Translations under genes and position numbers: made by a program | Part shown: in pieces, positions 1 through 64,000 of the stretch | How positions within the stretch are numbered: position 1 is the stretch's first letter | How the letters are laid out: each line of letters opens with the position of its first letter | The notes under the pieces: model-generated | Told to the model about the DNA's origin: nothing | The model's database searches: none | Seen by the model: the letters and a program-made list of their open reading frames with translations, nothing else | Source: Centroberyx gerrardi | Taxonomy: Eukaryota; Chordata; Actinopteri; Beryciformes; Berycidae | Reading direction: 5' to 3' | Length of the DNA: 64,000 bases | NCBI RefSeq assembly: GCF_048128805.1 | Contig: NC_136008.1 | Span: 13,349,072 to 13,413,071 of the forward strand

Positions 1-35
1 ATACTCAAGATAGCAACCTGTGGAAAAATCATTAC

Positions 36-252
36 CTTTGAGAGGAAGTGCTCGTTGGTGGTTCTGAAGTTTCGTAACCAATCAGTGGCTTGCAATGGCT
101 GGTCGAAGCGAGAGGCGTTATAGGACGAGGGCAGCAGCTCTTTACAGTTCTTTACCCACAGGTGGGCTGCATGGGGAAAACACAAAGAAGATGTAGGGGG
201 ATCACTGTCGACACATTCAATACTTCTGCAATGGTAGCAGTCAACCACTTGG

Positions 253-292
<40 letters not shown>

Positions 293-457
293 TCACCGTC
301 AGGTATATGCAGCACCAGCCATCCTTGTGAATAGCAGAAGTGGACTGTGTGACAGAGAGACAAAGTCTTTCCACTACCCTTCAATCCGTCTGAGCAGCCA
401 GTTAAGGTCAACAACAGGCTTATTTAGGGGAGCATCAAGAAGAGAGAAGTGTGTTTA

Positions 458-509
<52 letters not shown>

Positions 510-1583
510 AGTTGAAGGATACAGAACAGGTAGCGCATGGCAGGTTTGCTGAAGTCTGTTTTCTTCAGGTAAGAGATGACCTCCAGAGCAGGCGGCCGCA
601 CCATCAGACAGCTCTCATTGAATGTCTTGATCTGAAGCCATACATAAAAAGAATTAAATTCATGTTAGATATTTTATTATTTTGAAATTAAGGAATCCCA
701 ACAGTCACAACATATAATTTACAAGCTTTGTTATGCTTTGTTGTATAAAATTACATTGAAATGATGCTGGTTTTAGTAACTTTGAATGTTATATGTTTTT
801 GTTTTTTTTAGAGCAACAGGAATCTATCTACTTTGGAGAGACTATGAGCCTTCCTATGAAGTCACTTGAACACACACACACACACACACACATACAAGCA
901 CCTACCTGATATTGATAGCGTGGGGGAAGGCCGTGAGGGAACATGGTGCGGATGTGTGCAGAGGGCAGAGTGTAGTACTGTCCAAAATGTTTCTCTGACT
1001 GACATGCCTGGAGAGAGACAGAATCACACAGATCAAGGGACTATACTGACTGCCACTCAATTTACAACTGCAAACACAAATCAGCTGCAAGTGGACAGCA
1101 GCTGTACGCCCATCCATCCTGCCACTACCAAGACGAGGATATTAGCTGTCTGGGCTCTTGACAGTGACAGTGAAGCCAAATGTGCATGGTTACTTACTGG
1201 ATCGCTCTCCTGTGTCCTGAAGACTGAGATGGGCTCGGACTCCGACTCGACAGCCAGCGCCTCCTGCTGCTGGTTACATCCACTGGTATGAAGGGGCCTT
1301 ACATGTGCTACCTGTCAATATCATCACAACCCACAGGTTAAATGGCACACAACAGAAAGATGTCAAGTCTCCTCTCTATTTGCCTCCTTTGCTAATGTAT
1401 TATTGAGCCTATTAATATTTCAAGGAGGAGATGCTCCAAATCCTCTCCAGCGTATTTGGAGGAGAAACAGAAAGATAACACAAGCGATTTATCTGAAGCT
1501 TCTCAAAACGCACTTTCAAAGTCTGTTGCTGACAGTGAACTCACCGTTTGCCGTAGTCTGAAGGACAGTCTGTGAAGGGCCAT
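36..1583 (-). CDS. dap3: DAP3 / mitochondrial ribosomal protein mS29 (partial, 5' half)
   Basis: DAP3 (mS29) is a P-loop GTP-binding protein of the mitochondrial small ribosomal subunit, also linked to apoptosis. Exons read on the minus strand: 1545-1583 (start MALHRLSF), 1198-1269, 906-1007 (ends [12 protein letters not shown]), 523-631 ([17 protein letters not shown]), 297-344 ([15 protein letters not shown]) and 36-166 ([16 protein letters not shown], then [10 protein letters not shown]). All have GT-AG borders and matching phases, and align in order with human DAP3. The rest of the gene lies beyond the left edge. The start is the only Met in exon 1586-1545, right after an acceptor, so the N-terminus should be an imported presequence. 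Oddity: the short exon carrying the Walker A motif (GEKGTGKT in human), expected between 523 and 344, is absent. The acceptor at 1269 has NAGNAG alternatives. Confidence 0.88.
256..290. repeat. (GT)n microsatellite in dap3 intron
   Basis: On the minus strand it is a (CA)n tract directly after the donor of dap3 exon 297-344. Confidence 0.9.
461..505. repeat. (GT)n microsatellite in dap3 intron
   Basis: Second GT run, within the 178-base intron where the Walker A exon would be expected. Confidence 0.9.
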
Positions 1584-1982
1584 GATCTGAAATGCGGATG
1601 ACCAAGTGAATGGGTATAAAGGTTATATTTCAGGGATCACAAGTACCAAAAAGCAGACCCGATGCGAACTAATAGCAGTTTCCTGAGGCCACCTGTGGTT
1701 TCTGCAGGCTGATAACCTTGCGTAAACATTTAGCTAGCAGCTAACTGTGGTACAGACACGTACAGACAGTAACATTAGCGATCTGGATCTATTTCAGCAT
1801 AATAATCCATTCACCTGCAGATCAATTCATTAAAGATTCAGTGACGATGATTTCGGCTAATGTCATCTATGTACAAAGCTCCCAGGTCTGAGTTACAGCG
1901 ATGCTAAGTTGCACAATATCGGTCGAAGTCAATGTGCCAGATCTGTCATGGACACCGCCATCATGCAGTGCAGACCAGGAAG

Positions 1983-1994
1983 TGACGTCACGTG
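1983..1994. promoter_or_regulatory. overlapping CRE and E-box upstream of dap3
   Basis: A perfect CRE palindrome TGACGTCA (1983-1990) overlaps a CACGTG E-box (1989-1994). It sits about 400 bases upstream of the dap3 start-codon exon, in the likely promoter or first-exon zone. CRE and CACGTG elements are common in promoters of mitochondrial translation genes. The transcription start is not visible, so the assignment to dap3 is inferred from distance. Confidence 0.45.
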
Positions 1995-2357
1995 CTCTCG
2001 CTCTGTTTAGCCAGCTGTAAATCGCACAAACCAAAAAGGCGACAACTACTGAGTAAAATGGAGTTTACCAGACTTTGACATGTTTTAGCTGCGATCCTGT
2101 TATTGATGATTTAGACGTTTGCAGTTATGGGAGCTGGAGTAGACTATGGACAATTTAATACTTGATAAACAGTTTGGAGAGGAAAGTCTTTTCCAAAGCA
2201 TTAAGATGGCTCTTATTACAGGATTCCTGGGAGAATTACAATACTTAAAAAAAAACTAAAAAAAACAATAGCAAGGCCCACAGGGGCAAATAAACTACTT
2301 TCATACTTATTATCTTAGTTAATTACAAACAGCTAGCCCCAACCCTTATAATACTAA

Positions 2358-2425
<68 letters not shown>

Positions 2426-3300
2426 GGCCTAATGAAAAACAAAGATGTAGAATTGTAAGATTTTTTAACTTATATTATGGTACACTTGGAACAGGAAAAT
2501 AATAATAAAGTGAGTATTAATGATATAGGCTATATGAAAATGTATGCCTTTTTGATATAAATAGCATAATATAGCAAAGCAAATATCAAATATATATGAC
2601 TATATATTTTTGCAAGGTTCACATTAAATATATCGTATGACCTAGTTCTGCTCTGTAGGAGTTTGCAGCAGGTTTCTATTATGCCTACTAGTGCATTAGT
2701 GGGCCAAAAACATCTCTTGTTCTATCTCAATACTTTCTGTTTTACCAATGCATTATTAACAGCTCAGCTGTATTAACTTCTGTTTGAGTGCTCAGTTTTA
2801 GGCCAGTCCCTTTCTCTCCCACCACTGAAAGCTGAACCCCATGTTGTCGTAGGCGTCACAACTTTTGAGCTGATCTCCAAATCCAAACCACCACCAGCCT
2901 ACTTTAGCCAAGTCGTCGCCATTTTATTAGGCGTCTAAATAGCCCTCCCCAATCGCCTATTATGAACCGCAATGAGATCCTGTGCTGTATTCACCGTTTT
3001 ATCTCCTCCTCTGGCCACATGAAAATGGCCACGCAATTACATTCCCGCACATTCACCAACCACTCTGCGCTGTCAGCCTATAAAACAGGACGGGCCGCCG
3101 TAGCCTTCAGCCTGTCGTCCCGACACGGTAACAGCCTGTGTATATAGGAGAACATAATTTGAGCCATTATTACTGGGCGCGATGTAACTTTCCCCGAGAA
3201 GTGGCAAAATAACATCCTGCTCCAGTGTAACCAGTTCGCCACCTAGCTGCAGAGACGCGCCTACGGAGATCTGTCGACTGTATGATTATGAAAACACCCG
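1995..3300. other. intergenic, AT-rich, with (ACT)n(AAT)n microsatellite
   Basis: No coding exon is visible. The stretch holds a compound trinucleotide repeat at about 2343-2423 (ACT units, then AAT units) in AT-rich sequence, and separates divergent dap3 and the ash1l-like gene. Confidence 0.6.
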
Positions 3301-3419
3301 CGCCAATGTTGTTGCACAGTAGGCTCTGCGCCCCGATGAGACTGAAACTCGGTTTTAGGAGGTGTACTGGCCTTAGTTATGTAATCAAAGCAACATCTGA
3401 TGCACCAAAAGCTCCGGAT

Positions 3420-3502
3420 TGCCGTTGGTGCGAAGGGGAGAGCAGGACAGCAACACCTTAACCTCCTGCCTAAACGCAGTTGGCTCCGGGACGCGCTCTC
3501 GG
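3420..3502 (+). other. possible non-coding first exon of the ash1l-like gene
   Basis: GC-rich sequence ends at a strong donor (CTCTCGG then gtaagt at 3503). The next good acceptor on this strand in front of the coding start is at 6281, so this may be an untranslated first exon with a 2.8-kb intron. That intron (3503-6281) shows only microsatellites, (GT)n then (GA)n at about 4155-4237, and purine-rich DNA. The left border is arbitrary because no start site is visible. Confidence 0.35.
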
Positions 3503-4160
3503 GTAAGTAGCCTACGTAGCCTTATTACAAAATGTCATGGCAGTCTGTATTAATGTGTGCAGGCCTGTCATCATCATCGTGCTAAAAGCACAGTTGCTTA
3601 GTGAGACATTTTTGCATCCGCTTTGGGCTAATTTTATCCCTTGTTGCTGTGTATGTTTCCCCTCTGTTCTCCGTGCATGATATTTATTATTTCAATGTTG
3701 CTGACACCAGCATAAGGGGTGGCAGAGGACAGATAGAAGAGAAAAAGGTGGCTCTAGACTCATCCACATCACAAATACCACCAGCAGATTTTCATGTTAC
3801 CTAGCACACTTCGATGTTGAGTTGCATTTGCAGCTGTTTATATTTTATATAGCCTAAATGTGGGATATATGTTATTACGGAGATATGAATGACAACAACA
3901 ACACGTGCATGTGCGTATTGCCGTTTTCTAAGTGCGACAGCATCATGCGAATAGTCATTTTCTAAGGTGCGCAAAGTCATTATGGAAAAGGAAGCTCCTG
4001 TTGACGTCCTTAGTAAACCAGTGATAGGTTGCTCCAGTGCGGTAACACCCCCACTACCCATACTGTATCTACAGTAGCTACATCAGTCAGCCTACGCAGC
4101 TGCGACCTGGGTACACAATGTACGACCAACACTCTTCTGATACCCTAACTAGGGGAAAGT

Positions 4161-4236
<76 letters not shown>

Positions 4237-6281
4237 GACTCACGTGAGAAACTTCCCCCCTATATGTGGAGTAGGCTGCACTGGCTGTAAAGCTTCATGG
4301 CCACAGCTCAATATTTTGAGATGCCATCACACAGCCTAATTTCCAGCCCGGGTGCTTTGCTGCTGTTGTCAGGCAGATGATAATGGTGTTGTAGTTATTG
4401 ATGATAACACCGTCATGGGATGGTGATGATGGCTGGAAATATGGAGGGCCATTACCATGATTTAATCGTTGCCTCAGCACTGCCGAGGAACCACACTGAC
4501 TACAGTGTCAAGTCCACCCATCATTCTGTCACTGGAAATAGCTTCTGGTCTAATGTTAGAATAATTTTGAGTTATGCTTGAGAGGTATAGCTCTGGAGAA
4601 CATAAAGGGCTATTAGTATGCACTTTGACTGATGTTGAATAGACTTGCCCTTTTAAGTTTAAAAACCTGCCGCTCACATTCTCTCCTTATCACCACTTTA
4701 CACTACAAGAGTTTAACTCCTATGATTCAAGCTACTCCTCACACCCATAGCCTCTCAGTCTGCCCCTCTTTATATGGGTCAGGCTGTTGTAGTGGTTATG
4801 GTCAAGGTGGCTGCAGTTATTTAGGGGAAGCACCGTCCATCTCAACGCTCATTTTATTTTATTGTAACAGAGGTATAGCCTTGGAGGGCTTTTCCAAACT
4901 GTTATATAACATAACATCTACTGGAACAGATGTTGATTTGAACACAGTTTGATTCAAGTAAAGGGTTTGGGTGTGGAGGGACCTAGAGGCAACAGAGAGA
5001 GCCCACTGCGCCCCTAAATGAAAACATTATCTGAGATGCTCTTGTAAGTTTAAAGGGCAGTTCAGTGCGTTGAGAGACATATGAGCTATTTCATAAGAGG
5101 CTCTCAGGAGAGAGCTGAAGGAATGCAAGGCAGGGTGTGTTTTATTATAAAATGGATGAGTGTCTGTCTTAATGAGAGAAAGAGAGAGAGTATGATGAAG
5201 GAAGCATGACAGAAGATGCCGTTTCCCTTCGTTGCATTGAAAACTGGGCTGAACATAGTATGAGTGAGAGTGAGAGGGGGAAAGTTTTGCTGGTGAGGAG
5301 AATGTTATTTTAGGGTGTGTTACTTGCTGTAATGTCACATTAAAAGTCCATTTACAATGGGGTCAATGAAAAGCTTACTTGACTTAGAGGAAGCAATGGG
5401 AGGAGGAGGAATTCGCACTCCTTTCCAAAAATAAGTTTTACCCTTTCCTACGGATTTGTGTTACCACTACTGAAAGGGGAGGAGGGGAAGGGTCGGACCG
5501 TGAATGGAGGGATTTAGGTTGGAGAGGAGGAAAAGAACGAAGTGGAGGAGGAAATATGGTTCTGATTAACATGGATACAGTGCATGAGTTGACCATTTTA
5601 CTGTGTGGTCTACTGAGAGAGAGGGAGAGAGAGAGAGAAAGAGAGAGAGAAAGTGGATGGGACTAATAGAGAATGTATGCAAAAGCTTACTGCCAAACAT
5701 GAAAAGGGGAGTTTCGGAGAGAAAAGAAAGTACAGCAGAGGGAACGGTGGGAGGAGAAGTACTTGTGGGAGTAGCTGAGAACAGGAGGCGCAAAGATAGT
5801 AGGGAGAGGAGGGGAGGAGACTGGATCAAGTGTGTGAATTAGCGAGGAGCTGATTGATTGATATATTGATTTGGGGAGAGGGGGGCATAATAAGGATTAG
5901 AGCGTAAGTAAGAGTGCAGAGGATCAGGAAGTGTGCTGTCTTTTCAGAACTACCGTTATTTACAGTTTGTCAGAAAAAGCTAGTTCAGGCTGTTTTTTTA
6001 AAGAATGTGACTAGGCCTTTATTCCGGTTAGTGCAGACATTCTGGGAATCGGCTGCTATGTAGCCTTTGATTGGCCCCCTGGGTTTCTGTAGGGTGAGAT
6101 CATCTCTGTGGACTCAGAGACTTTAGCACCTCACTACAGCTGCCTGCAGGAAGGGGACTTTCCCCCTCCATGCCTCTGCTGCTGCTACTCATCTGAGCGC
6201 ACTGAAATGACTAATCACTGACCTCTGTCTATGTCTGTCTGTCTCTCTCTGTCTCTCTCTCTTTAACATACTCCTTCTCAG

Positions 6282-6476
6282 CTCAAGCCTGAAGGATAGG
6301 AGAGAGACCTTTGCTGGATGAAGGAGTCAACCTCTGCTTGGACCTTTATAGCATCTTTTTTTGTAAATCTCCTGACCTACACCTGCAATCTCCTCTCAGC
6401 CCTTGACCCCCCCGGGGTCCTTTAGTGTTATACTGGGAACCCCACCGCACCCTGCCCCTCCCCCCTGACTTCTCTG
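6282..6476 (+). other. 5' UTR part of the first coding exon, ash1l-like gene
   Basis: A pyrimidine-rich acceptor ending at 6281 (ccttctcag) is followed by 195 non-coding bases up to the ATG at 6477. Confidence 0.6.
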
Positions 6477-9400
6477 ATGGACCAGAGAGTGAAGGGGGGT
6501 ACCCCTCCAACCTCACACACCCCCCTGGCCCCCACCTCTCCACCTGAAGACTCAGAACAGGAACAAGTGGCGGAGATAAGGAGGAGGGGCGAGGGCGAGA
6601 ATGGAGACTTAGGGAAGAGAGAGGAGGAGAGAAGAGGAGCAGGGAGGAAGAAAGAAGGAGACAAAGGGGCAGTGCTGGAGCTGCTCATCGAGGGCCGCTG
6701 TGGAAGCGCAGGGCAGCAACAGCTTCAGTTCCCTGGCAGAGAGGCTAGCTGCCCTGATGGGAATGTACGACTCCGGATCGGACTCCAGGCCAAACGGACC
6801 AAGAAACCGCCCAAGATTCTGGAGAGCTATGTCTGCAAGCCCACCTTCAGGACCTATCAGAGACAGGGCAGGGGGGGGGTGCTGAGGGGGGACGGAGAGG
6901 GAGGAGTGGGCCAGCAGGGCAAAACCAGCCCCACACCAGAAGAGGCATCCAGAGAGCAAAGCTCAGGGTTGGATCCTGTCCAGAGCCAGTCCAGACAAAC
7001 TGCATCTACCGCTTCACCAGCGCTGTCATCATCGTCGTTGTCGTCATCGGCATTGCAGCCACTTCCTACAGCTTCCAGCCCAGCCTCAGCCCCTGCCCTC
7101 GCCAGCCCAGGGACCAAGTCAGCCAAACAGGTAAGGACAAGGGCATTTGCCTTACACACACACACACAAACAGCTGCCATTATTAAACCCACTATTATTT
7201 GAAGTTAACTCAAAATGGAAAAAAACCTGGGGGGAGAAGGGAAAACATAATGACTGAAGGTATTCATAATCACATAGTAATACATTATTAATGGCACATA
7301 TGTGGTGTAGCTCTGTTTTGGTTTTCGTAGTCAACCACCAGACAGGCTTATCTGGTGCAAAATTATCCAGCTTTGTGCTCAGTGGTAATAAGGTCAAATG
7401 AGCTATTGTCTCAATACTGAAACCTAAGCAGCACATTTGAGTAAACAGACCTATAAATAGGACAACAGCACAGCAACTACTAGGAGCTGTTACAGACATT
7501 GGTTCATCAGTCCTTATGACAATCACCCAAGGGGAAGCTTATTGCTTTAGCTGCAAAAACGCCACTCAAGCTGCAGCATTCCAAAATTACAGGACAAGCA
7601 CGAAATGTCAAGCCTTCTCATCTCTATTAGTGGCAATTTATAGCTACCAATAGCACAGCTTTCTCCCTCTCTATCTCTGTCCCTCTCTTCTATTTTTACA
7701 TCCCCTCTTTTCTCTACCTGCTCTCATTTATCTTTCACTCCCCCTCTCTCTCTCTGTCCCACTCCCTTTCTCTCTCAGTTTCTCTGCCTTTGTATTTCTC
7801 CTTTCTGTGTCAACCCCATTCCTGTTTCCATCACCTCACTCTCTCCTTCTCCTCACTATGCCCTCCTTTCTCTCCCTGATTGAGTCATTTTGTCCTCAAT
7901 CTCTCTTTTAATGGTCAGACAAAAACAAAAGCATTTAAGTTGTTGTGTTTTCCCCGAGTGCCATTGTCCTTTATTGTTATCAGCAGCAAACTAATAGATA
8001 TCACAGCCATTGTTGTCTATGACAGAGATTGCCTGTTTGCGCCCTCCAGGTTCCTATCAAACTGGCTGATAAGACAGAGGTGAATTCAAATGGCTCATCT
8101 GAGAAAGTGAAGAGAGAGAAGCTTCCTAGTGTCAATGGCCAGCCAGTCCCTGCAGGACACAAACCCTCCTCCCCTAAAACAGACCAGACAGCTCCCACTA
8201 CTCCCTCCACACCATCCCTCCAAACCCCGTCAGCAGGGGAACCCAGGAGTGAGGGAGACACCCCTAACAAACATAATGGTTTGGTGCAGACAGGGAGACA
8301 GAAGGGACTGTCAAATGGGAAAGGCTCCGCCGATGTCCTTGGCCCTACCAAGTCCACTAAGGTCAAAGTTGGAAAACACAGCAGTTCCTCCTCTGCTTCT
8401 CCCAGAGACATGGACTCTGCAACAAGACCCCCAGTCTCTGGCAGCTCCCATAAAGAACACAGCCTCTCCCATAAGAGTAGGACAGATTCTCCTTCCTCTC
8501 CCTCCGTCACCCCTAAACCACACTCCTCCCCTTCTGTGTCTCTCTCCTCTGGCCACTCCCCAAAACAGGATCCTTCTCTACAGCCCTCACTAGAAAAGAA
8601 GAGAGAGAAAGAGAAGAAAGCAAAGAAAGAGAAACGGAAAGAGAAAAAATCCAAGCGAGATAGAGGCGAGGCTGAAAGAGCAAAGAGTGAGAGCAGGAAG
8701 GAGGAAGGCAAGAAGAAGAAGAAAGAGAAAGGGAAGGAGGGGAAATCGAGGCATGGAAAAGGCAAGGATGAAAGAGGCAGGATTGATGATACATGGAGGG
8801 ATGAAGCAGAGAAGATTGAGAGAGGAAAGGCTGAGAAAAAGAGGGATAAGCTTAGCCCAGAAAGACACAGAGCAAAAGATGACAACGCTAAACCTGGTGA
8901 AACAGATGATAGTGGTAAACTAGATAAGACCTGTAAACTACCGAACCCAGGCAGACCAGATGAGAGAGACAAGGCAGATGATACTTGCCAGCCAGTTAAA
9001 CATGCCGAACCAGCAACAACAGGTGACACTAGTAAATCTAAAGAACAAGACGTCCCATCAAAACATCCGACTGTGCCTCCAAGCCACCCCTCTTCTGCTC
9101 CTCCCTCTCTCCCTGCTCTTTCTGCTCGCTCCCCCATCTCTCCCCCTTCTTCACCCCCAGAGCAGGACAGCCGACCGCTCAAGAAGCGTAAAGCCAGACG
9201 GCCCAGCTGGACCAAGCTGGTGCACCGGGCTCAGAGGGTGGAAAACCAGGAAGCCTCTGTAGATTCCCACCATAATCCATTACTAAGTTTCCCCCAGAAC
9301 TCCAAGACGTGCCTCCCTACCAAGGCCACTATCCCGCAGGCAGATGAGTCACACCCAACCCCCTCTATCTCCTCCACCAGCAGCTCCTCCGCTCTTCCTT

Positions 9401-12400
9401 CTGCAACCAAACCTCCATCCCCAAACCAGAGTCACCCCCACTCTGACCCCAGCCCCCCTGCTTCTAGATCCCCCATAATACCTGCCCGAAAGAGGGGCCG
9501 CCCTAAGTCCCACACCTCTAGCTTAGATGAACCTCCACCTAGACTTTCGCCCAGCGCTATCCCAGCTGAAGTGCCCGCTCTTGGGTGTGAAGGAGTTCAG
9601 AAAGCCCCTGTGCTGGAGCCCAGTCCAATACTTCCCAATACCACTCAGTCTACATCCACTCCGAGGAAGCGTGGCCGTCCTCCCAAACGGCCCCTCCCCG
9701 AGGACCAGAGTGGAGATGCGAGTCAAACTGATGTTAAAAAGAGGAGTAAAGACTTGCATTCTGAAAAGGGCAACAGGCAGCTGAAGATCAGGAGGCTGAT
9801 TAGTGAGATGAAGAAAAGAAAGAAGAGGAGACTCCACAAGGGAACGCTGTCTGAGTATGGAGGAAAGGAGGGAAGGGGAGGAGAGACAGATGGAGAGACC
9901 TCTCTCGGAGTGTGTAAGTCAATAGAGGCTACAGCAACACACACCCTCTCCGCCCTGTCCTCCTCCTTTGGGGGTAAGCTGGGCCCTCAGATCAATGTGA
10001 GTAAGAGAGGGACCATCTACATGGGCAAGAGGAGAGGACGCAAGCCTAAAGCTCAAACAGCTAACCTAAACTCCAGCTCCCAGAATTCAGCTCAGCCTGC
10101 TCTGTTCACCAATCCCTCTGAAACCTCTCTTTTCTCCTCCAGCCAACCCCAACCTCCCTCTCACCCTTTCCCCTCCCCATCTCTTACCCACTCCAGCGGC
10201 GCTCAAAGCCCTTATAGTGAAGGCAGCCTAGCAGAACATCCAACATCTTCCCTCCTTTTTCCTCACCCCTTCTCCCTCCCTTCCCCGTCTTCCTCCTGCA
10301 CCTCCCCTCGCCCTCCCTCCTCCTCATCCCTCTCTCCCTTTGTGAAGAAGAGTTGTCCATGTCAGGGAAGGCATCACTTCCCCTTCCACCAGTCGTCATG
10401 TAAGCTCTCCTCTCCCACCCATCCACTGCATCACACACCTGGCTCTCCTGCCCACCTGAAAGAGGCCACCCCGTCCCCCAGGAGCGAATCACACAGCGAG
10501 GAGACTTTGCCTAGTGATAGTGGAATTGGCACAGATAATAACAGCGTCTCAGAGCGAGGAGAGATGAGGGGAGGCCGAGGCATGCTCAGGATGGGTCAAG
10601 GCTCAGGAGTGATTCTAGGGGGTCAGAGACACCCCTCCTCTCTTGTAGACCGTCCCTCTCCTGTCTCGTCACCCCTCTCTGCCATGCACAGACACACTAA
10701 CCCCATCACCAATCCAGCTACCATGGAGCGACACAGAGAAAGACACAGGCACAGGCGGAGGGAGTATGACTGTGTCCCTTCATGCACTTGCCTGTGCCCA
10801 TGCCCCTGCCCAGGGCACAACAAGTGCACTCATTCGGACTATTATCCTTGCCTTGGGCACAGTGCACTGAAGAGACAGAAAAATAAACACAAGAAGAAGC
10901 ACCAGCAGCTGCACATGCAGGACCCAGAGTTTCTGTCTGAACTAGATGATATGATCGGTCAATTCAGTGAGGTCCACATCGGACGCCGTAGTTGGGCAAG
11001 GACCGGACTGGGCCAGGGCTTCGATGGGAGTGGGAATGCCGCTGGAGGAAGGCGCCATCACTCTTCGTCCTCACATCCTCTCCGCTCCAACATCTTCAGG
11101 ATCAATCTGAATGGCTTCTACTCCCCTCATCCTTCCTCTTATTCTACTAATCCCTCCTTCTCGCCCCAACCTTTCTACCCCTGCCAGCCAGTGCATTGTG
11201 GCAGGAAGCCAGACCGCAGGCAGTGCGGTTGCCCTTCAAAGTTCCAGGAGACCATTGACGATATGGGCTTCTACAGAGGCTACCCCCCGACCGCGCCGCT
11301 CTACCCCCACCTCCACAGCTCCTTCCCCCTGCACTCTCCTCACCAGTATGCCGCCCATCAGCCCCACCACCCCCACTTCCTCCTCAACCCAGCCAGATTC
11401 CACAGGCGGAGGAGCAGGTTGCTGAGGGAGGGAGGTTTAGGAGGAGAGGTCGAGGGAGAGATGGGAGGCAGTGGAGGAGGCCCACACCTCAGCTCAGGGT
11501 TCGTCTCCAGCCTCTCCTGTGGCTGTGGGAGGAGTGAACACAAACACAAACATAAACACCGTCACCGACACTGCGAGCGAGACGTGGAGGACGAGGAGGA
11601 GGTGCATGACGATGAGGAGGAAGACGATTTGGAGAGAGAGGAGCTGGCCAGTTCGAAGCCAAGGTCAGGGTTCATCGTGGGGCCAGGAGACGGAGGAAGG
11701 AAAGCGACAAGAGGAATGGGGAGTATGGGGTCAACAGAATCACCTTGGTTATGTGAGAATGGAAAAGATTCCTTTTCTTCTTCTGCTGCTGCTGCCAGTG
11801 CCTCATCATCATCAACATCCTCAGCAGAGAGGTTCAAACACACATCTCTCACCTCACTGGGTCTGGGTTCCTCTCACCTGTCCTCATTTGGAGGAGGCTG
11901 GGGCGGCCTGGGCCAGCCCTGGATGAAGGTAGGGGGCTTGGGAGGGTCAGGATTCGGACTCTCCAACCCCAGCTGGAGAACCTTCACTGGGGGGCAGCAT
12001 ACAGGGAGGATGGTTGCATCAGACAGAGAGGAGGAAGATGAGGAGGACATTGAACAGACACACCTGTACAGGACCTCCCCATCCCCAACACACACCAACC
12101 TGTTCACCTCTGCTGCCATGGCAACAGGGGGGAGGGGCCTGAGGAGCGGAATGGGCAGTAGGACTCCAGGGAGTGGAGACAGGTCATGGAGGAGGGAGGA
12201 GCCAGCCTGGACAGAGAGGAGAGGAGCAGGTGAGGATGGATGAATGGATGGATTGATAGATGCATGAATGAATTGATCACTGACATCACTGTGCTGCTGC
12301 CCAATGGCAGATATGAGGTTTTGCTAGGTGTAGTGCCAATGTTGTTGGAGCAATATGTGGACATTTTGCAATGCTAGTATTTGAAATGAGACAAAGAGGT

Positions 12401-15400
12401 GTCTACTGTCAACATTGGTCAAGTGGTGTCCTGAGTTGTGGTGTAAATGCACAGTCATGCTCTGTTGTATTGTTTTATTGGCAGAAAATATAGATATGTA
12501 GAATATTGACAGTAATCCAGATAATATAGAAAATATGTTTCAGTAGCTACATCTAATGACATCAGATTAAGCACTCAAAATTGTTACAGTTGAGCGAATG
12601 GGTTTTATGCCAACAGCCACTTTTCACTTTTTCACTGTGACTGATTCTCATATTTGCACAATGTGGAGATAAGATGGCAGTAGCGATAGTTTGCCCAATA
12701 CAGCGGTGATAGCATTGCTTTTCCTCAGGTGTTGTTGAGCTGCACATCAAAGCCTGCAGGGTGTTTTGAGAGGAAATCAGACTCCGTTCTTTTTATAGCC
12801 AATTTCAGACTCCCTCTGCTGAGCAGGGGACGTGCCTGACACATGGGCACACACAGACACACACATACACACACACACTTAGACACACTCAAAACACACA
12901 ACCACTCAGCAACCATTCTCTGTTGGATTTTTTAAAAAGCGTTATAACAGGCAGGCAGGCAGCATCTTGATGGGAATCTGCCAGAAAATCTTTGAAATCT
13001 TCTTGGTCTGTAGCGAACCGCACGCTGTTTCAGCCCGGGGCTACCCAGTGAACACAGTCATTAGTTAACCACCAGATTGGCTATTTAAAGCCGAGCCTCT
13101 GCCTTACTGCTGGCCAACAGGGCCTATTTGACTTGGAAAAATCCAATAAGGAAAGAGTGGTCAGTCTTGTCAGGGACTGTGGAAAATGGAACAAAAAGAT
13201 AGATGACCTCAGGAGGGATGATTGATGAAGGAATAGCACGGAGGTCAGAGAGGGGGCAAAGAGAGAGGGTGAGGGGAGACTTGTTTTTGAAACGGGTGGA
13301 ATATGTTTGACATGAGTACATCATCTAACCAAACACATATGTGTTTTGAAGTACAACACGCAAGCACGCACGCACACTCACACACACTGTTTTCCTCTCT
13401 CTTTCTCTCTGTCTTCAGTCTCTTGAGGTTGTGTTCAGAGTGTGCAGAAGCAATTTGTGTACGGGCGTGTGTACGTGTGTGTGCTCACATAACAATAAAG
13501 TATGCATGCTGCACTGTATTTGTGTCCATTTGTGTGGCTTTTCGGGGGTGTGTATGTACATAAATCACTTCTTAATGCATTTCCCAGAAAGTGATCTGGT
13601 CAGAGGAAATGTTGTGACTCACCTAATCTGTGGCCCATCCGCATGACTCAGTCTAGAGTGGCCTCACCTCACACCTCCTGCTGGCTCAATCACTGATCCA
13701 CATCTGTCTCATTTCCTCTCTGCCACTTACACCCCCCTCTCTCACTCCCTCTGCCTCAACCCCTCCCTCCCTCTTTCCATTTCAACGGACTGCAGGTTTA
13801 CAAGGTGACTCAAGAAGCCGGGGGCAACAGAAAAGTGTGCCAGCGCCAGACGGTGTGACGGTGAAAAAGAAAAGAAGGCCAGGACGGCCCAGGAAGCAGC
13901 CGCTGCCCTCCCCTGTATCTCCCCCCACGCACTCCTCCACAGCTCCCCCTGTGTCATCGCCCGACCTCCTGCCGGGACACAGCCACAGCAGAGATGGTAG
14001 AGGAGTGGGAGGGAGAAAAGAGGAAAGAGTGGCGGAGAGAGAACAAGGAGGAGGCGATACAGTGCAGCAGGTGACTGAGTCAGTATTGCAGGCCAAGAGG
14101 AAGAGAGGACGGAAGAGGAAGCACAGCGATTCCCCCTGTCGTCAGAGGTAAACACTCAACTGCTCCACTCCAGCGCATACTATCGCACCTGAACTGGTTG
14201 ACTTGCATTGAAAAATACAATACAGCCACTCACCACTACTATATTAACACATGGTTTTCAGCACTGTGTGCTAAGCCAGTGCCTTTTCTCTCTTTCTCTT
14301 TTTTTCTCTCTATCATTCTATCTCTCTCTTCATGCCTTCTTTTTAGTGTCGGTGAGGATAAGCCAGAGTGTGACGCCCCCCCTGAATGTTTCGGCCAGTC
14401 AGAGCTTGACCCGTCTCCGTCCCAAACAGTAACCGTCCAATGGGAGGAGAGAGCTGATGTTCCACCCAGGAAGAAGTTTCTGAGGGCAGGGCTCTACTCT
14501 GATGATTACAAAACCACAGAGTGAGTTCATTAGACACTGGGTGGACAGAATTCGCATACTGCATAAGCATAATTTATTGTTCATCTTCTAAATGCTGTCA
14601 TGCATCTGTTTTGCAGTCCCCCCTCCCAAGCCCAGCAGGCTAGCAGAGAGAGTATGGAATACACACCAGGAGAGCGCGACTACAGCCTTTTGCCTGCTCC
14701 TATCCATGTTGGTGAGTATATGTGAATGTGCTGTCATTCCTGTAGCTGTTTGTAGTCTCTCCCTATGACTTCTAATTGTATCTGAAAGAGACAGCCCCTC
14801 CAAATTCCCCTTGTGTCTTCCAGGGAAGTACCTGAGGCTAAAGCGGATTGATTTCCAGTTGCCCTATGATGTTCTGTGGCTCTGGAGGAACAACCAGGTA
14901 CGGTTTCGCTCCTTAACACAACAACAGGAGGTCGGAGGTGACTAATACAGTCTAATAAAGCCAGCCATAACTTTCATAGTGTAACAGTTCTTGTGTAGTA
15001 GGGGGGATGCCAAGCTGAAGCCTCTTTGGAGAAAATAAAAAGCAAGTGTTAAGATGAGATCACTCTGGTTTAATAAATATGCACTGTACACATGTGTAGC
15101 GGGATGTAAACCTCATGTTGTTTTGTCACAGCTTCACAGGCAGCCTGCTGTGCCCCTGAAGAGGAAGCGGCACTACTGTGAGTAGTCAGCATTGGATGTG
15201 TGATGTTCAGGTTCAGTTGGGTCCGATCCATACTTTTATCTTACACCCTCTCCCTGTCTCTCTCCCTTTCTCTCCCTCTCACTCATTCACTCACTCACTC
15301 CCTCTCCCCCCCTCTCTCAGGCCGGCTGAAGGAGAAGACTGTATCCTCTCAGCAGGCAGTGGTGAGTTTGAGAAGAGAAAGATGTTCCATAGCATCGAAG

Positions 15401-16707
15401 GCTGTGCCCATACTAATCGTAACTAAAACTTACATGCATCCCTCCATTCGCTTCTTTTCAGGAGGAGAGCTCTAGCGACATTACCAGCCTCTTTCCTCAC
15501 CTCGACATGGATCCTTTGACCAGCAGTGAGAGGTATGGAAAGAACACGCACCCATTTACATTTCGAGCTAAACTATTGGATGCGCTAACACTGTTCTAAT
15601 GTCTATGGTAATGGCTAATGTTTCTCTCTGTGTGCCGGCCAGGAGCTTTGTGGTGAAGCACCATGTGTTCCTGGTGAGGAACTGGGAGCTGGTGAGAGAT
15701 AGACAGATCCAACTGAGGATAGAGAGGGAGAGGGAGAGAGAGAGAGAGGCAGAAGGAGAGGAGAGGGACACGCGGCATCTGTCCTGTGATGGAGCCAATG
15801 GGGACGACAGCCACATCAAGTCAGGTCCATGAAGCAAGTGTGTGTGTTAGTTTTTGTTTCTGTAGGTGTTTGTGTATGTATACGTGTATGCGGTTGAACT
15901 GTATACATTTTCATTTCTACTGTACATCTATATGGATGTCTTTTTGTGTCCTGTGTGTGTGCGTCTTTGTTTTTTGTGTGTGCATGTACTGTATATGTGC
16001 GTGTGTTGGTGTTCTGCTTACTGCCCGTTGTCCTCATATTTGGCTTGTCTCTCCATATCATACTCAGCAGTATAAACTAAGTGGTTTTCCAACCACAGAC
16101 TTTCAGCCTGCAGAAATGTTTCCCCATTTCTGTCATCTGCTACTGGTGTCCAAGAACCCAGCAGGAATCAGCTTTCCCCATTAACAATAAAACCACACTG
16201 TTTCCATCAAAGAGTCCCTGACTGATCACAGATAGAAGAGGGGAAATAAGGACACACACACATACACACACTTACAAATAGAATTGAACGGTCCTGCTGT
16301 GATCCCTTCCCTCCTGTACTGCCATCATTAACATATACTGTGTGACCTTTGACCCTCAGATCAGCCAGTGGGGGTGGAGGAGATGGTCATCAGCAGTGAC
16401 CCCCACTGTCAGACTCAGGACACCTCCAGCCCTCGCACTGCCAGCCCCCATGTGAGTACATGCTGAAAAAATGCAACATTTCCCACAGAAAATAAATGTC
16501 TTTTCTTTTAGCGATTCAATTTTCCACACGGATGGAAATCTGCAACTGCATTTAGTCCTGCATATTTGTTCACCACAGCCTACCAAAACCCAGAATAGAC
16601 AAGAGGAGGAAAGAGAGGAAGAAAAAAGAGGGGAAGAAGAGGTTTGCAGCAGAGAATTGAGGAGGAAACGGCTGAATGACTTACTCCTGACCCTGCAACA
16701 TTCATAA
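6477..16707 (+). CDS. ash1l: ASH1L-family chromatin protein lacking SET, bromodomain, PHD and BAH (SET-less paralogue)
   Basis: Exons: 6477-7130, 8050-12229, 13796-14147, 14347-14520, 14617-14711, 14824-14897, 15132-15177, 15321-15361, 15462-15532, 15643-15824, 16360-16451, 16579-16707; 6090 nt, 2029 residues, open throughout. ASH1L signatures in order: [15 protein letters not shown] (about residue 100); AT-hooks KRGRPK (about 698), KRGRPPK (758), KRRGRKPK (878), RRPGRPRK (about 1638); DSGIGTD degron (1041-1047); [11 protein letters not shown]; a Lys/His-rich run; [47 protein letters not shown]-terminal [13 protein letters not shown]. Human ASH1L (2969 residues) is a nucleosomal H3K36 methyltransferase. 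Here nothing encodes AWS-SET-postSET, bromodomain, PHD or BAH, and the introns around the missing parts are only 0.1-0.5 kb. The likely role is nuclear DNA or chromatin binding without catalysis (inference). The degron and AT-hooks also occur in SETBP1, but the sequences flanking the SET site are ASH1L-specific. Confidence 0.88.
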
Positions 16708-17216
16708 GCTAAGAGAGAGAGGTAAGTAGAGCTTCAGACAGAGCTGCAAGGTAAGAGAAACAGAGAGAGAGAGAGAGAAAGAGAGTCAGGGGAATGCATT
16801 ATTTGACTGACAGGATCTTGTCTCTGTGCAGGTGGGACCACTCCGGGAAAGGGACCAGGCCCACCATTGGACAGATGGACGGGAAGCGATGTCTCCACAC
16901 TACTACCACAGTAGTAGTACCACAGAGAACAAGGCAAAGATGAGAAGAGGACAGAAGGAAGAACGATGGCGAAAGAAAATGCATGAAAGACATCTCACAC
17001 ACTCGCAGATGAGTGTGTTGAACCCAGTGCTCAGAAGGGCATCACACCAAGGATGAAACCATGGCAACGCATCCTTTGTCCAAGTGGCGAGGGATGAGAG
17101 AAACACAGAGAGAGACTGTCCCAGCTGAAAGAAACAGACCAGCTCAAATGAATTTGCACTAGTGCTGGATGAAGAAGCACACTAAAGACTGCATGCTAAG
17201 TGGCCACACTATAAAT

Positions 17217-17250
<34 letters not shown>

Positions 17251-18850
17251 TTTGATCGCCCTTACTTTGGCACCTTAAGCAAACTGGCAAAGAGAGACAT
17301 TGCTCGGAGAGTGAAAGTGGACACATGGTACTCGACGTTTCAGCTCTGAAGTTTCCAAGAGGCGAGGAGCTTACAACCTGCTCAGAGGAACAAGAATGTG
17401 GGCCGGGCCTCAATAGGTCAAACTAGCACCCTCATTTACTCCTTTAGCTTTCAAAGTTACATCGGTCTTTATCAGTGCAGATGTGGGAAAGGACATAAGG
17501 AGAGAAGGGAGCCACTTAAAAAAAACTGTCGTGACAGTGTTATGGTCTTCTCCGCTTTACCAAGACAGCGTCTGTTATCTACCAGTGAATAGGCAGGGGG
17601 AGGGGTCGGACTTAGTGATAGCAGGAATTTTGGCATCGCTGCAATAGAATTTCTAATGAGGTTTTAAGAAAGAAAGAAGTTATTTTTGAAAATGGCAGAT
17701 TGAGTACTCTCTACTGAAGAAATCAACACAGTATATCGATGGTAGGAACGTTTATTGTTGACTATTTTCAGTATTGCTTCCCGGGGGGTGGGAGGGGGTA
17801 AAGTGTTTTTGTTTACTTCAGACTGCCTTTGAGAATGTTTCGCTCTTTGCTCCAGTCAGAGCATTGACAATCAGAATGTCTTAGGGGGAGAAGGAGAGGA
17901 GGAGAGGAGGAGAGAGGAAAGGGAATGAGAGAGAGAATTTACCCCTAATGCTCTGTAGAAGTGCCATGTTGTCTTGTGTATACCTAAGCGAAATCATGCA
18001 GTCTTTAAAAGCAATATCTCCTGTGATAAGGACTACATAAGGACTTCCTTTGTTGTGTTTTTTTTTTTTTAATTGTGAATATTTGGGGATTGGAGGTCAT
18101 TTTTCTGTACAGATACATAGTAGATTGTTCTCATCATAGGAGCATTGGGCTAATCCACTTAGTCAGCAGTGGAAGGAACCACAGCGTTTAGTTCCATGTG
18201 AATGTACATAGAGACAGAACCGTTTCCCTTCTATCAACAGTAGCGTGTAAAATTAGTATTATACATTACATAATACTATTGGGATTATACATAAAAGTTA
18301 ATAATCAAAGCCTTCATTTTACTAAGATGTTTTTAACAAATTATATAACTGACCAATATGATATATCAAATATTTCTCTTTAAAATTGACTATGATTGTA
18401 TATGAATTTTTTCTAGAATACATAATTTGTCTCTTTTTGGTTGAGTGTAATTTTTTTTCTATTGGTCAGACAATCAGTGATAAGTGAATTAGTTAGTTTT
18501 TTTCCAGTGTTAAATTCAGCTCTATTTCAGTAGTGAGGCTTCCAATAACAAGCCAAGAAAGTGCAATTTCTTTGACTGTTTACATACTGTATGTATATTT
18601 CTCTCTTTCCTTTTTTAACTAAGAGCACTACATTATTGCCAGTGGATGATTAACTTTATAGCAAAGGTACACATAAAGAGTTATTTATCTAGTTTGCATG
18701 ACATGTAACCTTTGCCTATTGCCTCTGATAATGTGCATCTGAAAAACAAAACTTCATCAAAAACAAAACTATTGTAACTCAACGCCATAGAATGTCAGTT
18801 CAACCTTTTGCCTCTATATCCATGATAATAAAAGCATTTTATGTCTACTA
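16708..18850 (+). other. 3' UTR of the ash1l-like gene with poly(A) signal
   Basis: No coding exon for a SET, bromodomain, PHD or BAH module is seen after the stop. An AATAAA at 18827-18832 is the probable poly(A) signal. The stretch includes a (CA)n at about 17218-17243 and A/T-rich sequence typical of a UTR. Confidence 0.6.
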
Positions 18851-19709
18851 CTAAACCCTGTGAACTAAGCTACATGGCTTCCTCATTGTTGTGTATGTGG
18901 AGGGGGGTACTGCAGTGACGTTAATTAGCTTGTGCTAACAGTGCTATCTAGTGGCGTGAGATTGAATATCTCACACTGTGTTGTCCTCCATAATGACCCA
19001 CAATGGAGGCCGCTATCAAAAGAACACTCCTACAAGATGGGGGAGGGCTGCAGCTCGCTCCGGAGATTGGTTCCCTTCGCTCTGCCCTCCGCAACATCCT
19101 AGGACATCCTGGGACCGGGTCCGGCCAATGAAATGACAGGCATCTCCATGAAGCATTTCCTGGGGACTTTAAAGGAACATAGAGTATAATAATAATTAAA
19201 AATGTTTATGGTCGTCTTTTTCACTTCCTCTGCCAGGACTGATCTGACAGATTGCTTCCTGTCAGATTGCATATTGCAGCAATAAAGGAAATGAAATCAG
19301 TTTAACATTTTCTGAGATGTCTTCACACATGACTTCCTGATTAATAACCTCAGCTATGGTCGGAACAACATGACTCAAACAGCTGAACAGGTTTGGTTTA
19401 TACTGATCATTTTATTTGGTGTATTTACAAACAAGCACATGCAGGAGCTGGACAGTGACTGACACTACAGGGGCACTGAACTATATGCAACAGTAAGATA
19501 CAGGGTTTGTCTACAGGGCAGGCTACATGACACCAGAGAGAGAGAGAGTTACAGAACCCACTGCTACACGCAGCCGTGCACACACACACACACACACACA
19601 CACAGATACACAAGTGAAAACGCAGATGTGCAGACACATGAATGTGCTCACACTCGTATCTGCGTACACTGCATACCCTGCCACACACTGCGATGCACGC
19701 TCACACATG

Positions 19710-19741
<32 letters not shown>

Positions 19742-21700
19742 GAACCCCAGATAGATAGAGAGAGACAGACTAGAGGGGTCAGATAGAGAGCTATACCTTT
19801 CGGAAACCTGAAGACCAATAAATAGTACATCCAATAAATTAACAGCTTTCAAACAAATGCATTTACACTATAATCTCACATTTGGAAAATACACTTAAAT
19901 CAACAAAAAAAGCATTGTTAACACAATAAAATAATGTGTAAACTGATACTTTAATCTTTTATCTTTATCTAGATTGCTGCAGACAGATAATCTCTTGTAA
20001 ACACCTAGGTATTATCCACTTGATGGCAACGAGATTGCAAGTTTATTGCGCTCATTAGATACAAGTTATGAGCACTCGTTTAACTTAATGCTACTCGCAT
20101 CATTTTCCCTGGACTGTTGCCATAGTGACAATAATCTCATGCTACATGGCATTGGCACAATAACATTAGGAAACCTTGAGGAACTGAGCCTTCCCTGACC
20201 AATCAATAGCGATACTTGAGCATGAAACTTTCCTGCCGAATTAAATGGAGGTATTCTAATGTCAACCGTTCCTGACCCGTTAAAGGCAGGCTCTTTTACT
20301 TTAAGTTTGACTTTTCAAGCCTCCTGTTGCTTTAACAGGCTTCAGGTGTGAACTTGCATGAGCACATTAAATTAAAACCATGACTTCATGATAAACAAAC
20401 GGCTTTTAGTTGTACATATACCTATATGCATAGTCATCAATACCAAATCTACCGAATAACTACCAAAATATATGACACAAACCAATGTATTGTATATGAG
20501 CATCATTAGAATCAACATATCACTTCCACAACTACCACTTCTACTACCACTATCATTACTATCAATGATTATGATAACCAAACATGGCAGGAAGGGTTAA
20601 GATAAATACGAAAGCTGAGGTACAACAGGTGAAGACCAGCCACCAAACCTGCAGACTTTACAGTAGCATTATACTTTACATACATCAGGGATTTTCCTTA
20701 CTGCATTAATTTTAAGTTCAGATAGTCTTGAACGTGAGCTGAGCATCGTTGTGTGAGGTGTTTACTTCACTTCAGCCTGTGTCTGTCTGTGAGGTTTTGG
20801 ACGAGTAGAAAGATTTAGCTACAGGATTGCTACAGCGGTTATAGCATACTGTTGTCTGATAGTAGGTTATCCTCTATATATGTGTGGGATAGATAAGATA
20901 TTTTGTGGCATTCACTCAAAGCATTCATAGCACAGTACAATGCATACAGTGTTTTAAAGGTATGAGGCTAAATCTTAACTATTTTGTGGATATGATGTCA
21001 AGACAATGGCAATATATAAAGCACACAGGAGGGAAGATACTGGATTCCATACTTAAACAAACACATACATCTTGCTGTTTGCATGTATAACGACCACTGG
21101 ATGTGTTCTGTGAGTTGAAATATAAGGAGAGCAGTAAAATAAAGTCTTCATACATGAATTTGCAATGATCCACATCCTCAATATGACCTCAGTGTTTAGC
21201 TGTCGTTTATGTTTCACTATCTGCTTTCTCTTGTTCATCTATCTTTCTATCTATCTTGGTAATATCAATCTCTATTCATATACCTATATATATTTTGTAT
21301 GTATATTTATACAGTCAAATATAGTAGCAGAAACATGTCAAACACACAGGAACCAGGCGATAAAGGTGAGAGGTCAATAGGGGTGGAAGGTCAATAGAAC
21401 ACAGAACACAGCTACAGGTCACTACATTACTACGCAGTACGCAACAGGAGCTACGGCCCAGTACTCTAACATGGCTTTCTCCACTCGACAGCCTGCTAGC
21501 CAAGACTCTACTGCTGACGGCTAGAAATATTAACGTGGCTACAACCAGGCTATCGATTGTCACCTCCTCACAGTAGCCAGCTGCTGATCTGAAAGCATTT
21601 GGATCTGCTAAAGCAACACAGTGGTTCATCCACGCCATTCCCTTGTGGTCACTTTCAGATCAGCGGCTGACAAGGAAAGCAGACGGTGAAAGAAGGACAT
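18851..21700. other. region between convergent genes; possibly rusc1 3' UTR in part
   Basis: No coding exons are visible. An inverted AATAAA (plus-strand TTTATT, 19411-19416) could end a long rusc1 3' UTR. A second inverted signal at 22054-22059 would give a very short one. (CA)n repeats lie at about 19579-19605 and 19708-19737. A GC-richer block at 18990-19150 has no assignment. Confidence 0.45.
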
Positions 21701-21988
21701 TTAAAGGGATACATCACTCCAAGATAGATCAAAGATGAGGTCTTCCCCTCAGACATGGTATAAATTTGACTTGAGTCATTATTTCACACCATCTGCTGTA
21801 TTCCTGCTGCTAAAATCCATCAGTTTAATGCTACCAAATTGGATGGATCATGATGGAAAAAAATCATTCCCATATGTTCGTAAGGGAGAGAGGGTTGCAG
21901 ATTGCTCCTGATGCTAATAAAGCAGAACAGATGGTGCTATGTACTCAACTCAAACTCTAACCAAGCCGGCGTGAGCTATCCCTTTCAG
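21701..21988. repeat. MITE-like element with TTAAAGGGATA-type ends
   Basis: The left end TTAAAGGGATACATCACTCC (21701-21720) is matched by an inverted right end, CTGAAAGGGATAGCTCACG when read on the minus strand from 21988. This resembles the abundant TTAA-targeting (piggyBac-type) non-autonomous elements of fish. The right TTAA is degenerate, so family placement is tentative. Confidence 0.45.
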
Positions 21989-22084
21989 AGTAGTGGCGCC
22001 TCACCATAACCTCTCACTATTTGCCTAAAATGCTTTTTTGTTGTTGTTTTTCATTTATTGAGAGCAGCGATTATGATGCCGAAG

Positions 22085-25000
22085 TCACATGATGAGGGAG
22101 GTGTAGCCAATAGGTACCAGCCCCTCTATGTCTCCCTGACGACAGCGAATCCAGTCTTGGTCAACGCCTCCTAAAACCACGAGCTCCTCCCCTTTGCAGA
22201 AGCTGAGCTCCGACCCCGCTCCAGTGTGGTCACACAGCGTCCGTACTGACCTGGGGAGACAGCAGAGTTTCAGCCAACATCACCAACACTTACACCAACC
22301 ACAAACAAGAAAACATGTCATCCCCAGCAAATGACACAGGCAGCCCTTGAATCAATCAACCCTCAAGTTCAATCAAAATCAAACTGGTGGTGTAGCAGTT
22401 ATGGTCTCTCTAAAAAAAATTTAATTTTGAGCTTAAATTCTAGCGTCCCCATCAGGCCAATCGTAATTTTTAAAATGTGCCATCCCCCCAAGTTTAATCA
22501 AAATTGGACCAGTGCTCTCTGAGATATCATGTTGGAGTTAACACTTTTGATCTTTAATTATAGCGCCCCCATTAGGCCAATCAGTGTAATTTGTGAGGAT
22601 AGCTGGATTTGTGTAGCAACTTTCATGTCAATCTGACTTATGGTATACTTACGGTGTATGAGTTGGGGCCTTTCAAAGTTTGAAATGTTGACCTTTAATT
22701 ATAGCACCCCCATTAGGCCAATCAGTGTAATTTGTGAGGATAGCTGGATTTGTGTAGCAACTTTCATGTCAATCTGACTTATGGTATACTTACGGTGTAT
22801 GAGTTGGGGCCTTTCAAAGTTTGAAATGTTGACCTTTAATTATAGCACCCCCATTTGGCCAAATAGTGAAATGCTTTTAAACATCAGAACACAGTGCCAA
22901 ACTGCATCATCCCTCAAGGTTTTGTCAAAATCAGATTAGCGGTGTGAGATATCACCTGAGATACCACATTCGATAAACAGAAGGACAGATAGAAGGACAA
23001 AGCCCAATCTACAGTCCCCACCCAAATCCTGATTTCATTATGTGAGCGTCAACAACATCAAAAGGCGCCCTTCATATCACCATCACCATCATCCCGTGTG
23101 TGTTGTACCTGAGTGGTCTGGGTTTGTCCCTCATCTCCAGTGTCTCCACCTCTCTCTCCGTCTCTGGCTCACTCTCTCCCTGCGGCTCTGCTGCCCTCCT
23201 CATCGTCGGGGTGGAGCTGCTGCTCACCATCCGGGTCAGCGCTGTGACCCCAGGAGCCAACCACTGAGACGGACGCCTGCAGAGAGAGACAGAGACAGAG
23301 CGAGAGAGGGAAAGACAGAGAGAGAGAGTGAGACAGAGGAATCACAGACACTTATGACAGTTACCTTTCAAGCAACAGAGCAGTGGTTTTCTATTTTGTG
23401 CCATCGTGACTCAAGAGTATCCAGGTTTTCATTCTGACCTGCTGTAGTGTTTGGTCAGAATGAAAACCTGGACACTCTGGGGTCACGATGAAACCACTGC
23501 AGCGTACATGAATATACTTTGCATCAGCTAACCTGGTTGGTGGTATGTGACCTGACGGGCTGTTGGGGCTTTTAGAGGCTCCAAAGAGCCGGCCCAGACC
23601 CCAGGGGACTGGAGCACCGCTGTTGACCCGAGGGAAGTCGCTCCCTGCCTGGACCTGGAGCTCCGGCAGGTCCCTCTTCATCCCCTCCTTTTTCTGGCTC
23701 AGCTCAACCAGGTTCTGGCTCAGCCGGCCTCCCCAGCGCACCATTGCCCCCCATCCCTGCTGGATCACCTATATATAAAAAAAAAAAGAGTGAGAGCGCT
23801 GCAGGGACACACTCGCATACATGACTACAACCACTGAAGAGGCACGGAAAGGTGAATACCTGTCCTGCCTGCTGAGCAAGGCTGTCCTCCTCAACACTAG
23901 GGGGAGGTAACTCTCCGATTTCCTTCTCCTGTACCCACAACAGCTGAGGACTTGTCTGCCCGAGGCTGACTGGGGTCTTGTTGCTCAGGTTGCTATTCGA
24001 TGATTCCCCTGACCCTCCGTTCATCTGATTGGCCGAGGGTGAGGAGCCTGCATTATCATTGGCCGCCTCGGGCTCTGGGCTTCTAAAGTCCACTTCTGAT
24101 AGGCTCTCGAGGTAGCTGCTGTCCCGGGCCTTGGAGAGGGACCCGCTGGGTGAGAGCCTGAATCCTACATCCTGACTGGGTGGACTGGGGATCTCTGGGC
24201 TGTGACTGTCTGGCTCTAAATGGTGGTGCTGGAAGAGCAGGTCGAGGTTAAAGGTCAGCAGGCTGAGGGGCTGCAGCAGGAGGAGCAGCTCCTCGAACAG
24301 AGGCTGGCAGGTGGTCAACGACAGACGCATAAAGGAGGATGGACGGTAGTACGTCTCCAGCACATCTGACAGAAAGACAGATCACTCTTATTTACAAGCA
24401 TGTTCACAACGATGACATGAACATGAATCATGATGGAAGTGGCAGGAACTTACCGCCGCAAAACTGAAGGTGAGACAGCCAGAAATCAAGAAGCTTGGTA
24501 CTGAAAGACAGAGAAAGACGATTAACCAGGTGAGAAGAGGAATACTGAGGATACATAGAGGATGTGTGTGGAGAAATGAGAATATGAGTGCAATAAACTG
24601 ATGAAATCACATTTTTAAACTATTGCAACACCTTCCTTGCTATCAGTAAAGGCCAGGGAGGAATAAGAGCCAAGACTTACTTGAGCAGGCCGAGGAGGAA
24701 GGCGTTGAACCTGTGTTTGCTCTGTTTGAGCTGGGGCAGCTCTCCAACTCTGACTTGTAGGTTGTACAAGGCCTGGGTTTTAGGACCTTGAGAAACGGGT
24801 GGAGAGGATGAAGAGAAAATACATAGAGAGAGAGAGAGAGAGATGAGGAGGGGAAATTACAGAGGTGAGAAGAAAAAAAATAACAGTGAGGCTTTGGCAC
24901 TCGAAGGCCAATCAATATCCATATCCTTTTGTTCACTTTATTCGGCATTTTCAGACACTGAAAGCTGAAGTATTGAGTGATGATGTGGAAAGGTGAGAGA

Positions 25001-28000
25001 GAGACACGAAGTCTAGTGCTAATAAACAACCAGAAAAGAAAACCCACAGAAATAATAGCCTACTATTCAATTCTACAACCAATCATATCTGTGAAGTATT
25101 TGCACTTATTTTGCCATACTCCTAGGTGTGCTACCTGGCTTGGTTGAGGCCTGGACGAGTCCCCAGGCTGAATTTGGCCTCCTGCCAGCAATCAGGTCAC
25201 TCTGGTGGGGTTTTAGGCCATCGGACAGCAAGCTGCGCAGGGCGGGGCAGAGACACTGCAGTACCAGACGGCCCAGAGATGGATTTACACTGCTGTCTCC
25301 TGATAAGGCCTGAGGAGAGGAGAGGAGAGAGCGGAAGAGAGGATGGGAACAAGAGGGATAGAGAATGGGAGGAGAGCATGGCAGGGGTGAAGTGGGATAG
25401 AGAGAAGAAGAAGAGGCGCAGTGATGGAGAGAGACAGGGGAAGAGATCAGAAAGGATGACTCAAAAGAGAAAGGGAGAGGGAGGGAGAATACATACAACG
25501 GGGGTTGAGAGACACAGGGGACGGCAAGGGTTGACATGATGTGATGAGATGTGATTTGGGAGGGGAGTTTGGAGTTAGTATATAAAGAGATTCTGACTAC
25601 TGAGAGAAAGGGTAATCTAAAGTCATTCTAGTACCTTGTTAACTGAGAGAGACTGAGGAGAGACAGAACAAGATATGTAGAGTCAGAACAAGAAGGAGAC
25701 GAAAGGCATTTCCACAGTTAATAATACATTTAACACAATAAAACAAATTAATTTGTCTAGATATGAAGAGATTGCTAATATATTATCAAAAGACATATTT
25801 ACTTCCTCTGTGGACAAAACAATCATCAATATGAAACAAAATACTGGTATTAAAGTAAGTACTAAACCCAGTCACCCAAGCCCAGCAATTGAGGGCTTGG
25901 CAGAGACTGACCTTCTGAACTACAGTCCGAGAGGAACTGAACTGGGCCAAGATGGCTTCCACTGCCACACTGACCGCACTGACCAGACCTGGAGGACAGA
26001 ACAAAAGCCTACAGTTAAACAGTGACAGCCACAGACGTCAAAGACACACAAAGAAACACAGCTGAACAGAGGCACACACACACATTCACACACACACACA
26101 CACACACCTTTCTTTTCCTGCAGGTACAGAGAGGATAGGCCAAGACCTCTCATGGGATTCTTCACATCTTCGCCCATCCAGGATGTCTCGCCCCTCTGTA
26201 CAGAGCCAGCGAATGAGACACTGCGAACAGCTGGGATTGACAGTGAGAGAGGAATTAGGTCCCAGTATAAAAGATTCAACAGGAGAAAAATAAATCACAA
26301 CAGACAGAAATACCACAACTAAAATATTAGTATTATTAGTAGTAGCATTTAAGCAATGAGAAGCATTGGAGTAGGCAGGTAGCAGCAGATGGGATAATTG
26401 ATGGTATACATGTGAGCACATCCTGTAAATATTGGTGTACTGCAGTGACTTTTCCACATCTGGATCTGTGAAGATGACATTCGGTCTATGTCAGCGATAG
26501 ACTGGATCCTAGCAAACACCTTTCACTGGAAGGCTTACCACTGGCCATGCATTAACCTTGACACACAGTCAAATGCTGACATACAATACAATACATTGCC
26601 ACACATACACACAGTCGCACACTCACACGCACACACACACACACACAGAGAGAGAGGGAACTGCAGAGCTAGGGGGGGAGAACGATTGTATGGGCTAACA
26701 CATCAAGGCAATCAATCAGGTCAGATATAATTAAACACACGTGCAGAGGGCAGGTGTCGTGTCCAGTCTGACTTCCATATAAATGGATTTATATAAACTA
26801 GTTATATAAATGCAAACATTTATATAGTGAGCAGGATGTTAGTTTGCTCTGGCGCTTAGTTACTTCTAAATTGCCTAAATACACACACACGCACAAAGAT
26901 AAAAAAAAGGTTTTACTTAGCAGTAACAGTATTTAAATTAACATCATCATCAACAGGCCTGTCGGGTTGTGCTCTGTGCGAAATGCATGTGTCCATTTCA
27001 ACACACCATGCAACAATAACAGAAAATAATAAAAACAACGTGGAGACAGACAAGCAGACGGACAGAAAGAAACAGAGAAGGACAAAGAGAGTGATGAACA
27101 AATCTAGACGCCCTCTGACAGGAACAGCTGTTACCCTTCCCTTCTGAGGGCTGTTTGCAGATTTGAAAGGACTGCGTAGATAAGAAGTATCAGATGACCT
27201 GCAGGGAGCCGCCTTCTGATGAATAACATCGCTGCACTTACCCAGTTCTTTCAAATCTGCAAATCCCCGGGGTTATAAAAGAGAGGAAAGCGTGGGGGCC
27301 TCTATTCAGGAGCAGAGAATAAAGACAGAGACAGACAGACAGACAGCAAGAAAGACAGACAGACATGCATGCAAGCAGGATGTTAGACAGAGAGAGAGGA
27401 AGTGTGAGACTTCGGGAGAGAGAAGAGAGAGAGAAATCTTACTCGGCACACGTGGCTGCGGAGGAGCCTGGTTGAGTTTTGGGGGTAGGGGGGGCGCCGT
27501 GGCCGATATAGGGGGGTAGAGGTAGGGATAGTAGAGGGGTGCAGCGAGGGCAGGCAAGGTGTGTGAGCGGGGGAAAAGCGGGGAGCTGAGGCAGGAGCCC
27601 GCCACCCCTGCGGGGGGCGCTCCGGAGCGCTGGGGAGGGGAGAGGGCTCCGATGGGGGAGAGGCGAGGAGGGGCGCCCCGGTGCAGAGGGCAGTTTTTAG
27701 GGTGATACAGATAATAGGTGGGGAGGGGAGGAAGCTCTTTGGATGTCCTAGTCTTGTTGCTGTTATGGTCCGTGTGAGAGGAGGTGTGCAAGTGTGTGTG
27801 TTTTTCTGTGCTGCGTGTATACAGCGAATCCATAGTGCTGAGCGTGTTTGAGTAGGTCATCACGGCATCAATGTTCTTATACGGGGTGGTGCAACCTGGT
27901 GCCTGAGTGGTGCCACTCACGGGTGTGTGTGAGTCAGTGTGTGTGCTGGTCTGCTCCTCAGAGTCATTGCAGTAGAGGGAGTCAAAATTACTGATGGAGT

Positions 28001-31000
28001 CAGATACAAAGTCATAGTCCAGGTCTGGTTTGGTTTTGGAGTCATTGATATATTTGTATGTTGAGTCTATGTTGCTTTTAAAGTCATTCCCGAAACGACG
28101 AGAAGAGACTAAACCAATATCAGAGAGGGGGGCCGATTCAAAGCTACACACAGAGTTTTTATCAGTCTCAGAGTCATCTCTGTGGATACTGGCTGAGCTG
28201 GCAGCAGGGGCCCGCTGTGTGGTGAAGGGTTTAGCCCCGCCTACATGGCTGTGGGGCCTGGGGTCTGCAAGAGGATGTGAGTTACAGTAGCCTAGGCGAT
28301 AGGAAGGGAGGGCAGCGTGGAGGAAGTAGGGTGAGGCCAGGGACTGGGAGCAGGAGTGGGCAAGGGACAGTGGGGGTGAGGAAACTGCTCATTTAAAAGG
28401 GTAAGCGACCAAAGTTGGGGGGTATCGGAGTCAGGACGGAGGGGGAAGGTGCACAAGCAAGATGATATGAGGGAGAGAAGCAGAGCCGTGGACAAATGTT
28501 GGAAACAACAGAATGGCATGGAAAGGTGAGAAAAAACAAGGAAGAGAGTAAAAAAAATGCAGCAAATAAATGGGAAGGAGAGAGAGATGTAGAAAATGTT
28601 AGTGTCTGTTGAGAGAAAAATGCACATCCATGAATATATTCCAGCAGAACCTGTCATCATGTAACAACATGCAGTAATGCAGTATTCAAACAACATGTCA
28701 AACACTCAGGTTAACAGTTACACATTGATAGTGCATGAGAGTCAATGGAGTTGAGTTATGAAGAGCAATAAGTCCTGGTTTAAGAGATCTGGACGAAACA
28801 GGAAATGATAATATACCATGGCTATAAAAGAACACTTGTTATGCGATCTCACAGTTGCATAACATTAGATACTCTCAATCTGTCCATCAGTCACTCATTC
28901 ACCACTGAAACACCATTATCAACCACAATGATTCATCATCTTCCAATGTAGGTTAAGGCTCCACGTTTTACTTTCTATTTTATACTCGCAGTGAGAGTAA
29001 TGTTTATGAAGTACAAGACACCACAGCAAGTGAGTGTCAATCTTTATGCCAAATGTTTCGTAGTATATACTGCAGTGGATGCCATCATCACCTCTGGATC
29101 ACCTTCTTTCTCTTTCTCTCTCTCCCTTATCTGAGTTGCCTTTGTCTCTACCTCTCTCTCCCTCTTTCTCCACCGCCCCTCCCCTCTCCACCAGTACAGC
29201 ATACAGTGTAATGCTGAGTCAGTCAAGAGATAGCAGAGTTCTGTTCGTTCCTGCTTAGTCACAGTGTCTGTCTCTGTGGAGATTCGGAGACTGGCACCAC
29301 AGTTTGCATTACACTCAATTACCTGTGACAGACTGCTAGGCTATGGGCAAAAAAAGCAAGCTAGAATGCTACCATACCTGGTTAGACTTCAGCTGTCTTT
29401 CAAATGAAACCAACACATGATACTTCCTATTTTTCTGACATTGGCTCTCAGTAATTGGTTCATGAACAAAGACCCGCCCCTTAGGCTCTTAAAGGTGTAC
29501 ACACCTATTCCTGGCTTAGTGACCACAGCTTGTGGCAGAAAGCAGTGATTTTGGGGGCAACTTTTGCTGCATACAACTCAATTATTCCTTAAATTTTGAT
29601 AATCAGAAAGTACAAGTTAAATCATTACATAATACTACAGTAATTGCAAGGATCAGAGCAATAGTTAGTTATAGTAATAGTTAGCAATAGCAGCATTTGG
29701 TGGGGAAACTGGGGCATATAAAATAAATGCTTGCCCTACTGTATCAGGACAAGTCTAAGTCTTCGTTTCTATGTACCACAGGACGGTATGAGATAAGTAA
29801 CTTGATCTGAGCTATCGATGCCACTCTTGGGAGCAAGAGAATAAGAGAATAAAAACAGGAAGGGGGGGAGAAGGTGATGAAAGGTCCAGGAGACAGGACA
29901 GACAACAGGAGAAAAGCATATAAATGTCCCAATGAGTCACCAAGCTGAACAGCAAGTGAGGGAGAAAAAAGATGAACAATAGGAAAAGATGTAAGGATAC
30001 ACATAGGAAAGAAGGAGAAAGCAGGAGACAAGCAGAGCTGAGGGAGAGTTAGAGGGAGGACAAGAAAGAGAGAGAGAGAGACTACAGGAGGAGAGGTAGG
30101 GCGCTCAGTGGGCACTCCATTATCCCCCTCCCCTTGGTCTGAGGAGAGGATGAATAATTGAATAAGGCAGCGATGACATCACACTCTGATAAGCAGAACA
30201 GGAAACACTGACTGGAGAGTTTCCAACCTTTGCCTTCTCCTCAGATCACCTTCACTCCCTGACTGTCTTTATGTCTCCATCTCTCGCTCATGTTGCCTCT
30301 CCAGCTTCCACTGTCTTGCCCTCCCCCATCTGAAATCACCCTCTGTTTATCCCCTCTTCATCCTTTATCCATCATATCACGCATCAGCCTTTTCTCTGAC
30401 TCATGTTCTTCCTCCGTCTCTGCTCTCCTAATCATTGCGCTCTCTCTCATTTTACATCCTCTCTATCCCTGTCTCTACATTTTCATCTCCCTCGGTTTTC
30501 CTATTTCTTTCCGTAGCTCTGTCCACGGACATTATTTGTGCATCACCGAGGAAGAAAAAAGCAGACTGTTAGTCCCTCTCTCTCTCCATCTGCTTCTCTC
30601 CATCATCTGCCCATCCCAGATTTGGTGAGCCGTCCAAATTACACAGAGGTACTTTGATGTATCCCTTGTTTATTTTCTCCCTGTGCAGACACACGCTGAT
30701 GCAGATGCAGGTGCGCACGCACAAAAATACACACATGCACACACAAACATCATATATCCTTTGCAAATTCACATAAAGGGTTTTTAGCCATTTAGTTTGT
30801 TTCAAAACGTCCAGACATTCTGTGAGAAACCCCATCTACATCTATCACCATCATCACATCATCATGAAAACTCATACTCACTTGTAGTTCTTGATTCCAA
30901 AGTCCTTCCTCCATCCGCTCTTCCTCTCACCTCCACCTCTTCTTCTTCTTCTTCTTCATCTTCTTCCTTCCCCTCCTTTTCTTTCCACTTAACTTCTTCA

Positions 31001-34000
31001 CATTCCCTCTCTCCGCCCAGTGTCCACAGGCTGCTGTCACTGATTGAGCAGCCGATCTTCTGCGAGGGGCATAGCTCCAGTTGTCCACCCTCTTTGTCAG
31101 CTCTCTGGAGCATTTCCTTCAAAGCAGCCATTGAGGTGAGGGCCGGTGGCGGCTGCATGAAGATGGCCTGAGCCTGAGAGGTGTACTCCCATTGGTTGCC
31201 ATCGCCGTCTTCCTTCTCTCTTCTCCACTTTAGGTTGTACAGTATATCTGGATCGGGAGTTATGACTGTGGGGTCGGGGTCTGGGTCAGTGATCACCTTA
31301 GTTGGAGGGGAGTTGTTCTTGTTGCGGAAACGCAGCTCTTTGAAGGTGGTGACCTTTGGACCTAACCCTGGAGTTGACCCTGATGAAGTGAGCTTCTTTG
31401 GGGTTTTCATGTCAGATTTTCTCATTGCCAATGGCGGAAGCTGCAGCGGGGCTTCAGTATCAGGTGTGAATGCTATGAGCCAATCGAATCGCTCAGGCCG
31501 TGCTGAGTTGGCAGGGACAGTGCAGACTTTGAGAGGTGGCAGGGACGGGGGAATGGGGGGTAAGGGGCGAGGAGGAGGAGGAGGGGGAGGAGAATCTGAT
31601 AGCACGGGGGAGTAACGGAAAGTCTCAAAGCTCATTTTGTTTGCTTTAGTTTCATATGTATTGCTGAGGCCAGTGCTATAATAAGGGTCAGAGGTTAGGC
31701 CAGTGTTCCTCTTCCTTCTCCTCGCCATCTCAGTGAACGACGTGGTTCTCAGTGTGTCCCTGCTCTCATCTTTCTTTTTGCCTTCCTCAGCCTCTCCAAG
31801 TACGTCTATTCTTCTATCCCCATCCAACTTGCCTCCACTTCTCCATCCATCTCTAGCCATCCCATCTGAGTCATAGTCCTTCTCCTCCTTCCTGTTGTCT
31901 TTTTGCCTGAACTCATGCAGCTCCCCAGACCGGGAGGGCATTAGATTATCCCCATCGGCCTCGTCCTCTAACCCTCCGACACACACACCGAGCTCTGGGC
32001 TGAGTTTGAGGAGCTCGGCCTGGGTCAGCCCGGCGAGCATCAATAGCTTCCGAATCTCTACATCCAATGCATGGAAGGAGGGGGGAGGAGGGAGGGCAGG
32101 TGGGGGTGGTATGGCAGGGGGAGAGGAGGAGGAGATTGAGATAACCGGTGGAGGAGGTAGAGGTGGGGGGCGTGTGGTTGGAGGTGGGAGGGACAGGGGG
32201 GTCTTTTCCTGTTCGGCTTGAAGAGCGGCGAGCCTCTGTGCTTCCTTCCTGGCAAGGTGTCGCCTCCGAGGGGGAGGGATGGGAGGAGTTGGGGTAGGGA
32301 TGGATAGAGGAGGAGGAGGAGAAGAATAGAGGGTGAGGTAAGGGATGGGCTTGGAGGCAGGGAGAGGAGGAATGGATGGGGGAGATGGAGGCAGGGGTTT
32401 CTCACACCTAAAAGTGGAGAAAGTGGGGGATGAGGAATTAGGGGAGAAGGTGGAAAAGGTGGGTGTAGGAGAGGTGGAGACAGCAATGGAGGTGGTCTCC
32501 CTGCTGATGTTGATGTAGGTGTGGAGGTCAGAGCTCACGCTGGCATGACGCGCTGGAGGTTTGGGGGGTCTAGGGGGCGGCTCGACAGGGGATGGGGTGA
32601 GGGAATCTGGAACGAGAGGCTCGTCACAATCTGACGGCGCAGTGAGGTCGACCCCTGCGTCAGAAAACTCCTGCGAGTCTCCCAGGCTTCCCCCACGGCC
32701 TTTATACAGCTTCCAGGGAATGTCAATGTTCCCCATTTCATCCAAGACATCTGAGAGGTCCTGCTCTTCCAGATCTCCTAGATCCAGCCCCTTCTCATGG
32801 AGCCTGGCGATGTGGGCCAGTTTCACCTCCCTGTTGACCTTCTCTAGGCGATCCAGGTGATCCAACCGATCCCTCAGAACGTCCCACTGTTGTTCCCCAT
32901 CCAGATCCCAATGAGCCACCTGGATCACCTGGCTAAAGCGCTCCATTTTCCCAAACTCCCCTACTGATTCTAGGAAGTCAAGCAAGCCTACTTTGGTAAC
33001 CTCCGAACCTAAATGTCCCATTTCTCCTTTGACCCCTAAGTAGTCAGAAGAGGGGGACGCCGGGGCAGATGGGTAGCCCTCATCTGGAGAGCAAGGGGGT
33101 ATGGGGGAATGTGAAGTTGAGGAGAGGGGATGGCGGTTAAGAGGCAGGGATGGGGGTGAACGGGCAGGGGGCTGGCATTCAGGGGCGTGAGGGAGAGAGT
33201 GAACTTTGGAGGACAGAGGGATGGACAGATCATCCTGGTCGTGGGAAGAGCAGAGAGAGGTGGACAGATCCGCACAGTCAGACTCCAGATCAGAGCAGGA
33301 ACTGATGGAGGTGGAGGATGAGGAGGTAGAAGAGGAGAGGGAGAAATCCAGGAGGGAGGGGGGACAGTCGCAGCACGAGGGGACCAGTGTGTCATCATCA
33401 TCGTCATCGTCATCATCGTCATCTTCATCATCATCGACATCCACATCGATATCGATATCCCCACTGCTCTCTTCCTCATCGTCCTCTTCCTCTACCTTTA
33501 CATTTTTCTTGTTGTCTACATCAGGGCTTTCTTTTGCTTCCTTCACCTCTTTCTTTGGACCAGCAGCGGGGCCGGCAGAGGGCTGCAGCTGGGGCGGGGC
33601 TTGTAAGGGACTCGTCTGTGCCTGGTCCTTGGCCCCTGTCCCATCCTGCCTCTGGGGCAATGGGGGTGGAGGAGGCTGAAGCTGCAGTTGCTGTCTGAGA
33701 GAGATGGTGTTGTTGTTGTTGTGGTTATGGTTGAACATACTGTTGTTGTCCTGTGGGGAGCGGCCATCACAGCACAGGCAAGGAAGGCTCGGCTCGTTAC
33801 AGTTCGGGTCAAGAGGGAGAAGAGAGGGAAGGGGAGGAGCGGGTGGAGGTGCAATTTTGGATGCGGCCGGTGCACGCGCGCTCTTGGGTTTGGGCTTAGC
33901 TAAATTGGATGGGGTGGAACCCTGTTTCTGTAGGCCCAATCTGGACTGACCTACTGGAGGTCGGGGCTGCACCCCCACCCTGGTCCTGGAGGTTGCCGCA

Positions 34001-34170
34001 GGGCCTTTAGTAGCCCGGCGCGGGGAGGAAGTGGGGATGGTGTTCATGTTTTTATCCTCCCTCCGAAAACCAGGGCCATGAGACTTTGGTTCAGCTGAAG
34101 TATTGGTCCGTCTGCTTGTGTCAAAACGCCGCGGCCTCGGAGGCTGAGAGGGGCGGCTAGAGGATTGCAT
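22085..34170 (-). CDS. rusc1: RUN and SH3 domain-containing protein 1
   Basis: RUSC1 is a cytoplasmic adaptor in vesicle traffic and neurotrophin or TRAF signalling. Exons, minus strand: 30882-34170, 27443-28264, 26108-26230, 25912-25988, 25135-25309, 24681-24786, 24454-24500, 23860-24365, 23533-23768, 23109-23276, 22085-22250; 5715 nt, 1904 residues. A candidate microexon at 27242-27256 adds NLKEL in frame. The first coding exon is low-complexity, with an Asp/Glu run (about 225-262), many polyproline stretches, and a conserved block starting [19 protein letters not shown] (about 394). [13 protein letters not shown] leads into the RUN domain (about 1413-1590; [22 protein letters not shown]). 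The C-terminal SH3 is 1851-1904 ([29 protein letters not shown]). Human RUSC1 is about 902 residues, so the N-terminus here is much longer. RUSC2 is the alternative, but the position beside fdps favours RUSC1. Confidence 0.9.
22370..23030. repeat. interspersed repeat containing tandem 141-bp units
   Basis: Units starting TAGC(G/A)CCCCCATTAGGCCAA occur at 22561, 22702 and, diverged, 22843, exactly 141 bp apart. The first two are almost identical. A more diverged unit begins near 22441. The array lies in the last rusc1 intron, and flanking sequence (AATCAAAATCAAACTGGTGG and similar) looks like the same repeat family. Confidence 0.65.
23379..23502. repeat. foldback (long inverted repeat) in a rusc1 intron
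   Basis: The arm at 23402-23440 (core CCAGGTTTTCATTCTGACC) is the reverse complement, with about four mismatches, of 23453-23491 (core GGTCAGAATGAAAACCTGG), around a 12-base loop. Outer segments GCAGTGGTTT and AAACCACTGC extend the stem past a bulge. It looks like a foldback or MITE-type element. Confidence 0.7.
27242..27256 (-). other. rusc1: candidate 15-nt microexon of rusc1 (NLKEL)
   Basis: On the minus strand an acceptor ending tttgcag precedes ATTTGAAAGAACTGG, followed by a consensus donor gtaagt. Upstream exon 27443-28264 ends in phase 1, and exon 26108-26230 begins with the last two bases of a codon. Inclusion therefore adds five residues (NLKEL) in frame. The UGC just before the AG is typical of SRRM4-dependent neuronal microexons. 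The exon is inferred only from splice signals and phase. Confidence 0.5.
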
Positions 34171-34296
34171 TGTGGGAATAGGACTTTTGGGACACTCAGA
34201 TATTTTTGTTGCTATAGAAACAGAGGTTCTAAAGGATGGAGAGATCCAAACTGTGACTGGCCGTGACGGTCACATCTTGGCTTGACTCCCAAGACC
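34171..34296 (-). other. 5' UTR of the main rusc1 coding exon
   Basis: An acceptor (gttacag) ends at 34297 on the minus strand. The following 126 bases contain in-frame stops before ATG 34170-34168 ([11 protein letters not shown]). Confidence 0.6.
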
Positions 34297-34955
34297 CTGT
34301 AACATCAAAGGAGACACACAGTCAATAGAGACTAGGAGGAAACTCTGCTGTGTTCATCAGGGACCTTTTCCTTGTTCTACACATGCCTTCACATTAGACT
34401 AAAGCTTTGAAGTTAAAATCATCATCTGGACTATTCATTATAGCTCAATTGCTTTTGGGCTTTCTGCTTTATAATTATCTCAGACTCGGTCCCAGTTCTG
34501 GGAGAACATAGTAGTAGTATGAACACACAAATTGTGTCTTGTTAACCTCTCTTTTTCTCACGCTTTCATGTTTCTACCCTCTTATAAAAAGCACATTCTC
34601 AAACACCAACACGTATACAATGCATGTCAATAACAAAAAAAAGGAAAAATTACACTGCATTTTTTTGCTGAATAATACAATAGCTGCAATCAATGCAGCA
34701 GTAATGCTGTGGACATGGCTTCTCTACATAATTTCTGTAATAGCATTTGAAAATTATCTCAAAATAATTGTTTTGGGAACACTGAGATGCTATAATGCTT
34801 AGGATTTGTTTTGATAAAATGAGTTCTTGAATAACCTATGCAATAGATTTTCTCTAATGTGCGAGTTCATTTGTATGCAGATTTTCTGCACAGTAACTGT
34901 ACACCTTGTTTGGGAGGTCGTCTGGTGTACTTTTTCCCTTGGATGAAAAAAAAAC

Positions 34956-34956
34956 G

Positions 34957-35035
<79 letters not shown>
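34956..35035. repeat. (ATCT)n-(CA)n compound microsatellite
   Basis: Tetranucleotide ATCT run followed by a long CA run, in the first intron of rusc1. Confidence 0.9.
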
Positions 35036-35036
<1 letters not shown>

Positions 35037-35614
35037 ATTAGATACAAATTCATATAAAAGTCCCCATGAAAACAGTTGGCAGCTAATTTATAATTACTGT
35101 CACTCATCATCTCATCATCTTGGTCTATTATATTCTGCTTCACTGAGCAATGATGTTCATTGATTTACAGTAGTCCAGCTCTCTCCGTCTGTGCCAGTCC
35201 ATCCTAACAAACTGAGAGGAGCGACTAAGATCTAGACCAAAAGAAATGCCATTTAAAAACGACAATATACCTACGGCGCTGACTTAACGTGATGCAAATT
35301 CAACTGGAGCATGAAGTAATCAAGCAGCAGCACTGAATAACACCGAGCCCGTCTTTTTAAAGCCCATCTAGCGAAGGCTATTGCTCACATATTCCTCCAC
35401 AGTGCCCTTCACATCAGTGAAGAATATAAATCACTGAAGTGCTTGCTTACATTGGGCCTTCGTCGGAATGGCCATAAAAGCCACTATGGCTATGGAATAA
35501 AACAAAAAAATATAGTATATCATCTCATGTAGTTAAGCCATTCTCTGTACAGTATTTACCCGTGCATTTATTGATCCGAAAGAGCTGATGGAGACGGGGA
35601 GGATGGGAGAGAGG

Positions 35615-35667
35615 GGAGAGGGAGGGAGGGAGGGAGGAAGGAAGGAAGGAAGGGGGGGGGGGGGGGT
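35615..35667. repeat. purine simple repeat (GGGA/GGAA then G-run)
   Basis: AGGG and GGAA units grade into an 18-G run, a potential G-quadruplex on the plus strand, in the first intron of rusc1. Confidence 0.8.
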
Positions 35668-35948
35668 ACCTTAAGCCGCATCGCCCTGCTATCCAGGCCC
35701 ATCCACCCCCGCTATGACTCAAATACAATACACAATATTTCTACTACATTTCACATTTATAATAATAGGCTAATACTGATATACGCAAAAGTGTCTACGT
35801 TCAAGAAATGACCCCCTAAAAGGGGCATTACATGTTTTTTGATCTATGTAGGCTATGGGAGGCAATAAAAGGTTTTGCTTAGCCGAATAGCCCGTGCAAT
35901 TCCATTTGAAACCAAAGTAAAATAGAGTAAAATAAGAAATTGACTCAC

Positions 35949-36080
35949 GATCAGATTGAGGGAAGGATGGATGAAGGAGTCCATCTCGACGAGCGCTCCG
36001 ACAACCCAGTCGGTGTGAATGTGAATCTCTCCGAGGGGTACAGCGACAGCATCTCTCCTCTCGCGAGCATCTACCAAACC
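35949..36080 (-). other. probable upstream first exon of rusc1
   Basis: GC-rich minus-strand sequence ends at a consensus donor (CTGATC then gtgagt, 35948). It lies 1.65 kb upstream of the coding exon and about 300 bases beyond the fdps poly(A) site. It has a short ORF with no conserved content, so it is taken as non-coding. The 5' border is a guess. Confidence 0.4.
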
Positions 36081-36379
36081 ACCGTCATCTCACCCCCCCT
36101 TCTTTCCCAAACCACACCCCTTGCTTGCCTTATCATCACACATCCCTCTTCCCATCCACTTCAGCTTGAGTCATCGCATCTTCACCTCCTTCAAAAGACT
36201 TAGTATATATCAAGAGGAAGAGAGTCTCATTTCCTCTGATCTGCTGTTACAAGTCCTCTTATCTACAATCCATTCATGCATTTATTATTCTTTCTTGAAG
36301 AAAATAATAGTAAACCTCACACATTCACAAAAACAATAGAGAACCAAACAGAGAGATCTTGTAATCTTGGTCACACGTC

Positions 36380-36385
36380 TTTATT
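36380..36385 (-). terminator. fdps poly(A) signal
   Basis: AATAAA on the minus strand (TTTATT on plus), about 740 bases downstream of the fdps stop. It is followed by A/T-rich sequence, and the next gene's first exon lies about 300 bases further on. Confidence 0.55.
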
Positions 36386-37121
36386 AAAAGCAATAAGATA
36401 TTACTCTGAGCAGTAGGCAGACTTTACAGCAGTATAAGAAAATAAAGGAAATTAGAAAGGTGATCAATTTTGACCCTCTGTCCCAGGCTGGGATGCATCT
36501 TAACGTGCATCCTCTTTTTCAATGGTCCTCATCTAATAAACAAAATCTCTGCACTTAAACAAAATTACTTTGATATGATGTAGTGTTTTCCTTCCCTTAT
36601 ATATATATATACTGTCTATATTTTCACCAGCAGTAAAAGTGCTATACATTCCTCAGGGAGGGCTAACATGAAAGCTAAATCAATCAATGTGAGATTGATG
36701 CCGCTGGCATCCTTATCAAATCCATGGGATTTCTAGGATTCTGGAGCGGAGTAATGTCAGGTGAAACTGTACATTATGCATTGGGTTCAATAAACAGATA
36801 ACACAGAAAAGGAGACCGTCCATTTGATGACATTCACAAGCAAACATACATGAATGAAGGAGAACAAAAAAGTAGAAAACTGCCTACAGGGCTCTTATGA
36901 ATCCCAATTCTGTTCAGGTTCATTTTTGTGGAGTCAGAGCCTGGTTCCATATTGGTCCCTCCCCCGACACCTCTAGCACTGGCAAACCCTATTTAAGGTA
37001 GTATGAGAGGCATTGAGCAATGTCTCACTAAGATAAGAGTCACAAAGGAACTAGGGTAATTTAACTGACCCTTTTCAATCCTATTATAAAAAATATATCT
37101 TCTAAAGACCTCACTTCTTTC

Positions 37122-40100
37122 TCACTTGTTCCTCTTGTAGATTTTCTTGGCAAAGTTGAGGAAGACTGAATGGGGAAGGTTTTGAGCGTGATGAGCAATG
37201 AGTTTCTGTAACCGCTGGTAACTCTCATCTTCATGTTTGTGGTACAGTGCGGGCATCTGCAGGGTGCTGTACAGCGCTTTGACCTTCTCCACACTGGCAT
37301 CATCATGGCGCCCATAACATGCCTAGAGGGGGGGAAAATTAATAAGGACTTTTGCAAATGTACAAGCTCGACAATGTCTTATTGTGTATTGTAATTGTGC
37401 ACTAGATCAGAGTTCTATAAAATGTCACTCATTCTTAGGAGAATGAATGAACGTTGCATTGGATTAAATAAAGTATTAAGAAAGGAGCTAATCCAGTGTG
37501 CGGATAATCCTTTTTTGAACCACTTTTCATGACCCTTTTATCCAGCACCTGGCCTAAATACAGGTAGGCAGGTAGATACTTTATTAATCCTAAGGGGAAT
37601 TTAGGTTGTCTGTCTTAGGTTGGATGTGCACACTTCTACTACCCTTTTTATTCATTCTTATCCAACCCCTAAACCACACTTGATGCATTCTTCTGATAAA
37701 TTCATTTCAAATCAGAGAATCTGCTACCATGTCAATGTTTTGTTGCAGATGCATGGCACTGTTTTGCATGTGATGAAATTTATTCTAAAAAGCATGCATA
37801 AACTAATGTTTTAGCCTGCTGTTTGCTAGCTCTCTGTGGTGAAGAAATTATTTCATCAGTGAATCAAAGGTCCAATGAAAAATGTATGTTGTAATACTAT
37901 CAATAGACACACTTGGTCCGTTTCCATATCAGTGTGTTTGAGCCACAAGATCCTCGCGTACAACTCTGCACATAGTTTGCTGCCACATAAATTCATTACG
38001 AATGAGGTGTGATGAAGGAGTATGGGTTGTTTTGTGAAGTCCCACCTCCAGCTCTGCCCTCTGCTCAGGCGTCATGATCCCCAGAGCCGTCACTACCAGC
38101 CAGCTGCACTTGTTATCCTGGATGTCTGTACCAATCTTCCCTGTCACAGCAGGGTCGCCGTAACAGTCCAAGTAATCATCCTGGCAATTAAATCAGTTGG
38201 AGTTATTAGGTTTCTTAGAGCACTGTATAGTCTGCCAAATACTATGCAACAAATACAGTATATGTAGTGGATGAGAACATGATGAATAATAACTGTTGAT
38301 TGATGTGGAAGCTAAATTACCTGTATTTGGAAGAACTCTCCCATCTCTAGTAAGATGTGCTTGGCATTATTGTGTTCCTCTTCGCTCTTGATTCCTGCCT
38401 ATAATGTTATCATATAACAAACTGTAATATCACATCAGTTACACAGAACACCTGCCCCCCCTCCAAAATCCTTAGAAAAAATGCACAATTAAATTCATAA
38501 ATAAAAACCTAATGTTCAGTAGATCAAATTTTATTTGCTTTATTGACTGTATAGTCAACATGCAATGACAGATAGGAGTAGTTGTTGTTTGCTGTATTAT
38601 TTTTAGCCTTTACTTATATAGGCAAGGTTTGCTCAGCATGTATGCTCTTTTTCAGCAAGGCTCTGCTTCATATTCATACAGTTAGATACATTTTATAACC
38701 TCGGCCTTCTACTATTATCCACTGTGTGGCTTTACTGGAGCAAATGTTCTTTGCTCAAGGGTATTTGGACAGTAGTTTTGAGGGAGGGGAAAGTGTTACT
38801 CATTCACTTTCCCTGGCCAGATTGTCCCAGCTGGTCTAGGGGTTTAAAATTAGCAACCTTTTGGTTAAAAGCCCAATTCTCTAACCTTTGGTCTTCTATA
38901 TCATCAACTTGCCTGTTAGCTCCTTCTCTCATATGTTCAAGTCTACCATTTAAAACACACACTCACCATGTACATTGCTGCTGCCACTGGGAGGTAAAAA
39001 GAGTAGAAGGCAGTCTTGTATTTTACGATAGCTTTATACCTGAAAGATAAAATATGATTCTTTACACACATATTCTGGAAACCAAAATCTTACTAAACAA
39101 CTTTGTTCTCCAACTTGCAACCCTTTAAAATGCAAACTTTCTTCTTATGTCTTCTTGTCAAACCCTATGTCCTTTCTCACCTCTCCATGGTGAATCTGTT
39201 GAGGTCTATCTGACCAGGGGGAGCAGTCATGAGGTCCAGAGCCTGGCCCAGCTCTGTCTGGAAAGAAACCTCGTTGAAGAGCTCGAGCAGGTGGATGTAG
39301 TAGGGCTGTTCCCTGCAGTGTCTGCGCAGTAGTCTGTAGATGGTCCCTTCCAAGAGAAAGGAATCATTGATGGCATCCAGACCCACTCCATCCTTAAAGA
39401 GAAACAGGCAAATCGTTTACATTAGACACATCGCGCACCACCAGCTCTGGAAAATAAATGACCACACTATTAAAAATGTGTATTTTAGTCTTTCTTTCTT
39501 TAAAATATACAGTATACCGTCTCACCTTCTTGTACCAGCAGGGCTGTCCTCTCCGAGTCACAGATGCATCCATGATATCATCAGCCACGAGGAAAAATGC
39601 CTGAAGCTATAAGCAACAGAGACACAGTAGTAATGCTTAATGATGCAGTGACACCTCTGCAAAGTGTTAATTGAAATCATTACAGCAGTCAGTCTGAGTC
39701 TGTGCTTGTGAGTTAAGGTTTTAGCTATCTACACAAAAGCTTACATGAATACTATCACATCACAAGCTCAGTTTTAACTGGTACAACTGGTACAACTGTC
39801 CTCACCAGTTCAATGCACCAGCCAACCAGCAGAGCCCGTTGCACTATATCCTGGGTAAGCTGAGTGGGTGGGACAAGTTCCCGCAGTGAACCAATCACAG
39901 ATAGACCTCGGTTCCTCTTACCTCCAGGGGCATTGTACACCAAAACCTGCAAACGAAACACCAAGGAAGGAAAGAAGAAGAAGAATGACAGTGTTCAGCA
40001 ACAGCCGCTTGTATCTGCTCATATAAACTCTACTACAGACAGACAACGTACCTCTTTCAACCTGTTCAGGGCATCAGCAAGCACAGGATCAGTGAAGTCC

Positions 40101-40685
40101 CTCTCTGTGAGCTCCATCACCAGCTCCTCAAACTGGGCTTCAAACAGCTGGGGGTCTGACAGCAGCGCCTTTTTACTGTGCGTCCCATTACAAGTGCTGT
40201 CTCCCTGCAAAGACGAGGTGCACAGCAGAGGAGAAGTATGTGATAATTTAACTGAAGCGACGGTTAGCCACATGAACCGTACTATCTTAGGGGCTCTTAT
40301 GAGCAAGGTCAACAGGCGTCTCATTCCAGATATGCCGTTAACTGGCTTAAGTTAAGCTGGCCAACTGTTAACAATCTGAGAAAGTCAAACTCATTAGATT
40401 CTACAGTTATATAAACCAAAGTGACTTCTAGCTAAGGGAAACCTAGCTAGCTCGCTCCATGCTCGGTCAGACAGCCCAGTAAACAAGGGCTAAGAATAGA
40501 TTAAGGGAATTACTATTATTAGCTAGCAAGTTACCTTGACAGAAACATAAGCGTTAGCTTAGTTTGCTGCCTGCATCTAGTCTGTTACCTGAGCTGTAGC
40601 GACTGCTGCAGGTCGCTTTGTAGCTATCATTTTCGTTCAAACACCAACGTGCATTCAAAGGGAACAGATTTAACAGCCTTACCAT
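37122..40685 (-). CDS. fdps: farnesyl diphosphate synthase
   Basis: This mevalonate-pathway enzyme condenses DMAPP and GPP with IPP to give farnesyl diphosphate. Exons, minus strand: 40683-40685 (ATG only), 40052-40204, 39806-39946, 39526-39606, 39181-39392, 38967-39039, 38321-38398, 38046-38180, 37122-37322; 1077 nt, 358 residues (human cytosolic form 353). First Asp-rich motif DDIMD (108-112) follows paired Phe 103-104 ([10 protein letters not shown]), the bulky residues that stop chain growth at C15. The second Asp-rich motif is DDYLD (248-252). Other landmarks: [57 protein letters not shown]-terminus IYKRNK. An in-frame extension upstream of exon 2 could encode a mitochondrial form (see 40205-40324). 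Location: cytosol or peroxisome for the short form. Confidence 0.95.
37575..37622 (+). repeat. short interspersed-repeat fragment (TACTTTATTAATCC type)
   Basis: The sequence AGATACTTTATTAATCC followed by AGGGGAATTTAGGTTGTC resembles the 3' tail of a common teleost retroelement. It lies in an fdps intron. Confidence 0.35.
38712..38900 (-). mobile_element. tRNA-derived SINE, minus orientation, fdps intron
   Basis: Read on the minus strand it has a tRNA-like head (GGTTAGAGAATTGGGC, AACCAAAAGGTTGC, a decayed B box ending in AAACCCC). A body follows with GACCAGCTGGGACAA and CCCTTGAGCAAAGAACA, typical of a widespread teleost SINE. Confidence 0.65.
40205..40324 (-). other. fdps: in-frame mitochondrial-type leader upstream of fdps exon 2
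   Basis: The minus strand from ATG 40324 is open for 40 codons directly into fdps exon 2. It starts [19 protein letters not shown] and ends CTSSLQ before GDSTCNG. It has six Arg/Lys and no Asp/Glu, as expected of a mitochondrial presequence. Human FDPS has a longer mitochondrial isoform whose leader ends in a similar CSSL motif just before the cytosolic start. Use requires an alternative start site within this intron; there is no transcript evidence. Confidence 0.45.
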
Positions 40686-40800
40686 GATAATACTGTGGTT
40701 TGAGTCCGAACCGGTGAAGATAACGCAGCAGAATCACTTCTCCAGTGTTACTGTATCTTGCTGTCAAACTGAAGTATGTGAACGTCCCCAAAAATCAGGA
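40590..40800 (-). promoter_or_regulatory. fdps first exon and promoter zone
   Basis: The exon carrying the initiator ATG (40685) is GC-balanced and preceded by sequence at 40900-41000 with CCAAT motifs in both orientations (ATTGG at 40937, CCAAT at 40981). Vertebrate FDPS promoters use NF-Y and SREBP sites, and CCAAT boxes fit. No clear sterol element was recognised. An alternative short exon ([14 protein letters not shown], donor at 40599-40598) could also join exon 2 in frame. Confidence 0.35.
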
Positions 40801-41156
40801 TATGCGGATTGTAGTTTATAGTGACGTTACTGTCAGTTTTATCACAAAGTCCCTGGACTAGAGTTCCCTGCATCCCTTGCGAGTGGTGCATGTGGGCGCG
40901 GGTTTTGAAGGCATCATATGACATTGAGCGTTTTCATTGGCCAGTTGCATCGAACCAGGATGGGCTTTCGCCTTGGCTGACCAATAGGATTTAAGAAGAG
41001 GCGTGGCCTGAGTGGTGGGATTTGTCTGGCACACTGCAGATTTGTTGATAGAGGGGGGAAAAGACAGAAAAAAACAAAAGAAAAAATACTGACCTATCAT
41101 TACTGTGTCAGGATTTTTGCCCCCCACAACGTGTACAAAATGTTCACATAGTGATG

Positions 41157-43176
41157 TTTATTTGTTGTCTATAATTTATTTCATATGTTGAAATACATAA
41201 CTTGCATTAAAAGTTTTGCCATTGACACTGCATTTAAAATTTGGAATAGGTGTCATATGTAGATACATTTATTATTCAGGTTTCAAGGCTCTATCCTGTT
41301 ATGTCTGCCATACAGATATACATTTCTTCAAATAAATAATGTTTTCATATGCAAGACAGGAGGTAGAAACACAGCTCAGTGCCTTAATAAGAGGGTGTGT
41401 GTGTGGGTGTGTGTCTATGTGTGCCTGTATCTGTGTGTAGGCTAAGTGTATATGCGTGTACAATTTTAAAATCAGTTACATATGAGTGTATTCAAAATGT
41501 GCCTTTACTGATATGGACTCAATATCATCACTTAGTGAGCACACCAAAAAGACTTTCCAGAACAAAAAAAACTTTTCAAGTCCAATCTGAGACACATTCA
41601 GGAAACACACATCAATACACTCCAACATCCAGTATCCAGAGCTGCCAGACCCATCAAACGTTGTGCCAGCAATCCAACACAGTTGTTTTTTTCATTTAAC
41701 ACCCCCCACCCCACCCCCAACCTCTAAACAAATACATCTGTACATTTATTGCAAGAGACTCATCAGTGCAATCAGAGCCATACTGCAATTTACACTTCAT
41801 TATCTTACAGGATAGGGTTGCTTCAACCAGGGTCATAGATATTGCACTGTACACTGCTTACCCAACTTTGCCATTTGACATTAGACTTCCACAGCATTTT
41901 TGTTCCAAGGCAAGCCCAGTCAAATCAGGATGCAGTAGTTTGGAGCCAGCTTTGGGAACACTGCATATCTATGACTCTGCTCCTCCCTTTCAACTATCTA
42001 TTAACACAAACACATTTCAAAGGGCTATTATCAAAGGTCTTGGGTGCAAGAGAGAAAAAAGTAAGAAGCATTGTCAAAACATGCAGATAAAGACATTCTG
42101 AGGACAAGTTAGTTAGTTACACAGTCGGTCAGGATCTAATGCACAAGGTTCCTGCTGTATTTGGGAGGCTGTAGCAAAACATGCACATATTCAAATCAAA
42201 CCACTGTGTCCGGGGGCCTCCCAGAGAGAATACATTTTCAAGGCTGAGCACGTGTCTGTGGTGTGATAAACCTATGTATGTGTGAGTGTCAGAGATGCTG
42301 GCTGCCTTTCTTTTGAAGGCCAATGTGGAGGTGGACAAGGATGGAGAAAGTGGTCATTTGAATTGCACATAAGAAAGAAGAGAAAACTAGCAACTCAGTA
42401 AAACCTAATGTGATCATGAAACTAAAAGGCTTTCTGTGTGAGAGCTTCTATCTGCATGTACAGTCTTATCTCTGTATATCTTACATTGTACTTGGCTATG
42501 TGTGGATAGTGTAGTTTGTAGTAGGATGCCTTTTTTTTTTTTTTACCAATGGAAGACAAAATAAGGGATTCCATGATCACTTAACCTGAGCGATTCTCTG
42601 GATAAGTAGCAAACAATGTACAAAAGGGCCAGAAGCATATTGCAACCCATGAGTATGTAGTAGACTGAGTGTATGTGGTTGTCATAGCATAAATGCTAGA
42701 AGAGTCCCGTCTCCAGTCTTGAGGAAAAGATGGTCTTGTTGTTTCCAGATGGGTACAGAGGTGGCCGGAGTGGACAGGGCAGCAGAAAGGATGCTTCTGG
42801 TGGGTTGCTCTGGGGCAATCGTGGGTCTGTTTGATCAAGTCTAGTTCTGTTAGGAGAAGAGCCAAATTGACCAGTAATAGGCATCTAGCGGCCACTTCCT
42901 CCCACTGCTGCTGGTGGGAGTGAGCTCAGTGCGGGAAAGAGCACCACTGAATAAGGCCATTTGCACAGTTGGTTTCAGGAAAAGGGAGGTGACGAAGAGA
43001 AAAGAGGAGGGAAGACTTTCAAAGTTTTAGAGCCAGTTGTCTCCACCAATGTCCAAACTAAACCCTGGTCACTCTACCATTAACTTGCCTCTTTTCCTTT
43101 CCTTTCCCTTACAACCCCCCCATCTTGTACCCCCCCTATTTTCCTCCTCCGTCCCTCCTTCCCCCTCCTCTCCTCC
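41157..43176 (-). other. 3' UTR of fam189b/entrep3
   Basis: About 2 kb follows the fam189b stop with no coding exon recognised. Inverted AATAAA signals at 41175-41180 and 41157-41162 are plausible ends. The fdps promoter starts a few hundred bases beyond. Confidence 0.5.
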
Positions 43177-48318
<5,142 letters not shown>

Positions 48319-49049
48319 GTTAGGCTTGTGGAGGAAGGGGGTTTTGCTAGGAGAGGTTTCGCTTAAGGGTCCATAAAGCAAAGTTTAGTTAGGCGGGTAA
48401 AAGTGCAGGAGAGTAAGAGAGGGAGAGACATCAGTGGCACCGATGTGTGCTTGAGTGCTAGCTTGAGAAATACACTGTCACAATTATGCACCAAGCTTTC
48501 CACTGGCAGGTGCCATAGGCTCTGCGCAATCCCCCATGGTGAGCGCTATTGTCCAGTCAGTGTGTCCAAGAACTTGGTCAGCAGAAAGTTGAGAATTGAG
48601 CAGCCACTACACACTCATAGCCACCGTACACACCTCATTTGACGTTTCAGTCATGGTACGAAGAATGTTCCAGTCGATATACAGTGTGTCTTTCATCCCA
48701 TGCAGCTCACAGGCCACTGTAGCCAACTTAATAGTCTAGATCCTTCTTCTCTTCAGCCATTCTTCTCTGAACAAAACCACAAGGACAGAAAACGGGGCTA
48801 GTTTTCTGCAATCTGCATTTTTTTATTATGCTCATTTCCTTTTTCCTTCTCCCATCTCTCCATCTCCTGCTTCCCACCTCTCCCTCCTCTAGCCCGTGGC
48901 ATTGCGGTAACTGGAGACCCGAGCAGGCCGCAAACCCTAAAGCATCCCACCGAAAGAAGCTGAACCCTCGTCGTTTCGCCCATTAATCGCCTAGCTTGAC
49001 GCTCACCAAAGACGACACGAGTTGGTCAGTTCGTGTGTCCGGTCAGGAA

Positions 49050-49820
49050 CAGCAACATCCGAACATGTGCGCTCCCTCCTCCGTCCTTCTGTCAGGTCCA
49101 CATCTTGTCACGGGGGAAAGATGGTGAGGAGATCAAAGCCCAAGACGAGGTTGGTTCGTTCGGGAAGCGAGAATAATTTATCTCGGAATGGACAGGAACT
49201 ACATGTCTTCAGTCGATTTCAAAACTGCACGACAAAAATAGCATTTAGGCTATAATGAGTCCCTTCTCAGAGATTTCGCTCGTTCCCATCTCCACCACAG
49301 GAGTTTTGCGGTGGTCCGCACGCACCTAGACCCCCCCTCCGCCGCCTCTTCCCTCCCTGCAGTCACGCGGGCATCCCGTTCAGCCCGTGTGTGTATGTGT
49401 GTGTATCCCGGACATCCACCTCACTGCCTCCCACCCGACGTCACATGAACATAACAACACAGGATTAGGCTACCTGTGTTCGGGATAACATGCGTCTTTT
49501 TATGCGCCCATGTTTTTTTGTTTGCCCCTCCCCTCTCCTCTCCTCGTTTATTTTCTTCTATTCCACTGTATAAAGCACTGACAGTGAAAAAGGATTGTAT
49601 CGTGTTTGCAAACCGACACCTGCCCAACGTGATGACAAGGCACGCAGAACGTGCAGCCAACGCGGAGATGCGGCAGAGCGCACGTATAGTCGTGGTGCTG
49701 ATGCTGGGAAGGAGGGGCGGTTGCCTAGCGACAGGCTCCAGCGACTATTGCTGCAGTCGCCAAATGAGAAAAAAAATCGCCGTGCTGGCCGCTGCAATGG
49801 GAGTTTTATAGTTAAAAAGA
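49050..49820. other. upstream region of entrep3, no gene seen
   Basis: CpG-rich sequence near 48900-49450 is the likely promoter zone of entrep3 (minus). The open frames here have no recognisable content. Confidence 0.4.
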
Positions 49821-49825
49821 AGGCG

Positions 49826-50035
49826 ACGGGTGGTCTAGTATGCCTAGTAAGAGAGAGCCGGAGGGTCCCGGGTTCAATCCCTGCAACAACCGACACGTTG
49901 TCCATCAACTGACAACAGACATGTCTCCTGTCAAAGTGTCCTTGAGTAAGACACTAAAACCCTGTCTGCTCGCTCACTGTAAGTTGCTGTGGATAAGAGC
50001 GTCAGCTGAATGCATAAATTCTCAGTTGTAGTTCA
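49826..50035 (+). mobile_element. tRNA-derived SINE
   Basis: A tRNA-like head with B box (GGGTTCAATCCC, about 49868-49879) is followed by TGTCCTTGAGTAAGACACT and the tail GCTGTGGATAAGAGCGTCAGC, the hallmark 3' end shared by many teleost SINEs and L2-type LINEs. Confidence 0.75.
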
Positions 50036-51820
50036 AAGGGTTGAACTCTATTTGTGCCCGCAGAAAGTTTCAAACTAACACACACACCACATTTTGCTTT
50101 TTTTTTTTTTTTTTTTTAGCTTTTTATTCAGTAAGCAGCAAGTATGCAAACTACATACAAAGTCCTGTGAAGTCTTTACTGAATAGGAATAGGAATAGGA
50201 ATGTTTAACAGGTGTGAAAGAAAGGAGGAAATATCTCTGTGCAGGGGGAAAAAAACTGAAATGAGTAGATGGGCACCTCTGATCACTATAATTTCCAATG
50301 ATCTGAACAATGCCGGAGTAGGGAACCTGTCATGACTGATACAGCTATGGTGTTGGTTTAACAGGCACTTTAGATAAAAGGCATGTCCGACTAAATCAAT
50401 TCAAAATGAGGGTCATGGGAGTATTGCTGCATCCCAGCCTCACTCATCCTCTCTATTCCCTTACTTCATCCATCATTCTTTCATCTCTCCACTCATCTTC
50501 TCATATTGCACTTATCTCTGTTCCTCTCTTCCACATTCTCAATCCCTTCATCCATTGAAACAGCTCGTTTACCACCAGTGTTAGTTTACGTCAGTATACC
50601 ACACAGCCTGCATCTACTAGCCTCAGTCACTAAAGAAGGTGCTTTCAGCTTCTCATAGGATGTGAACAAGAGATTTCCCGCTATATATTCCATATTTATA
50701 GGCATCTGTCACATAGATTCTGCTAAATGCATTATGAGATATACAGTATCTCATATGGCGCTGCAGGAATGGAATGTCTATTTTCCTGTGCTATTGATGT
50801 AATATAATACAAAATCAATTGATTTGAAACAGGGAACTGTCAAAAGTGAAAGTGCATTGCTAATGAAAGACATCTTATGAATTATTGGCATGAATATTTG
50901 TCTTAGATGAACACTCACAGGAAATTAAGAGTGAAAATAAAAATGTGAAAATAAAAAAAAATACGTTTATGGAACTATTGTTAAAAAAATCACTAAAACG
51001 TATGTTAATGACACCTGACCTTGTTCTTAATGATAATAATAACAATAATAACGGCAATCAAATTCTCATTTCCGTCCAACTCTAAAGCATATAGCAGGAT
51101 CTATATGAGATGCCCATGGAATAAGCGTGTTGTAAAATATCTCCTGTGATACACAAACATGACAAACTTGAATTTGAGTTGAACAAAAGTGACAAACTTT
51201 TGGGTTAAATAATAAAAACAAGATCTTATGTGAATTAAAACGGTTTACATCAGACTACTCCTCTGCCTCTGCGCTCTTTGAATACTGCTACCTGCTCACA
51301 CACATTGGCATATAAAAGAGATGAATGGAATGGGTGGATAAAGCTGCGGTGTGATTTTTTATGTTGCTCGGTACTATCCAGTCTACTGATGAAAAAAAAG
51401 ATTAAAAAACAAACAAAAAAAACAGCTCTGTTGGTCTTTACATCAGGCACTGCACAGTACGGTTGGGTTGATAATGTGGTGATGAGCCAGAGAATTACAG
51501 GAAAGAATGTGAAGCCGAACAAAACGTTCGATGCCATGGTGGGGATTGATTGGTGGAATGCTGTCAGTGGTCTAGTGACATCACCACATTATCATGCTAA
51601 TTCATCACAGGAGATGTGGTACAAAATATGTTCTCGATGAAATAAACAAACAAATGAATGCTCTGTTGCAAAATGTCCCGAGATCACCACAGTGATGTTT
51701 CATAGCAATCAAAGGAGAAATCAATAGTTGCAAAAAAAAACCCAATAGTTTTTGGAGTGCTAGAGTACAAAACACTGGCAAATGGGATACTGATCGTTTG
51801 GCATAAAAACATACTTTTGG
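50036..51820. other. intergenic, entrep3-rab13
   Basis: AT-rich sequence with a T-run at about 50097-50119 and no coding exon seen. The open frame at 51278-51640 (plus) has no family features. Confidence 0.5.
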
Positions 51821-51828
51821 CACCTGCA

Positions 51829-51834
51829 TTTATT
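51829..51834 (-). terminator. rab13 poly(A) signal
   Basis: AATAAA on the minus strand (TTTATT on plus), about 125 bases beyond the rab13 stop codon. Confidence 0.5.
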
Positions 51835-51957
51835 TGATATTTGAGCCCACCAGATGGAGACAGAGGACTCAGGAATTTCTCCTTTTTTCCCCCAGTAATA
51901 CTGATGTGTTCTTAAATTTTGACAGCTCCTCAATATGCGTGCTACCAAGCTGCAGAT

Positions 51958-52319
51958 CTAGAGAAGAACACATTTGGAGGATTTCTTCTCTGTACTGCTG
52001 GTGATTTTCACCTCTCGACCTGTGGGGCCCTAAAGAAGGAAAAAAACAGGCAAAATAGTTTAGAGTTTAACATGAAAATGCATGCAACAGACATATAGAA
52101 ACAGTCCACATGTCCATGGACTGATTTCTACATTATCATATGAGGAACTAATGCTGCAATTTGGTATTAATGACTTACTGGTTTCTTGCTGGACTTCTGT
52201 AGTATGTCTCGTGCCAAAGCCATAAAAGACTACATAGATAGATACATGAATAGATAGATAGAGACAGATAAACAGATAGACAGAGATAGATAGATAGACA
52301 GACAGATAGATAGATATAT

Positions 52320-52372
<53 letters not shown>

Positions 52373-55122
52373 ATAATTATAGCATAGCCTAAGCATAGCA
52401 TAGTTACTTAAGACAGTCATGATGAAACAAGCTCAGGCATTGCTGTCTCATTACAAATAAATACAGTCAGTAGATATTGCCGCCCACTCACCTCATCAAC
52501 GTTGATGCTGGACTTTGCACTGGTCTCAAAGAACCGGATCCCATGATCTTTTGCCAGCTGTCAACAACAGAACACGGACCTTGATTGCAGCACATCAGGA
52601 TGTGGAGTAATAGTCACTTCCTGCTCCTTATCAAAAGTATGTGGAAAGCTGGTGCATCAAAAATGTCTGTGCAGCCCAGTCCCAACCCCTTCTCAGGAAA
52701 ATCACTCACGTCTCACTGGTAAGAATGAGTCAAGGAAGTTGTCAACATGACCTGATTCCTATCATTTCTTACTCACACACTAACTGCTTGCAGAGTGAAA
52801 GAGTGCTAAGTTGAAAGTGAGTTTTTCTCTTCACCTCCTCCCCTGTCTTCTCTGCTGAAAACTTTGATTACTATTGCATGAAAGTGCAGTAAATTTTACA
52901 TCCATCCAGCCACTATTCTGCCACTAGTGTTACAGTGAAATCATTCTTTTCCAAAATTTAAAATGATGGGATACATAGGCTATGATTTCATTTCTATTGC
53001 AATCCTCTCACCTTCTCTCCTGTCTCCTTGGAAACTTTCCTCTTTGCCTCAATGTCACACTTGTTACCAAGCAACATCCGACTGACACCAGCTGATGCAT
53101 TCTGGGAAGAAAGGGGTGCAGTGAATTGATTAGGTCCAGTTCAAACATACTTAGACACGTATGTACGCTCATTTGCAGGCACATTTAAGGAGAGGGGATC
53201 AAAGGGGAGGAGGGCAGATGGGCCGAGCAAGCAGAATCAATCACACTTCAAAGACAACAGCAGCCGTTCTATAGCAGCCATGTCTCTAAATTGGAGTGAG
53301 CTCATCAGAATCACATGGAAGCCATTACTAAACCTCCTCAACTGAACTACCTGTTCATCCTCATTATAGCTATTACAGTAAATGTTTCATTAAAAATATT
53401 GCCAGTTAAAATCTATTGTGCAATCATTCTTTTGCCAAAAGGTTTGATGTTGCAGCAAATAAAGGCCAGGGTTCTGGTGACTTGGGACTTGACTTTGACT
53501 TGTACTTTGATGACTTTAAAAGGTTTCTCAAGTCTTGACAAAAGATCTTGTGTTTGTGTAAATGATTTAGATTGAAAGAGATTTGAGATTATGAGATTAT
53601 GAGATTTGTTCCACCAGACAACTGAATTTAATGTTTTCTGAATTTGTATGGAATGATGATTGAATTTATAGTAGTTTAAACTGATTATAAAAATCAAACG
53701 CATGATGCTCTTACCAGGTTTTTATCCTATTAAAAAGATATTGCATTGAAAAAACCTAGATATTTAGTTTTCTTTAAGATATTAAATTGGTACTGGACTC
53801 TTGATTTGTTTTGACTTGACTTTGTCTTCTACATTTAGACTTGAGACTTAATGACATGGACTTGACATGGTCATTTACTTGAGACTCAAGCACAGCTGAC
53901 TTGGTCACACCTCTGCTGTCTGGTTATCTGAACAAACACTGTCCTACTGTTCATGCTCTGTGGTGGATAAGAGGCAAGCGGTCTCACCTCTTTGATGCTC
54001 TTCATCCAGTTCTGGATGTTTTCAAAAGACTTCTCGTCTGTGATGTCGTACACCAGGATGATGCCCTGACAGAGAGGAACAGGGATTTAGAGATTTAGAG
54101 GGTCAGTCCGAGGTACAGAGCGAGCACAAAGTAGCGCTGATGTCAGTGTGATTATCCTGGTCTCTTGCTCACCATGGCTCCTCTGTAGTAGGCTGTAGTG
54201 ATGGTCTTGAACCGCTCCTGCCCTGCCGTGTCCCTACACAAAGCACACACACATTCAAAGTCAGAAACAAGTACATGTACTGTGTGTGAGTAAAGACGAA
54301 TTAATCTCTCTCTAGGCCTTTAAAAATGACGCTGAAGTCAATACAAAGTCCATGGCATAAGTTGATGTGGCAGAGTGGGGAAACACGCATTTTATACGCA
54401 TTTTACACTGCTGTGACAGGCTGACTTGACAGTTCTATAATAGCATAGTTGGAGAGAGAAATGACTCTCTTATATGACATGAAGTGACTTTCTGTGGCGG
54501 CCGTGTGTGTGATGGATACTTGGACAATAAACCCTGTCATAAAGTCCTGTTTTGGAGAAGAAGAGGGAGGTTCCTCTTTCCTCAGGAAAACGAGCCAGGC
54601 AAGCAGAGGACAGAGGAACAGAAGTGAACGGATCATTGTTATCTGCCACCTAAACATGAATTAAGGCATTTACATCAAGCAACCAACCAACTGTCGCTTA
54701 CCAGACTTGTAGTTTCACTTTCTTTCCATCGACATCGATGGTTTTTACTTTAAAGTCGATGCCTGAGAGACAACGGGAGGATGGGAAAGAGCAGAGGAAA
54801 GGGGGTCAGTGGGAGGGGAGGACAGACAATGAGTTAAATACCTCAGATATGAACACACGCACACACAAACACACACACACACACACACCCTTAGCAGAGC
54901 AGCATATATAGGTCACGCCAATTAAATCCTAAATAAGCACAGGGGAGGAAACCACATCCAATCCATCATGATTTTCACTGCGATTTTGACCCCATGGTGC
55001 GTTTCCCCTCCAGTGTCCCTGTCTCTCTCCTCTCACAAACAGATATAGAGGAAAGATGTACGCAGGCCTACACACGCTGTCTGTGGGTTTGTTTTTGTCT
55101 GGGTTTCCTGTTGGATGGACAA

Positions 55123-55168
<46 letters not shown>

Positions 55169-56627
55169 GAGGGGGTTGTCCTCTCTGCAAGCTGTGCATG
55201 CCAGAAGGCCAACCATTCTTCTGGGAACGGAGAGATGGTAAAAGAGATAGGAATGAGGGTGGGTGGACCTACGGAGAGCAAAGTGAGAGGAATGAGATCT
55301 GAGGGAGAGATGGGGGAGAGGGTTAGGGAAGATATGGCACACAGATTATAAAAAAAAGAAAAAAATGAAAAGGAGACAGAGTGTAAAGTTCATAGGAAAG
55401 AAAACATGAGAGCACAGACTAGTTCAGACATGAAAGCAGTGAGTCTGTGAGTGTGAGAAAACTAGTTATTTTTATTATTTATTTATTTAGCACAAAAGAG
55501 TAATTCAAACAAAATATCCATAATGTATACCAACATCATAAAGAGCATGTGCAAGGAAGACCAAAGAAACCCTGAGGGGCTTATGGAGTGTCTCCCTTAA
55601 TAACAATCATACATAATTACAATATAGTATAATGAAACCCCAAAAAAGTTTAGAAAGAACAAAACAATATAAACAAATCAATAGGTAAAGTAATACTGTT
55701 AAACTTAATACTATTACTGTTAGAAAATAAGTAAAAGAATATTAAAAGAAACCGAAAAGAAAAGGAAAAGCAGAGTAAAGGAATAAAGAGAGAAAACAAC
55801 AACTACAAAAAAAGGAAAAGATTAGTTAACATGAAGTAATTAATACCAAAAAAGAGACAGCAGTATGATCACCTCAGTAAACATGATGATTGTGAAATAA
55901 ATACTGTTTGACAGCTTTTTTAAACAGATTGGGTGTGAGATCAAAGACATGAGGGGGGAGCTGATTGAAAGCTTTGCCTCCTCTAAAATGAAGACTAAAC
56001 TGAGACATGGATGTTCGAGTAAGAGGCAACAAAAGTTGTCTCTTACATCTTGTATTGTAACTATGATTTTCCTCACTTCTTCTGAAGAAGCTATTGAACG
56101 TAGAGGGAAGCTGATGATAAATTGCTTTGAAGACAAGTTTACTTGAAAGATGCTGAGTATAGATCATTTCTAAGTAAGTTGCATGTGAAATGATTCGAAC
56201 GCAACGTTTTTGAAGGAGAGAGATAGGACTCAGCTGGGTAGGATGGGTGCTAGCCCAAATGACGTTGCAATAATTAATGCAAAGATAAATCATAGAGTAG
56301 TAGGCCTACAACATCTGAGTAGTTTTTTTGTCCAGAGTGGCAGGCTTCTAATGGAGGAAGAAAAATGAAATGTCAGCATTCAGGGAAAATAATTGTCACA
56401 CTCCTCTGTCCCAAGTTTCAGACAGGCGAGCAGTGAGCTGCTGATGCCATTTGGTAAAATATAATTAAGGGAATAAGACAAACGTTATAGTGTAACAACG
56501 TACCGATGGTTGATATGTATGTGGAGTTGAAGTTGTCCTCAGCAAAACGGATGATCAGACATGTTTTGCCCACTCCGCTGTCCCCGATGAGTAACAATTT
56601 GAAAAGGAAATCATACTTTTTCGCCAT
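51958..56627 (-). CDS. rab13: Ras-related small GTPase Rab13
   Basis: Rab13 controls exocytic and recycling traffic at tight junctions and the trans-Golgi. Exons, minus strand: 56504-56627, 54702-54762, 54173-54233, 53988-54065, 53012-53101, 52492-52557, 52179-52229, 51958-52029; 603 nt, 200 residues (human 203). Nucleotide-binding motifs: GDSGVGKT (15-22), effector-region STIG (39-42), WDTAGQE (62-68), NKCD (121-124), ETSAK (149-153). The N-terminus [18 protein letters not shown] with [12 protein letters not shown] is Rab13-like rather than Rab8-like. The C-terminus CVLL (197-200) is a CAAX-type geranylgeranylation site. Linked to rps27 head to head, as in human. The 1.7-kb first intron holds a LINE fragment, and the acceptor of exon 52179-52229 abuts a microsatellite. 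Confidence 0.96.
52230..52371. repeat. compound (GATA/GACA)n-(GA)n microsatellite
   Basis: Imperfect GATA, GACA and ATAGA units from about 52230 to 52332, then pure GA to 52371. On the minus strand it is a TC/TATC tract ending directly at the acceptor of rab13 exon 52179-52229. Confidence 0.9.
53465..53925. repeat. interspersed repeat rich in GACTTG units, rab13 intron
   Basis: Clusters of GACTTG, ACTTGA and TTGACTTGACTTTG occur near 53478-53515 and 53805-53920, ending CTGACTTGGTCACACCTCTG. This composition is typical of a common fish DNA-transposon-derived repeat; borders are approximate. Confidence 0.5.
55126..55160. repeat. (GA)n microsatellite
   Basis: Pure GA dinucleotide run in the first intron of rab13. 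Confidence 0.9.
55860..56300 (-). mobile_element. non-LTR retrotransposon (LINE) 3' ORF2 fragment
   Basis: A 139-codon minus-strand ORF starts [16 protein letters not shown] and continues [21 protein letters not shown] and [11 protein letters not shown]. This is the typical post-reverse-transcriptase C-terminal pattern of L2/CR1-like LINEs (YCN.VW, QK..RII, YNTR, WN.LP). No reverse transcriptase core is present, so it is a 5'-truncated copy in rab13 intron 1. A TTATTTATTTATTTA run at about 55466-55490 may mark its tail. Confidence 0.75.
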
Positions 56628-57229
56628 GGTTGGAGCTATTCCTCAAAGTTAAAACACAGCCAGCTGGGGGGGAAAAAAAGTTGGGATTGTCTCTTTCAGA
56701 AAGATCCTTTTCATCGACGTTGTGTTTTATTCTTGACTGTAGCTTCTCTTCAACGTGTCATTAAAATGAAACAGACTTTGTAAAGAACAGTTTGCTGCTC
56801 CATGTACGAGTGGATCTTCTTTTCCCCCTTTTCCCTTCAAACTTGTCACCGGTAAATTCCGATCCCCCTCAGCGCCTCTGCCCTGTTTGGACTGTAAAGA
56901 AATACACTTTATCCAAAGTTTAGTGCCTCGTCTCGGATCAGCCGTCAGGCCTAATCACCAAGACTATTCACTTCTCATCTTGCTTTCCTCCAAGGGTCAA
57001 TATCAGTCAGTTTACATCCATTTCATAAAAACATACCGGGGTGGCTACGTTTTTCTTTTTTTTTTTCGCCCCCCAAAAAACTTGCTGTCGGCCCAGAGCC
57101 ACTGGAAGGCTACGTAGTGAGGAGGCAGTGCTCAGGACCCGAGGCTCAGACTGCAGACACCCGACACGGACAGCAGATGGCACGTTTTGCTCAGACAAGC
57201 CCCGACCAAAAATAACTATAACGCTACTG

Positions 57230-57760
57230 TAATATTCCTTTAGGGACTTACAGTGTGTCTGTGGTTCTCAATAATGAGTTTATAGTGGCATTTCGTAGCT
57301 ACTTTATGGGATATTTGATCCCCTTTAATATCACTTTAATATCCTATAGGGCCTAATAGTTTTGCTGTGATAGACTATAGCTTATCATTCAAAAGGGTAT
57401 TACAGGACTACTATAGTTAGAGAATCATCTTAATGTCTTACTTAGATAATCATAACAACTCTACATACAACACAATGCCACTCAAAAGTCCACTTAATTA
57501 TTCATCGTGATACTTACTACTATTTTACTTACCCTATGAAAAGAACTATAGTAATCATATTACATTTTGCAAGCCTACTATACAAATATCATAGCAACAT
57601 TTTAAAATAGGCTATCATCCAGCGACTAAGTGAAACCACACCTAATTGTAATATCATAGGAGTTAAGAAATGCCATAAAGTAGCCTATGATTAATTCACC
57701 TACTGATTAGCCTACCATAGAGACATTATAAATCCATATAGGAATATTATAAGAGTGATT
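57230..57760. other. AT-rich intergenic stretch, possible MITE
   Basis: Between the head-to-head rab13 and rps27 genes. Short inverted ends (TAATATTCCT at about 57229 and AGGAATATTA at about 57747) and many palindromic CTATAG-like motifs suggest an old non-autonomous element. No coding potential is seen. Confidence 0.3.
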
Positions 57761-57966
57761 TTTTCGGTGTGGTTGGATCTGCATTAAAGAAGCAAATCCA
57801 AGCTAATAAAAGCAGAATGAAGATGACTATATTAACTGTTGACAGGTGGAAATCAGTAGGTGTGGAAAGTTTCAGAAACTGTACAATACGAGGGCTGTTA
57901 CGTAGTTTTGACCTCACTGTTTTTTGACCTCACCAACATGGACCACATGGCTTTCCATACCTTTTA

Positions 57967-58032
57967 TTTCCGGGTCTTGCCCGTCAGCCAACAGTTTCCG
58001 GTGTGTCGTGTGGCCCGGTGGTTTCTTTCCGG
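57967..58032 (+). promoter_or_regulatory. rps27 promoter with three TTTCCGG motifs and a 5' TOP-like start
   Basis: TTTCCGG occurs at 57967-57973, 57995-58001 and 58026-58032, each an inverted CCGGAA ETS/GABP core as in many ribosomal-protein promoters. The last overlaps CTTTCC (58025-58030), a pyrimidine tract suited to a terminal oligopyrimidine start 29 bases before the ATG. Confidence 0.55.
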
Positions 58033-58053
58033 CCGAGCTCCAAACACGCAGCC

Positions 58054-60858
<2,805 letters not shown>

Positions 60859-61088
60859 ATTGACCAGAGATGGTTGGACGCCGTCGGGGGAGAGAAAGAA
60901 CAGAACTTGATGCTTATCAAGTGACACTGCCAAGGAACTGACGAAGCAAGGGGAAATGGGAGGAGAAGGAAAAAGCAGAATCATGTAATGTAATACAGGA
61001 AGCAGTGTATCTACAGTATGTGCAGAGAGAAGTACCTCGGTCTAGTGAGGCCTTACCAACACCCTTCACCCACTTGTCTTTCTCTCTT

Positions 61089-61094
61089 AATAAA
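61089..61094 (+). terminator. rps27 poly(A) signal
   Basis: AATAAA 230 bases after the rps27 stop codon, upstream of a T-rich stretch. Confidence 0.7.
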
Positions 61095-61695
61095 CCTAGT
61101 TTCTTTTTTTGGTAAAAGAATCTTGCATGTTTTTCATCCAGTTTCCTATTCTTTTTCTATCGAAGGTTCTTAACGTGTCATTTGTCTACTGACAGACACA
61201 TTTGTCAGCTTAGGACCCCTCAGGATATAAGGATACACAAAATCTGTTGGTAAAGTTCAGGGAATTTGAGGACATATGTACTATAGTTACTCTGGCATGT
61301 GTTGTCCTCTAAGCACATGGACGTGTTTGTCTCCACAGCATTTTGTGCAGATTGATTTGCCATGCATTTGTTTGGCAGTACACCATTAATTGACCAATCA
61401 CAAACTGTTTACAGCAAGGCGAGAGTATGCTCTTGCAGATATTCTCCAACAGATGCTCAGCAGCACTATAGATTTATGTAAATTCTCTTTGAAAACACCA
61501 GACAGGTTCTAGGAAGCGATGCACACTGTGGCTGAGATTGCAAATTGCATCCAAGAAGCCATCCTATCCTCTCCTACTCAGAGTTTATGGTTGCACTTTG
61601 CAAAATTGAATATTGAGTGATGCATATTAGTTCTGGTCAGAAATCCAGACTCTATAAATATATATATCTGCCAAGTGAGTGCCACAGTGAGGCAA
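61095..61695. other. short region between convergent rps27 and nup210l
   Basis: No coding exon or clear repeat is seen. The convergent 3' ends lie about 600 bases apart. Confidence 0.5.
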
Positions 61696-61700
61696 ACATT

Positions 61701-61706
61701 TTTATT
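61701..61706 (-). terminator. nup210l poly(A) signal
   Basis: AATAAA on the minus strand (TTTATT on plus), about 35 bases beyond the stop codon. Confidence 0.55.
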
Positions 61707-61739
61707 AGAGGTAGAGAGTGTGCAGTGAGTGACGTCATG

Positions 61740-63827
61740 TCAGCTCCTGCTCCAGAGCCAGCGGCGTCTGCGCAGCGCCTGCTCTCTGTCTGAATAGGGG
61801 TTGATCCAGGGAAAGCCAACACTGCTGCCGCCGCTGTCCACTGCTTGTAAAACACAGCACACAGCGATCTGACACTTTAATGCTTTCATGATGGAACTTG
61901 TTTGTGAATTGACATGTGCCTGCAAGTCTCTCTGGCGAAAATGAGATAAGGGAGGATTTTTTGTGAACTTGTCCACCAGATGGACACTTAATATCGATGG
62001 AGCCTAGGACAGATAGGTAGAGTAACAGAGACTATTGTTAAAGGTGTGTGATCTATACTCACAGATATTGTTTGGGATTGTGGGGCTGTAGATCATCGGC
62101 ACAGTCTGCGTACGTGACAGCATTGAGTTGTACACTAAATAAAGAAAAAAATCAAATCGGGGGGAGCATTCCCATGACAACACAACTTTATAGTTGCTAT
62201 GGTGACGTTTTCCTTGTGTCTTGCTTGTATATTGGACAAGGCTTGCAAATAAAATAATAAATAAATGAAGATGTGATTCTGATGTCCTCATTTCTGGTTA
62301 TTGAATGACTAATATAGAATGTGTATTTTCATGTCGTACATATTCTGCATTCATTCATTCTTTGTCAGTAAGTTCTACCACTGCTATTTTACACACCCTA
62401 ATTTTCCCTTCACTTTTCATTCATACATTCTACATAACTGCCATATTGTTTATGTTCTAGTTTTCTTTGCGGTATCCTATTACTATTTGTTGCTACGATG
62501 ACCCAATATCCCCACACAGGTCATTTATTCTAATGAATGAGAAGCTGGGAGTCAGTGGTAATTACAGCACAGCTATCAATCCCTTTAGCTGTAGAATATA
62601 CTGTACATGTAGCTATCAGTAAAGGCAAGTGTACATACCTATGACTAAGGTAGCAGTGATGGCCAAAACTACAAATATAGCAAACACCAGGATGAGCTGG
62701 AAGTCCCGGAGCTGAAGAAGAGGCCCTTCGTCTACACGAACCAGACCCATCTCTCCTGGACACACACAACAAAGACTAGCTGATGTTTTTGCTGCCTGGC
62801 ACAGGCAGATAATTACAGTTGTGTGTGAACCTCCGAGTCTGACCTGTGGACATTTGGCTGCCTGTCAGTATGGTCACCGTGACGATGTGCATCTGCTGGG
62901 TGAGATTGCTGAGTAGAATGATATTGGTGGGACGGGACAGAGCCTGAGCGCTGTCCTGTGAGGCGGAGACAGACAGCACCAGTGAGGAGCTCTCTTCTGA
63001 GTATCTGGGCTCAGACAGCACCACTTCCAGGCTGTCGCTGTGGAACTGAACCCAACGGGAAACATGGTGGTCAGACAGACAGCAGAGTGTAGCGCACAGG
63101 GCAGATGGTGTCCCTGGAACACAGCTGTGAACCAGTTCTCATATCTACATGTGCACAGTTATTAAGTGTTTTTTTTTTTTTTTGCCAATTTTGAGTCTCT
63201 GCAGACTACAGTGACTGGCTGCATATAGAAGCAGGCATCCCAACCACTTGTATTGCCCACACACTGAGCTTATTCATGCCAGAGCTGTAGATGCACATAC
63301 ATACAGTATATCATAGTGGGTCACAGAACGTGCTTTAAAGTCACATTGAAATGAAAAACAACTTTTGCATCTTTAGCTCATTCTATCATACTCTACACAT
63401 ATTTAACATATTTATGCCACAAAAATGACAAAAATCTATTTTCTTGTATTTTATATCAAAATCTCATTACTTTTACTTCCTGAACAACAGAAAATCTTTG
63501 TACCAGGAGGCATTCATAAAAATTCCAACCAATAAAACCATCACAGATTTTTTAACAATCCCACACCTCTGCCCTTTCCATCAAACTACCTTTCTCTCCC
63601 TAACTGATATCCCATTGGTTTACACTTTTGAATGATTTGTCCCTGTCTTATGTCCCACCCCAACATCCTGTTTCAACACGAAATACATCACATTAAGGAA
63701 GCAAGATGCTCTCAAAATGTGGTGTAATTGTGACTTTCAGTACTTGCTAAGACTTTGAATTGACTCAAAGCAACATGTACACCTCATTAAAGAGTTTTCA
63801 AAGTCTGTGTTAACAAATGTGTGTGTA

Positions 63828-63885
<58 letters not shown>

Positions 63886-64000
63886 TGTGTGCGTGACCCA
63901 CCTTGAGGGATGAAAGCATGTCCTTGGTGCCCATCACAGTGAGCTCGGCCCTGGGCTGCGGGCCAGTCAGGGACAGGGCCGACACGGGGCAGTGGAACGC
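61740..64000 (-). CDS. nup210l: gp210-type nuclear pore membrane glycoprotein, C-terminal part (probable NUP210L)
   Basis: Exons, minus strand: 63902-64000 (cut by the window edge), 62844-63045, 62639-62755, 62063-62134, 61740-61843; 594 nt, 197 residues to the stop, all phases matching. The visible part is a luminal segment (SLTGPQPRAELTVMGTKDML; NIILLSNLTQQMHIVTV), then a single hydrophobic segment, FQLILVFAIFVVLAITATLV, then a cytosolic tail of about 58 residues with an Arg cluster and the end WLWSRS. A luminal body, one TM and a tail of this length fit gp210/NUP210 proteins. The gene symbol rests on position: human RAB13(-), RPS27(+), NUP210L(-) have the same order and strands. NUP210 itself or another type I protein cannot be excluded. 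The last acceptor is a NAGNAG (61843 or 61840). Confidence 0.65.
63813..63883. repeat. (GT)n microsatellite
   Basis: Long GT run in the nup210l intron, close to the donor of exon 63902-64000. Confidence 0.95.

What the first reader, a model, noticed from the sequence alone, without database searches (positions are those of the whole stretch)
14824..15824. ASH1L-family gene that has lost its AWS-SET-postSET methyltransferase core but stays open
Seen: exons 14824-14897 and 15132-15177 encode the sequence that precedes the AWS-SET module in ASH1L ([18 protein letters not shown], then [13 protein letters not shown]). Exon 15643-15824 encodes the block that follows it ([14 protein letters not shown], then DDSHIKS). 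Only two tiny exons lie between (41 and 71 nt), and the introns are 104-143 bases, far too small for the roughly 630 nt a SET core needs. All 12 exons keep phase and total 6090 nt without a stop. Known: ASH1L acts as an H3K36 methyltransferase through that core. Inference: a teleost paralogue was reduced to a non-catalytic chromatin-binding protein that may compete with or scaffold for the intact ASH1L.
Basis: partly seen in the sequence, partly recalled or inferred. Interest (0 to 1): 0.85.

Follow-up and report, generated by a model that had tools for sequence, protein, structure and literature searches.

The report
ASH1L duplicate stripped of its enzyme
A fish carries a second copy of the chromatin gene ASH1L that has lost its enzyme and histone-reading domains but keeps an open frame and the short motifs that hold its two known partner proteins, so it may act as a natural decoy or scaffold for the working copy.

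Summary
Window 6477-16707 (+) holds a 12-exon, 2029-aa ASH1L-family gene, gap-free, introns GT..AG. It lacks AWS-SET-postSET and also bromodomain, PHD and BAH. An intact ash1l lies on C19 of the same genome; its SET matches PDB ASH1L at E 4.6e-129. Good ASH1L-type SET and BAH exons were found only there, so misplaced exons are unlikely. The tiny exons are inherited: exon 8 is the truncated tail of the post-SET exon, exon 9 an ordinary ASH1L exon. Kept are the KYLR..FQLP stretch that binds MRG15 and six of seven named residues of the Caf1/RBBP4-7 motif. These two motifs changed less than other retained columns (5/41 against 143/377), though some blocks without known partner are as conserved. 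Best reading: an old ohnolog, probably from the teleost duplication, kept as a non-catalytic scaffold or decoy for MRG15 and RBBP4/7. Expression, binding and other fishes are untested; human comparison sequences were partly recalled.

The parts
6477..7130 (+). exon 1: start codon and N-terminal ASH1L block ([18 protein letters not shown])
8050..12229 (+). exon 2, 4180 nt: long low-complexity region with AT-hook-like motifs and conserved ASH1L/SETBP1 blocks
13796..14147 (+). exon 3: AT-hook-like RRPGRPRK; the HVNKILxAKKLQRQARTGN block of the intact copy is missing
14347..14520 (+). exon 4 (174 nt, as in the C19 copy)
14617..14711 (+). exon 5 (95 nt, as in the C19 copy): [19 protein letters not shown]
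14824..14897 (+). exon 6 (74 nt, as in C19): MRG15-interacting stretch; KYLR at 14826-14837, FQLP at 14853-14864
15132..15177 (+). exon 7 (46 nt, as in C19): last exon before the missing AWS-SET-postSET exons
15178..15320 (+). 143-bp intron at the place where the intact copy has its AWS-SET-postSET exons; CT-rich acceptor tract
15321..15361 (+). exon 8 (41 nt): truncated 3' end of the post-SET exon (GRLKEK.. in C19 reads CRLKEK.. here)
15462..15532 (+). exon 9 (71 nt): corresponds to C19 exon EEESSDSNKFYPHLMKPMSNRER (68 nt)
15528..15691 (+). Caf1/RBBP4-7-binding motif (split by intron 9): [18 protein letters not shown]
15643..15824 (+). exon 10: rest of the Caf1-binding motif to DDSHIKS; weak donor at the conserved place
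15825..16359 (+). 535-bp intron at the place where the intact copy has bromodomain-PHD-BAH exons
16360..16451 (+). exon 11 (open frame; little homology of its own)
16579..16707 (+). exon 12 and stop; [17 protein letters not shown] matches C19 REAQRERLNKILLDLLH
18827..18832 (+). AATAAA, candidate polyadenylation signal

Best explanation
A second ash1l gene, most likely an ohnolog from the teleost genome duplication, lost its SET core by a deletion that ran from intron 7 into the post-SET exon, with a new splice acceptor inside that exon restoring the frame. It also lost the bromodomain-PHD-BAH exons. It is kept as a disordered, AT-hook-bearing scaffold that should bind MRG15 through KYLR..FQLPYDV and RBBP4/7 through the Caf1-binding motif. 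Since MRG15 is the activator of ASH1L and binds this same stretch, the stripped protein would act as a competitor of, or non-enzymatic platform for, the ASH1L-MRG15-RBBP (AMC) complex. Shown: gene anatomy, absence of the domains, intact paralogue, motif retention. Inferred: the order of events, expression, binding, competition, date of the loss.
For: Open 12-exon frame. MRG15-binding stretch matches the human ASH1L chains of PDB 6INE/6AGO. KYLR with its arginine, F, L and P of FxLP, and the following hydrophobic residue are kept. The equivalents of E1591, V1595, F1601, L1602, R1604 and N1605 of the Caf1 motif are kept; E1591A and R1604A abolish binding in fly Ash1. In exon 10 the stripped copy has [10 protein letters not shown] as in (recalled) human ASH1L, where the intact fish copy reads KHRVFLLRNW. 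The two motifs changed at 5 of 41 informative columns against 143 of 377 elsewhere (Fisher p = 0.0009). Intact ash1l on C19; good ASH1L-type SET and BAH exons only there. Fourfold sites in similar blocks are 55/143 identical, with about 0.26 expected by chance, so the copies parted long ago. Published work: both partners bind Ash1 independently, Ash1 being the scaffold, and SET-less Ash1 keeps chromatin binding and partial function in flies.
Against: No RNA, protein or binding data. One genome only, so the age of the loss is unknown and the motifs could be passive leftovers. The stripped copy evolves much faster overall (148 window-only against 20 C19-only changes). K1608 of the Caf1 motif is L here. 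Other blocks without a known partner are as conserved (for example 3/34 and 4/30 changed). The motifs were chosen after I had seen them conserved, so the p-value is post hoc, and its outgroup is a recalled sequence. The exon 10 donor is weak. Exons 11-12 taken together resemble the C19 tail only through acidic low-complexity sequence (4 of 2000 shuffles as good); the support for them is the C-terminal motif.
Confidence: 0.55

Rival explanations
1. The protein is functional but works like SETBP1, through its AT hooks and N-terminal blocks; the MRG15 and RBBP motifs are leftovers without a present role.
For: The most conserved blocks include ones shared with SETBP1 ([19 protein letters not shown]; [21 protein letters not shown]). 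SETBP1 (recalled) is itself an ASH1L relative without SET, and a setbp1-like locus exists on C8.
Against: The two AMC motifs changed less than the average retained column, which passive leftovers would not do unless the loss is recent.
Confidence: 0.25
2. A decaying ohnolog or pseudogene whose SET loss is recent, so that the frame has not yet broken.
For: Strong acceleration relative to the intact copy (chi-square 97.5); at least one AT hook and the HVNKIL block lost; weak exon 10 donor.
Against: No premature stop in 2029 codons, 11 of 11 introns GT..AG, no recognisable relic of 13 lost exons in 14898-19000, C-terminal motif still recognisable (0 of 5000 shuffles as good). An old loss without selection would not leave this.
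Confidence: 0.14
3. Assembly error: the SET and reader exons exist but were dropped from this locus.
For: Only one assembly was available. Some weaker SET hits elsewhere (31-58% identity) were not assigned to genes one by one.
Against: No N in the window; no good second set of ASH1L SET or BAH exons on any contig; two separate stretches are missing; exon 8 is a truncated post-SET exon with its own acceptor.
Confidence: 0.03
4. It is setbp1, or a paralogue from the older vertebrate duplications, not a teleost ohnolog of ash1l.
For: SETBP1 too is a SET-less relative of ASH1L (recalled). Seven other ORF fragments of the window found no match in C19 17.17-17.25 Mb, so the shared synteny rests on one gene.
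Against: It carries the FxLP and Caf1 motifs, which recalled SETBP1 lacks and which this genome shows only at C12 and C19 at E about 0.001 or better. Its exons 4-7 have the same lengths and phases as C19 ash1l. RPS27 follows ash1l in the same order and orientation at both loci. A less similar locus on C8 is the setbp1 candidate.
Confidence: 0.03

Closest known systems
ASH1L (KMT2H), the intact copy on C19 and human ASH1L
   Same: N-terminal blocks, AT-hook-like motifs, KYLR..FxLP MRG15 stretch, Caf1/RBBP motif, C-terminal RxRLNxxLL motif; exons 4-7 identical in length and phase to C19
   Different: No AWS, SET, post-SET, bromodomain, PHD or BAH; faster evolution; HVNKIL block and last C-terminal exon lost
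SETBP1
   Same: ASH1L relative without SET or reader domains, with AT hooks and some of the same conserved blocks (human SETBP1 recalled)
   Different: Recalled SETBP1 has neither FxLP nor KYLR nor RNW; here both motifs are kept
AMC complex (Ash1-MRG15-Caf1)
   Same: Keeps the two sites through which Ash1 holds MRG15 and Caf1 (PMC5963871, PMC5696344, PMC10148413)
   Different: Has no catalytic domain to be stimulated; binding not tested
Engineered fly Ash1 without SET or BAH (PMC8426247)
   Same: SET-less Ash1 still binds chromatin and partly rescues null flies
   Different: There SET or BAH was removed by design; here both are gone, with bromodomain and PHD, in a natural gene

Membership tests
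ASH1L gene family | Homology to ASH1L outside the catalytic domain | tested here: met
   PDB 6INE/6AGO, E 2.5e-18 and 1.5e-12; blocks shared with C19 copy
ASH1L gene family | KYLR and FxLP MRG15-interacting stretch | tested here: met
   Sequence [17 protein letters not shown]; motif definitions. Binding itself not tested
ASH1L gene family | Caf1-binding motif, seven residues named as conserved | tested here: inconclusive
   Six of seven kept, including the E1591 and R1604 equivalents; K1608 is L. Alignment to fly numbering is mine, by spacing
ASH1L gene family | Bromodomain, PHD, BAH | tested here: not met
   Absent; good ASH1L-type BAH match only on C19
ASH1L gene family | AT hooks | tested here: met
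   GRP- or RGRK-core motifs at aa 701, 760, 880, 1641, 1715; the one at C19 aa 1317 is degraded here (RRQCGCPSK). Against: Pfam scored no AT hook
Active H3K36 methyltransferase | AWS-SET-postSET core | tested here: not met
   No Pfam domain; no relic in 14898-19000; tblastn of recalled human ASH1L finds no SET in the window at E 0.01
SETBP1 | Lacks SET and reader domains as well as FxLP and Caf1 motifs (recalled sequence) | tested here: not met
   Both motifs present here; recalled SETBP1 has none; C8 locus not among the strong hits of the motif query
Teleost-duplication ohnolog pair | Double conserved synteny with the sister copy | tested here: inconclusive
   ash1l followed by RPS27 in the same orientation at C12 and C19, but seven other window ORF fragments, RUSC-like ones included, had no match in C19 17.17-17.25 Mb
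Teleost-duplication ohnolog pair | Gene tree with other fishes | not testable with these tools
   G000 has no relatives in the held genomes
Pseudogene | Disabled reading frame | tested here: not met
   2029 codons open, 11 of 11 introns GT..AG
AMC complex subunit | Physical binding to MRG15 and RBBP4/7 | not testable with these tools
   Needs biochemistry

The most novel reading that the evidence does not exclude
A naturally evolved, enzyme-free AMC scaffold: a vertebrate genome duplicate that discarded every known folded domain of ASH1L but is held by selection on its MRG15- and RBBP4/7-binding peptides, acting as a built-in competitive inhibitor or catalysis-free recruiter that tunes H3K36 methylation by the intact ASH1L, and shared by many teleosts but overlooked because surveys looked for SET or bromodomains.
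Probability: 0.35. Interest if true: 0.75.

Novelty: new variant of a known kind. Interest (0 to 1): 0.52.

Why it matters
If real, it is a natural experiment that separates ASH1L's scaffold role from its enzyme and reader roles in a vertebrate, a question addressed in flies by deletion constructs (PMC8426247). It makes a direct test possible: whether an enzyme-free ASH1L can hold MRG15 away from the active enzyme. It also shows a blind spot: in the passages I saw, a zebrafish SET survey and a tilapia bromodomain survey each name a single ash1l, and a copy with neither domain could not be seen in such surveys.

Tried and rejected
Pfam scan of the 2029-aa protein and eight flanking ORFs gave no domain for the gene itself. 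Searching 14898-19000 for relics of 13 lost exons found nothing convincing: the best case was a bromodomain-PHD exon where 1 of 100 shuffles did as well; that peptide has a histidine/glycine run, and one such value among 13 tests is not evidence. Seven window ORF fragments searched against C19 17.17-17.25 Mb gave no hit at E 0.001.

Papers: searches on ASH1L+teleost+SETBP1 (none), ash1l+zebrafish+paralog (20 listed), SETBP1+ASH1L+paralog, ash1l+teleost and ash1la/ash1lb/ash1l-like/ash1l2 showed no title or abstract start that describes a SET-less ash1l copy. Of those listings I looked inside PMC2200798, PMC9454494, PMC7686559, PMC11883000 and PMC5963871 only. Nine papers in all were seen as passages found by terms (PMC5963871, PMC10148413, PMC8426247, PMC2200798, PMC5696344, PMC8701324, PMC9454494, PMC7686559, PMC11883000); of PMC5963871 I also read section 6. 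The papers behind 6INE and 6AGO were not read.

Codon analysis: the attempt to add exon 7 failed (a text search returned nothing, so codons 1844-1858 were filled wrongly where not already set). Its 'all' and 'ex5-7' lines are not used; the block totals are, and the blocks were chosen for similarity, so dN there is biased low. The chance figure 0.258 comes from the whole aligned set, wrong codons included. In that call three overlapping or off-place HSPs were dropped. In one search the ends of C19 exons 2 and 3 were wrong and were corrected. The counts rest on a recalled human ASH1L as outgroup and on columns conserved between human and C19; one search drops columns inside the SET region, where a few window residues were misaligned. 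Not done: structure prediction, because the spliced protein is not one stretch of window DNA and complexes cannot be modelled here.
Full report
WHAT IS THERE. The window is a gap-free stretch (no N) of a 778.9-Mb genome in 278 contigs, C12:13349072-13413071. That it is a teleost is an inference from gene content and duplicate loci. By composition 76.5 stops would be expected, and the other two frames of the spliced sequence hold 52 and 112. Exons 5-7 match human ASH1L chains in PDB 6INE and 6AGO. Pfam finds no domain at E 0.1.

THE INTACT COPY. A peptide from exons 4-10 finds two loci with E of about 0.001 or better: C12 (the window) and C19 near 17.2 Mb. The list held 40 matches up to E 1; the rest, from a C5 hit at E 0.005 down, were weak and not examined. 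On C19 recalled human ASH1L aligns in order from residue 70 to 2843, through AWS-SET-postSET, bromodomain, PHD and BAH (domain positions recalled), with the C-terminal tail following. My partial C19 model of 14 exons, after two boundaries were corrected, is open over 2360 codons, and its SET core matches PDB 3OPE (human ASH1L) at E 4.6e-129. In the same tblastn the window has nothing between recalled residues 2060 and 2352 or after 2373 at E 0.01. A query with the SET core gives five C19 pieces at 59-82% identity; 23 other hits lie at 31-58%. A BAH query gives two C19 pieces at 97 and 74% and three on C5 at 32-40%. The weaker hits are presumably NSD, SETD2, other SET genes and other BAH proteins; I did not assign them.

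HOW THE CORE WAS LOST. Window exons 4-7 have the same lengths as those of C19 (174, 95, 74, 46 nt) and the same phases. C19 then has five exons for AWS-SET-postSET; the window has a 143-bp intron. Window exon 8 (41 nt) is the tail of C19's post-SET exon: C19 reads ..GRLKEKRKSKHQLKKR, the window [14 protein letters not shown], with a new acceptor in a CT-rich tract that takes the first G of the old glycine codon and gives a cysteine across the splice. Exon 9 corresponds to C19's EEESSDSNKFYPHLMKPMSNRER exon (71 against 68 nt). One deletion from intron 7 into the post-SET exon, followed by frame-restoring splicing, explains the anatomy; this history is inferred. A second loss removed what lies between ..DDSHIKS and the C-terminal RxRLNxxLL motif, which is still recognisable (score 49, 0 of 5000 shuffles as good). 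Exons 11-12 as a whole match the C19 tail only through acidic low-complexity sequence (4 of 2000 shuffles as good). No relic of 13 lost exons is detectable in 14898-19000 beyond chance (all).

WHAT WAS KEPT. The literature gives two partner sites in Ash1/ASH1L. MRG15 binds a stretch before AWS with an invariable KYLR (R1288 of fly Ash1 critical; PMC5696344) and FxLP (PMC5963871), refined to FxLP(x)2-3 plus a hydrophobic residue (PMC8701324). The window reads [17 protein letters not shown], which fits. Caf1/Nurf55/RBBP4-7 binds fly Ash1 1582-1616; the residues named as conserved are E1591, V1595, F1601, L1602, R1604, N1605 and K1608, and E1591A and R1604A abolish binding (PMC10148413). Their spacing fits [18 protein letters not shown] of (recalled) human ASH1L. 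This alignment is mine, made by spacing; the paper's figure was not visible. The window reads [18 protein letters not shown]: six of seven kept. In the fly the two partners bind Ash1 independently, Ash1 being the scaffold. Among columns where human and C19 agree, the window copy changed 2 of 25 in the MRG15 stretch, 3 of 16 in the Caf1 motif and 143 of 377 elsewhere. Blocks of no known partner can be as conserved (4/30, 3/34), so the motifs are not unique in this. Overall the window copy is far faster than C19 (148 against 20 private changes). It lost at least one AT hook and the HVNKIL block but keeps five GRP- or RGRK-core motifs, none of which Pfam scores.

ORIGIN. A query of conserved exon 2 pieces finds three loci in this genome: C12, C19 (two best hits 70 and 80%, a third weak one 35%) and C8 (45 and 61%), the last presumably setbp1. 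RPS27 lies downstream in the same orientation at both C12 and C19 (identity of the peptide). Fourfold-degenerate sites in similar blocks are 55/143 identical, chance about 0.26, so the split is old. Together this fits the teleost duplication. A zebrafish survey ascribes 12 SET gene pairs to that event, two of them with reservations, and names one ash1l (passages); a tilapia bromodomain survey also names one (passages). Against: only one shared flanking gene was established, and seven other window ORF fragments, among them those of a RUSC-like gene, have no match in C19 17.17-17.25 Mb. That RUSC-like gene was found once in the genome; its name is recalled, with a weak RUN-domain match below Pfam's cut-off.

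MECHANISM. The most likely reading is an enzyme-free scaffold or decoy for MRG15 and RBBP4/7, tethered by AT hooks. In flies SET-less Ash1 keeps chromatin binding and partly rescues nulls, and intact AT hooks become essential when BAH is missing (PMC8426247); the window protein has lost BAH and kept AT hooks. In human ASH1L the BAH and bromodomain bind DNA and PHD reads H3K4me3 (PMC11883000), so the stripped protein should lack that targeting. Competition with ASH1L for MRG15 follows from sharing the binding stretch, but needs expression and affinity that are unknown.

VERDICT. Real, with no sign of an artefact in what I could test, and a new variant of a known kind: an ASH1L ohnolog without its folded domains. 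Whether it is kept for AMC binding is the open and testable question.

Noticed in passing
G000 C25 about 6-770 kb and C21 about 19.7-20.6 Mb (L044): Most of the 150 scored SET matches (a capped list) are 144-aa frames with near-equal scores in arrays on C21 and C25. In L044 two copies 6948 bases apart have the same listed 140-aa translation, and the peptide matches PDB KMT5A at E 3.9e-11. The listed frame starts with TTG, so the true gene structure is unknown.
   Followed up: partly
window 58795-60891: RPS27 gene with two SNORA13-like snoRNAs at 58977-59109 and 60129-60260; the C19 stretch with the sister RPS27 has a SNORA35 match instead.
   Followed up: partly
window 23704-34269, minus strand: RUSC1/2-like gene (name recalled) tail to tail with the ash1l copy, the arrangement I recall for human ASH1L and RUSC1; one genome hit for its conserved part.
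   Followed up: partly
window 43062-48384: Fragments of further coding sequence, one with a ..[11 protein letters not shown].. peptide on the minus strand, reminiscent of FAM189B (recalled); no Pfam match for the three fragments tried.
   Followed up: no
window 55874-56305, minus strand: ORF that looks like a LINE reverse-transcriptase fragment (recalled resemblance; no Pfam match).
   Followed up: no
window 15643-15691 against C19 17200951-17200785: The intact enzyme copy has the Caf1 motif that differs more from recalled human ASH1L at two places (KHRVFLLRNW), the stripped copy the human-like one ([10 protein letters not shown]), a hint of division of labour.
   Followed up: partly
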